From NCBI GenBank assembly GCA_963922205.1, contig CAWUHX010000227.1, forward strand, positions 62,001-126,000: a stretch of 64,000 nt of DNA, in the 5' to 3' direction. The DNA comes from Romanomermis culicivorax (lineage: Eukaryota > Nematoda > Enoplea > Mermithida > Mermithidae). A program made the translations under genes and the position numbers. The notes under the pieces were generated by a model. It did no database searches. It was not told the DNA's origin and was given only the letters and a program-made list of their open reading frames with translations. Positions within the stretch are counted from its first letter, which is position 1. Each line of letters starts with the position of its first letter. Of the stretch, positions 1 to 64,000 are shown piece by piece.

Positions 1-1249
1 ACGCTTTTTAAATTGAAAAATGACACGAAATTACTTCCGCCATCAGGGTCGTTTACAGTGGGCTTTTACTGTAGGATTTTCTACCCAAGACGACGATAAT
101 GATTACTTGAGTAGGCTCAAAAATTTTTAGTCCTATGTGACATTTTAGCACGAAGTGATGAATAAGTTATTATGAAATGGTTCCTGCTTTGCATTCAAGC
201 ATCTCAAGAAAAAACTTTGCTTCACGTCCGCGGGGCTTGTAGTGTCAGTCCACCTTTCGAATAGCGCAAAAAAATCTTGGAAACTCATTTGGTCTTATTC
301 AGGGATGCATTTTTCGAATAGGGGTCCTGAGATCGAAAATGAATCAAAATGACAAAAAAATTACGAAAATGTTTGCCTTAAAAAGCCATTGCGCGAGGTG
401 AGTTTATCAAGTGGAACATGTGTGTTTCTTGACTGTTTTTTCCATCAGAAGAAGAAATGCGAAATTTGTGTCAGGATTTCAGAAAATGATGCACGGCACT
501 GTACTAAAAACTGAGTGATTTAACTTTGAGTTTCCAGTCTGTAAATTTAGACCACAAGTTAAAGTCTAGGGTTCGCCATTCAGTTTAAAAAACGAACTGC
601 ACGTTTTTGTGACATATTGCATACGTTGAAACACTTCGAAATGTTTTCTTATCATCATTGGCTATAGCTTTTTTTGTATATCAAACTTTACACGAATGTA
701 TAATTCTTCGTTACTTATGACAAAAAATCACATCGTATGAGTTTGACCAGTTCTTTCACTTGTGAATCTGAAGAGCCATTTCTCCTTTGATAAGGTTAAG
801 TAAAGGCATAACTCTGTCTTGGAAAATTATTGTAATCTTAACGACAAACTAGCATTATCGACATTCTCTGTAACTTTTAATATCACAGATTCATCCCGCC
901 AACTTTATGCAAATTTTTGAGTGAAGAAGGTCCTTGGATATAAGAGTGACACACTTCATACTACGGAATGCACCATAGTACATGATTTTAGAATTTACAC
1001 CTTTGTAGATCATCTCTTGTTCAGTTTCGATTTAAATCCCGAATCCATGTGTTTAATCAGCAGCAAGAAAAATATGTCATGTCAATCAGATCCAAGCCAA
1101 AGTTCAACCATCCATAACTCCGTCAGAAGTAGAGATATGACACAAAGAATTTCATTTTTGGATAATTTTCAAAGTGAGCTATCGATTGATGTCCCATTTG
1201 CTATTTTGTTTTAAAAAATTACTAAACATCTGGATATCTTGATACTCAC
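1..1249. other. No gene recognised; probable intron
   Basis: AT-rich sequence with scattered stops on both strands. It lies downstream, on the minus strand, of a good donor site that ends the mucin-like exon at 1250, so it is most simply intron of that gene. A 97-codon plus-strand open frame at 921-1214 has no family resemblance and no splice or codon support, so I do not call it. Confidence 0.4.
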
Positions 1250-1288
1250 TTCATTTCACTGATCACATTGTTAAATGTCGTCGAACTG

Positions 1289-1335
<47 letters not shown>

Positions 1336-1697
1336 GCTACTGCTGCTGCTGCTGCTGCTCGTCGTCCTAGTGGTGGTACTTGTGGTCGTACTACCGGTTG
1401 TGCTAGTGGTAGTCGCCGCGGTAGTCGTTGGCTTCGTACTGGTCGTCGTGCTGGTCCTGCCACTTTTAGTACTAGTGCTGCTGGTGCTAGTCGCTTTCTT
1501 GGTCGTAGTAGTAGTGGGTGGTGCGACGACCACCTGCCGCTTGAATTTTCCGATTCGTCCAAAGATTTGATCGACGCAAGCTATGGTGCTTTGTTCTTGA
1601 CAGCTGAAAAAGTAGACTTCGAGTCGGTTTCCACAGAATGCCCAGAAATTAGCCAGAAAAAGTCGTGGGATCACGTTGTATCTTATCGATGGGAAAA
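1250..1697 (-). CDS. Internal exon of a secreted mucin-like protein (partial gene)
   Basis: On the minus strand an exon runs from a TTTTCAG acceptor (1698-1704) to a GTGAGT donor just below 1250, with the frame open throughout. The first part encodes a short Cys-containing segment (FCGN, then FFSC, then IAC) whose spacing loosely recalls the end of a Kazal-type inhibitor domain. This is followed by about 55 residues dominated by Thr, Ser and Lys, then a run of about 28 Ser, then TTFNNV before the donor. Thr/Ser tracts of this kind are typical of heavily O-glycosylated extracellular stalks. The rest of the gene must lie on both sides: upstream exons above 1.7 kb and downstream exons below 1.25 kb or outside the window. 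I could not find them. The Kazal suggestion is weak; the mucin-like composition is certain. Confidence 0.5.
1286..1365. repeat. CTG/CTA trinucleotide microsatellite
   Basis: About 25 nearly uninterrupted CTG/CTA/CTC triplets on the plus strand. Read on the minus strand they are AGC/AGT/GAG triplets that make the poly-Ser run of the mucin-like exon. The array sits in coding sequence and its length is probably polymorphic. Confidence 0.85.
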
Positions 1698-1700
1698 CTG

Positions 1701-4413
1701 AAAATATGACATTCTAAACAAGCTGCCGGTTGCACCAATGTTACTTAGATGATTCAGTTAGTCTCATCAGCAGCTGTACATTTTGCGGTTGCATCAATGA
1801 CCGTTAGAGCAGTCTGTTTTCCATTTATTCAGTAGTCGTTTCTAGTGATTCAATAGTCTGTTTTCTAGTGGTTCAGTGGTTGTTTCCAGTGCTTCAGTAG
1901 TCATTTCTAGTGGTTCAGTAACGCAATTAATGTTTCTAAGGATGTAGTCTTTGCTTCTAAAATTTAGAATGTAAGAAAATTAGATATCTGAGTATTTTTC
2001 ATGCTGAATATCACGACACCATTCATTCGCATGAAAACTAAAATTTGCATAGCTATAGACTTGACTCTACAGTCAAACGTTCATTATACGCAGAATAAAA
2101 TGCTCTATAGTCTGTTTTTTCGAATGCTTATTTTCCCGAGGGAGTTGAAAGCAAGCCCTGCCAGACACTACTTACACAACACTTTAGATCGCCAAATTGA
2201 ATCAATAGATCAGGTTTTATCATTCGAGTTCTAACTGGAGGGAATAGAATATAGCATAGGTGCTGCATAGCTTATAAGTAAGAAAAATGATACAAAAGTT
2301 TTGTTTTTCCTGTTGGAAGGGGAAGTGAAAAATCTGATCATTCACATTTTAGAAATTCGTATCTTCATGTATTTTCTAACTCCTGATTTACTCAATGCCA
2401 AGGAAAATTTAAATTCATGAAACCTAAGGTTAAGGTCTCTTTAGTACTAAAGTGAATAAAATTGTATAGAAAGATCACAATGATTTTCACTCTTCTATTT
2501 ACAGCCATGCAGTGCTTCAGGATCATCCAGTCACTATTGCCTTCGATGCTGTTTGAGTTTTGCTTCGAAAGCAATTGTCCATTTCGTCATTATTGTACAC
2601 TGAAAGAAATGACACTTAAATGATTAAATCAAAATTAATTCAGATATTTCTTAGTTTGCATTTCCAATCTAAGCTAACCTGTATTTAACTCAAAAATTTG
2701 CTGTAGTCCCTTAGGAGCTTCAGTTCCAATGATCCACTAATAATGTCTCAATATTGACCCATTTTTTATCATCAGCAATCTAATGATTGCCTCTTAAAAT
2801 AATATGTTCATCAGCAGCTGAAATGGACAAATACTATTTATTTACATAAAAATAATCTACCAATTGTTGTAAATTACTCCACTTGACTATAACTTCTACT
2901 TAGTTTATTTTCTCATACTGCACAAGGATTGAATTTTCCTTTTCTTTTCTACATCACAATTGATGAAAAGCAGCCATGTTATTCAACTTTTGATGATCAA
3001 CAAGCTGTTTTTGCATGGATAAATCAGTCGAGCATCAAATTAAACACTTACTGTGCTTAAAACAATCAAATACACACATAAACGAAACAAATACTATCCT
3101 ACTTTGCATCCTGTTGCCTAGAGCTCGAAATAGGATGTTGTGCTAAACCTTAATATAGTAATCATCAGTGAGTTGCTTAGCCTGAGGTACTTGCTCCCAA
3201 CTCTTATCCGAAAAATAACATTCGAAATGAAAGAGACTACATAATCAGACCATGGAAAACTTCTTCTAATTCTGCACTTGACTTGATACCTTTTATTCTA
3301 TTTTAAACTATCAAAAATGAGATGTAAGTAAGCCGCATAAACTAAATTATAAAACTTTATCAGGACTTCGAGCCATCTTACACTCTTCTGATGTATTTGG
3401 TAAGGTCGGATCCTGTGTTGTCAGAACTCTATTGGAGTCAATGATTTATTCTAGATTCAGGAACTATTTGAATAAAACTGCTTAGAGCAAGTTTCTCTGT
3501 TTCTCAAAACGTTATGCAAATCGGATTGAAATTTTAACAAAATATGCTAGAAGAAGCGACGTCCTATAGGAAAATGTCCGAAAAAGGTTCAAATGACTTT
3601 TTCGGCATTTATCTACCTTTCTTGACACTTTAAAACAGCGTGAAACATAGAATTAGAAATTTTTTCTATAAAAAATTATAGACTCGTTTCTTGCATATAA
3701 TAAACGGTTTACTATATAATTATAATTTTTCTAGGATTTGATTTTTTTGAATTACATTTACGTAGCAGAAAATGCTAAAAAATGGAGAAATTCCAAAGTT
3801 TAAGATACTGTAACTAGGCGAATTTGGACTTTCATACGAAATAAACGCCGTGACAACGCTCAGTATAACTGCAATGCACGATTTTCACTTTTATTCCAAA
3901 CTTACTTTAGTCAATGTCAAACTTTTCAGAAAGTGTGTCTTAAATAACTTGAATTTGAAATCACTCCACTTCTTGGAGAATGAATATTTCTTATTCCACT
4001 GGCGTTCACTATAGTTAACTCTTGAAAATGACTATTCTTGATCAAGCACTTACAGCAATCACAAATCTAAAGAGACGAAATGACGAAAATGAGGAAACGC
4101 TAAAAGGCTGCAACAATAAAAGTTAGTTCTTTAGTTATGCATCTAACCACTGCCCTAACAGCCTGTATATGATAAATGACATAAAAATGTTCCTTCAAAT
4201 TAAGATTTGAACTTCAATTAAATCAGATAGAAAAATTAACACGCTATAAATACTTGTTAATTATCTTTTGTAGATTCGTCTTGTATGCCGTACAATCCGA
4301 AGTGTAGCCTTTCATGATGATATAGTTGCACATGTACGTCATACAATACCCGAGATTGACCTTGCAAACATTCGCACTGGAAATAAAATTACAAAACAAA
4401 GATAGTTTCTTTT
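1701..4413. other. Gene-free stretch, no recognisable feature
   Basis: AT-rich sequence. At 2104-2140 there is a short end of the TAGTCTGTTTTT MITE family described at 33.3-45.3 kb. A possible small minus-strand exon near 2490-2545 has acceptor and donor look-alikes but no recognisable product. I see no protein family, RNA gene or long repeat here. Confidence 0.4.
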
Positions 4414-4522
4414 TCAATGATAATTTCCAGCATCATACTCTGAATAATCCAATTCTTCATAATCCGGATCATTTTCGTCCTTCCAATTATCGAGACAAAT
4501 ATCTATATCGTTCTCCCGACAA
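4414..4522 (-). CDS. Candidate terminal exon, acidic C-terminus
   Basis: A TTTTTTTACAG acceptor on the minus strand is followed by an open frame of 35 codons ending in TGA at 4414-4416. The product begins CRENDIDICLDNW and continues as an Asp/Glu/Tyr-rich acidic tail (DPDYEELDYSEYD). Composition and codon pattern look coding. However, I could not connect the exon in phase to upstream pieces: the nearest donor at 4576 gives the wrong phase. It may be the 3' end of a gene that includes the segments at 5.0-5.2 and 5.6-5.8 kb. Function unknown. Confidence 0.3.
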
Positions 4523-5553
4523 CTGTAAAAAAATTTTAGTACAAATTTTCTTTCTGGTCCTTCGTAAAGGAAATAATTACCGAAATCTGACTCAACTTGA
4601 ACAGATTTTAACAGCAAACTGCTTAGCAAGCAAGTTCAATCATTGATAAAAGCATTCTTCCATTTACTAAATGCCTGTTTGCTGCAGCCCTTAGTCCAGC
4701 TCCTAAATCTTTTATTGAACGGACAATAGTGAATAACATGTCATTAGATAAGTTTCATATGAAAAGATGATGTGGAACATATATAATTGTATTTATGGAA
4801 TACATCAACTACAATTCTCGAAAATATATTGGGACATCCTGTTAAACGCATCAAATTTCCCAAAATATCTTGAGATCTGATGACTCTGAAAAGGTTGAAA
4901 ATTGTTCAGACATGTGAGACAAAAAAATTCCCCGCAGCTACTGATATTTTTAAGCTTCAAATCCAACTAATGGCTCCAAAATCGTCCAACACATGCTGAT
5001 TAAGGGTGATAATTCACCGAGGCTGAGTAATTCTGAGCAAAGGACTTTATCACATGATCCAAGTTGCTCTCTCTAAAACTATGCTGACGCAACTCAGGGT
5101 ATACATTGATCCTTGCATGTCGACCATGAAAAACGTACCAACTTTTCATGTCTGTGAGGCATATGTCAAATTCGGAAAGTCTTGTTAATGTGTGTTTCTG
5201 ATGTTCCAAATTTTTGCATGTGAGATGCCAAGGTTCTCCTTTTCGTATTTTAGGAGATTAACTTTTTGTTTATTATTATCTGGTCGCCCACTTTATGGTT
5301 TGTCCATGATTGTTCGAGTTCTGCTTCTGATCTCTGAGACTAAAGTAGAGCAGTACTTTCAACTGCAGCAGATTTCACATGAGCTGGTTATTTATTTTTC
5401 GTTTTTGGGCAATGCCATATGCGACCCAGAAAGATGACACACTTGACTGGAAAAAAGGGTAAACGCAAATGATCAACTGACTCCATTGTGACCCATTTAA
5501 TTTGAAATGATAGATGCAGCGTTAGATCACATCATTTAGATATAACGAAATCA

Positions 5554-5833
5554 TGGGCAGTTGTCTTGAAGTTCTTGAAAAAGATTGCCATCAAGAAATC
5601 TGTATGATAAAAAAAATTTCTTAAACAGGATCAATGAGCCTGAATGAAAGTTGCTCTGTGACCTCCCTGCATTGATCATTTCAAAATTTTGGTTTTTCAT
5701 ACGCCATGTATACTTGGTGATTGTTTGAAGAATTTGTTGCTTAAAAGATTCAGTACATTCGTCGTCAAATCGACCCAAGTAACGACATCCAAAATTGGCG
5801 CATTGAAGTGGATTTGATTGACAATCCAGAGAC
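5554..5833 (-). CDS. Candidate exon, Cys-containing extracellular-type segment
   Basis: On the minus strand a TTTCTTCAG acceptor precedes an open frame with four closely spaced cysteines (LDCQSNPLQCANFGC, then DDEC) and a hydrophilic helix-like stretch. A possible GTTTAA donor lies near 5635. A second open segment at 5000-5202 on the same strand follows another CAG. Intron phases between these pieces and the terminal exon at 4.4 kb did not agree in my hands, so the gene model is unresolved. No family recognised. Confidence 0.25.
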
Positions 5834-6099
5834 CTGAAGAAAGATTGCATTGCCATTAACATTATTGGCTTTCGGAGTCACAGTACGCAATGAAGGATTC
5901 GAATCTGCCATGAGACAAACGTACTTACCAAATGGTTTTTGAAAAGTACACAATTAAATCACGAATTTTTAACATTTAGCATTCCAAAAAACGTTGCTTG
6001 AACAATCATATATCTCTCGACTATATAAATCCACGATTTTTCACAAACAGAATTTCATAAAGCCTTAAACAAGTTTATCAAAATTTTATGAAGTTTCAG

Positions 6100-6839
6100 C
6101 TATTCGGTTTCAGCCATTTTAAGTTTTCAGTAACAACACTTTCAGCAGGAATGATGCTTACAGGAACAATACTACTCCTAGGCAACCCACATGCTTTCAG
6201 TGTGGACAACTCGGACATGTAGCTCACAATTGTAATTCAGTAAGGACCCTAAAATCATGTGAAATTTGTTTCCGTAATAATCACATTACGCCTGATTGTA
6301 AAAGCTGATGCATCCACTGCTCCCAAACAGGACATAGATCTGATAACTGCCTTTCAAAACGCTACTCAAATTTTCAATGATTTCTATGCAAGCAGAGAGG
6401 TCATACAAGTAGGTATTGCCCAAACCAACAAAGTGGTAATATTCAAAATTGCATTGAGTACAGGCAACCCCAACCCCTAATGGACATTGATGACCCTGCA
6501 TTCTACTCAACATTACCCGCCATAACTAACCACCCTCAGACTACTTTAGGATCTATAATGCCAACCACCCATCGCCGCAGTCAGGAGGAATACATCCTCG
6601 ACTTGGACATTCCCGATTAGTCACCGCCCCCCACGCCCGAGGCCAACAAAATTGTAAAATCGCCGCCTACCATCCCCGCAGATTACAAATCCCGCGAAAA
6701 CAGACTGCCAACTCGCCCACCACCCCAGACACACCCTCCAAAACCAGCCGCAACCTCTTATCCCTCTTACATGGCCTCACCTCCGAACCCTACAGATTCC
6801 GCCCCCCCCCCAAACACTATTGCGGACCCCTACGAGTAA
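6100..6839 (+). pseudogene. Retroelement gag with four CCHC zinc knuckles, broken
   Basis: One reading frame encodes three canonical C-x2-C-x4-H-x4-C knuckles starting at 6192, 6261 and 6309. A fourth at about 6376 has its first Cys codon changed to TGA. A long Pro/Thr-rich tail follows and ends at TAA 6837-6839. In-frame stops at about 6306, 6376 and 6618 show the copy is dead. Knuckles plus a Pro-rich tail are typical nucleocapsid/gag features of LTR retrotransposons and retroviruses; in such elements they bind the element RNA during packaging. The start is not defined. No protease, reverse transcriptase or integrase follows: an envelope-type frame begins within 250 bp. Confidence 0.75.
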
Positions 6840-6855
6840 GCAAATCCAAACCCCA

Positions 6856-7085
6856 TCCCATGACTCAACTTCTAAAGTTTTACAGACTGTTCAGATTACA
6901 AACCGGCCACCCCCTCAGCTCAAAACTGCAAAATGCCAACAACAGGCACACCAAACTGACCAGAACGGAAAACAATAAAAAATCCCACGACTCAACTTCT
7001 AAAGTTTTACAGACTGTTCAGATTACAAACCGGCCACCCCCTCAGCTCAAAACCGCAAAACCCCAACAACAGGCACACCTTCAAT
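6856..7085 (+). repeat. Tandem duplication, about 127-bp unit, two copies
   Basis: The sequence from 6856 recurs from about 6983 with only a few substitutions; both copies contain ACTCAACTTCTAAAG and end near ACAACAGGCACACC. It lies between the gag stop and the envelope frame, where pol would be expected, and may mark the deletion or recombination that removed pol. Confidence 0.85.
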
Positions 7086-8806
7086 AAAAAATTATGTTGG
7101 TCCTTGTTTTGTATCTTTTTCTGTAATAATAATCCCCACATTGTGTAGTGCCCAATTTCAGATCTGTGGAACTTCATTGAGCAGTCACTCCATCAGCATA
7201 CCAAAACTTGTATCATGTATGCCCCCTTCCACAGTAGACAAACCAGTACAGACATTGGGAAAAATCTGTATCCCCTTCACTAAACCTCACATAACAGATG
7301 CATACAAATGCAGTGTTCGCAAATGGAAAATTTGTACTAATACTGGATTTTTTGGCTCAAAAGGTATTGTCTTCGACCAAACTGAAATGCAAAATCTAAC
7401 CCCGCACGTTTGTAAGGCAATTGTTATAGACAAAGAACACAACGGTCAAAAATTATACAAAACTCAACCAGGATTTTGGTCAACAAACAACTCCCTAAGT
7501 GTAGAGTACACATGGTGTTGTACAGACCACTGTACGTCGGTCACTAACGTCATCATAGAAATAGGACAAATAGCATCTTGGAATGGAAAATCAATGACAG
7601 GTACATTAGGTGACCTGGGGTCATGCAAACCAAAATCAGGCCATTGTGTCACGGCTGACGGATCCATTATCTGGAATGAAACAGCATTCGAAAACTTATG
7701 CCCTTTAGAATACAAAAATACACATCCCATAAAACTGACACAAACCCACATGATAATAGAAGAGCTACAAGGTGCATTCTCCCTCAAAAACACACTCTTT
7801 TCGAACCCCAACTGCCCAGAAATCCAAGACAGTGTCCTAACTGAACAGGGCATTATTGTGCAGTTAGACAAAAGAACTCCACATGGTAATGCCTTTTTTA
7901 ACCCCACAAATCAACGAAACCCATACTACACTCTACGATTTTGATGATTTTGAACTCATTAACGCAAAACTAAACTATCTAGCAGACAAAATCCAGGAAT
8001 TCAAAATCCAAAACTTCAAAAACGTATGGAGTGAATTATGCAGACAGGCACAGCATCACCTTGATCTCGTATGGCAAATTCTACGCCTTGATGCAACCCT
8101 TGGGGTGCGTGCATTCCTACAGCAAACCGACATAATAGCAGAATTCACAGGAGAAGCCCTCACCGTCTGGCCCTGTAAACAAGTAAACGCATCTAAAGTC
8201 TTTTACAACCATAAAATCAACGAAACATGCTACAAACTTTTACCTATTCTGGTGGGAACCAAACTCATGTTTTTGAACCCAGGAGGAAACGATTTGACCC
8301 CTTTCTCACAAACCGTTGACTGCCATCACATGCATGTAGCCCTTTACAAACAGAATAATACATGGGTCAGCGAAATGGGATCCCCACATGTTACTGATCC
8401 GCCCTTAGAAATCTTATTTAACCAAAACTTTTCCCTCTTTCATTTCAACACACCCGCAATATTTCATGATCACCTTGCAACAATTTCGACAAACTTACTC
8501 TTCTTAAAGCAATACATTTACAAAACCCACACCCTTGAAAATGTTGTTAAAAAACTCATCAATTACATCGCCCAAATGTCTCTTAACTCAGATACAGTTT
8601 ATAATATGATCTCAGGCAGTGGCCAAGCAATTGGAAATACCCTCTCCACTGCCGGTCAAGGCATAGAACATGTAATAACCGGCACTACCCAAAGCCTCAC
8701 AGTACTGCATGTGATAGTCATTTATCAAATATTATTTCATTTTCATAATTTATTGTCTCAAGGGTGTCTGGGATTCACACCCAAACATTCCTGTAAAATT
8801 ATGTGA
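7081..8806 (+). pseudogene. Viral-type envelope glycoprotein of a retroelement, frameshifted
   Basis: Two long overlapping frames are consecutive parts of one glycoprotein. Frame 1 is open from about 7081 to 7944 and frame 2 from 7883 to 8806, so one frameshift lies between roughly 7883 and 7944. The N-terminus is a hydrophobic signal-like stretch (FVSFSVIIIPTLCSA). The ectodomain has many paired cysteines and several Asn-x-Ser/Thr sites. The C-terminus has a Gly/Ser/Ala-rich heptad-like region, then a short hydrophobic segment, then stop TGA 8804-8806. The cysteine pattern and its position after a gag suggest a captured envelope. I infer a class III fusion glycoprotein, loosely of the gB/rhabdovirus/chuvirus kind, mainly from the Cys layout in the second half. 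Glycoproteins of this type are known in BEL/Pao-like elements of insects, but lineage here is only an inference. Confidence 0.55.
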
Positions 8807-9575
8807 AGTACTTTATTTTGATCCTTCCACACTCTGGTAGCCGCTATTGACCCAATTAAGACGCCCCAATTAATTTGCATAATGGCAGCTGGTCCCCTAG
8901 AACCTACGCTGAAATATACATTCCACGGCTACCGAAATTCCTCACAGAAATCGTAAACAACATCTGCACACAGTAAAGAGTAGAAGTCCTGCCAGACACT
9001 AGTCTCAAGTGCAATGGTAGCGACGGTCCCACAAAACATGTGTACACAGAGGAAATAGATACAGAAGCATGCACTGAAGCACAGAGGTGTGGCTAAGCCC
9101 ACTGTAGGAAGCAAGCACAGAGAAGACACAGAAAGCATACAGTACTAGAAAAGCATTGGAGGGTCTGACTAAATTAGCAAGAATAAGGAAGCAGGAAGCG
9201 GCGATTGGGGGAAGAAGATGGACAGAAGCAAGACCTCCCGCAATGCCCAGGGAGTGGCCAAAAGTGCCATTTTTAAAGAGAAGCAAAGCATGATTTAGTT
9301 AGTTCGTTTTCGCCTCGAATTTAGTTTTTCGAATTCGTCTTATTTGCAAGCGCGGCGTCTTTTTATACGAAAGCAGTTAAACCAAGTCCGTTTTTATTAT
9401 TTGCAAGCCGAACACGCATTGTCCCCATTGTTGTTGTCGATGACCGAAGCAGCCATTGATTGTCATTTCGTATCCCCCCTTGTTACCATATCCCGCGCCG
9501 CCTACTGTAACCACCATCCGTTTTAGGATAAAGTAAATTACTTCTCAAAACTAGTCGTTACACACTCAAAGCTTT
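8807..9575 (+). mobile_element. Possible 3' LTR/untranslated tail of the env-bearing element
   Basis: After the envelope stop there is a purine-rich stretch (8.95-9.28 kb), then a segment of different composition with a TATA-like box (TTTTTATACG near 9360) and a more GC-rich tail. The order resembles a polypurine region plus LTR. I found no matching 5' copy upstream of the gag by eye, so the LTR is not proven. Confidence 0.25.
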
Positions 9576-10350
9576 TACCATATAAATTTTACCAAAAAAA
9601 AATTCATGAGAATTATTTGAGTATGAAATCACAAATTTTCTGTTCCATACGGCCTCTTTGTTTGATAGACAACAAGGAAAATATAAAATATAACTTCCTT
9701 CCCGAAAGCATTTTGAGAAAAACAGACTGCAACAAGATTTTTTATGATCTGCAATATTTTTTTAAAACGAGCACTGTTCTTCATGCCACTGTTCTGTACT
9801 GTTCTACAGGTTCTGTTCTGGCATTATTTTTTGACTAAGGTTAAATCTCAATTTCGATCAAAGTTTTCCATTAGGGACTACAGAACACAGATTGAGTACC
9901 AACAATAACTCAAGCAGTTACTCTTTCACAACGCTTCATGTGCTACATGAAGTGTTGTTGAAATTAATGAGAAAGAAAACTGAAAAAAGTTGTAACAATG
10001 GTGAGAGATAGCCAATTGAGATTGAACCCTGGTTTGGCAATCTCAGATTGAAAGTGAGTGAGAAAGTGAGGCCTGTCAGGTACTGTAGAAATAATAACCA
10101 ATATTGATTCTAGCATCTGCAATGTTTTATTTACACGTGAAGCTGAACTCAGCAATATAAAAAATCGTTGCAGTTTTAGAAAACATTGAGTGTCTCTAGC
10201 TTAAAAAAGATGTTGTTGAATAACACTATTTTTCAAAGTGTCCTTAATACAGCAAATGAGAAATTTTAAAATTTCGAGAGTACATTGAAGACACTCTATT
10301 TCTATAAGGCTTTGAAACAACACCTTATTTTATCCCTCTACTTTGAGAGA
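9576..10350. other. Gene-free stretch
   Basis: AT-rich sequence with short chance ORFs. No protein family, RNA gene or clear repeat boundary was seen. Confidence 0.4.
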
Positions 10351-10354
10351 TAGA

Positions 10355-10600
10355 GTCCATAGCCCATTCATTTTTAAGTGATTGATGCAACGATGTCGCA
10401 GCCTAACTCTTATTCGAAAATATGGAAGGCTCGTTGACTCTAATCAATAAATTTTTTCTCCATGGTACTGAGTCCTTAATGATCACTCTTTTCAATCATT
10501 TCGAGATTATCGAAATTGACTTCCTGGCCACAAGTAAGGCTGCAAGTGCCGAAACTCCGCCCACTGCATCGATCATTTTAAAATGAATGGAGTATAGTTG
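10355..10600. mobile_element. Short MITE with CCATTCATTTT inverted ends
   Basis: The left end reads CCCATTCATTTTTAAGTG followed by ATTGATGCAACG. The right end (10562-10597) is its imperfect inverted copy, GCATCGATCATTTTAAAATG followed by AATGG. No ORF lies between, so this is a non-autonomous inverted-repeat element of about 245 bp. Related ends recur near 5480, 10770, 28290, 37440 and 45790, showing a dispersed family. Confidence 0.5.
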
Positions 10601-11756
10601 TCCAACTCACCAGCAGAGCGCAGCAATATGCTCGTGCAACCACCATAAACAGAAGCTTTTTTTAAACTGTTGACTGTAGCAGTTATGAGAAAAACAGACT
10701 AAAAGGATCTAAGCACATGATGCAAGTTTATTATCTGCTCACGGATTTCTACTGATTATTTAATTAGCATCCTGAGACCCATTTCAAAATAAATGAACTA
10801 TAGTGTGTGTGATATTTCCTTGGACCCCAGTACGCACCTTACTGACGCCAAATTTTTTTCATTTCCGTTCAAGAAGGCATTTATCGTCAATTACTGTATG
10901 GCATTGCCACATGAAAAGTAAAACACTGCTTAAATTTCTTAACTGACATTACTCACCCTCGAAAATTTGGTGGTACTGCTTTCCCCGTCAAATTTACCAC
11001 GCCCAGAAGACCTATAAAATATAATTGACAGTGATTGCCCAAAAAGTTGATAAAACTGTCAATGCTAAATCACTTCTGCCTATCAAAGATATAGCTGCGG
11101 CAAAATTCATATCGACAATAACCGTCTACACAAGCTCCGAAAGAAGCTCATTACTAAAGTTACATATGTTCCATGCAACACAGATGACCACCTCTAGCAA
11201 TAATTTGCTAAGTAACACTAAAAGTTTCGCAATTAGTTATAATTTGTATCGATGATGACGTAAGCAATGTGACGTACAATGTTTCGAAATCATGAAATTT
11301 TGCAACATGTTTAAAATAATCGACATTTTTTGTGGTGTCATGGAATCCACGATTGCATATGCGCTCCAAAAGTGAGGCTTCTTTTGTGAATAGCTCTGGT
11401 GGTGAAAGTTCAAATTGAACTTTCAACGTCATAGCATCCAATGTCTAAAAATTTTTATTATAGCAAATCATGGTAATTCTAGCTGACAGAAGTTGTAATA
11501 GCGTGGGAGAAATAGTACATTGAAGTATATTGCAGTATAGTAATTTCTACTATTCTGTATAGCACTGGGTGTAGCACAGCCAAATGTGCACTCACCCCTT
11601 AGCTTTTGTATAAGCTGGGCTCTCATACGATAGTATTAAGTCTAGTGACACGCCTAATTCTGGTACGCAAACATTTTCACAAAAGATGAAAATCACGACT
11701 TCATAAAATATTTGTAAATCGAAAAACGACAAAAATGGCATTGTTATTCAACTTGC

Positions 11757-13215
11757 CTATACAAAGAAAAATGTAAGGTAAAGAAGGAAAATATGCAGAA
11801 CATTCTCGATCGTTCGTTTGGAATTTCCCAATTTGGAATTCGCTCACTTGGGAATCTCACTTGTCAATTGCTCTCTTGAGAGTCGCTCAATACGCCGTTT
11901 TCATCTATGCAAGTTTTACTGACAGTTTTACGTTACCGTAATAGCTATAAAGACCACAGGCCACCCTGAATGGCCTAAGCCTAATCCTAAGCCAACGTTG
12001 CTCGCGTCAAATATGATTTTCGATGTCGGTCTGGTCTCGGAAATGCGTAGAATCTCGCTTACTTATTAGGATAATCATAAAGTTGAATAAAATTTAGAAT
12101 GGCAATAAAATGATGTGGCGTTAATCTTATTAGCAGAGTAAGGATGAGACGCCAAAGAGAGATGGGCGCCAATGTAAGACATCAAAGAAAGATCATTAGT
12201 AAATAATGGGCGCCATAGTGAGACCGGCGTCAAAGTAGGACGGGCGCCAAAGTAAGATAGTACCTTATACCATAATCTGTTTTTCGAGAAATTCTTGTGC
12301 GTAAATAATAATAGTGGGAAGCGAATACTATTTCTTGTTTGAAAATTTGTGAGCACACTCTAACCATTATTCTTTGAGAAAAAAGTTCTATATTGAAAGA
12401 TTTTGTATGTATATCTATTTTCTTTTGTTTTCTGTGTGTATTGCTTATGTTTTCGATTATGTATGTTTTTACGTTTTCATCTTTTGTCTCTGCTTTCTTT
12501 CATTTTCTTCCTTCTTGTCAGCTAGTTTTTTCTTTTTTTGCTCATGCTTGAGTCTTTCATATTTGTAAGTGTGAAAATCTTCATAAAAATATAAACAAAA
12601 GAAAGCTGGAAGAAACAAAACATCAAGAGAAAGGAAACGTCAACAAAAATGAAGACATTAAGAATTAGTGAAAATAGGTGGAAAAGCATTTGCAAAAGAA
12701 AAAACATGAAAAAAGTGACAAGAAATAAGAAGCAAGATAGACAAATCAGCAAGGAAGAAAGAACAAAAAAGAAAGAATTAGGAGAATAGAAAAAGAGAAA
12801 GATAAAGAAGCAAAAGAAAAAACTAAGATGAAAAGTAGGTAAGAATGAAGAAAAATCACAAAGGATAAAATTGAATAGGAAATAGAGCGTGCCGAATTGT
12901 TTAAGAATTATATGGGAGACAATGCTTTATTAAAAATTACAACATGTAGTGTATTGTTTCATGAGCAAAAAAGAAAAAAGAAGATGACAAAAAAAGAAAA
13001 TGAAAGATAAAAATGCAAAAATATACATAAACGGAAACATAAGCAACACACAAAACGGAAGAAAAAAGAAATACATACAAAGAAAAATATAAGATAAAGA
13101 AGGAAAATGTGAAGAAGGTGTTATTACATTCTCTATCGCTCAATTAGGAATTCGCAAATTTGGGGAATCCCTCAATTGAGAATTCGCTCAGTTAGGAATC
13201 GCTCACTTGAGAATA
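11757..13215. repeat. A-rich composite repeat zone with direct and inverted copies
   Basis: The segment 11757-11890 recurs in direct orientation at 13077-13215 (shared words GAAAAAT, AAGAAGGAAAAT, GAATTCGC, CTCACTTG). The segment 12374-12550 is an imperfect inverted copy of 12955-13090. Between them lies a strongly A/G-rich plus strand (12.59-12.90 kb). The Phe/Cys-rich open frames over this zone are the by-product of that composition. Confidence 0.6.
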
Positions 13216-13580
13216 GACCGATGAAAACACGTCGCTTGTATACCAGGACATACACGGCGCCAAATTGAGACGGGCGTCAGAGTAATACGGGCGAAAAAAT
13301 GAGACGGACGCCTAAACAAGATGAGGGTCAAGTTCAAGCTTAGCTTCGGCGCCAAAGCGACGTTGGAGAGCTTACTGGCTGGCGCCGAAGCCGTCCCACG
13401 ACTGGTCAATGTCGGGGTAAGTGCGTGAGTTCATCTCAAACAAGGCTAAACAAATGGCCGGGTTCGGGACCCGCAGATTGGCTGAAACATCAATCCTACG
13501 GATGGAATGTAGCATGTTACTATACAACAATGATACAAGACGCCATATAAAGATGGGTGCCAAAGTAAGATGGCCGCCAG
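12140..13580 (+). repeat. Dispersed minisatellite word GGCGCCAAAGTAAGA
   Basis: Variants of (G)GGCGCCAAAGT(A/G)AGA(C/T) occur in clusters at 12147-12260, 13252-13320 and 13553-13575. They form a degenerate 15- to 20-bp minisatellite interrupted by the A-rich zone. GGCGCC is palindromic and much more GC-rich than its surroundings. Confidence 0.5.
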
Positions 13581-13621
13581 GATCTTATTTTTTACTGTAC
13601 CATAATTATACATTGATGATC

Positions 13622-14890
13622 TGCAGCCGGTTCCGCGAATATTGCTCCCCGAAAGCCAGTTTAGAGCAGAGACAGAGCCAGTTTTTTTGGCTCGGCTGAG
13701 ACAGTCTCTCGAGAGATGGCTCTGATTTGGCTTTGGAAATCCGTTCCACAAATGTGCTCGGGAGCTTGCTCACGAGAGCCAAAAAGAGAGACAGCGCTGG
13801 ATAAAAATTTACGTCATTTTTGACACTTTAGCGCTTCCCTGATTAATTTTTCACCTCTTCAATTGGTTTAAAGCAATTTTTGCGTGCGTTTCTGCGTTTC
13901 TGCTAATTTTCTATATGACTGAGTATTTTTAAAATAAGTAGTTTAATTTTTCGGTAGAAAATATTGATTTTTGAGCAGAAAATGGTCAAAAATGTCGACT
14001 TTCAATTGAAAACGGTGAGTTCTTAACAAAAAAACGGTGAAAAAAATCTTGATTTTTAGTAGAAAATTCTCATTTTTAAACAGAAAACGGTCAAAAATGA
14101 GAAATTTAATTCTTTCAATTCTTTAGCAGGTAATTTGAGAAAAACTGTCGAAAATGGTAAAGTTGTGTTGAAAAATTGTGTTTTCTGAAGCAAAAAACGG
14201 TCAAAACGTCAATTATTTGGATCGTCGTTTTTTCGTGGTTTTGTAGATAAAAACTTAATTTTTGAAGTGATTTGCGAACTTTTTAGTCAAAAAAATTGAT
14301 TTATTTTTTTATTGTTTCTGTTCCTGAGATAATTTTAGGGTATCGATGACCCCTTCCATAGAAAATGTCGTTTTACTGTGTCTTCGGCGCTCCATTTTTA
14401 ACAAAAATGTCAATTTTTGGATCTCCAATGCTAAATAAAAAAAACAAATTTTTTTCTTCGAAATTGCCGTACGGGGGAAAACATCGCGAAAGAGAGGAGC
14501 TATGAACAACTTAAAACACGAATAATTACTCTACAGCATAGCAGTCTTGATTTGCGACCCAATACATAGTAAAAATGTAAAAGAAACAAAACAGAGATAG
14601 TCGTAAGCCAGCCCCTAGCAGGCTTACAACTTTTGGCTCTGCTCTTGCTCGCGTAAGCACTTTTTTGGTTCGTGGAACCTATTTGGCTCTAAATTGTCTA
14701 TCGCAAAGCCATTTCACAGAGCCACTCTCCAACAGAGCTGGTTCTCGGAGCATCTCTCCATCAGAGACAATTTCGTCGAATTCATTTTCTCTCTTTTGTC
14801 TCTCGGAGAGCCAAAACAGAGCAAAAATCGAGAGACAGAGCAAATTTTCGCGCGAGAGACACTTTCTTGGAACCAGCTGCAGGTCTCAAA
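13622..14890. mobile_element. Foldback element with long imperfect inverted arms
   Basis: The left arm (13622-13800) begins CTGCAGCCGGTTCCGCGA and is full of AGAGCCAAA and GAGAGAC words. The right arm (14620-14890), read on the other strand, begins CTGCAGCTGGTTCCAAGA and carries the same words. The centre is AT-rich with AAACGGTCAAAAATG-like words and no plausible protein. This fits a non-autonomous foldback or MITE of about 1.27 kb. Target duplication not determined. Confidence 0.5.
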
Positions 14891-15399
14891 CTCCAGTTTC
14901 TCATTTTCGTCATCAAAATTATTTAAGCGTCATCTATCTTCGAAATGCTGATTCATTCGGGGTGGTCTCTTATAGTAAATAACTTCACGATTTTTAAGGG
15001 ATCGTCTCTTTTTGATGATTTGGATTGGCATAATTTCGTACTGTCCAGAAAACCCCACAATCAGCTCATTATCTACGAAAGAAATTTTAATTAGCTTAGA
15101 ACTAATTCATCACGTTCGATAGTTTTAACATCTCCGAAAAATTTCAAAACAGTGATTTTCTACAAGTGCTTACAGCAAAATGTTTAGCGTAAAAATTTCT
15201 ATAAGTACGCGGTCTCAAGGCACGAGAAACATAATTAAAAAATACTCTATAGTCTATTTTTCTTGGAATAGTTGTGAATATTGAAAGTCGAAAGCATGTA
15301 CTATAATTTCATTTGCTGTTAAACCATACGCCGAATCGGAAAAAAATAAAATAAAATAAGAAAAAATAAATAAAAAATGTCAGAGAGAGTGTGAAAAGT

Positions 15400-16381
15400 G
15401 GCAATCAAAAGGTTTGACCTTCTATGGCAAAGTTATAATATGGAATTACGTGATATCCTCAAAGTTAATCTACAGCTTTATTAACTTGGAGGTCGACCAA
15501 AGTTTTACTTAAAAAAAGCAAACTACGTAAGTTTATTTGGAATAATGCAACATCAAAAATTAAAGCCAATGTAATGATAAAAAACACTCTGCCCCATATG
15601 GAAATTATAGCAACAGCTCTGAAAGCAAAATGGCTAAAAAACAAAAAAAACAAAAAACAAAAAAATCTACAATAACAGACACCTAATCAGAGCTTTATAA
15701 AAAAATTTGAGGACATAAAAAATGAAGGATGTAAAATCAACTGGTATGACTACTTAATTAATTTATTCAATCCCAAAACAATGGAAAGCAATAATGAAAG
15801 GGTATTTCAAGAAAAAAACGGAGGTAGATGACTTTGCACCCCAAATAATGAACCTCAAGGTAGGCAATGTTAAAAGTAGCACGGTTAAGAATAGGGCATG
15901 CACTCCACCAGGAGAAATTTTTTGGAAGCAAAGATATATTAACACAAATGATAATTTCTAGGAATATTTTAAAAGTTGATAGTGGGAAACAAGTACAAAC
16001 AATTTCAATTTAAAATTTTACACAACATACTAATTACAGGACGTTTGATGGAAAAATACAAAATAAAAGCGGCAAGCCCGTGCTACTTCTGTGACGAGCC
16101 AAGTGATGATATTTCACATGTGTTCTTCGAATGCCCAGTAACAAACTTTTTTTGGAAAAGCATTCCAGGCAAGTCACGTCACAGCACTAAAATTACTCAA
16201 GAAACTATCATATTAGCCTACTCTGGGAATGAAAAAAACGATTACCTGCAAGCAGCAAATCTAGTACTAATTGAAGCAACGTTTTTTTTTGTACAAAACT
16301 CGACTATCAAAGATGAGACAGTGTCCAACTGCTCCTCCCTTTTACCTTTTGCCTTAAAAAAGTGGCATGTGCTTTTGTTAG
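15400..16381 (+). pseudogene. 3' end of a LINE (non-LTR retrotransposon) ORF2, decayed
   Basis: From about 15976 an open frame carries the zinc-binding C-terminal motif seen downstream of LINE reverse transcriptases. It contains FKILHNILITGRLMEKY, then CYFCDEPSDDISHVFFEC ending in TNFFW, giving the C-x2-C-x7-H-x4-C pattern of the zf-RVT type. Upstream (15.4-15.97 kb) further pieces of the same protein appear in different frames with stops, for example KAKWLKNKK and WYDYLINLFNPKT. The remnant ends where the DIRS-type element begins at about 16382, so the DIRS element may have inserted into it. Confidence 0.65.
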
Positions 16382-16514
16382 TCTACTTCAAATGCCTCGA
16401 CTTAACTAGCGTATGTGTCATCCGATTGGCCAACTCTTAGCTCGATTAAAAGCTCCGCCTAAAATAAAGTTAAACACTGGGTAAAGTTCCCCCATTATCA
16501 TAGTTCATTCGAGC
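16382..16514 (+). repeat. DIRS left inverted terminal repeat
   Basis: Nearly identical, in inverted orientation, to 21236-21370. Shared words include GTTAAACACTGGGTAAAG, CCCCCATTATCATAGTTCA and GGCCAACTCTTAGCTCGA. The outer end starts near TCTACTTCAAATGCCTCG, which recurs inverted in the internal complementary region. Confidence 0.85.
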
Positions 16515-16545
16515 TGGCTAACTTTTAGCTCGTTTTTATTTTTCC

Positions 16546-17937
16546 ATGTCATCACGTTCTGTTTGTTCTAAAGCGCCTTTCGGTTCTTTTAATATGTCAT
16601 CTTTGCATGGTGCTCTTTCGAGCCACCATAGCTGCAGTGTAGTTCATCATGGATCAGCTCATCGACGTCATTCCAGGCGCAAATCGTCTTCCAGTTCGTC
16701 TAAATCGACCGATTCCGGAAGTTCTTCAACCATTTGCGGTTCTACTGCAAATTTGTCATTGGATAATTGACACTTAGTTTCTTTAATCGACGAGAACGAT
16801 TCTTCTCAGGCTCAGGGTTCCATTGAACCAATTATTGAAGGTTCCTCCTTAGAGGTTTTTCCTTCCGACAATTTACAACAAGGTTCCATCAAACCTATGA
16901 CAAATCCGGAACCACCTTTGATGGTTCGAGATAATGGCTCAGTTCAGCTGGACTCTGCTTCTATGCATTCCGTTCTAAAGAAGCCTCTGCTTCATTCCAA
17001 TAACCCTTTGGTTTTGGATGACAATTTAAGCCTGATGTCAGCCAGCTATTTGGTTGATCGCAAATATTCACGATCTGCTCCTTCATCTTCCAACGAAGTG
17101 GCTATTCCGACTGTTTCGGATTCCTTGAAACTGGAATGTGAATGCTTGTTGCTTACAAGCGGGACCCAGGATGTGGTTATATCAGAAGTACGAGGTTATT
17201 TTGAGGATCCTATGTTATGTTTGGAATGTTACTCGAAAATGTTGGTTCCAGTTTCCCCAGTGGCTTTAGCCCCAGTTATAGACGAGGACCTTAGATCTTT
17301 CTTAGGAAGAGACAAGAAATGGGTTATTAGAAAAGATGAACACTTTCGTTATTTACAACAGTCTGTCGTTGAATGAGCCTACCCGTTGGTGGGCGTAATT
17401 GATGAACAGGATCAAGGATCGTTTGACCAAGTTTGTGCTTCTAATGCTATTAAGCGCAGCCTTCGTCACATCAGCTTCATTTTACAGGATATCCTTTATG
17501 ACAGGCGCTACAAAATTCTATAAAGTGTGGAAATAGTAAGCTATTTGTTTAAGGACATTGCGTCCATGCCTGTTTCATCGGAGGAACTGGTAGCCTGCTG
17601 TAGAGATACAGACATGATATTATCGCCACCTCTACTCTTTGGCAAGTCTTTGTGTGGCAGTTTCAAAGATCATCGTCATAAAAATGGCCTGCATGATGCT
17701 CTCAGGAAATTGTCATCTTTTGCACCTAGACAATCGTCGGTTCATGGGTTTGAACCCCCTTCGTCTGTTCATGGTGCATCGCATCAACATTCCCAAAGTT
17801 TGCGTTTCTATTCCAGCACCAGGAAGTTTTGGGACCGTACTATCCATTCTGGGGATTCTTTCTGGTACCGAGTGCAAGATTTTTGCATCTTGCTCATTCC
17901 CACTAATTGCTGGCCGCTTAGCTTTTTTCCTTACTAA
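16546..17937 (+). pseudogene. DIRS ORF1 (gag-like), broken
   Basis: Begins ATG TCA TCA at 16546 just inside the terminal repeat. The product is Ser/His/Arg-rich at first (SRRKSSSSSSKSTDSGSS), then acidic and hydrophobic, with an in-frame continuation interrupted by stops at about 16768, 17374 and 17521. DIRS elements carry a poorly conserved gag-like ORF here; the assignment rests on position and composition. Confidence 0.6.
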
Positions 17938-17979
17938 TTGGTCTAGATCGACCTCTGATAGATGGTCATTAAACACAGT

Positions 17980-18836
17980 GTCAGGCCTACAGATCAAATG
18001 GGAAAGTATTCCACCTAAACAGAAAGTTAGGCCTTTGCCGATCAATTTTCACCTCAAGATCAGTCTGTAGCATCTAAAGAGTTCATTTTCCTTTTTGTCT
18101 AAGGGTGCTATCGAACCCGTACCTTCTTCTATCGTCACTTCTGATCTTTATGTACCTCGTTTAGTTTTCCCAAAAAGAATGGTGATATGCGCCCAGTAAT
18201 TAATTTGTGACCCCTCAATGCTTATGTAAAATATGAGCATTTTAAAATAAAAGGCATCTTCATGCTAAAAGATTTATTGCATTTGAACGATTGTATGGTT
18301 AAAATTGACTTGAAGGATGCTTACTTTGCTGTTCCTATTCATATAAATGACCGAAAGTTTCTCTGTTTTGATGTTTTGAATGGGACAATCATTTGTATCA
18401 GTTTACATGCATGCCCTTTGGACTTTCTTCAGCTCCACGGGTTTTTACGAAATTATTGGAGCCTGTAGTTTCTGCTTGTCATCAACTTGGTATTCGCATA
18501 AAAATTTATTTGGACGATATGTTAATTTTAAATGCGTCCTATGAGAAGCTAAAAGCTGATGCCCGTTTTGTGAGGTTTCTTTTGGCCCAGCTCGGCTTCA
18601 TAGTTAACAGTGAAAAATCGGAATTGGCGCCAAAGACGTCAATCACTTTTCTCGGTTTCATTATTTCTTCCAAAACTTCAACACTAAAAATTCCGCACGA
18701 TAAAGTTGATGACATTTTAAGGCAATGTATTTCTCATCTACATAAGCATACTGTAAAACTGCTTGTCGCAGCTTGTTTATTAAGAAAATTCGATTCACTT
18801 AGTCAGGCTTTGTTACGTGCTAAGTCTATTCTCTAG
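17980..18836 (+). pseudogene. DIRS reverse transcriptase, broken
   Basis: Recognisable RT blocks in order: a conserved Lys-Asn-Gly-Asp-Met-Arg-Pro-Val-Ile-Asn block at about 18174, KIDLKDAYFAVPI at about 18301, FTCMPFGLSSAPRVFTKL at about 18398, the catalytic YLDDMLI block at about 18508, and LGFIVNSEKSEL plus FLGFIISS at 18588-18670. Frame changes near 18390 and stops before 18240 break the ORF. The set matches DIRS/Ngaro-type RT better than gypsy or LINE RT. Confidence 0.85.
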
Positions 18837-18959
18837 AGAATTGCAGGCTTGCTTGATTTCTGGTTTAAAACAACAAAATTATAATCACCACATTATTCTT
18901 TCATATGAAGCCAGAAAAGAACTTGAACTTTGGTCTGAACAGTTAAATTCCTAGAATGG

Positions 18960-19350
18960 TAGAAACATTTTTCCAGACCCTGTTTCTCGAACCATCTTTT
19001 CAGATGCTTCTGATGACGGCTGGGGCGTTTTTTGAGATTCCCACAAAGCCGATGGTCTCTGGAAAAACGATGAATTAAATTTGCATATAAAGTATAAAGA
19101 ACTTTTAGCAGCCTCTACGGCCTAAAAATTTTTGCTTTCATGCATGATAATTCTATAGCTATTGCCTACATCAACAAGCTAGGTGACACTAAAATAGATT
19201 CCTTTGCCATTTGTCCATTAAAATTTGGTCTTGGTGCCTCGATCGTCACCTGAACATTAAAGCAACACATATTCCTTGAGAATTTAACATTGAAGCTGAT
19301 TGATTATCCCGAAATTTTGCTGACAGCAGTGACTGGCATTTGAATGCAGC
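18960..19350 (+). pseudogene. DIRS RNase H region, broken
   Basis: After the RT a segment encodes IFSDASDDGWGVF, the first RNase H block with a catalytic Asp, then a Lys-Tyr-Lys-Glu-Leu block at about 19088 that supplies the expected Glu. Several stops follow. RNase H downstream of RT is standard in DIRS elements. Confidence 0.65.
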
Positions 19351-19572
19351 AATTTTGATTTTTTAAATGAAAAATGGGGTCCTCCATTGATCTTTTTTGC
19401 TTCAAGGCATGATGCCCATTTAGAACATTTTGTTTCATGGAAGCCAGACCCTGATGCTTCTGCTTTTGATGGTTTTACTCTTTGCTGGCATGAATTTTTC
19501 GCTTTTGTTTTTCCTCCTATAGCTTAAATTGGCAGGACTATTCAGAAATTTAGATTAGACTCTGCTACAGCT

Positions 19573-20694
19573 GTGCTAATTGTTCCAGTTTGGCCGACTC
19601 AACTGTGGTGGCCCCAACTGCTGACTCTACCTGTGGTTTTTCCTTTATTGCTTCCCCAAATGCCGGATCTTCTATCGGACCCATCGGGGCTTCCTCATCC
19701 CCTCGTGCTAAACAAAATACTTCGCCTTTCGGCTTGGAAAATATCAGGAGTTACTGGCAGACCAGCGGCATTACAAACGAGGCTGCCGACATCATGCTTC
19801 AATCATGGTCTAGCAGAACACAGAAACACTACAATTCGGCCATTAAAAGTGGCATCGCTGGTGTTCTCGAGGATAAATCGATCCATTTCGACCTGCTGCA
19901 TGCGAATTAGTTCACTATTGCTTTTGCATAAAAGCAATCTAAAATACAGCACCATAGCTGCAGCTAAATCAGCTATTTTTACCTATTTAGGTGAAATTCG
20001 CTGCGACCTGACAAATATTCATTAATCACACGTTTCTCGAAAGGATTTTTTAACCTTAATCCACCTAAACCCAGTTATGCCTCAACATGAGATATTGCTC
20101 TTGTTCTTCATTTTTTGAAAGATCTCTGGCCTAATGTAACTCCCATTTCCCCTCAAGACTTGAAGTTGCTTACTTTAAAATCTATCATGTTGTTGTCGTT
20201 AAGCTCCCCAAAAAGTGCACCTGAAATTCAAAAGTTGGACATTCGTTACATAAAATTTTTCGAGGACTTTATTCTTTTACTATTCCAGCGATTACTAAAA
20301 CCATACGTGGTGGTCCTCCTGTTTCTTTCAAAATTTTCAAATTTTCGGAATCCCGTTTATGCCCCTACATTTATTTTCAGCTCTATCTGGATGCAACCAA
20401 AGCAATCAGTGGCTCTGAAAGTCGATGTTTTCTATCCTTTTTTGAAACCTCAGAAGCCGGTTTCCACTGCGACAATTTCCTGTTGGATTAAGACGATTTT
20501 GCCCCTTTCGGGCATTGACACCAGTTTTTAAAGCACATTTAACACGCTCTACTTCGGCTTCCAAAGCTTTTGTTTCGGGCTGCCCACTTGCTTTTATCCT
20601 GTCATGCCAACTGGAGTTCCCAGTCCTTAACTTCAAAGCGGTTTTATCAGAGGGATATAGACTTCTTACCAAATTACACGAATTTTGTCTTTGA
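19573..20694 (+). pseudogene. DIRS tyrosine recombinase, broken
   Basis: Recognisable pieces in several frames: SWSSRTQKHYNSAIK (about 19806), a TWDIALVLHFL-type helix (about 20087), KLLTLKSIMLLSLSSPKSAPEIQ (about 20163-20230) where the first catalytic Arg is expected but appears lost, and AHLTRSTSASKAFVSGCP (20534-20587) with the conserved His...Arg pair. The last block continues to a final Tyr-Arg near 20657. Tyrosine recombinase replaces integrase in DIRS elements. Stops and frameshifts make it non-functional. Confidence 0.75.
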
Positions 20695-20711
20695 TAATGC
20701 CCTAAGCTTTA

Positions 20712-20816
20712 AACACATACGCTGGTTAAGTCGAGGCATTTGAAGTAGAATATAAGATTTTGCAAGGCCTGAAAGGCCGAAGTGAAATCATTATTCTACT
20801 AAAATGCCGAGACTTA
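20712..20816 (+). repeat. DIRS internal complementary region
   Basis: The first part (about 20712-20750) is the inverse of the outer left terminal repeat (ACACATACGCTGGTTAAGTC, then GAGGCATTTGAAGTAGA). The second part (about 20751-20816) is the inverse of the outer right terminal repeat (GCAAGGCCTGAAAGGCCGAA, then TTCTACTAAAATGCC). The two ends therefore meet here exactly as in a circular intermediate. Confidence 0.85.
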
Positions 20817-21235
20817 ACTAGGCCCTCCCTTCCCATCCCTTCAAGGGTTTCTTCTCGTTTTTAACCATACATTTTTGTAGAACTCGGGGCAACAATAATC
20901 GTTTTCCAAAACAAGGACGTTTTTTCTCGCCGTTCAGCCCGTTAATTACCTATTCGAAGACCCGAAAAATTTTTATTTTGTCTTACCGTCGATCTTTTTT
21001 TTTTTTGTTGGACTTGATTAATGTGCCAATGTCGTTTCTATTTGTGCTTATCGTGCACATAATGTTTCGTCTTTTAAGACTCATGTTTTACTTTTTCCAA
21101 CTATGTATATCGCTTTTCCGCCACCTTCCTAGTGGGGTTGACCTGTATTTTTCTTTTTATAGTGGTCTCCTTTTCGCAAAAAAAAAAATCACTACTTCTT
21201 TACTTCATTATGACTCCTTTTATTTGCAGCTCTCA

Positions 21236-21406
21236 TGAACTATGATAATGGGGGAACTTTACCCAGTGTTTAACTTTATTTTAGGCGGAGCTTTTAATCG
21301 AGCTAAGAGTTGGCCAATCGGATGACACATACGCTAGTTAAGTCTCGGCATTTTAGTAGAATAATGATTTCACTTCGGCCTTTCAGGCCTTGCAAAATCT
21401 TATATT
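21236..21406 (-). repeat. DIRS right inverted terminal repeat
   Basis: Inverse of the left terminal repeat for about 130 bp, followed by a right-end extension (TTTAGTAGAATAATGATTTC through GGCCTTTCAGGCCTTGC) that matches only the internal complementary region. The similarity stops near 21406. Confidence 0.85.
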
Positions 21407-22189
21407 TTCGTCTGTGTGTACATTCCTCATTTTAAAAAATAAAATTAACCCTAAAAAATACGTCGAATCGGACAACGATCGTAATCAAGTAACCCATGTT
21501 TTTTTGTGGAAAAATCTTACAGTAAAAGCTTTGTGTGACCGATCAGTGAGGACAGTGCTTATTTTTTGTCGTTTTTAATTTACAAGCGTCTCGACAAAAA
21601 CAAATCATGACATGGATAGTTGAGATATGATAAGCTTTTCGACTTTTCAACTGGTCATTTACTCGAGCCAACCTGTTCAAGTATCGAAAATCTTGGGGAT
21701 TGTGAATTTGAGTGGATATACATGTATTTCGTTTCTGATGATCAACTGATTTAATCAAAATCTTTCCGCAAGATTTCACGTGGATTCATCGCTAATCAGC
21801 ATATCTTTTTTCGAGAAATTGTCATAAAACTATTCTTCGATAAATCAGTTCATGTTTTGTTTATTTTCCACGTCGATTTCAGATAAGAAGGAGTAAAACC
21901 ATTGTGAAAATACTACGACGCATGATTTCACAATTGATGTCATAAAAACTGCAATGTTTTCCGTGTGTTCATGTGTCGGAAACATTTGTTGATGCGCAAA
22001 TCCGATAGCGGTCGTCATGGATTTAACACGCCATTTAATTCTTTGTTATAATTAAGGTGAAAGACCACTAACTTTGATTCGCTCCTTTCGGATTGCATTT
22101 CAAGATCACAATTTATTCATGTCGAAAATGTAGCTGTGAAAATCTTAGTGCGCCATGTTATTTGTAGATTGAAGAAATTTACTGTGATC

Positions 22190-25100
22190 ATGAAAGTCGC
22201 TTCGATGTTATATTGTTTTTGTTTTTTTATTTACATCCATCGTGTCTTTTTGCAAAGACAATGTTCAGGTATATCAAAAACAGTGTCGTCAAACGAAATT
22301 TTTTGTTTAAAAATCACTTTTGCATGAAACCGGATGTTTAATTTTTATCGAATTAATACATTGACTACGATATGTGTTTGTTTCAGGTACTGATCAGCGC
22401 AATGGTCAAGGACAGGGTAACTCAGAATGTAAGTAATGGTCCTGGTATCAAATATCTGAAATAATCATGCAAACAAAATATTCTCCAAAAATTTCGACTT
22501 TCATGCGTTTGATAACATACTTTTCAGTGTCACCTTTCAGAATTCCATGCGTAATTTACACAGTAGTTTGTGCACGACTAATTATTTTTATAATTTTGGT
22601 TGATTGCTCCATCAGATCGACAGATTTTAAGGGAAATGCTGCTGGAAAATCCAATGTCAATTGAAAAACGTTCAATAAGCACTATAACATATTCAATTCA
22701 TATCTTCACTCAACACACGATTTCATACAATAGAAAGATAGATTAACATGATGAGTGATTCTTCACTATTCTAAAGCCATCTACTGTTTGGATACACAGA
22801 ATAGGAGAAGAATACAAGTACTAAAATAAGTAAAGGAGTTAACAATTTTCGAAATGTTGTTTGCGATTGCTTATAATAATAATACATTGTCGATTATTAT
22901 TAGCCTTACAATCGCATAAAAATGTGAAACACCTTTATCAGAATAAGACAATATAACACACAATAATACAGTGATGAGCGACGTTTCAGTAGTGTATCTA
23001 CTACCTTCTTCGGGCAATGACATTAGAATAATTTTTACTAAATTCTTGCTTGCATTGGGGTTTGATCCCTGAACTTTGAGATTGTAAGTCAGAGCTGTAA
23101 CCATTGGGCCATCAGGGGCCAATATCCGCCTAGTTAGATCTTCTATTTAAGCTGGCGGGCCATTGCGTTCCATGCCCGGCCCTTTTTAATGCTTCTTTTC
23201 TACATTGCTGGAACCTGCTACATTTCCATTATCTCCCTAATTTTTTTTTTGATTTTCAATTCAAGCCCGATTTTACTCGTCATCAGTTGAAAACAAATTA
23301 GTTCAAGTAAAATAGTGAGCAGTTAGGATTTGTGCAGGAAAACTTACAGTCTGAAGAACGGTCATAAAATATCTGCATGACTTCAAATTCCACTGCATCG
23401 AGTGAAGCTCTTTTGAATGATCATGCTGCGTTTTATGGTAAAAAATGAAAAGTGTGAATTACTGAATTCCCATTGCTTAAGAACATGGGCATGATTGTAT
23501 TTTAGCTTCCTGTTACTACAGAGCTATTTTCCAAAATCAACTTGGCAGATGAATGGAAAAATATCTTAAAGCACAGATTGTCCTATATGCAAAAATCAGT
23601 TTTGGAAAAATTTCTGACACCAATTTTTAGAGGTCATGAATAAATAACTGATGTGAAGCTTACTTTTTTCAATTCGGCCCATCTTTTGTTTACTGTGTAT
23701 ACTACAAATATGCTCTATACTACAATAACTAGCATGACAACTTGTAAATGCTCCCCCATATGTGGGCCTGGATGATAGCATATTCATGTATTAACTTTGT
23801 ATGATAACATATTCAGATTCACGTGTACAAAGTTTATAGTAGAACAGTTTGAATAGTATAGAATTTTTTACTGGCACAGATAAGAAGCATTATAAAGCTC
23901 GTAATGACTCACATTATTCTGTACAAGAAGAAATGAAAGCATTTCGACGAATAATGAGTTATTTGAACTGGTTATAAAAGAAAAGTTCTCCAGGAAAGGA
24001 TGAAAATGGGTGAAAAAATGGATGAAAAAATCCACGATCGTAAATTACCCACGTAAATTCCATGTAATTTACAATGCTTTGAATGGACACTTATGATAAA
24101 CGTGTACACTTTTTTTAGGTGATTTTTCGACCAAAGCGAGCATAGATGGTGGAAAACCAACGAAAGCAAGCGGAATAGAGTTTTTCGAAACTTCTAAACC
24201 AACTACGATTGAAATCGACCACAACGCAGGTACGGTCACCAATGTAATACAAAAGATTTCGCAGGATTCAAAGCAATGTGTATATGCTGCTGGGGTCGAT
24301 AAGACGAGGATAATATGTATCTGCCACGGAGAATAACTTTAGGGTTTGCGGGGTGGGTCATGACTAAAAGCAGCATGCTATTGCCATACATGTACAGCAT
24401 GCAAATTTTGGGGGATCGGATCTTAATTTTTTTAAGAAGTCAAAACCATACATTATGCACGACTCGGAAATCCTTCTGGGGTCAGTAGCGATCTTAGATG
24501 TGTAATTGTTTTTTCTCTATCACCATGTTCGGGATGTACTTAGGGCGGCAGTCATGCCACATCTATGGAAAATTGGTGAATTGAGCAAAGTCACAATTTA
24601 ATCAGGAAAAGGATGATTTCACCATATTTTGGTCTAGTGCGCGTCACTTCTGTCGATTTATTGTGATTTTTATATTATTTGCCCAATAAACGGGCTGTCA
24701 ACATCACGAGCCTAATTTACATAAATATTTATATTTATTATTATTGCACACTCATTAAGCGGATGGGGACACACGAATTACTGAAGTCAATACCAAGGCA
24801 ACTTCCTGGCCTTCCGGATATTGTTATAGTGAATTTCTAATATTTTTGTGTTAGCCTGCAGAAAGCATACGAGGTAACCCTCATCGCTTTTGGATTGCAA
24901 GCTTGTGTCATTTCAGTTACTAATCAGTGACTGAAGGATGTGTCTAGTTCCGCTAGAGAATTGTTGCACCATGTTCAGCTTGTTACCCATATGAGGCTCC
25001 TTTGAGTGACCTAGGGCAATTAGTTGAGTACAAGACAATAGACTTCTTAGTTATATTGCTGCCGTCTTTGACCTAAGCAGAGACCTAAACATAACATGAT

Positions 25101-28100
25101 TTCATCCTTGGAATGCACTATAACATATTCAATTCATATCTCCGCCCAATACATCCATTAACTAAAGATACATATTTAACACGATATGTGATTCTCCACT
25201 CTTCTACAGTCATCTCTCGTTCAGATATACAGAATAGGTGAAGAATACAAGTACTAATATAAGCAAAGGATTTTTAATCCTAGGGTGATTTTGCTTTTTA
25301 TCGAATCAAAACTTTCCATCAAATTGGTTCAACTAAAATAGTGAGCAGTTACAACTTTTTCAGGAAAACTTACATTCTGAAGAACGTTCATAAAATATCT
25401 GCATGACTTCACATTCCGCTGCATCTAGTGAAGTTCTTTTGAATGTTGAATCTTGCAGTCTTTTAGGGTAAAAAGTCAAAAATGTGAATTACTGAATTCT
25501 CTTTTGATAGGATGATGTGCAGGACAAGCCCGTATTTAGAGGGGGAAAGGGGGGGATTTCCCCCTAAATTTTTTTACATTTAAAATTTCAGCAATATCAT
25601 TGTACTTATACATCACAATTCCCAAATTAAATAATTATATTCACATACTTTTCGTCAAACAAGAACTTTAGCCACTAAACCAAGCACACATAACTAACTG
25701 AAAATAGGTCGTCTTTATTGCAAAAATGATTTTCTTTTTATTCACTAAATTCTAGAAAAATCATTGAAAAACTTCCTCCCCCCTTTTTTAAAAATCCTGG
25801 ATACGGGTATGGTGCAGGAATGTATTTTTCCTTCTTGTAACTACGGAGCTATTTCCAAGATTAACTTGGCAGATGAAGTCCTCGGTCTTTAACCTGATAG
25901 AAAATATCTAAAAACGCAGATTGTTCCATATAGTTATCTGCAAATATCAGTTTTGGAGAACTTTCTGACTTGCCCGTTTTTAGAGGTCATGAAAAAATAA
26001 CTGATGTGGAGCTTACTTTATTTCAAGGAATTATACCAATGTAGATTATTCGGCCCATCTTTTGTTTACTGTGTATGCTACAAATATGCTCCATTGTACA
26101 ATAACCAGAATAACACCTTATAAATGCCCCCTCTTATGTGGGGCTGGCTGGTAGCATATTCATGTAATAACTTTGTATGATAACATATTCAGATTCACGT
26201 GTACAAAGTTTATAGTAGAACAGTTTGAATAGTATAGAATTTTTTACTGGCACAGATAAGAAGCATTATAAAGCTCGAAATAAACTCACATTATTATGTA
26301 CAAGAAGAAATGATAAAATTTCAATGAATAATGAGTTATTTGAACTGGTCATAAAAGAAAAGTTCTTCAAGAAGGGATGAAAATGGGACGGGTTCAAGAT
26401 CGTAAATTACCCACATAAATTCCATGTAAATTACAATACTTTGAATGAACACTCACGACCAACATCTTCATTTTTTAGGTAATTTTTCGACCAAAGCAAG
26501 CCTAAATGGTGGAAAATCAACAAAAGAAAGTGGAATTGAGTTTTTCGAAACTTCTAAACCAACTACGAGTGAAATCGACAACAACGCAGGTACGGTCACC
26601 AATGTAAGACTAGAGATGTCGCAGGATTTAGAGCAATGTGGATAAGCTGCTGGGGTCGATAAGACGAGGATAAGATGTGTCCACTGTGGAAAATAACTTT
26701 AGGGTTTGCGGGGTGGGTCATGACTAAAAGCAGCATGCTATTGTTATACATGTACAGCATGCAAATTTTGGAGGATCGGATACAATTTCTTTGAAGAGCT
26801 CAAAACCATACATGATGCACGACTCGGAAATTCTGCTGGGGTCAGTCGAGACCGGGAATGCATAATTTTTTCTCTCTATTACGAAAAGAAAGGTTTTCTA
26901 ATACAAAACCGGCAAATTCTTACATCTAAATTAGTGAAATGTGTTGAAATATTCGCTTGGCCTGCTTTTTTAGAGGTTTTAATTTTACTTCTTTAGAATC
27001 ACGTATGCTTAGTTCAGAAAAACCGTTAAACAACAGCATTATTCTCATTCTTATGACCTCTTTCTCTTCTTTTCTTTCTAATTTGCTTCCATGATTTTCT
27101 TGATCAATGCTGGCGAGCAGAATCTACTGGTGGTCAATCAGAACCTACTGGGTGTCCAGACCCCCAACCCCCCCCCATGTGCATGTATGCTCAGAACTCA
27201 GCCAAAATTGATCACAACGCTGTAAAACTACGTTTTTAGAGGTTTCTCAGTGCGCTTTTTCATTTCCAAGAAAATATTGAACTCTTTTGTGGACAATTTA
27301 CAACATTTTTACATTAAATTCCCAAGTTTCCATATGATCAAGTCCTCAAAAAGCGCTAAGCTATTTTGAAATCATATTTAGTATAAGCTTAATATATTCA
27401 TTGGCAACATTTATTTGAGAAAGAATCAACTTGGAAAACTATGGCAAGGGTTGAAAGTCACTGGCCACAAGCTTTTGATTAAAACACTACGGAGTGTAGT
27501 TATTGTACTAGTCATATTAGCTTTGTTCCGCTCATTGTGAAATCTTGTACATGTTACAGCCTATGACAGTTATTTTTGGTCATTCTAATGAATGTTTGAT
27601 TCTATGTAAATTACAGTGGTTAGAGTGGACACTATATACAGAAATTCACGACCACCGTCTATGTTTTTTAGGTAATGATTCGACCAAATCAAGTCCAGAT
27701 GGTGAACAGGCAACGACAACAAGTGGCGTACCAGTTTTTGTAAGTTCTGAACCGACTAACAGTGAAATCAATGATAATTCGGGTAAAAGTTATAGTAAAA
27801 ATTTGGAAAATATATTGAAAAATGAAGTAGTATCTTTTTCGCTTTGCATTAGATGTCGGGAATCAAAATGGTATGCTCAAACGCAAAACAAACTTAAACG
27901 TGAATCCAAAATCACAATCTTCATCAACAAGTAAGTGTATATTCAACATAATCAATGTGTGGTTCCAAGTACCGGTTAGCAAGATACATCGATTTCCTCG
28001 ATTTCCTAATTTGCACTGAGTGGAAAACTTCATTCTGCAGAAAAAAGCTAAATCTTTTTACGACAATGGGAGAAGCCGAAATCATTGAAAAAACATCATG

Positions 28101-31100
28101 CTTATCCACTGCAGATTTGGGCAGAACTGCGTCGATTCCTGAGAGGTACACGAGAAATTAAATGCTGACCACGTAACCGAGCTATTGAAGGAAATTTTCA
28201 GCCATTATGTTGCTCACTGACGAGAAAACTTTTTCATCATTTACGGTAACAAGCTTACCAGTTTTTTCTGATATTCAGGTCATTGCATCGATCATTTCAA
28301 AATGAACGGGGTACAGTTGAGTACTCAGCCCCAATAAAATAAACTGATATCACACTAGCTCTAAACTTTGGGGTATGTGATTAGGATTTCCCTATGGAAC
28401 AAAACTTTTTGATACTTTTTAGATTTAAATTAGGGAATCATGGACACCTACTGGTACAGTCACCAATGTCATATGTCCAAATCCATGTGGCTGGCACATC
28501 AGAAAAATCATGCTCAGTGTGGGGCTCGAACCCTCGACCACCTGCATACAAGGCAGACATGCTTTTCAACTGCGCTCACCGAGCATCGTGGATTTAGGCG
28601 TACAACATTGGTGACTGTCCAGGCCCTTCTTCCTCGAAAGAGAGTGGAGTGTAATAGTGGTGCCTCTCACTGTTCATTACGCGGCATGCCCCGCACTCAC
28701 CACCATCACTACGACCAAAATTTCCGAACCATTCACGTGGCCCATTTAGCATACTTGGATAGTGTGTCTGCCTTGTATGCAGAAGGTCAAGGGTTCAAGC
28801 CTCTCACCGAGCATTATTTTTCTGATGCGCCGGCCAGGTGGATTTGGGCATACGACACACCTTCAACATGGCATGGGCATGTGAGGGAATTGACAAGAGT
28901 TACTCAGAACTATAGTCCTTGGAGTCGGCAGAGAGCGAAAAGTTATAAGTGGTTCATTTATCATTCAATTCTACTACCTGGGATCTAATCCATGCAAGTA
29001 TTCCAAAGACTCACTCAATTAACATTTGTTACTAGTTCTTACTGTAAATTTCGTGATTTTATGCGAATTTCGTTTGTAAGTTATGCTCTCATAGCTGAGG
29101 ACAAATCTTGCTCCCTAAATCAACCAACAGTGAGAGACTCAACATGACCGTCTGAAAACCCTTGCTGATGTCAAAAGTCACAGTATTTGAGGAAAACTCT
29201 TGCAAATCTCACTTATAGTTCACACATTACAGCATTTCAGACAAGAGACTGAAGATTTTATGTGAGCATGAGACGCCCATTAAAAAATTCACGAACTGAA
29301 AGTTGCAGCTGAATGTGCAATTAATGACAAAGTGAACGAATTTCGCAAACGAATGACACCCTAGATGACGTTTCATGATACGGATTATCTGAAAGTTTGT
29401 ACAATCTTCAAAATCGTGGTATTGTAGAAAATTTTTCACTCCAAAAGACGCAAGATGACTAGATGCATTTGTCCTGAAAGTTAACCACATTATTCTTACG
29501 TAAACAGATTACTGATTACAGATGATGAACAATCGAATACAAAAAACAGCTCATATTTCGATCGCCTTATAAGCACCTTGCCCAGCTGCAAACCAAAAAC
29601 TTTGCCCAATAAGCTGGGTAGCATGCTTAGCGAAGTTGTCGATACAACACCCGATTGCGTAAGAGTTTTCTATAGTATACTTTTCTCAAAATTCTTGTAA
29701 ATAAGCAAATATGTATTATTCCATGTTTTTACGATATTCTGATAAACCATATATCACAAAGGACTAAAAAAGACTAAATAAAAAGTAAATTTTCGAGCAT
29801 ACTCAACCAACCTATAACAACTTCTTAATGAAAGTGCTTATCTTTTCATTTTATAAGCATTTATAAAAACAGACTGTATATTCTGCAACCTTTTTCCCTG
29901 CACTGCGACCTTTCTCCTCAGAATCCAATGACCACGCCCGAGCAGGTAGCAGCCAAAGTGATGAACAGTCTAGGCGAAACTTGGATAATCGTTGCCGTGG
30001 TTATAGCATTTCTTATCATTTTGTTTTACAGGCAAATCAATTTTTGTATTCTCATTCACATTGAACATTAGCGACTGTATATTTTCAGAGAGAAGACTTA
30101 CGAAAGTTATCTACATATGTGGCAATTGTTTTTCATGTTTATCGTTCATCTTTTGACGTTGCTATTCGCCATGAGGACCGACCTATACGTAATTTATGGA
30201 TTTGTGTAAAAATGTCTGAAAGTTCTTCATTGATTTACAACATAGTAAGTCTCATGAATGATCAAGACGACCATCATAGGAACATCGTGCATCGCTCTAG
30301 TAAGCTGAGCAATGAGGAAATTTCTTGGAATGAACACTTACATTCCTGTACTGTAGTTGGTGTTCAGATGCAAATTCCAGATATTTACGTTTCGAGGGAA
30401 TGTGTTCAGGTGTAAATTCCAGATATTTACATTTCATAGTGTATTCAATAGTCTTACTCAAATAATATTACACTAATATTTCTTGCCGATAAATCATATT
30501 TACACTAAAATTTGCATAAATTTTGTCTGGAGGTAAGTTGGCTTATACCTGATATTGTCATGCAGGTCTTTCCTTGGAGATAAAGAAAGATGGTTGTTCG
30601 GGAACTAGTTAGAACTTCTCCTCGGCTAGGCCTCGGATATAGTGCAACAGACTCGCCCAGACCTGGCAACAACAAACAACAAATAATAGCAAAGGGGCCC
30701 TCACAGAGCCGACCCGGTAGACTGCCAAAGGAAAATGAATACTCACTGGAAGGAACAACGTAGAAGTGTCCCTGAGTAGTCTGACTTCTACTTGGCGTCT
30801 GCAACAGATGACACCTGAGCCTGAAGCCCTCCATGTACTTATGGTACGCCAACGCAATATGTAAATCTATATAATAAACAAATAACAATATCTAAGAATG
30901 TGGACGGACCACTAAATGTTTATGTAAATTAAAAAATAGACGCTGGGATAAAGTTGAATGGTGGGCGCCAGCATAAACACTAAAAATATAATCAAAAAGC
31001 AAGAATGATTTTTTGTTCTTTTTTTGGTGCTCCCTTGCTATGTAAATTTGTCTGCGCCACCTATCGCCCATCGCTGATTTGCATGTCGACTTTATGATCA

Positions 31101-34100
31101 TGAAATGGGCAGCAACAGGGCGCCCAACAACGTCGGCAATAGAAATAGTCTAACACATGCTGAGAGAAAAAGCATTCATAAAATATAAAGTTCTGAACTT
31201 TTATGAAGCCCAAGAGCCCAAAGATTGAAAAAAATCGCACGAGACCATGCTGTTCTCCTGTGATAAATTCAGCAAGCTTGTCTTGAGTTAGTTTCTGAGA
31301 TTGGGAATAGGTATGTAAACTTTCAATTTTAACACATTTATGCAAATTTCAGTGGATAGACAGCCAATAGGCGAAAATGGTCGGTCTAACATTACTCAGG
31401 TTGTTGTAAGGTTATCGAATGCACTCACGAAAAAAAATTTCAGAATTTACACTTGGAAACTTATTCTCGTAAACTCTGCACTGTTTTCAGGTCACGTGCC
31501 ACGTTGTGTCTTTCATCCTACAGTATGGCTATCTTTGCCATTTTGCACTGTTACTGTTGGAAATCGGACAAGCTCATGCAATGAAAACCAACATTATCAG
31601 CAATGGAAAATTCATTGGCTACGATGATACGCATCTATTTTTCCTGGGTAAACAGACTTCCTTCCGCTTGTATGCTAATTAGTTCATTTTTGTACAGTAT
31701 TCCCCCTGTTGCCTACAATAGCCACAGCGTGTTTCACATGGAACGAAATGATTTCGATCTATTCGTGTTGGCTGAACTACGATAATGACGTGGCATTGTG
31801 CACTACATTGATTTTGATTGGCGGTTTTTCGGCGTTGACTTTCGTCATGATCGAAGACGCCAACATCAAATTTTACAGTCCTTTGCCCTTGACGGCTAAA
31901 AATCAAAGATTCATTGCGAGGTCAGAGTTTGCTTGAAAAGATGCAGTTTTACAGTAATTTATGCTACATTAAAAGTCGTATGGCCTGTTTTTTAAAGAAA
32001 AAGACTATAGTCGGCCGTATCTATTCTCTATCCAGATAATACTTTTTACTTGCCTCCAAAGTGTACTTTTTCGTTAAACTGCTTGAGCAATAATTTATGA
32101 ATGCACCAAGATTCACATGTGATTATGTGCTTTTTATAAAAAAATGTCTTTTTACAAACGTCATGAAAATCGTTTTCACTAAGCTTTTACTGTAGAGAAT
32201 GATGCCCAAAAATTGTTAAGGCTCAATTGAGTAACCTCACAAATTCCCAGTCCTAATGTGATACTTGGTTGAAAACCAGAAAAACAAAAATGAAAACAGA
32301 AATGAAGTGACATTTGCCTCCCAGTTCCATAGGTTGGAGGCATTTCAAGAAAATAGGCTACAGTTATATTTTTCATTCTCAGTCAGAACTATTCAATTTT
32401 CGTTTTTATTTCAGATTTTATTTGTTTGCAATTATTCCTCAACATGCTTATGGAGCTGACATAAAAATGAAGATATAGATAGTTTTCCATTTCAAACGTA
32501 TTACTGCAACTTTTAGATAAAAAATTTTTGATATGTCAATCAAATTTTCCATTCAACATGACTCCCTTTGGAACGCCCGTGAAAACATCTTTCAGAGAGT
32601 CCTTTACCTCAGGAAACAACCTGGAAAAAAGCCCGAGTATAAAGCAAAGCTTCCAAGAAATTTTAGATAAGTTGATGGGGTCACCCATCTTGTTTTTTCA
32701 AGATGCCATCTTGATATGCTTCAACATGTGGAATCTTGATCTACTTTGAAGAATGATATATCGATGATTATTTCAGCGACATGACCAATCCTGATCTTAT
32801 CTTCAAAAAATTCGTATACATCAGAAATCGAGAAATTCTTGTCTCTAGCGATGAATCAATGTAAAAAGTGTCAAGCTTCACATTCAATTTGAACAATTCA
32901 TTTTGAAATGCTAACAAAGTTTTTGAACTGGCTTTTTTCGCATAAAATGCTGTGTTTCTGATCCATGGTTCATATTTATGATATGTTTTTCATGGTTTTG
33001 TCGATTTCTGTTGAACCAAATCTCGTTTGAAACTAAAAATTTGAGAGTACAATTTTTGCATGAAAAATTCTATAGTTGAAAATCTTGAATGAAATAGAGA
33101 AATGTTGAAACAGCATACGTTGAGACACTCCAATCCAGCTCATTGCAACTATAGTCTGATTGCCTGAAGTGCTTAATGGAACTGGAAAACACCTTCATAT
33201 TTTTAATTTTTCTTTTATATGGCCGGAACTTTATGAGCATACTAAACCAACCATGGACAATTTTTTGAGTAAAAAATTTACATGTAAGGCTGGGTGAACG
33301 ATTTTGACGACATACAGTCTGTTTTGCTTAAAATGCTTCTAAATGGTGAATCCATAAAGCAAGTATTATTTTATATTCTCAGTGTTGTCTGATAAGCCAT
33401 AAGTCCTATGGAACCAAAAATTTGTGGTAACACTTAAACCTTACCCTTAGAAATTTTTGAGTAAAAAGATTCCACAGTGAAAGCTTCATGTAGAAAATTT
33501 TCAAGCCACTGTATATTTGTGTCATTTTTTATTTTGGAAGCATTTTATAAAAAACAGGCTATAATTTTTGTCAATAATCTTCAATTTACAAGCTTTTTGT
33601 CAGAAACAGACTATAGCGGGGTCAAGCGCTGCGTTTTGGTCTGCTGATATGGAGAACCGTCTTGCATCATATCTTGTGAAAATATGTTCTCAAGGTCAAG
33701 AATCTACAAGCCCCTGCCACAGTAATTGACTTTAAGAATCTTGCTGACGTCATATCTATCCTTGCTTTCTGGTCGAATCTAGTTTTTGAAAAAAAAATCA
33801 GATTCATCGTCAATTTCGTATTCAATAAAACAAACTAAAATTCTCAACTTTTCTCAGAATAAATATCGGTACTTTGTGGTTGCGTACGATCCTTCATTTT
33901 TCGTCCTGGCTATCCACGTCGTTCGCCATTTATGTGCAACGATTCGCCCTTTTTCCCACTGCATTCGCTATCAACGTATCCTTGGGCGTGGTTATTTTCG
34001 TATCTCACGTCGGCGGCAATATGAAAGTTAGTTTTCATGCTCAAATTTTCCTACACTAACTAAGGAACGGATTACTGTAGAAGGCACTATAAAAAGTAAA

Positions 34101-34221
34101 GATTTTGGTAATCATCGCTGTCAAATTCCTCATTTTTTTCTAGAGCTGGAATGCAGTCGCGCAAGCCAAACGAATGGTTCAAAGAAAAAGAGTCGCCCAT
34201 GTGCAAATTTTTGAACTATGA
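22190..34221 (+). CDS. Secretin/adhesion-like 7TM receptor with triplicated-exon ectodomain
   Basis: Thirteen exons join in phase: 22190-22268, 22387-22428, 24119-24229, 26479-26589, 27672-27782, 27853-27930, 29522-29658, 29922-30031, 30089-30188, 31491-31647, 31698-31920, 33858-34026, 34144-34221 (TGA). The sum is 1506 nt, 501 residues, with no internal stop. Exon 1 encodes a signal peptide (MKVASMLYCFCFFIYI). Exons 3-5 are three 37-residue Ser/Thr/Asn-rich repeats, each 111 nt and phase 1-1. Exons 8-13 encode seven hydrophobic segments at roughly residues 244-259, 267-290, 297-320, 341-362, 372-393, 427-446 and 449-472. A Cys begins TM3 (TCHVVSFILQYGYLCHF) and a Cys-Trp lies in loop 2 (YSCWLNYDNDVALC), the disulphide pair and style of family B/adhesion GPCRs. 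The tail is short and basic. No GPS or hormone-binding domain was seen. Extra exons between 22.43 and 24.12 kb are possible. Ligand unknown; it should act at the cell surface. Confidence 0.75.
22678..24526 (+). repeat. Tandem segmental duplication, unit 1 (contains receptor exon 3)
   Basis: Starts CACTATAACATATTCAATTC and ends near GACTCGGAAATCCTTCTGGGG. It is collinear with 25115-26880: both carry the 111-nt exon, the same flanking intron text (AGAATTTTTTACTGGCACAG; AGCAGCATGCTATTG) and similar spacing. Unit 1 alone has a tRNA-derived SINE. This duplication created two of the three ectodomain exons. Confidence 0.85.
22865..23122 (-). mobile_element. tRNA-derived SINE
   Basis: On the minus strand, from about 23120, a tRNA-like head has an A-box-like TGGCCCAATGG and a B-box-like GATCAAACC, with an anticodon-loop-like CTTACAA. 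A body follows with CCCGAAGAAGGTAGTAGATA and CACTACTGAAACG, then an AT-rich tail near 22865. Pairing is incomplete, so this is a SINE head rather than a working tRNA gene. It is absent from the second unit of the surrounding duplication. Confidence 0.6.
25115..26880 (+). repeat. Tandem segmental duplication, unit 2 (contains receptor exon 4)
   Basis: Collinear copy of 22678-24526, carrying the second 111-nt ectodomain exon. The two copies differ by many substitutions in the intron but few in the exon. This unit contains a hAT-like MITE at 25525-25811 that unit 1 lacks. Confidence 0.85.
25525..25811. mobile_element. hAT-like MITE with perfect 8-bp target duplication
   Basis: Inverted ends CAAGCCCGTATTTAG and GGATACGGGTATG flank a 287-bp G-run/C-run palindromic element without an ORF. 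The target duplication GTGCAGGA is perfect (25517-25524 and 25812-25819). 8-bp duplications and CAnGCCCGTA-type ends are typical of hAT-superfamily non-autonomous elements. Confidence 0.85.
28430..28590 (-). mobile_element. tRNA-Thr-like SINE, copy 1
   Basis: On the minus strand, 28585-28511 folds nearly as a tRNA: a 7-bp acceptor stem (TGCTCGG with CTGAGCA, one G-T pair), an anticodon stem around CTTGTAT (anticodon TGT) and a B box GGGTTCGAGCC. The D-loop lacks the usual GG and one T-stem pair is mismatched. The body continues leftwards with TTTTTCTGATGTGCCAGCCA. It lies in an intron of the receptor gene. Confidence 0.65.
28740..28880 (+). mobile_element. tRNA-Thr-like SINE, copy 2, inverted to copy 1
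   Basis: The plus strand carries the same tRNA-like head (TCTGCCTTGTATGCAGAAGG, then GGTTCAAGCCTCTCACCGAG) and the same body start (TTTTTCTGATGCGCCGGCCA). Together with copy 1 it forms an inverted SINE pair about 150 bp apart inside the receptor intron; the pre-mRNA could form a hairpin. Confidence 0.65.
33313..33563. mobile_element. TAGTCTGTTTTT MITE (Tc1/mariner-like), copy A1
   Basis: About 250 bp with inverted ends TACAGTCTGTTTTGCTTAAA and ATTTTATAAAAAACAGGCTA, no ORF. It lies in the receptor intron between exons 11 and 12. Confidence 0.7.
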
Positions 34222-34824
34222 ATCAGCATTGTGACTGTGTGGCTTTATATTGTCATTATCATTGCAAGGAAAAAATTGAAGGGCTAACCCAATACCCGCA
34301 AATGTGAGGTCTGTTGAAAGTCAACTGTGGTTTGATGGTCCTCGATCTCACAAACACCCATTTTTGCCAGTAGAAAAGATTATCAGCCTTAAGACCTCTG
34401 CCGAGAAAAATTCATGTTTCAAGGTTAATGATGTTATATTTTAAATAAATGAGGGGTTAAGATATTTCTCGGGCCATTACCTGTCTTAGTCCGTGGGTCG
34501 AGAAAGCATGAGAATCAGCAGGAGAGATAGCCAGGGATCGACCTTAATGCACCAAACACATTTCGTGTCATGGAAAAGTAAGTCCAATGTTATGTAAAAT
34601 TGACATTAGAAACGTGCAAAACGAAGCATGTTGATTAACATTCTGAAGCATGTGATGTTCTGAGTTCAATCTATCCTAGTGTAAATTCTGGTATCATACG
34701 TGTGCATTCCATATCATACTGAAATGTCACACAGATGATTTTTGCTTGATAAGTACTTTTTGTAGGCAAATTTGCATAAGCGTGCAAAATAACAGTAAGG
34801 TTCACCAATACCTAATCTCAGGAA
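34222..34824. other. Gene-free stretch after the receptor gene
   Basis: AT-rich 3' flank of the receptor gene; it presumably holds its 3' UTR and polyadenylation region. No clear repeat or ORF. Confidence 0.4.
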
Positions 34825-34826
34825 CT

Positions 34827-35073
34827 ATAGTCTGTTTTTCTTGAAATGCTTCCAAATAGTGAAAGTGAAAAGCAAGTACTATTTCAGATTTTCACGATTT
34901 TTTTCATATACAGTATACCATACAGGACTGGAAATTGGTGAACATACTGACCTCACCTTAAATAATTTTTCGAGTGAAAAATTTTACGATAAGAGCTATA
35001 TGTAAACAATTTTGACGACAGTACTGATCTGTGTCACTTTTTTATTTGGAAGCATTTTGTAAAAAACAGACTA
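34827..35073. mobile_element. TAGTCTGTTTTT MITE, copy A2
   Basis: Inverted ends TAGTCTGTTTTTCTTGAAAT and GGAAGCATTTTGTAAAAAAC followed by AGACTA, flanked by TA on both sides. About 250 bp, no ORF. Confidence 0.8.
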
Positions 35074-35521
35074 TATATAGCAGTTATGGAAAATTAGAAA
35101 ATCGTTTTTGATAAAGCTCGGCGACGTAGGATAGGTTTTTCTTGGAAGGCAATCCGATTTCGCACCATTTTCGACTGGGTCATTGAACTTCACGAAAGGT
35201 CATGACTGTGTGAGATGAACCGTTCTTCTGATAGACATTTATTGTAATGGTAATGCATGTTTCAGCATCTTTTAATCTTCCGTTATTGCTGAGATAGCAT
35301 ATAATCGACCATTTCCAATTTTAATGTAAATATGACCTATGGGCAAGAAAGTCTAATGTAACATTATCGGCATGCCTATTACGCACTTTAAGATCTTTCC
35401 TCGTTAACTTCGTCCACATATTGCCCATCACTGTAGAGTTCCAAAATCATTGGCAAAATAAATTTGCATGTTTTCAAATCTTCGACATCTTTCAACTCCA
35501 AAGAAGTCGATGAAAGCATTA

Positions 35522-35812
35522 AGGCCCTGTCATACTTCACCGCGCGGCGCCGGTTGTTCTATTCATACTAAAAAGCGGCGCCGGACGGCGCCGCGCGGTA
35601 CCGCCTCTGAAGTATGAATAGGTTTTTGTAATTTTTGCGGTGCCGCGCGGCGCCCCATCAGGTTTCAACTGAACCAATACACATTTTTTGAGAAGAGCGA
35701 AATCACCGCGCGGCGAAGTATGACAAGCCACCGCGCGGCGCCGCCTGTTAGTATGAAAAGGACAACCGGCACCGCGCGGCGCCGCGCGGCGATGTACGAC
35801 AGGGCCTTTAGA
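35522..35812. mobile_element. GC-rich palindromic MITE built on CCGCGCGG
   Basis: The ends AAGGCCCTGTCATACTTCAC and GATGTACGACAGGGCCTTTA are inverted copies. The left flank is TTAA and the right TTTA, so a TTAA-type target (as in piggyBac-like elements) is possible. The interior repeats CACCGCGCGGCGCC and its complement at least six times, separated by GTATGA(A/C) words. The GC content is far above that of the neighbouring sequence. No protein-coding content is credible. Confidence 0.75.
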
Positions 35813-35854
35813 GTATACGGTATGGGATCCTTTTTCGTGCTATATAATTTTTAG

Positions 35855-36115
35855 AACGACCCGACAAGTGGAGGTGTTTTTTTCCATTGCTGAAATCGTA
35901 ACGAAAATCAACACTGTTGTTGATCGTGCAAATTTTAGTACAAATATTATTCATGGAAAAACGAGCATGAGCATTGTAATGAAATTCACACATGATGGTC
36001 ATGCAGTCACACTAGTAGGGCAAGCAATAGCAATCGAACAAACAGCCTGCATGATTGTTCAAAACTGCCATGGATTTGAATATAGCTGTTACTCAGGGCA
36101 GTATTATCAACTCTA
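35855..36115 (+). CDS. Candidate terminal exon of an unknown protein
   Basis: A TATAATTTTTAG acceptor is followed by an 86-codon open frame ending at TAA 36113-36115. The product is mildly hydrophobic with a Cys-containing C-terminus (TACMIVQNCHGFEYSCYSGQ). It starts immediately to the right of the GC-rich element. No upstream exon was found and the family is not recognised. Codon use looks natural but chance cannot be excluded. Confidence 0.3.
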
Positions 36116-36666
36116 AACTGAAAAATGAGCTGAGTAAACCATTCGGATCACTATTCACTGCCTATTAAAAAATTCAAAGTCTTCAAAGCCTAAAGCCCAA
36201 TTCAGAAGTGCAGTCGCCGATTTTCGCCGACAAAAATCCTAGGATTTTTTACTCCTGAATAGGGCTTAGCACTACAGTAAAACATCACTGTTATCAGTAT
36301 TAGAATTTTTCATTTAAGCCGCTACAGTAAACTTGTTCAAAACAGATTTTTCATCAGCAGGAACATATTTTTGCGTCACATTTCAAGCACATTTGAAAAA
36401 AACAGACTGAAATTTAAACGTTTTGTGGCTCAAATGAATTGAAAATTACCAGTAGTTTATTGTATAGTAACTGGCTCTGAAAGAAATCTCAAATATATCA
36501 GTATGCACTAGTTCCGTAAATTGCTTATCTTGAATAATCGTTTATTTCTTCTTTCTTCGAACTATAAGTTTCGTAAGTTTATTAATTTCTTCATCGATTT
36601 TCCAATCGAATGTTGTAAATTTCGAATCGTCAGTTTTTTCGATTAGAATAAATTCTAATGAAATTA

Positions 36667-39600
36667 TCAAAATGACGGCGATGGCGCTTGCGTAGAAATT
36701 CTCGATCCAATTCGACTTCCGTTGTCGTTTTTTTTATATAGATCATCTTCAGATTTGATATCTTGAAAAAATCCAAAAATATAATTTACGGTACGAAAGG
36801 TGGCCACAAGTCAGCAAGATGTGCCTTATGTCGATAAAGTGTAAAATATCACAGTAAGAAAACCATGAATTAGCTTTCGTTTTTGAGAATGGACATTCAA
36901 AAAATTACTGTATCAGAGTCCTTAAAAAGTTAAACTTGCTACAAGCATACATGTAATTGGGGGAAGGGCTATGGGAACCCCCCCCCTCCCAGAAATCGTC
37001 GACCATATGGCTAGCCATTGAGGCGACCCCCTCCCCCGGATTTTCCAATCATATGGCTAGCCATATGGTAGCGGTAGGGAAAATACTGAAAAATGTCAAT
37101 TTTTGAACAAAAAAACGGTCAAAAACGTCAATTTTCTCGGAACCTCGTGCCAGAAATACATTTTTTCGGTCTTTTCGGAAAAAATTGCTATTTTTTGAAC
37201 TATTGTTCGGAATTTTTTCGCGAAAAAATAGAATTTTTTCCCCTCAGAGACCTGTCCACCCAAAATTTGGGGAATTACTGACCCCGGCCCAAAAAAGTGA
37301 CCCGACCCGACCCGACCCGACCCCCAGACCTCGGGGTCCCGTTACATGTATGGCTACAAGTTGGTCTGCATGATATCTTGCAGGTGTTGTGTATATAGAA
37401 CTAAAAGCAGTTCATTAGGACATAGTTTCACTAAGCCCCATTTATTTTGAAATGATCGCAGCGGTCCCATGAAAGTAAGTTCAATACGGAAAAAACTAGC
37501 AGGCTTATTACTGTACCCAAAGAAAAATTTTTTCGACCGTGAACGGTAAATAGCACTGCTGATATTTTACTTCAATAACCCGATTGAGCGGTCGAAATTT
37601 ATCGAGTAGCGACTGTGGATAAGCATCATTTTATTCAATGATTATAGCCTTCTCCATTCTCTTGAAAAAATTTTCGTTTTTCTACAGTATCAAGTTTTCC
37701 ATCAGGTGCAAATTGCGAATCAAATTGAACCTACTTTTTTGGTCTTCTATCAATCTGAGACTATCAATTTAAATCAAATGGGTTATAGTAATCTGTTGTT
37801 CTTAGACTGTCAAATCAGCACATAAAAAATTATGTTCTCACGTGTGTCTTCCACTTCGTAAAATTTTTCGGCGTTCGATGTTACATTCATGGCCGATTCG
37901 TAGGCGATCGGATGGTCTAAGAAAATCGCCGCCACTAAACCGAGACCTATAACGGCGCAAAAAATGGTCAAAAAGCTGATCAGTCGATTCGTCCGTTTTT
38001 CTTCTTCGAATATTTTATCGTGCAAAACTCGTATAGCTTGAATTTTCAGCATAGTTTTAGCTCGCATGGCGTCGTCTATAGATTCGACGTCCAAAATTTT
38101 GATAGCCATCAATCGTTCGGAAGTTCCTGTCAGAAAAAAGGAGAAAAAAAAGTTATACTGTACTTCAAAAACTAACCCAGACTTCACGAAAGTGACCAGT
38201 GGTCATTTGAGTTAGTTCTTCAAATAATCACAATGAGATCTCGTACCAAAAAATCATAGAGTGACCAGTTCCCGTACTTGTCATCATAACGCAGGTAGGG
38301 GATAGAGGGGTAATGCTTCCTTCCATGGAACTCCAAATACCCCTACCTGAAATTTTAAAAATGGGAAAAGTGAATATTCACCCTGAACTTTTAGAAGCTG
38401 CCAAAAATCAAGTTTTTTGACAGAAGGTCTTTTTCGAAGGAGATTTTCACCCCTCTCACAAATTTCTGCCTCCTATACCCATTGGTCAGAAGAATTTTTA
38501 TCGTGCATGCCTGCTTGGTTGTTCAATTGATCTCTAGTGAACTGACTCTGAACTTTTTACAGTCAAAAGTTCGTCTGGGTAATTAAATAATCAATGGAGT
38601 GACCACTGGTCAGTCACTTGAATGACCACAGTGACCTAGCTCTGAATTTAATTTTCAGCCGCAACCCAAGACTGCAACCTTAGTCGAATAGCGGACAATT
38701 TTCAACTGAAAGAACTAACAATTTTTGGATCCACCAGTTCCGTGTTCAAAAATGTATTGATTCCGGTTGATACGGATTGCGGATTTTATCCCGAAAAATG
38801 CTCGGAACGGTAATCATGTTTTCGGGATAGGAAACGATTGAGGATTTTACCCAGAAAGATATTCCAAGCTGTGGGGTTTTATCATATGTAGTTTCATAGG
38901 GTCTGGGTCGGAACCCAGTTCCAAATTTGGTACATATGCACTTTATGGTGTATCGAATTCTTTCTAAGTTTTCTGAACATAGGTACATAAGCCTAAGTCT
39001 GAGCTTAAACCCAAGGCTAAGCCTAAGCTTAGGCCTAAGTCAAAGCCCAAAGCTAAGTCTCAGCTTGGACCTAAGTCGAAGCCCAAGGCTAAGCCTAAGC
39101 CTACCCCAAGGCTAAGCTTAAGCCTAAGCCTAAGGCTAAACTTGTAATGGAGTTATGGTGTCGGTTGTAAAACGTTTGTCCATTGCGAAGCAGGATCAGC
39201 AAGTTGTTACCTAAAGACGGTCAAAAACATGTCGAGACGCGGCTTAGCCACACCTCATCTAGGAAATTTGATGTTGTTTGGTTTTTTGCTTGTCAGTGAT
39301 TTATTTGGCATTAGTAAATAGAAAATCCAACTGTGTGTTGTAGGTTAAGTCAAACTATTCAGAGAATAGTTTGAGTTTTGGGTTCCATTCTTGGAAGGAT
39401 AAGTTAGTGCATTCCGAGTTTCGGCATCTGAAAACCTTGAACGATCAAGGAAAGTTTCGAGGAATCATGACACAGTGCTTTCTACAAGCCAGTCGTTCTC
39501 CCGTATTTTCTTATTCTTACGCAATTACCTTAAGACACTCCAAGTGTTCCAATTAAAATTGTTTTTATGTTCGCACGTGCGATACGACAAACTTATGTCA

Positions 39601-40102
39601 ACGCCCAAGGCTATGCTTAAGCCTTTGCCTATGCCTAAGCCTAGTGTATGTAAACCACACAACATATGCGAAAAACTTGGAAAAAACTTGATAGGCCATA
39701 AAAAGCAAAAGTGCTTCAAATTTTACAACGACAATTGACTTCGTTTTGGATATCATATTTAGTGATGATCATGCTACATAAGCTTCAGATCATTTTTCGT
39801 TTCTTCAAGGCCTAATGTTACCCAACTCACGGATATTCTATGACACCCTGCGCTAGGTATGGATCTTATTCAAAAATATCCAGTTTTGGGGTTAGGCATC
39901 CAAGACTTTCTCCAGCCCATTCCCTACAGTACTCACCAGAAGAAATTGTTGGAGAAGTATCATCATCGTAGCGTCTTGGAACTCTTTTTCGAGCGGTTAA
40001 TTTCGCTGGTGCCGGAACTTCCTCTTTTGGCTGCACTTTAATATTAGAATCCTTTGGGAAATCGCCCGTTGACGAATGTGAGGTAGAAATTTTTCCGGCC
40101 AT
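36667..40102 (-). CDS. Unrecognised 181-residue single-pass membrane protein, complete
   Basis: Three exons on the minus strand join in phase: 40102-39937 (ATG), 38126-37842 and 36761-36667 (TGA). Introns begin GTGAGT and GTGAGA and end GACAG and TTCAAG. Total 546 nt with no stop. The N-terminal 55 residues are Ser/Pro/Lys-rich with a basic RKRVPRRYDDD. Residues about 57-95 are charged and helix-like (AIKILDVESIDDAMRAKTML). One strong membrane segment follows (LISFLTIFCAVIGLGLVAAIFL, about residues 106-126). The tail has an NVT sequon and a Ser/Pro end. With no signal peptide and a basic N-terminus before the single membrane segment, a type II or tail-anchored topology is plausible. No family recognised. 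Intron 2 contains a hAT-like MITE and intron 1 further repeats. Confidence 0.7.
36946..37352 (+). mobile_element. hAT-like MITE, CATACATGTAA family, copy 1
   Basis: A 407-bp element with ends CATACATGTAATTGGGG and CCGTTACATGTATG. It is flanked by a perfect 8-bp target duplication GCTACAAG (36938-36945 and 37353-37360). The interior has GACCATATGGCTAGCCAT and AAAAACGGTCAAAAACGTCA words. It lies inside intron 2 of the membrane-protein gene. Confidence 0.9.
38189..38640. mobile_element. Possible inverted-repeat element with GTGACCAGTGGTCA ends
   Basis: GTGACCAGTGGTCATTTGAG at the left is loosely inverted at the right (GACCACTGGTCAGTCACTTG, then GAATGACCACAGTGACC). No ORF. It lies in intron 1 of the membrane-protein gene. 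The match is imperfect and the boundaries uncertain. Confidence 0.35.
38988..39142 (+). repeat. Degenerate GCCTAA (TTAGGC) hexamer array
   Basis: About 155 bp made of AAGCCT/AAGGCT/AAGTCT/AAGCCC hexamers, including perfect GCCTAAGCCTAAG stretches. A second short patch lies at 39606-39645. The complement of GCCTAA is TTAGGC, the telomeric hexamer of many nematodes, so this may be an old interstitial telomere-like repeat. Alternatively, one plus frame reads as Lys-Pro/Ala/Ser dipeptides (KPKAKPK) and could be coding. Neither is proven. Confidence 0.55.
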
Positions 40103-40240
40103 GTGTTAACTAGTTAGTAGTACGCTAGTAGTAGCGAAAAATGCAATTAAAACTGAAGTTAATGTGGATTTTCGACACTTGCTCAAGTTTACAACATACA
40201 TACTGTTGATGTAAAGTGAATGATGCAAACAAGTAAGGTA

Positions 40241-40514
40241 TAGTCTACTTTTCATAAAATACTTCCAAAATGAAAAATGGCAAAAATCAGGACCACCGCC
40301 AAAATTGTTTAAACAAGCTTTTACATGGAAATCTGATAAACAATATATGATATAGGACTGGAAATTTGTAAGCGTAATGACCTAACCTTTACCAATTTTT
40401 CGAGTGAAAAGTTTTACAGTAAGACTGTAAGAGCTCTATGTAAACAATTTTGATGGCAGTACTGATTTGTGTCACTTTTCTAATTGGAAGCATTTTATAA
40501 AAAAACAGATTATA
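40241..40514. mobile_element. TAGTCTGTTTTT MITE, copy A3
   Basis: Ends TAGTCTACTTTTCATAAAAT and GAAGCATTTTATAAAAAAAC followed by AGATTATA, about 270 bp, more diverged than other copies. Confidence 0.65.
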
Positions 40515-40529
40515 GTTTTGAGTACGAAA

Positions 40530-41476
40530 TACGAGAATAGCCACCCACTTGAAAAAATTTGTTACCAGTTAAAAAAATAACGTTATACTTTCGAACATGA
40601 TGCACAACATTTTCTCAAGATGCATCGCAAAAGTTTCAAGATGCTTCGCAAAAATTTCAAGATGCATTGCAAAAAAGATGTAAGAGTTTTCCGATGTTCG
40701 ACTTTTTTCCAGTGCATTGCAATTTTTTCAAGATAATCTTGAAAAAACAATATAGCATCTTGAAAAAAATCAAGATGTCATCTTGAAAAAAAATAAAGTG
40801 AGCCACATCAGAGGATAAAAATTTTTGAAACTAGCCAATCAAAGGCGTTGCTCCGCCCCTTTATATATATATATATATACGGGAACCCTTCAAAGTGGAT
40901 TTCTGAGGTCACGGCTTGCTGGCGGGGGCGCCCTTGGTTTTAACACGGGATGGCGGAGGGGGGAGGTTATTTTGCACGGGGACTCCGATGGAAATTATTA
41001 GATTTCGTAAAAATTTTAATTTTTCGAGATTTTTAAAAAAAAGTCGAAAATGCCCGTTTTTCACTCAAAATGTAGCAATTTCGGAGAAGAATCCAAATTT
41101 TCGTTGCCATAGAACAGCCGACGAAGTCCAAAGGAGGCGGAGCAACGTCTTTGATAGGCTAGTTTCGCAAATTTTCATTCTCCGATGTGCCGCCCATCTT
41201 GATTTTCTTCCAAGCTCGAATTTTTTCAAAATGCTATCTTGATTTTTCTCAAGATGCCGCCTTGATTTTTTAGGATTATATTGAAAAACATGCGGTGCAC
41301 TTGAAAAGAAAGTCGAACATCGAAGAACTCGACATCTTGATTTTTTGGCGATTTATCTTGAAATTTTTGCGGTAAGTCTTGAAAAAAAATTGTTAGTCAT
41401 TTTCGAAGGTAAACATTTTTTTTTCAGGTAGTAACAAATTTTTTCAAGCGGCCCTTCTCGTATTCCGCATTTGTGT
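40530..41476. mobile_element. Foldback element with arms of about 330 bp
   Basis: The left end ATACGAGAATAGCC followed by CTTGAAAAAATTTGTTAC is matched in inverse at the right (GTAACAAATTTTTTCAAGCG, then GGCCCTTCTCGTAT). Further inside, TCAAAGGCGTTGCTCCGCC is matched by GGCGGAGCAACGTCTTTGA. Both arms are filled with TTCAAGATGCAT/ATCTTGA words. The centre carries a (TA)n run at 40861-40880 and a chance ORF. A non-autonomous foldback transposon is the simplest reading. Confidence 0.65.
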
Positions 41477-42166
41477 ATATTGTTCACAAATTCCAGTCCA
41501 ACATGACATATGTTTAAGGCCAAAAAATGGTAAGAATATGGACTAGTACTTGCTCGCCACTTTTCTTATTTAGATGCATTTCAGAAAAACATACTGTACA
41601 TATTGGTGTGTCAAGCGACTCTAATATCGTATTCTGTGCACATGTCTTTCGTCTCTACACTTTAGAATTCTTGTCATCCTCGCCCCATCTCTACAAAATG
41701 CCGTTTGTGAAAGGATGCAAAATAACGGAATATTTCCCATTTTAAATCTTACATCTCTAAACTACAACAGGCGCTGGTCAGTAGATGATCACGTTTTTAT
41801 AGAGAAAATATTCTAACTCTAAATTCATGTTTAGGCATGTCTTCAAAGTACCACGATGTAATCTTTTCATTAATCAAGTATTATACTCTAAAATTTTGAT
41901 CTATGACAATCATGAAGTTTCCTGAAATTGCGGTTTAGATCTGTGACAATCAATGGAAATTTTTTACTTTTTTTCGTCTCTAGCAGTAGTGGTCGAATTC
42001 TGTGCTCCGTTCCAAAATCAGCGACAACACGGAACCGGAACCCGCCAGATATTGAAAAAAAGTATGGATGATGTAACTGTATCAAACTTGGAAAATTGGA
42101 ATACAGCTTGAATTTAATCCAAAAATTTTTCTAAATTAGAATTTATGGTATTTTCGTCAATAACCT

Positions 42167-42409
42167 GTAGTCTGTTTTTTATAAAATGCTTCCAAATAGA
42201 AAAGTGACACAAATCAGTATCGTTGTTAAAATCGTTTACATGAGCTCTTTTTGTAAAATTTTTCACTCGCAATATTGTTAAGGGTTAGATCAGTATGCTC
42301 ACAAATTTTCATTCCTATATGCTATATTGTTTATCAGAAAATCGTGAAAATCTAAAATACTACTGCTTTCCACTTTCATTTATTTAGAAGCATTTCATGA
42401 AAAACAGAC
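42167..42409. mobile_element. TAGTCTGTTTTT MITE, copy A4
   Basis: About 245 bp with inverted ends GTAGTCTGTTTTTTATAAAA and AGCATTTCATGAAAAACAGA followed by CTAC. Confidence 0.8.
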
Positions 42410-42960
42410 TACATTTCAAGCATCTAAATTTCTCGAATAGTACGTTTATTTATTAAGACACGATTTCTGAGAGGATTCAACTTAGTTGTGATATAAGCAA
42501 AAAATTAACCCTACCTGAAAATGGCATTTTTGATGTAACTTGATCCGGTAGGAACGCAAATGATATTCATTTCATCTGAAAATCGAAACTTGCTAGCTAA
42601 AATAAGACAAAAGTTGAAAATTTTGGATTTTTTCGATTTTTGACATATACTTGTTTCAACTTTTGTATCTTTAGGTACGTCAAACATCGCGTTCTGGAAA
42701 TTTACCCAATATTAGGCCAATGAATGGGCCACAATTTACTTTAGGATTCATTAGTGCAAAGTGCGTATTAGGAATAAACTGGTGCTCAAAACATCAAATT
42801 TTGAGGCAAACGTTCTCATTTTTTCACAAAAATCATTATATCTACCGCTAAAGCTCAGAAGCACCAAAAAATTTCCTATACAATAGATAGTTTACGATGT
42901 CTTCTACCTGCTGACAAAAAAATTACGGAAATTCATGTACTGCTAGAGAGTCGCACAACC

Positions 42961-43209
42961 TACAGTCTGTTTTTTATAAAATGCCTCCAGATTAAAAAGT
43001 GACAAAAATCAGCACAGCCATCAAAATCGTTTTCATTGAGCGTTTACAGTAAGACTTTTCACTAGAAAAATTGTTAAGGGTTAGTTGAGTATGCTCACAA
43101 ATTTCTGGTCCTATATGACGTATTGTTTATCAGAAAATCATAAAAATGTGAAATACTACTTGCTTTCCACTGTTATTATTCAGAAGCATTTCAAGAAAAA
43201 CAGACTATA
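42961..43209. mobile_element. TAGTCTGTTTTT MITE, copy A5
   Basis: About 248 bp with inverted ends TACAGTCTGTTTTTTATAAA and AGCATTTCAAGAAAAACAGA followed by CTATA, with TA at both junctions. It is very similar to copy A4 about 0.8 kb away. Confidence 0.8.
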
Positions 43210-44254
43210 GAGTTTGAACACTATCTTATAATTGTATTTTATAATTGTATACGACCTCAACTGTGGAACTATAACAGCTTGATAAATTTCACTGTCTATT
43301 TACAATACTTGAAATGTACCGGCTTAGACATGAAGTAACTTTTTTATTGACTGTCCATTCGATACATAACACAATACTCTGTAATGTGGTATGAAAATGT
43401 TTTCCGAATTTTTGCTTTTTACATTTTTAGGTAGTTTTAAAATGTCAAAAATGAGACCGCATAAATGGTGAAAAAGCCGGCTTCTTTCCATGAAAATGAC
43501 TACTGTTAAATCCAAAAGCACGGAAAATTCCTTTATACAGCGGATATGGTGCTTGTACAGTCATATAAAATGACACGAATCATAGTCAATGAACATATTG
43601 TCAGCCAATACATCAAAGTCTTAGAAGAAGCCCAAGAATCCCATTAATCCATGCGCCGAAGTTCTTTGATTCGTGCCATAGAATACTGTAGAGCAACAAC
43701 CCAGTAAGCAGTTTATGCCTGAATTACATCACTTTCAAAGGAAGCAAATTTTTTGACAACATCATGGCATCATTAAAAAATCCAGTGTTGGAACAGAATG
43801 GGTTCAAGAAACAATCGACCAGCTGAAAGAAGCCAAGTTGTATGTGAAGGCTGATTTTGAGTTACGTGTTAAACTGGAAAAGGATACCAGATCACTGTTC
43901 AACATTTTCTCAAAGCCATCCATCTAAACAAGAGATGCAGTATCAATACAGTCACAATCACCATGCTGTGAACGAATGAAAAGTGTTTTGAAAGATGTCC
44001 AGACGAAATTCAGTTCGATTAATTTCGCCAGTGAATAAGTAAAAATGGAGAATCAATACATTCTCAAAGAAAATGTGAAAAAGATAATAGAGTGGCGCAA
44101 ACATCAACTCCATACAGTGACCAAGATATGGCCTGGCGTGATTTGGTTACCATCTTACAAGATGATAAAATATTCATGCAGCTATAGTCTGTTTTTTATA
44201 AAATGCTTTCAAATAGAAAAGTGACACAAATCAGTACTGTCGTCAACATTGTTT

Positions 44255-45082
44255 TGTCACGGCCTTTCTTGAGTTTTCGGGAATTACTGTAGATTTAGGT
44301 AGCAACAAACTAGAACTAGGGTTTTTGTTATTTATTTGAAAAACTTACAGTAAATAAGGTGGATAAGGCGATAAGTACGAGGCGTGACAAAGATGTGCGC
44401 GGGTGGCATGTAGCAATTGGACGTAAAAGGCTGACACAAATTAATTGAAAATATCAGTCATTTTCGGGTAATAGATGACAATTTGATAAGCAGGGAAACG
44501 GCTGGTTTCGAAGCCTGGATCCTGTAAAGTATATGCGCAACTTGATTGGCCCAAACCAAAACACAAATAGTTTCGAAGTCCAATGGACTGTAAGATGCGA
44601 GCAAGTAAAGTCGCAGAAAGAGAAAACCACTGAAAGCAGCGAGCGTAATCACATAAAAAACCAAAAACTGACTCTTCTCCAATTTCCGAGTCGACATCCA
44701 TGTTCTTGGGGCGTGGTTCCAGAAGCCCTGCTGTGCGTTAGAGTACAGTAGCACCTGCTACGTGAATTATTTTCCAAATTGTCGGAGGGTTCAAAACATA
44801 TGAACCCATTTTTGTATTTTGAGGAAAAGTGTTTTTTGTTTTAGAATGTGCCAACCTTTCCGTTTCCTTCTGGGTAAATTACGAGTGCGAAAATGTCTGA
44901 CAAAAACAAAGTACTTGAAAAATAGTCTGGTTTCCAACTAGGAACCCAGACTCTCGAAAACAATAGAGGATACTAATGGATTTCTAATGTGGTACATGTG
45001 ACGAGAAAATTAGGAATAACTAGAATATATGTTTTCGCGAAAATTTACACAAAAATTATACAAATTTTTACAATCCTTGACA
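44255..45082. mobile_element. Insertion nested inside MITE copy A6
   Basis: Foreign DNA of about 830 bp beginning TGTCACGGCCTT and ending CCTTGACA, which are short imperfect inverted ends. A second TGTCACG-type inverted word (GGCGTGACAAA) lies at 44384-44394. It carries one ORF that looks like a small membrane protein. The class is unclear: it could be an LTR fragment, a retrocopy or a gene-capturing DNA element. Confidence 0.5.
44458..44697 (-). CDS. 79-codon single-pass membrane ORF inside the nested insertion
   Basis: ATG at 44697, stop at 44458-44460. The product starts MSTRKLEKSQFLVFYVITLA, has one long hydrophobic helix (about residues 10-33), a second weakly hydrophobic part (ICVLVWANQVAHILYR) and a basic end. 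The frame stays open upstream to about 44754 without another ATG. It is intronless and enclosed in a mobile insertion, so it may be a captured or retroposed gene. The family is not recognised and it may not be expressed. Confidence 0.35.
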   Translation of the reverse strand: MSTRKLEKSQFLVFYVITLAAFSGFLFLRLYLLASYSPLDFETICVLVWANQVAHILYRIQASKPAVSLLIKLSSITRK

Positions 45083-45475
45083 GATTACATATAGCTCTTA
45101 TTGTAAAATTTTTCCCTCGAAAAATTCTTAAAGGATAGATAGGTCACAAATTTCCAGTCCTATACGATATGTTGTTCATCAGGAAATCGTGAAAATATGA
45201 AATACTACTTGCTTTCCACTTTCATTATATAGAAGCATTTCAGGAAAAACAGACTATAGACTGGGCTATAAAATTTTAAACAATCAGTAGCCGCAAAAAT
45301 CAATCGAACTGGTATGGCAAAAGGGGGATACTTTGGCATATTATGTACATTCTAGTCGACATTACCAAAAAAAATTTAAGAATTCATCAATACATGAAAC
45401 AATGAAGCAGAAAGTCATACGAATATGGAATACCACTCATCCCACACTTTTAATTTAGAATTTCATCAACTACAG

Positions 45476-45712
45476 AGACCGGTTTCATGGAGAGACTTAA
45501 GCTCCAGCTGAGCTGCAACTTGAGCTGTAGCTTAACCCTATATGTTATACCATTGCCGTTAAGCTGCAGCTCAGCTAGCTTAACTCATGCACAAAAAACG
45601 TATCGAGAAAGTTAAGCTGTAGCTGAGCAGAACGGCAATGCTATAGCATATATAGAGTTAAGCTACCGCTTAAGCTGCAGCTTAAGTCTCTTTGCTGAAA
45701 ACGGCCCTGGGT
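45476..45712. repeat. Near-perfect hairpin rich in AGCT
   Basis: Two arms of about 105 bp pair around a 25-bp loop. AGAGACTTAAGCTCCAGCTG and TAGCTTAACCCTATATG on the left match AAGCTGCAGCTTAAGTCTCT and ATATATAGAGTTAAGCTA on the right in inverse. Each arm contains AGCT six or more times. It is probably a small foldback/MITE; no ORF. Confidence 0.75.
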
Positions 45713-46423
45713 GGTTTAATCAAAATCAGGAAAGGAGAAACAATTTTGTTTGTTCATATGATTTTGGATAAAAATTTTCGCGGCATTTTTGCTACAATAC
45801 TATTCATTTTGAAATGATCGATGCAGCGCCACGATCGCATGAAAGTAAGTGCAATAAGAAAAATCTAATAAGCTTATTACTGTAATCAATAAAAAAAAAA
45901 TTATTCAGTGTGCTCTAACATCCTAATCGAGAACGGATGAACATGATGTTTTCCAATGATTTTGGACCGTCCCATCCTTATGGAGAAATTTAGTGTTTTT
46001 CTACAGTATAAAGTTTCCCACCAAGTGAAAATTGCGTAGGTACCAAATAGAAGGTACTTTTCAGATTTGGCTTCGACTGCCAAATGAATGGGCGATAGAT
46101 GACTATTGGCCATGGAAGAATCATAAAAGAGGCGGACTGAGTCATCAAAATAACAATCGTCACTAACTAACTATGGTCTAACATGATTTTCTCAATAAAA
46201 GTTAGACCGAAACACTTACACTCAGTCTCTTGAAATAATTCAAAAATGGGAATTGGAAATAATCTGCTTGCCGGAAATTTTTGTGTAGAAAATTTCAGTC
46301 AAACTTCCTACAGACGATTTTTGACACAAAACTTACTCTCTTCATTTTTTAATTTACACATATATTATACATAAACAGACTATAAAAGAATAAAATTGAA
46401 ATAACGGCAGACTAACAGCATTT

Positions 46424-49400
46424 TTATTCGTATTGACCGCTCGACCAAGCATAATATTCTTCCTCTTGAGCTTTTTTGACGTTAGCTTGCGACAAAAGTT
46501 TATTTTCGAATCCGTTCGACCGATCCACACCGTCCCACCTGTAACCCGGTAAAATTCCGTAACGGTTGGCCGGCGCTTGACCTTTGTATTTCGGTTTGAT
46601 GGAAACTAAAATAATACATTTTTTAAATATAGAATTTGGTAAAAATGAAGACGCACTTTCTGAGATTTTACATTAAACTTCCATTGACGTATGATGAGTT
46701 GAGTTTTTTTAATTTTTCAGTGTTTTTGGTTCATAAATGGCATCTACGATTATATCAGCATTGAAAGAGACAACTCCATGGTCAAACCTTCAATATGAAA
46801 ATACTCCATGATTTTAGAATAAAACATTTTACACTTTGTCAAGATTATGAAGTTCCAAAAAAGTGCACTTTTTCTTCATTTCTGTAGCTGATCTTGACCA
46901 ACATGTTCTGCTGAAGTTGGAATAAGATTTTCGGTATCTTTGAACGTTGGGTTACTGTTACTAAACAATGCAAATTTTGATTTTGGTATAGAATAAATGT
47001 CGCCGAGCTACACAGCATACAAAATATCAGCTTTTTAGGTAAAACTAATTGTTGACTCATCACAGACAAAGTCGAACTTTTTGAAGAAGTTTGGAGAAGA
47101 ATTTGTTAAATTTATCTTTCAAACTCGAATTTCGTAGAAATAATACTAATTTTCACAAAAACTCGAAATTTGCGACACAATTTCAATTACCTTTAGGTGC
47201 ATTCCCTGACGATTTATTTTCTGCAACGGCTTTTTTATGCATATATTCGCTCATCGGATCTTCCTCGAGCAATTGAGTTTTTAAATGTTCGTCTAGATCT
47301 TTGTCGTCGCGATACCTGGCTAAAGGTTTGTCGATTAAATCGGCCATTTCGTCCAACTTTTCTTGACGATCTTTGACTTGTTTTACTCTAAGATTGAAGC
47401 ACACATCTTATATAATTTCTGAATTCACATCATTCTATTTCGCATCGGAAATTTGATTTGCACTTTTCTCATAACCATAAAAATGCTAGACGCCCTGAGG
47501 CCTTACTACATGATGTGTCCTCCTGAGACCATACATGTAATTGGGGGGAGTGTTGCGACCTACCGCAGGATTTTCCAATCCTATGGCTAGTCATATGGTA
47601 GTCATAGGGACCCCCATAACTTTGGTCAGAAAAATACTGGAAAGTATCAATTTTTGATATGAAAAATGTCAATTTTTGAACAAAAAATGGTCAAGAACGT
47701 CAATTTTTTCGGCGCTTCGCGCCATAAATACATTTTTTATCGTTTTAATAGACAAAAATTACGATTTTCTGAACTGTTTTTCGGAATTTTTAGGGGAAAA
47801 AATCGAATTTTTCTCCCTTCACCCAAAATTCTCGCGAATTAAACACATTCGGCCCCAAAAAACGTCGTCCGATCCCCCCCCCCGACCTCAGGACTCCGTT
47901 ACATGTATGCTTAAGACGTAACTTTATCATGAAAAAATTATGTCTCAACTCAAGACACACCTATGTCCTGACACACTATTCAGAAACGGGCTTTGGAAGA
48001 TACACAAAAAACTTCTAACCCTTTATTCCAAACTTCGTATTTTTTCTTCAGTTCCTCTTGCCGTTTCTTCTCCTCTTCAGTCAATTCGCGTTTCTTTTTT
48101 CGGCCGCGATCTTTATCGTATTGAGCTTTCCGTTTTACGGGTTCGTTTAATTTTGAACTATTATTATCGATACGAGACGAACGTTCAGAGTTTTTCGATT
48201 TACGATCTTCGTTATTTGTACGATTCCTGTCGACGGAAATATCTGAGTCCGAGGAATGTCGACGACGTATTTTGCAAGCTATCGTTTCTTCGTCGGGTTC
48301 GGCTTTTATGATTTGTCGATTTGAATCTTGGTCATTTCTTGAAGCTAAAAAATCGACTATTTTCCACAATTTTACCACTACAACATTTGTGAAATATTCA
48401 ATGTACATATCAGTCGTTAAAGCTTAGGCGTATATGTAGGCTTAGTGCTTACGACGCAAAATTTATAAAATTTAGTGGTCGTGACATCGTAGAAAAAGTC
48501 CAAAAAAACAGTTATCAAATTTGAAATGGAGTATAACTTTAGACGTTTAATTTAACTCTTATTTTGTAGATTCTGTTGGAACTTTCTATTTTCGAAAAAT
48601 CATATTGCTTTTTTCGTGAACAGCATTTCTTCAAAAACTTACCAAAATTTTACATACGAAAAACATAATAAAACATAGATTTTCAAGAAACTTCCCCCCA
48701 ATTCTGATTATGGAGTCATTGTAAAATTCGAATTTTCGGAATAATAATCTTTGTGCTTCAAAGAAATCGAGAAACTTTTTGAGCTGTGTTTTCCATTTTT
48801 ACCTTTAGCAGTCTTGCTAGACCGTCTTTCCACGGACTGATCAGAATCTGATGAATGGCGACGTTTGTCACTCAAAGTTCTTGTTTTTTCTTTCCTGTTA
48901 CGTCGCCTTTCCACTGATTTATCGGAATTTGGAGAACAATGACGTTTCCTCCCAGAGTTATCATCGTTTTCTTTTTTAGTCGGCCGCCTTTCTAACGATT
49001 GATCAGAATCGGATAGGTCGTGACGTCGTCTTTGCTCTGTTTTCTTCCGCTTTTCGATCGAATGATTCGACGGGGATCGACTTTTATTACGACGACCAGG
49101 TTTTTCTAATGATCGATCAGAATCTGAAGAATCGTGGCGTCTAGATTTTTCTATTTGACCATGTCTGCTACGTTTAATGGATATGTCCGAATCGCTAGAA
49201 TCGTGACGACGTCTTTCTAATCGATCGATAGGCTCCACTTTGATAGGTCGATTGTTATTGTGCACATCGGAATGGCTTGGTGAAGGTGAATTAATTTCCT
49301 GTTTGATTTTTGACAATGTATCTGCAAAGTTTTCCACATTTAAATTTTACTAAAATAAAAAATTCTAATGTCTACGAAACGTTGGAATTGTCGCTATTTA

Positions 49401-52400
49401 ACATCGATAGAAATTTGAGCGTAATAGCCGTATTTATAACTTAGAAAGGAAGGAGAAAGGTGAGATTCCCTTCATCTGAATCGTCACAAATACACACATG
49501 TACGCAGAGATCCCCAAGGTCAGATTTTTAAGGTAGGGTTAAAGTTGAAAATTTGCCCGGGTAGTGTACCACCAAACACGTCATTTTGTCCCAGAATCAG
49601 GCAACTAGTGATCAATTTTCGGGACTTTAGGTAGAAAATACCCCTCATATCCCTCCCTATGGGGTAGTCGGCATGTACGTATAATTTAGGTATTACCTTC
49701 TGGATCAACATTATTCCAACTCGTCGATTTAAACTTTCCGATCATTTTTAATTCATCGACGCGATTATTGACTAATACCACGATCGGTTCATCTTCTTCT
49801 TCATCATCATCAAGTATGGAAATTTCGGCATCGTCATTTGATTTGAATGATAGCTTCCCGACGTTGGCCATTTTGCTGGTTTCCTGATCAATTGTCGTTC
49901 CGAAATCTTCGTCCGCGTCGACAATTTTCATTCTGAGGAAGTGAAAACACAAACATGTAAACGGAAGTCCAACATTTGGTGAGTCAGGAGACTTTTAATT
50001 GATGAGCTTACTGATGGAGGGTTTTACTGAAGGGAAATTTTTCAATTTTTCCATCTGAAAAGTCCGAAAAACGGTTTAAAAATCGTATTTTAGTGAAAAA
50101 AATATATGTATTTATGGCTCGCTATTTTCGACCGTTTTCTGTTGACAGAAGACTATTTTCAACCAGAAAATTAGCAATTTCAGTAATTTTTCGGCCAAAA
50201 ATTTGGGTTGCTTTCAGAGGTCTCCAAGGTCAGATTTTTTAGGTAGGGCTAAAGTTGAAAATTCACGGGGGTAGTGAAGCTGAATGTCCACTAAAAACGT
50301 CATTTTGTTTCAAAATTAGGCAAACAGTGATCAATTTTAACGACTTTAGGTAGGGGTAATACTCCCCTCATGCCTCTCTCTATGGGACAGTCTGGTTGCT
50401 TTTCTGTGGCTAGTCCATAGCATACATGTAACGGAGCTCCGAGGTCTGGGGGGGGAGGTTGGAGCACTTTTTTGGGGCCGGGGGTCAGTAATTCCCAAAA
50501 TTTTGGGGGGAGGGGTCCCTGAAGGGAAAAAATTCGATTTTTTTCCCGAAAAATGTCCGAAAAACGGTTTAAAAAGTAGTAATTTTTTGTCTAAAAAATG
50601 ATAAAGTATGTACTTATGGCGCGAAGCGCCGAGAAAATTGACGTTTTTGACCATTTTTTGTTCAAAAATTGACATTTTTCATGGAAAAAATGACATTTTT
50701 CAGTATTTTTCCGACTAAAACTATGGGGGTCCCTAGGGCTACCATATGGCTAGCCATAGGATTGGAAAATCCTGAGGTGGGGTCGCCCAATGGCTAGCCA
50801 TATGGTCGACGATTTCTGGGGGGGGGTTCCCATAGCACTTCCTCCCCCCAATTACATGTATGGTCCATAGGTCTCCAAGATCAGATTTTCCAGGTAGGGT
50901 TAAAGTTGAAAATTTTCGGAGGTAGTGTTTATGGCTGAATGTCCACTAAATACTTCGGTTCGTCTCAAAAGTAGGCAACCAGTGATCAATTTTCAGGACT
51001 TTAGGTGGGAGTAATACCCCCTCATATCCCTACCTATGGAGCAGTCTGGGCTAGTGCATTATATGATTGACAAATCTTTGAAACCATCATATGACTAGCC
51101 ATATTTTCAACGATTTCTGTAGGGGGATAAAGCGGATTTTGGGGGGGGGGGAAGGTGATCGATTAGGAAGATACTTGGACAAAAAAAACATATTTTCGCC
51201 AAAAACCGTTCAAAAAATAGTAATTTTTGCGTAAAAACCCGTAAAAAATGTAACTATGCAAAAAATATGACAAAAATATGGCATTTTTGACCATTCTTAG
51301 TTCAAAACTGGTCTTTTTTATCAAAAAATGACATTTTCCCGTTTTTCCGATTAAAAAGTATGGCGGTCCTCATGGCCCCGGTACATCAAGTTTTTCTATG
51401 GAGGACTCTTATGGCACTTCCCCCCAATTACATTTTTTGTTTTTTGCACGAGTCTTTTTGCCAATCGGCGAGAGAGAGAGAGATCAAAATTTGTCGGCTC
51501 AAAAATATTTATAGATACTTTATTAATGCTTTTAAATCAACTCAATTATCATCCATGATCGGGAAAGGCATATTTTCCCGTCAATCAAAATATTTCATTG
51601 AGGAAAAACAGTACAGCAAATGGGATTTCGAAATTACTTCAAAATTTTTCTTTAATTGTTTTCATTTATTCGGCATCGAAATTAATATATTCTTGCATGC
51701 TTTCTCACAGCGGTTTTGTCGTTCACGGACATTTTTGACAATTGACACAAAAGGCCAAAAAATTTTTTCCAATAAAACAGAAAGTTTTTATTGTTAAAAA
51801 CCAACTGAGAACTGGGAAATATTTTTGGCTAAAAGTTCGACAAAAATGTAGGTAATTAAATCTTACTTCATTGATATACGTGAAAATTATCGTGTCCGTC
51901 CTATTTTTCATAAATTCTTACCAGTAAAATAAGAACAGCATAGAAAAGACTGTTTACGATCCACAGGGAATAGAATGCTGCGAGAATTCTAATCTACCTG
52001 TACAGAATTTTTCAGGAAGTTTATATTTTAGTTTAATTTTCGGCTAAGAATTTCTTTCTAACAACGTTGTAAAGATTTAACATACCATAATTGCTTACTC
52101 CTGATGAACAAGTCGAAAGTGGCTTAAATTTTTAGTAGAAAAATTGATCATCATTGAGGTTGATTTGATCACCATTTGGATCAAACAGGGTTTTTTACCT
52201 ACGAGTCACAAGCCAAGTGGCTTGTTGAACTAAAATTTTACAAGCCATTCCAAATTTTTACAAGCCAATTTTATAATATCGGCATACGTGAATGAATTCC
52301 AATGCTAGGTTATTTTTTAAAGAAATGTATATATTGAGCATCACGGCAATCGATCAAAAAAAGAGATGTCATTCAACATTTATTTAATAACATTTTAGAG

Positions 52401-55400
52401 CCGTTAATTCATTAAAATTCAGGAAACAATTGAAATTTTTGAGTTTGATCGAAGTCTAATCTACAAGCACTGTAGAACAAATTTCCCAGTAAACTATCCG
52501 AGAACATAATGACTTTGAATTACATGAGAAATCGACGGTTAAGTCCTCTATGATGTAAAGTGAGAGCCCAAAAAAGCTATTAATCTTTCCTGTGTGAAAC
52601 GCCGGAAAAATTGTTTGGGTATCGACATTCTGCGATGCTGGATCAATTTTCCAAACACTTATTTGAAGAATTAGATTCGAATTTTCTGTTCAAAAGTCGT
52701 AATTTCTAGAATTTTATGTTCGAAAAATTTTAAAACCATTATTTCATTCACACACTCTCATGAACTTGGCCGAAAAGATATGAGTAGAAATTTCCGAAAA
52801 CTACTTCCATGCAGCTTTTGGATTGATTTTACGTTAAGAAAAGAATAATCGCTTCAAAAAGTTTACAGACTTGACGTATTGATCTTCCTCAAAAAATGTG
52901 TCAAGGAAAAAATGTAAATCTTCATTAAATATCAAGATGAATTATTGAAGATTACGAATTAAAACATGAGATAATACGTTTAAGATGATTAAAACTATTA
53001 AAGATTAAATGATAAATGAAGGTAGACATGTTAGAAGCGGCGCCTGAGCTGGGAAATAAATAATAATGCTTATTTAAGTTATAACCGGTGCGCGCCGGAA
53101 AATTTTGAGATTATGACCTTCTAAAATGCACAAAAATGCATCTTTTCTGTATCCGATATGATCAAACACATGAGTCAAAAAATTCTGACAAGCCATTTTG
53201 GCTTGTTGGACTAAAATTCTACAAGCCATTTTGTCAGTCCAACAAGCCATGGCTTGTAAAATGCTAAAAAAACTATGGAATCAAACACCAGAAATAAGAA
53301 TTTTTGTTCTCAATCCCACCAATGAACACAATATTCAGAATTTCTATTCATTCTTCAGTCATTGATGATTTAAAAGTTTGCTGCAATAATACAAATATAA
53401 TATTCGTCGAAAATGTGCTAGGGCCAAAAAAGGAGTAGATAAGTTTCCAGACCACTGTTTTTTCCCTCAAATTGTGCCTTTTCGGAAAAAAAAATCCAAA
53501 GAGGGAAAAAATTTTAGGCTCTTCCCCCATTTGGGGAAGAAAATTTTGGGGATCGGATACAGAAAAGATGCATTTTTGTGCATTTTATAAGGTCATAATC
53601 GCAAAACTTTCCGGCGCTTCGCGTCGGTTATAACTTTAATTATCATTATTACGTATTACCTGGCTCAGGCGCGGTTTTTAGCATGTCTACCTTCATTCAC
53701 TACTATAATAGTTTTCATCATCGTAAGCGTATTATTTCGTGTTTTAACTGATAATCTTCAAAATTTTATCATGATATTTAATGAAGATTCGCATTTTTTC
53801 CTGACAGTTTTTGAGAAAGATCAATACGTCAAGTATGTAAGCTTTTATCGCAATTATTTCTTTCCTGATGTTAAATCAATTCAAAAGCTTCATTGAAGTA
53901 GTTTTCGGAAATTTCTACACTTTTTATTCATTAAAATTCTAGAAATTACGACTTTTGAACACAAAATTCGAATCTAATTCTTGAAATAAATGTTCAGAAA
54001 ATAGATTTTCTAGCGTCGCAGAATATCAATACCCAAAAAACTTTTCCGGCGCGTTTTTGAGCTGTCACTTGTCATCATAGAGGACTTAACCATCGATTTC
54101 TCATGTAATTCGAAGTCGTTATGCTCTTGGATAGTTTGCTGGAAAATTTGTTCAACAATGCTTGCAGATTAGACTTCAAACTCGAAAATTTCAATTTTTT
54201 CCTCAATTTTGATGAATTAACGGCTCTAAAAACACCAGAAGGCATGAAAAAGTTCCGAAACACTGAAATAAAGCGTCTATGAGCATTTATAGGCGAAAAA
54301 ACGACTTCGGGAAAATAGGGGGGGAGGAAATTTGACCCCTTTAACTATTTGAGGAAAAGGGAGAAAAGGGAGATATTTGGGAAAATTTCCCCCATTTGGG
54401 GAAAAGGCCCGGGGAAAAAAACAGTATTTCAGACTCAAATTTGAAATGCCTAAAAGTCAAGGAAGTTCAACGTCTAACTAGCCAATGGCAAAACGCCAAA
54501 AATTTTTATGCCAATCGTCAAAAAATATTTTGGCGCAAATAGTTAACTTCCACTGTTCATTCAGTGGGATTGGAAACTGTGTTTTTTTGCACTGTGCAAA
54601 ATTTTTTCCGCTCGTGCAAAACTTTTTTTTCAGGTTTTTTGCACTGTGCAAAGAAATATTTATCAATTGTGAAAAAAAAATGTTAAATCAGTTATCTTCG
54701 GTATTGCGTCTGAGTATTTGACGCATTGTTTTTTTCCACATTTGCACTATAATGTGGAAAAAAATCTGGAATGTGGAACAAATTTTTTAGGTCTTTCCAC
54801 AAATGTGGAAGAAAAAATTGGGGTTTTCATATAGAAAAGATGCATTTTGGTGCACTTTAGTAGGTCCAAATGGAATTGACATTGTTGGCACAATTTTTCA
54901 ACCAAAAATTTACGCGACGCGACTTTCGGCTTAGTTTTTTTCAGGATAAAGCAATTATGAACATCTTTAATTTATTTGCGTCGGTGTTGAGAAAAAATTC
55001 GTACCCGAAAATTAAAGAAAAATATGAGATGCCTGAAAAATTCTATATAAAAATACTGAATTCTCGCAGCATCCGATTTCTTTTCGAATCATATAAACTG
55101 CTTTCTCCATCAATTTTCTAATTGCACCTGTTGACGAGCTTAAACAAGAGTTGGCAGTTGACACGATTTTTATGCAAATTGGTGGTGCGGCGAAAGTATC
55201 TTTGGTCATGTTATGATTTTAGGCTGGGAAAATTTTCTTGTGCCATTGACACAATTTTTTTGGCCCTTTGTGCCAATTGGCACAAATGTCCGTGCACAAA
55301 AGAACGCTGTGACACTCAGAGAGACAGACAGACTAACCTTGGAACAACTTTAGGTTTAATCTTTTTCTTGCTCTTGGACTTCGACTTTTTTATATCCTCG

Positions 55401-55444
55401 TTTGACAAATATTTTTTCAGGTAATCATCCTTCGAAAGCGCCAT
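46424..55444 (-). CDS. BUD13: BUD13 homologue (RES complex splicing factor), complete
   Basis: Six exons join in phase: 55444-55338, 49932-49697, 49321-48803, 48344-48020, 47387-47191, 46605-46424 (TAA). Total 1566 nt, 521 residues. Exon 1 gives the conserved start [17 protein letters not shown] plus a Lys-rich stretch. Exon 2 starts [11 protein letters not shown], the MxIVD block of BUD13, and is acidic. Exons 3-4 hold repeated [11 protein letters not shown] units. Exon 4 ends with a basic helix and YEVWNKG. Exon 5 carries the [17 protein letters not shown] block. Exon 6 has [20 protein letters not shown], the signature C-terminus. BUD13 with Snu17/RBMX2 and Pml1/SNIP1 forms the nuclear RES complex that promotes pre-mRNA splicing and retention. 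The gene looks intact. Intron 1 is 5.4 kb and full of repeats. A diverged partial duplicate lies just upstream, fused to a BEN protein. Confidence 0.95.
47530..47909 (+). mobile_element. hAT-like MITE, CATACATGTAA family, copy 2
   Basis: A 380-bp copy in BUD13 intron 4. Ends CATACATGTAATTGGGG and CCGTTACATGTATG. Flanks CCTGAGAC and CTTAAGAC agree at six of eight positions, a decayed 8-bp target duplication. Confidence 0.8.
50421..50862 (-). mobile_element. hAT-like MITE, CATACATGTAA family, copy 3
   Basis: A 442-bp copy in inverse orientation in BUD13 intron 1. Ends CATACATGTAACGGAG and CCAATTACATGTATG, with a perfect 8-bp target duplication GTCCATAG (50413-50420 and 50863-50870). Confidence 0.9.
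51060..51435 (-). mobile_element. hAT-like MITE, CATACATGTAA family, diverged copy 4
   Basis: Shares CGATTTCTG followed by a G run, ATATGACTAGCCATAT, AAAACCGT and the terminal CACTTCCCCCCAATTACAT with copies 1-3, but the terminal repeats are eroded. Confidence 0.5.
51715..55300. repeat. Giant imperfect palindrome in BUD13 intron 1
   Basis: The core arms are 52392-53157 and 53552-54232, inverted to each other over about 700 bp with a 394-bp spacer. Matching words include TTAGAGCCGTTAATTCAT, GACTTGACGTATTGATC and GCACAAAAATGCATCTTTTC. Outside the core more inverted matches continue: 51960-52060 with 54985-55080 (GCTGCGAGAATTC) and 51720-51770 with 55240-55300 (CGGACATTT, GGCCAAAAAA). The spacer and flanks carry clusters of short self-complementary words: ACAAGCCA/TGGCTTGT, CCCCATTTGGGG, GCACTGTGC and TTTCCACA/TGTGGAAA. 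No protein is encoded. It may be a large foldback transposon or nested insertions. Confidence 0.7.
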
Positions 55445-56625
55445 TTCGGATCGGATCAGAGGTCTTCTTATCGCCGAAAAATGCTTTCTTCCGAAAATGG
55501 ACGGCAGGCGACAGATAATCAGCTCTCAAAATTATACAGTAAAATGGCATCAGGAAGAAAATCTTTTTCACAGTAACGCACCTGCAAATTAGATCAGAAA
55601 TATAGACGCCGCGAAGGAGCGCTACACAACGCAACACAAGAGACTTTAAAAACGTACTATCAAACATTTTATCTCAGGTAATGTACATGAAGGAGTGCGT
55701 GTTAAGCTACAATAATAAAATGAGTTGAGAATATTTCACAAAATATAGCATAACAATTTGCCTTGAGAACCATATCGAAATGTGATAGTCGCTCAACAAT
55801 GGTATAAAATTCGGGAACGAATCACCTGAGAAGCGACATTCGTGGGTTCTTTAAAAATAGGGGACCTGAAACAAACAGGAAAAAATTATTCTAATCAAAC
55901 TCAAGACGCCCTGAATGCTCACGTATCGAGAACAACATGCACTCGAAATAAAAGCAATTTACTTTACAGGTTAATCCAAGAAAACATGTATCCTTTGATC
56001 TAAATATTTCCACTGGCCAGCCTGTTGAAATATTTAGATCGTTCGGTTAATTTTTGGATTTTAAAAATTTTTGAGGCTTTTGATGTTTGGAATTTTTCCG
56101 TGGCTTTCAACTTTCTCGTGTATAAAGCATCAAAGATTTCGTCACGCTTGACCGAGCAGCTTTTGGAAATTTCGAATTGCTCGGTGTATTGCGAAAATAC
56201 TGGTAAGGTCATCACTGTGATTATCGAAAAAATTTGTTGGTACATGAGCAGAAAACAGAATGACTGAAAACCAAATTTGAAAGCACCGTTTTCCTTAGTC
56301 TATTTTCTTTTGAATTAGCCACGGAAAGAAGATCTCGTGCAAATAATGAACAACCTGCGTACAATACCCTTTTTTCAGATTGACCGTATTAGATGTGACT
56401 AGAACTTGGAGAAAGACAATGTTGACATTAAGATGCGTAGCTATCGAATGATTACGAATTCCTTTAGATTATTGTATCCTGAGGTCCATATAAAAATGAA
56501 TGAACTATATTTTTTATAATTTTGATTGAAATTCTAATGGTTTACAGAGAAAATTAAGGCGAATTGGTTTTCAATTTACCTTTTCTGAAAACTGATCCCT
56601 TTGTAAACTTCATTTTTTTCAATAT

Positions 56626-59600
56626 TCAAGTTTTCGGTCGGACGGCGTTCTGACGTAAGTTGTAGCAGCGCTTCTGTAATGCCCTCACCGCCGTTGACCA
56701 CATCAACTCGAAATTTTCGTCGCTGCACTCTGATCTTTTTTGAACCGTTTGTCGTACGATGGTCTTGATCTCGCTCATTTTGTTTGCGTCAAGCCGTTCA
56801 ATGTTCGCTTCTGGATAGTCACGTTTAACCGAACTTGTTTTCAGGACGCTGTCGCCAAAAAAACACTGGAAAAAAGGAAAAAGAAGATATGCGAAACAAA
56901 ATCTAAAAAATACCACTACTCACATTAGTGGCTAGAGCGACTGTTAGGTCTCTTGTAAATATTGAGCAATCACTATATTTGAGCGATTTCCATTTGACGT
57001 TTTTGATGACCTCATCAGCCGACACCAAATTTTTGGTCGGCGGAATTGCTGTCAATAAAAAGAAACAAATTGTTAGTATGGTATCGAAATGATTTACATT
57101 CCAATGCACGAACAAACTACGTTTTATCGTTTTTTTCTGCAAACAATGATTAGGAACTCGTGCAGTTTGCTCTGCCAGGCATCCAATTACGCAGATCACT
57201 GTAGCCCGAATTTTTCATCACTGGAGACACTTTGAAACGATTTCGAGTGCGAAAAATCTTGCGATTTTCCCAAAAAAAAAAGATTTCTGCATTTGACCGT
57301 CTAAAACTTGTCTATAACATTTTCCGCCAAACTTAATTCATTAGCCATAAAGTTTGGTACATTGTGACAATGCTGGCGTCACACCGCCGAAAATTGTTTC
57401 GAATTTTTATAGTTTTGGATTTACGCAAACGCTGTCATCAAGTAGTTTTTTATTTTCAATAAACCAACTTATTCACGTCGTTTTGTATCAAACCAACTTT
57501 GTGCCTGATCGTGGCTTTGTGCACTGAAAGATTGACCAACTTCGACTAAAGATGGGCCGGATACAGTTTTTGGCTACGTCGAATCAGGATCCTAGAAAAT
57601 TGCTCTATCTGATCTGAATCTGGATTCGTATCAAGAAAACTCCAATCGTCGTACCCAGATCCAGAACGGCAGATCCGGCCGGATTCGCATCGGATCCTAC
57701 TATTTGAATGAATGTCGCGCACTTAACGTTCAATTAATTTCTTTTCAGTTCAAATGTTATCATGATAATCAAATTTACGCAAGATCTCAAAATCTTTAGA
57801 GGTTCATCAACTTTGATATGAGATGGGACACAGCAGATTCACGGAAGCAATCATGGATAACTGATGAATGAAACTACACTGCTTTTTGGCCGTGTTTCAG
57901 CTTAGTTGTACTGAACATTATAGGTAATTGCCATTTCTGGCGCGAAGCGTCGTCAAATATCTGCGGATCCGGATACCCAGCCCAACTCTAAGCCTTACGT
58001 CTCTTCCGAAGTTCCAAAAAATTGGCGATCTTTTCGAATGCGGCATTATTGTTCGCCAATAATTCTCGCAATTCAACTAGAGCTTTCGTGTTGGCCGCCA
58101 AGGCTTCCGCCATTAGACGAATCGCATCGGCCAATTCTTGCTCTGGCTTTTGTACTAGGTGTGCAGACTATAAAGACATAAAAATATAGTCGACCGGGAT
58201 AACTTGGGCCCATGTTGCAAAGTTTCAATTTTTGTTGATAATAGTCTGCTTTTCTGGAAAGGCTTGAAAAGAATGGAAAGCGCATCTATTTCATGTTTTT
58301 TTATCATTTCCTGCCATTCCACTGGAAATTTGTTAGCCAATCTAGCTAACCGTAAACATCTGTTGAGTTTGACGAATTTGAAGGCGGTACATTAATTTTT
58401 TGTCATTTTATAATTTACAAATTGTTTCATCATGACGTTACTTTTTTTTAAATTTCGAATTTGCTCATTTTAAAATTAGTTGACGATACACAAATTATGT
58501 AAATTTATCAGAATAAATTCACTTATACATCTTCCAAGGTGAAATGAATCGGCGCCGCATCAAGGTCGTGAATAACGTAATCATCATTGATGGTCGCTGC
58601 AGCGTTCTGGTCGAATCGGGATAAGCTCGAACTTTGAGTGGGAGTTTGGGACTCGGTGCAGATATACCCGGGATCTATAATTGTTCGGGGTAAAATTGTA
58701 TTCAAAACATTATAATTCAAAATTTTTTAAAAACTTTCATGTATTGCCTACACTACTTCTTCTCCACAAATCCCCAGCTTTTCGCTTCCTACACTTTTCC
58801 TACATACCGAAGACCAGCGAATATTCCATCCTCCCTCTATGGCATTACGTAAGCGAGAGGAGTGTAGTGCGAATCCTCATAAATCATCGGTCAAATAGTT
58901 AACCCCGTCGAGATTTGTCAAAATAAGTCAGCCATGAAAACCTCCTTTTTGGTCCAAAGAACTAAAAAGTCAACTTTTTGGTAGCTCACTGTTGAACAAA
59001 AATGTTCGAAATCAACTCACTGTTAAACAAAAATGTTCAAAAATGTTAATTCTGTAGAGATTCGCACTATAAATGAGTATTTTCATGCTTTGTTTAACAA
59101 AAATTATTTAAAGCCGCTTTTCGGACTTTTTGGGCGAAAAAAATCGAAATTGATGAGCTTCTAAAATTTTGGACAACTGATGGCCTCACCAAAAAGAATG
59201 TCGCGGTTCCTCGTAAAATAGCCTAGGTGGTCATTGCAACGTCACGATGTGCAGGGGAGACAATGAAGAAAAATTTTGAACGTACTTTTTGGTTTCATGG
59301 GGACTTGTTTTGACGACAATTTTTCAGACGATCGATTTTTAGCTGAAAAAATCAAACATTTAGCATGTTTGAAATACGATAAATTTACAACAGATCGAAC
59401 GTATAATGCCAGACGCTGAATATAAGTCTAATTTCATGAATTCCGGGGGAAGTTTTGCATTTTCGTCGAGCGTAACATCTTCCGGAATTCGCGAATACAA
59501 CGAAAATAATGAAAAATTACCCTGGTTTTGAAGCAATTGCAAAGGGAAAAATTATTTCGAAAGTGAGCCTGCGAAAACTTTCACATAGGTGGTAAGACGA

Positions 59601-60832
59601 AATGTTTCAAAATCCTCACTTTCCATATACTTGTGAGATCGGTGTCTTCTCACCGACTGCTCCGAATCCGACGAATGACGACGATGTCTTCTGTGCGATA
59701 TTTCTCTGTCGTCAGGTTTAATTTTTGTCCTTCTTCGATTTGAATATTCGACATTTTTTGACGCTGAAAAAAAGAATTCAGCACGTTTGTGATTAATTTA
59801 AAATAGTTTTATACAGTTAAAGACATAGAAAAACAAAAGCGAAACATTCTTCACGGAACTTCCATTGTAATCGGTGGAACATGTGAAATTCGAATATTCA
59901 GTTACAATGTTTGAACTTGAAGAAAAATTTTAACAATTGCTTTCTATCCTCACATTTTCTAGACCTATAAAATTGCCGTCTTTCCGTTGACTGATCAGAA
60001 TCTGATGAATAATGTCGTCCATCATCCCAAATTCCTATGTTTTCGTCGCTTCTAAACTGCCTTTCAAATAATCTAATAGAGGAACAAGGGCATTTTGTCG
60101 CAAAGTCATAATTTTTTCCTTTTCTAATCGACCGCCTTTCTAATGATTGATCAGAATCGGATGAATCGCGATGTCGTTTACGCTCGATTTTCTTTCGCTT
60201 CTCGATCGATTGATAACACAGATCAGGTCTTTCCGAAGACTGATCAGACTCAGAAGGGTCGTTGCGTCTTGATTTTTCAACTTGACTATGTCTACTATAT
60301 TTAATGGATATATCCGAATCATCAGAATCATGACTGCGCTTTTTTAATCGATCGATAGGCTCAATTTTAATTGCACGATTATTATTATGCGCGTTGGAAT
60401 CACTTACATTACTTTGGCGTTTGATTTTTGATAGTTTTTCTGCAAAATTTTTGAAATTTAATTCCTACTAAAATAAAAGTCAATGTTTAAATATGATTGA
60501 AATTGTCACTATTTCACATCAATGGAAATTTGAGCATAAAAGTAATTTTTCAGAATTTCGAGAGAATAAGAAAGATGGGATTCTATTCTCCACAAACAGG
60601 TTTTACCGTCCGAATCAACACTCGAAGATTTAAAGTTCTCGACCATGTTCGATTTATTGGCTCCATTGTTAACTGAAACTAACATCGGCATATCTTCTCC
60701 TTCCTCGTCATCGACTATGGTGATTTCTGCTGCAGGATTCGATGTGGAGGATTGCTTTCCGGCTTGAGCCGTTGAGCTAGTTTGCTGAACAGTTGTTGTT
60801 CCGAAATCTTCCTTTACGTGGACAATCTTCAT
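56626..60832 (-). CDS. Chimeric gene: BUD13-like N-terminus fused to a BEN-domain C-terminus
   Basis: Eight exons join in phase: 60832-60607 (ATG; its acceptor side is at 60833), 60439-59954, 59763-59654, 59521-59389, 58674-58529, 58167-57999, 57048-56924, 56865-56626 (TGA). Total 1635 nt, 544 residues, no internal stop. Exons 1-3 copy BUD13 exons 2-4: MKIVHVKEDFG start, EPIDRLKKRSHDSDDSDIS, five SDSD-type repeats and RRHRRHSSDSEQS, with the same intron phases. The copied part then stops at a new GTGAGA donor. Exons 4-6 are unfamiliar, with a coiled-coil-like helix (ELADAIRLMAEALAANTKAL, about residues 375-405). Exons 7-8 form a BEN domain (about residues 455-530): DLTVALATNCFFGDSVLKTS, LDANKMSEIKTIVRQ, LMWSTAVRALQKRCYNLR. 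BEN domains bind DNA or chromatin proteins. The RES-contacting BUD13 C-terminus is absent. A nuclear role is likely; its function is inferred only. Confidence 0.8.
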
Positions 60833-60833
60833 A

Positions 60834-63166
60834 CTAAAGAAGCAAGGCTATAATTCAAGAAAAGCCTGAACAAACATTCAATTTCAAGAATTCGGTCCAT
60901 ATCAAATAATTTACCGTCGGAAAAAACCATTTTTGAAGCAGAGATCAAAAGTAGACGCGCAGATGAAGCAGGGAATTTTTTATCAGCCGCAGCTATTAGC
61001 ATTGTACTCTTTAACTCATTTCTTTTTTTAGTCATTAACAGTCAATATTTTAACGAAAATTGAGAATTTTCAAGGCCAGACGTTTTGAACGTGGGCTTTA
61101 ACAATGAATTGAGATGGAAATATCATACATTCAGAGCTTCTATTCAGAAATAATTATTGCAAAGATTCAATGTCCAGTTTTCAAAATTTTTGACCCCTAA
61201 AATGCAGAAAATCAAAGAAATTCAGCGTTTGACGACCAGCTCCAAAATTTGTGCCAAATGGCCCAAACGTCCAGTTTTTTTAAGCGACTGCGAATTTTTT
61301 TGTGTCAAATACCATGTTTTGGACTTTCGAACTAAAAAACTTATTCAGACAGCAAGATTTTTTGAAGTCGAATCGAATCAGCGTTTTCAGGTTTGAGTTG
61401 ATTTTGAAGTTTGAGTTTGAATTCATAATCATATTGGAAGTGATTTTCATAAATTTCAGGTTTAATTTAAATTTTTCCAATCTCATGATATGAACATATT
61501 TTTCAATTTGTATAGTGATGCATGTGTTTGAGCCTTATGTTTATTGAACCCTTGAATTGATTTCTCAACACTTTAGAGTGTCAGAATAAAAAAAAATCGT
61601 TGCGAAGCGCCGGAAAGATATACATACGAAACAACTAAAGAATAAGAACAGAAGCTACATTTTCAATGCTCTACACTTTTGTGCCAGAAGGAAATAAAAT
61701 CAAGAGCTGTCTTGAAAGAAGGTTTGTGCAAAAATAAGCGAAATATCGTGTTTTTTGCATAAAAAATTTTCTTTGCAAAGATTTCTGGGCCGATCTATGT
61801 GCAGTACAAGAGGTAATTCCTGCAAAACTAGAAATTGGATGGACTGGTGGCTAGAAATGGGATAAAAATTCTGGTCATCGTTGTCTATGCTAAGCATTGT
61901 GCTTTGACGGGTGCGCCACTTGGAACAGCTGTTTATGGCTGGCCTTTGAAAGTGACAAAGGCGCGCAGCTGCTCAGTTGACTATGGCGCGAAGGGAAGAA
62001 AAACGACGATTTACGCGAGGTTACAGTATGATTGACCACTTGTTAGGAAGATAAAGTATATATCATGTAGTATGTTTAATTGATCTTTTCGTAAAACGAA
62101 AATTAATTTAATAGGTTTATTTTTTGCGAATAATTTAAACTCTCGATAAAAAAGTTAACACTGAAAAAGTCAGCACCACATCTACAGAAATGAAGAGGAA
62201 TTGAAATGAAAGAAAAAACAACAGGAAGAAAATAAAAACATAACAAAAATTTAAAAAAAAAACGAAAAAAAAGGAAAAAGACAACAAAATCAAAAGAGAA
62301 AAGAAACAAAACCATAAAAACAAACAAAAAAACAAAAAGCAAAAAAGAAAAAGAAAAAACGCAACAAAAGGGAAAGAAGAAAAATGAAATAAAAACCAAA
62401 AAAGGATAAAAACAAGGAACTTCCACGGACTACAATTCAAAAGCTAAAGGAAAGCAACCAAGAATTTCGATTTTTCAACCAACAAGAATTTCTACTTGGA
62501 CTCAAAATGTTCTAATGATAAAATGATGCAAAAAACTAAAACTAGAATAAAGATAATGGAACAGATACTGGCACTGTGAGACAAAAGCTGTCAGCAGCAG
62601 CGGTTCAGCGTCGAGAAAATGATGTTTCATTGAAAAGTACGGCTCGCTTTTGCCCTCTATAATGTTCTAAATTTTAAAATTAATTCAATATACTTACCTA
62701 CATAATTTGACTTACTACTTGAATCAAATGTCAAATCCGCAAAAAATCCTTCAATTGTGGGTGAATAAATCTACTACCCAAAGGCCAAAGTTCGAACCCT
62801 GAAGTTTTTCATCGTTAATGGTTAATCTCGTTTTTCCCCAAACAGGAACTGATGGAAAAAACGGGTAGGGTATTTAATCAGCCAAAAAAACAATTCAAAC
62901 ATAAGTTAAATTTATTGAATATGAATCTTTAGATTTTAGATTATAATAACTTAACTCAACAGAACAGTGATTAGAACCAAATCGAGCCGTGCTAAAAGTT
63001 TTCTGAATTAAAAATTCACGAAGCATTCGATTTATTTGTTGTTGTAATCTGATATCAAATCTGTTGTCATGTCAGTGTCAGAAGAGACTGCATTGCAGTT
63101 ACTACAGTTGGCTCAACTCTCAATTTATTGTTAAATTAGGTAGAAGGTTGTATTATTGAGAACAAA
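60834..63166. other. Mostly gene-free, includes an A-rich tract
   Basis: Upstream of the chimeric gene. A minus-strand open frame at 61035-60829 (MTKKRNELKST start) cannot splice in phase to the first coding exon, so I treat it as 5' untranslated or chance sequence. At 62105-62430 the plus strand is almost entirely A/G/C with very little T, a strongly asymmetric A-rich tract; the Phe-rich minus-strand frames there are a by-product. No other feature seen. Confidence 0.4.
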
Positions 63167-63337
63167 ATGGAAAAAATAAATTCTTTTCTTAAAAAACCCA
63201 AAAGCCCCCCAAAAAACCCAATGCCCGACGACGACCCTGCACAGGATCAAACATTTATCCATAACATGTCGATAAGTAAAAGCTTAGCTAGAGTGTTATT
63301 TCCTAATCGCGCGCTAGATTATATACAAAAATTATAA
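63167..63337 (+). CDS. Small ORF, Lys/Pro-rich start, unknown
   Basis: ATG 63167 to TAA 63335-63337, 56 residues. It begins MEKINSFLKKPKSPPKNP, then an acidic DDDPAQDQ, then a helix-like end (SISKSLARVLFPNRALDYIQ). The composition looks designed rather than random and resembles the disordered start of a transposon or nuclear protein, but no family is recognised and no downstream exon was found. Confidence 0.25.
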   Translation: MEKINSFLKKPKSPPKNPMPDDDPAQDQTFIHNMSISKSLARVLFPNRALDYIQKL

Positions 63338-63539
63338 TGAATTGAAATCTGGCGCCAAGTGCTGGAAAACTTTCACTATTGCGAAAGTGAAAGAAACTAG
63401 TGAAGCCACCTATTTTCTAACGCATCGAAATGCATCTCTAGACAGGAAACCCTATAAACTAATCAAAAGGGCAGTCAGGCTTCAAGTTGCACAGTGCAAC
63501 TTGACAGAAAAAAATTGGTTGCACAGCAATCGAATTTCG

Positions 63540-64000
63540 GGCTGTCGATGTGTATTCTCCTTATTTCTAACCGTTCTAAATTAAGGTGCTTCAAGCGATT
63601 TTCATACGTTAAATCAAGATTCCAAACAATATGTATGGTAAACTGGCGTTGAACTTTTTCAAAATATTAATATCAGAAATTTGATAAGGATTCCAAACAA
63701 GAGTAATACTCAAAGATAGATCTAACATAAGTTTTAAATGCTTTGACTAACAGGCAGGTATTTTTGAAGCAAAATGCTTCACGTAATAAACAGGAAATCC
63801 TAGTTGCTTTAGAGGCTATGTTTTTACAATGTAACCCAGAGGATAAATCATAGATAATGTAAACATCAAGATCTTTTACAGCTGAGTTAGAATCAGTTAC
63901 AATTTGATTTCCTAATATATATTGGTTTTTTGGATTGTTGTGCCCTAATTGAAGTTGAGTAGATTTGTCAGATGTGTGGTATATTTTCAAATTAGCAAAT
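63540..64000 (-). pseudogene. LINE reverse-transcriptase C-terminal fragment, runs off the window
   Basis: On the minus strand the frame from the window edge carries the post-RT region of jockey/CR1/L2-like LINEs: VKDLDVYIIYDLSSGLHCKN, KATRISCLLREAFCFKN, VKAFKTYVRSIFEYYSCLES. After stops the same protein resumes with KVQRQFTIHIVWNLDLTYEN and RLKHLNLERLEIRRIHIDS (to about 63541). The fragment is broken and truncated by the window end. Confidence 0.75.

Follow-up and report, generated by a model that had tools for sequence, protein, structure and literature searches.

A predicted chimeric gene joining a partial BUD13 duplicate to BEN-like exons in Romanomermis culicivorax

Introduction

We report that in Romanomermis culicivorax a partial duplicate of BUD13 lies directly in front of exons of a BEN-like family, and that the two parts together probably form one chimeric gene, predicted to be a single transcription unit, which would have arisen by exon shuffling through partial BUD13 duplication and which would thereby have had its N-terminus swapped. 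The one-gene reading is strengthened because a second copy of the locus keeps the reading frame and the splice sites, and because the N-terminal domain of the BEN-like family is undetected at this place. The window, meaning the whole 64,000-nucleotide stretch of DNA that was analysed (G000:C227:62001-126000), also holds the intact parent gene, and searches of the organism's own genome covered the 359-Mb assembly. The exons of the model and the parent gene are listed in Table 1.

Table 1. Coordinates in the window of the modelled exons and of the parent gene
Feature	Position	Strand	Remarks
E1, copy of BUD13 exon 2	60607..60832	-	ATG at 60832; intact in second copy
E2, SDSD-repeat array, copied from BUD13 exon 3	59954..60439	-	phase 1 at both ends
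E3, partial copy of BUD13 exon 4	59620..59763	-	candidate donors 59653 and 59619, both kept in second copy
E4, possible exon	59389..59521	-	weakest acceptor of 13 introns
E5, 57-nt exon absent from the earlier model	59286..59342	-	strong acceptor; ATG lost in second copy
E6, linker exon	58529..58674	-	end INDDYVIHDLD.. resembles L028 and L029
E7, probable coiled-coil exon with heptad-like spacing	57999..58167	-	resembles L028 and L029
E8, BEN-like domain, first part	56924..57048	-	0/125 differences between copies
E9, BEN-like domain, remainder, and stop codon	56626..56865	-	1/240 differences between copies
BUD13, intact parent	46424..55444	-	6 exons, 521 residues, PF09736 E 6.5e-40

Results

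Parent gene and duplicated exons

The C-terminus of the window's BUD13 matches human BUD13 in solved spliceosomes (E 2e-27). On its 5' side, and on the same strand, lies the chimeric locus, whose 3' end stops 1.2 kb short of BUD13. The BUD13-derived segment is upstream of the exons that it copies, at a distance of about 11 kb and in the same orientation. All 18 BUD13-like matches of the genome search (E up to 1) fell on contig C227. Residues 1-274 of the chimera align with residues 37-324 of BUD13 at 50.5% identity (289 columns, E 3e-78), and both shared introns are of phase 1 in the two genes. The intron DNA can be aligned as well, since the segment 60583-59976, which includes most of chimera intron 1, matches 49468-48822 at 70%; the copying of BUD13 therefore occurred at the DNA (genomic) level, and an origin of E1 to E3 as a retrocopy is ruled out by the copied introns. 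The earlier note had described three exons that copy BUD13 exons 2-4 with phases 1 and 1, and place, strand, phases and homology all bear this out; its proposal that a local duplication of these exons supplied an SD/RS-type tail is likewise supported.

At its 5' end the homology starts at 60842, and an acceptor-like sequence just 5' of E1 matches the acceptor of BUD13 exon 2. A tandem duplication spanning BUD13 exon 1 was considered and rejected, there being no copy of exon 1 5' of E1 and no homology above 60842. Repeats are abundant in BUD13 intron 1 beside exon 2 and may mask the border of the duplication. The 3' limit of homology was placed at 59661 by BLAST and at about 59628 by a local alignment that includes a 4-base gap near that point. 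Both limits lie inside BUD13 exon 4, as had been claimed for the end of the copied part, but the donor previously assigned to that end (59653) falls within BUD13-homologous sequence, which continues to about 59628.

By pattern count the SDSD-repeat tail holds six RHxSSDSDxS repeats in BUD13 and five in the copy. A conserved block of the BUD13-like part, HNNNRxIKxEPIDRL, contains a psi-K-x-E motif which we take to be a possible SUMO site. A search of the chimera at E up to 1 gave no PF09736 match, in agreement with the earlier statement that the locus is without the C-terminal part of BUD13 that serves the RES complex.

Selection on the duplicate

The dN/dS of exons 1-3 against BUD13, which the earlier note had named as a check, gave a pairwise omega of 0.41 over 273 codons (2dlnL 21.0 against omega 1). 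For the first 200 codons omega was 0.33 and for the last 73 (codons 201-273) it was 0.70, the latter being indistinguishable from 1; because the first 200 codons reach a 2dlnL of only 3.2 against 0.5, they hint at constraint acting on the copy itself but do not prove it. Counting methods gave a dN of 0.28-0.33 and a dS of 0.49-0.66. The duplicate contains no stop, where neutral change at 0.25-0.33 per site would be expected to leave 5.6-6.8; neutral runs free of stops (5000 runs per setting) had a frequency of 0.0028 for d 0.25 and of 0.0006 for d 0.33. All five indels in the DNA alignment of E1 and E2 are multiples of 3, and the alignment of E3 shows two compensating 1-base gaps together with the 4-base gap near its end. 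As judged from these alignments, the reading frame of the BUD13-like exons has been kept since the duplication.

Exon model and junction between the halves

The eight-exon set of the earlier note had to be revised, as it omits the 57-nt exon at 59342-59286 (E5) and uses the acceptor at 59521, the weakest of 13 introns. E5 is frame-neutral and its acceptor ranks second of the 13 introns; with E5 included the model comprises nine exons, eight introns and 563 residues. The coding score of E4 is equalled by 9-10% of stop-free intron windows, and the genome search found no match to E4 beyond C227. The donor at 59619 (7.2 bits) is stronger than that at 59653 (6.2 bits), and it is in frame with the acceptor at 59342, which would give a product of 530 residues; it is our preferred candidate for the end of E3 over 59653.

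All introns had been said to keep the frame over 544 codons. The eight-exon model does give 544 residues, but such continuity is not above chance, the in-frame chains from E3 to E7 being matched or exceeded in score by 23, 44, 53, 39, 33 and 37 of 150 dinucleotide-shuffled spacers under six settings. With 23-53 of every 150 shuffled spacers joining equally well, the in-frame joining of the halves alone is weak evidence for one gene. By the local gene-finding score a fused parse beats a two-gene parse by only 2.1-5.8 bits, a figure which excludes the cost of a gene boundary. The models behind this score and the shuffle comparison had a very small training set of exons and introns, some of them from the chimera itself; for the spacer the local gene-finder yielded no decisive exon set. 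Between 59700 and 58675 there is neither an AATAAA nor an ATTAAA signal.

A second copy of the locus

BUD13 and the chimera recur about 72.2 kb away on C227 as a direct repeat. Collinear blocks of more than 600 bases are 90-99% identical between the copies, and the two largest are 96-97% identical. In the second copy BUD13 exons 2-6 are intact, all nine modelled exons of the chimera are open, every GT/AG is kept, and the sole exon indel is a 3-nt gap, which is the only change in length of E2. The gaps between copies in the introns measure 9, 6, 3, 1, 2, 26, 1 and 1. E8 and E9 together show one difference in 365 positions versus 56 in 2468 for the introns (Fisher p 0.008), and this contrast indicates that the BEN-like exons are constrained between the copies. 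E1 to E3, with 11 differences in 819 (p 0.12), are not significantly below the introns; at the protein level the copies differ there by six amino-acid changes and by a gap of one residue. Differences number 3/190 in E4-E5 and 11/315 in E6-E7, which is not below the introns, and with nine amino-acid changes between the copies the stretch E4-E7 looks unconstrained. In the second copy Thr takes the place of the ATG of E5, a usable start for a separate BEN gene; the Met at 59437 in E4 is kept.

The BEN-like C-terminal region

The earlier note had the downstream exons end in a BEN domain and had proposed a search against BEN profiles. When E8-E9 was scanned against Pfam the only family reported was indeed BEN (PF10523; 17.7 bits, E 0.0042), and E9 alone gave BEN at 16.4 bits with a weaker BET match. 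A profile built from four solved BEN domains scored the E8-E9 region at 16.4 bits, placing it first of 2853 scored, and none of 2000 shuffles reached this value; a profile-profile comparison of the family with a BEN alignment, which is weaker, returned a probability of 67.6%. The claim thus stands as a resemblance to BEN, but the Pfam score remains below the curated cut-off of 23.2 bits and both relatives tested lack a BEN hit, E9 of L028 and of L029 giving none at E up to 1 and showing weak BET matches. No BEN chain was recovered from the PDB, either by a sequence search with the spliced C-terminus (E up to 10) or by a search with the family alignment. Because of the sub-threshold score, the relatives without a BEN hit and the lack of a BEN chain among these PDB results, we call the region BEN-like. 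With regard to the five-helix BEN fold, a single-sequence structure model of E9 only (pLDDT 63) gave no useful structural match. An identity of E8-E9 as exosome Rrp41, raised by NCBIfam TIGR02065 (E 0.0028, 17 bits against a cut-off of 318.7), was rejected, as the matched profile scored 0.6 bits, a value equalled by 90 of 2000 shuffles.

According to the consulted part of PMC11472053, BEN domains read DNA through helix alpha5. In a hand alignment none of the three base-contacting alpha5 residues of NACC1 (D462, T465 and R469) is kept in the chimera, and any DNA specificity would therefore differ from that of NACC1.

An in-genome family and its N-terminal domain

The BEN-like exons match 24 further loci in the genome (E up to 0.05), from which nine relatives (L028-L036), picked by the analyst from the match list, were fetched. 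All nine carry E8-like and E9-like pieces, and 5' of these all nine also carry a conserved N-terminal domain (VKW..N..TDG..N.VSRYLIKN). Four pieces of this domain were scanned against Pfam and had no hit. The matches to E8 and E9 are strong. Similarity to L028 and L029 extends to the coil of E7 (E 0.01-0.03) and to the tail of E6 (E 0.04-0.07), both weak singly, and in both relatives E6 tail, coil, E8 and E9 are collinear. L028 has a single long front exon versus several in the chimera. Many of the family relatives carry stops.

A profile of the N-terminal domain scored 53.8-107.7 bits in the eight loci scored, five of which had trained it; the three that had not were L030, L034 and L036, of which L030 is close to L035 and L034 to L032. 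With one query, 14 of the 24 family loci showed the domain at no more than 6 kb upstream and the other ten did not, so that its absence at the chimera is not unique. None of the 21 places returned by the genome search with one query lies on C227, and the profile found nothing convincing in the window or in C227:126001-176000 and 178001-208000 (best score 8.8 bits). Since the domain is present in the fetched relatives and was not found in these searches here, and since the BUD13 matches are confined to C227, the BUD13 exons stand in its stead: by exon order, they occupy at this locus the position of the family's N-terminal domain.

Discussion

Proposed origin and rival readings

In the mechanism that we propose, the acceptor of the copied BUD13 exon 2 and an in-frame Met would have become the 5' end of the chimera, and splicing from a donor within what remains of exon 4 would lead into the exons of the family. 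The predicted product, about 530-563 residues long, would be nuclear. In place of the family's N-terminal domain it would carry a disordered, serine-rich and acidic tail that can be phosphorylated and that bears psi-K-x-E motifs (possible SUMO sites); an oligomerising coiled coil would follow, and then a C-terminal BEN-like fold that may contact DNA or chromatin. Because the part of BUD13 needed for RES is missing, the product would be expected to stay outside the RES complex. A new nuclear gene joining a splicing-factor tail to a chromatin module had already been suggested in the earlier note. That suggestion is favoured by the duplication, the in-frame layout and the second copy, and also by the failure to detect the family's N-terminal domain, whereas the frame argument is weak, the exon details were wrong and the BEN match is below threshold. 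A fuller version, which we offer as a doubtful extension, has the locus encode a nuclear protein specific to this lineage, its family N-terminal domain swapped for a phosphorylated SD/RS tail of BUD13, a core spliceosome subunit, with the orphan acceptor of the partial duplicate as 5' end. Such a protein could couple chromatin binding to splicing-factor localisation, and the chimera would now itself be duplicated in a 72-kb direct repeat.

It seems unlikely that the locus holds two neighbouring genes, a truncated N-terminal paralogue of BUD13 that ends at a stop and a BEN-like gene that starts within the spacer. Such an arrangement would suit the weak junction acceptor and the open frame of E3 up to an in-frame stop at 59552-59554, and starts that chain to E7-E9 are available, the best at 59626 (in E3) and the next, under one training set, at 59437 in E4, the latter being the Met kept in the second copy. 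Against it, the family's N-terminal domain was found neither in the window, nor in the searched stretches of C227, nor on this contig by the genome search; the ATG in E5 that could serve as another start has become Thr in the second copy, and the interval from 59700 to 58675 offers no AATAAA or ATTAAA signal. The undetected domain also counts against alternative first exons, whereby the BUD13-like exons would enter some transcripts only and the main BEN-like mRNA would start elsewhere, as the domain is the other first exon to be expected and was not found in the searched stretches. Multiple in-frame exon chains are possible at the locus, and the genome search found no copy of BUD13 exon 1 upstream of the acceptor that was copied with exon 2, which leaves the 5' end undefined; even with these points in its favour we regard this arrangement as quite improbable.

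There is only a slim chance of a decaying pseudogene, be it the entire chimeric locus or just the BUD13-like part of it. An omega indistinguishable from 1 in codons 201-273, the six amino-acid changes and one-residue gap of E1-E3 between the copies and the stops in many relatives would fit decay; against it, the modelled exons are without stop or frameshift in both copies, the first 200 codons retain a low omega and E8-E9 appear constrained. The single chimeric gene is the reading that we follow in the comparisons below.

Comparison with known systems

E1-E3 share with BUD13 (Bud13p, a RES subunit) exons 2-4, their intron phases and the SDSD-repeat tail, and the chimera differs from it in having neither exon 1 nor the C-terminal PF09736 region that matches solved spliceosome chains. 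In human BUD13, residues 530-557 remain visible bound in the spliceosome (PMC10208982, in the excerpt available), and yeast Bud13p was used as residues 222-256 for the Snu17p complex (PMC4192513, likewise in excerpt). The residue pattern of E8-E9 is similar to that of BEN proteins (NACC1, BANP, BEND6, Insv, Bsg25A; PF10523), although the Pfam score is below cut-off, and a probable coiled coil precedes the BEN-like domain much as a coiled coil is present at the N-terminus of BANP (PMC11472053, from the same part of the article). With the in-genome family L028-L036 the chimera has E8 and E9 in common, and it differs in the predicted exchange of the N-terminal domain for BUD13 exons.

In the open-licence literature, as far as the text of its papers was accessible, BUD13 and 'BEN domain' appear together only in a breast-cancer expression data paper. 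Chimeric genes formed by partial tandem duplication in Drosophila yakuba join a partial copy to the exons of a neighbour (PMC5460883, excerpted text), as here; in contrast to what that excerpt describes, at the present locus the N-terminal domain of the partner appears exchanged and the duplicate has diverged, with dS at about 0.49-0.66. The mode of gene origin is thus already known, and the present example is probably an unusual one. If transcribed as one gene, it would constitute a traceable replacement of an N-terminal domain, and with the parent, the recipient family and a second copy in one genome the steps by which a spliceosomal tail was recruited to a DNA-binding-like protein should be traceable. 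Besides an N-terminal domain that gave no Pfam hit in the four pieces scanned, the locus also reveals the expanded BEN-like family that carries it.

A direct repeat carrying the BUD13 locus

A direct repeat with a spacing of 72 kb was found between window positions 36969-64000 and the same contig (C227) from about position 170989, with 90-99% identity across collinear blocks of more than 600 bases. By way of this repeat both the intact parent gene BUD13 and the probable chimera, which combines copied BUD13 exons with exons of the BEN-like family, are present twice. This arrangement has one of two causes: a tandem duplication that took place recently, or the end-to-end placement of two haplotypes. 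Introns 1, 2, and 4 of BUD13 contain a repeat family, which in the chimera was seen only as a 123-base piece in intron 5.

BEN-like and BEN-positive loci

The BEN-like family has a conserved N-terminal domain, located at 7821-7991 in L028 and also present in the related genome loci L029 and L030-L036, with the pattern VKW..N..TDG..N.VSRYLIKN..L..GD.I.ATF..K.W; a Pfam scan of four pieces gave no match for it at E up to 1. A second set of genome segments, L001-L008, is clearly BEN-positive (28-41 bits) and spread over six contigs, and seven of the eight are mutually close, the exception being L007.

Other elements in the window

The second of two overlapping ORFs matches a Monjiviricetes fusion glycoprotein (E 1.7e-19), perhaps marking an envelope gene of an integrated element. 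The reverse-transcriptase pieces are possibly DIRS-like. Two tRNA-like matches lie on opposite strands, separated by 155 bases.

Features located in the window
Feature	Position	Strand or orientation	Match
Two overlapping ORFs	7003-8806		PF24664 (second ORF)
Reverse-transcriptase pieces	15973-20531		zf-RVT, E 2.5e-10; RVT_1, E 6.3e-15
tRNA-like match	28511-28584	-	
tRNA-like match	28740-28813	+	
Repeat family	51100-49500, 47911-47555, 37352-36946	both
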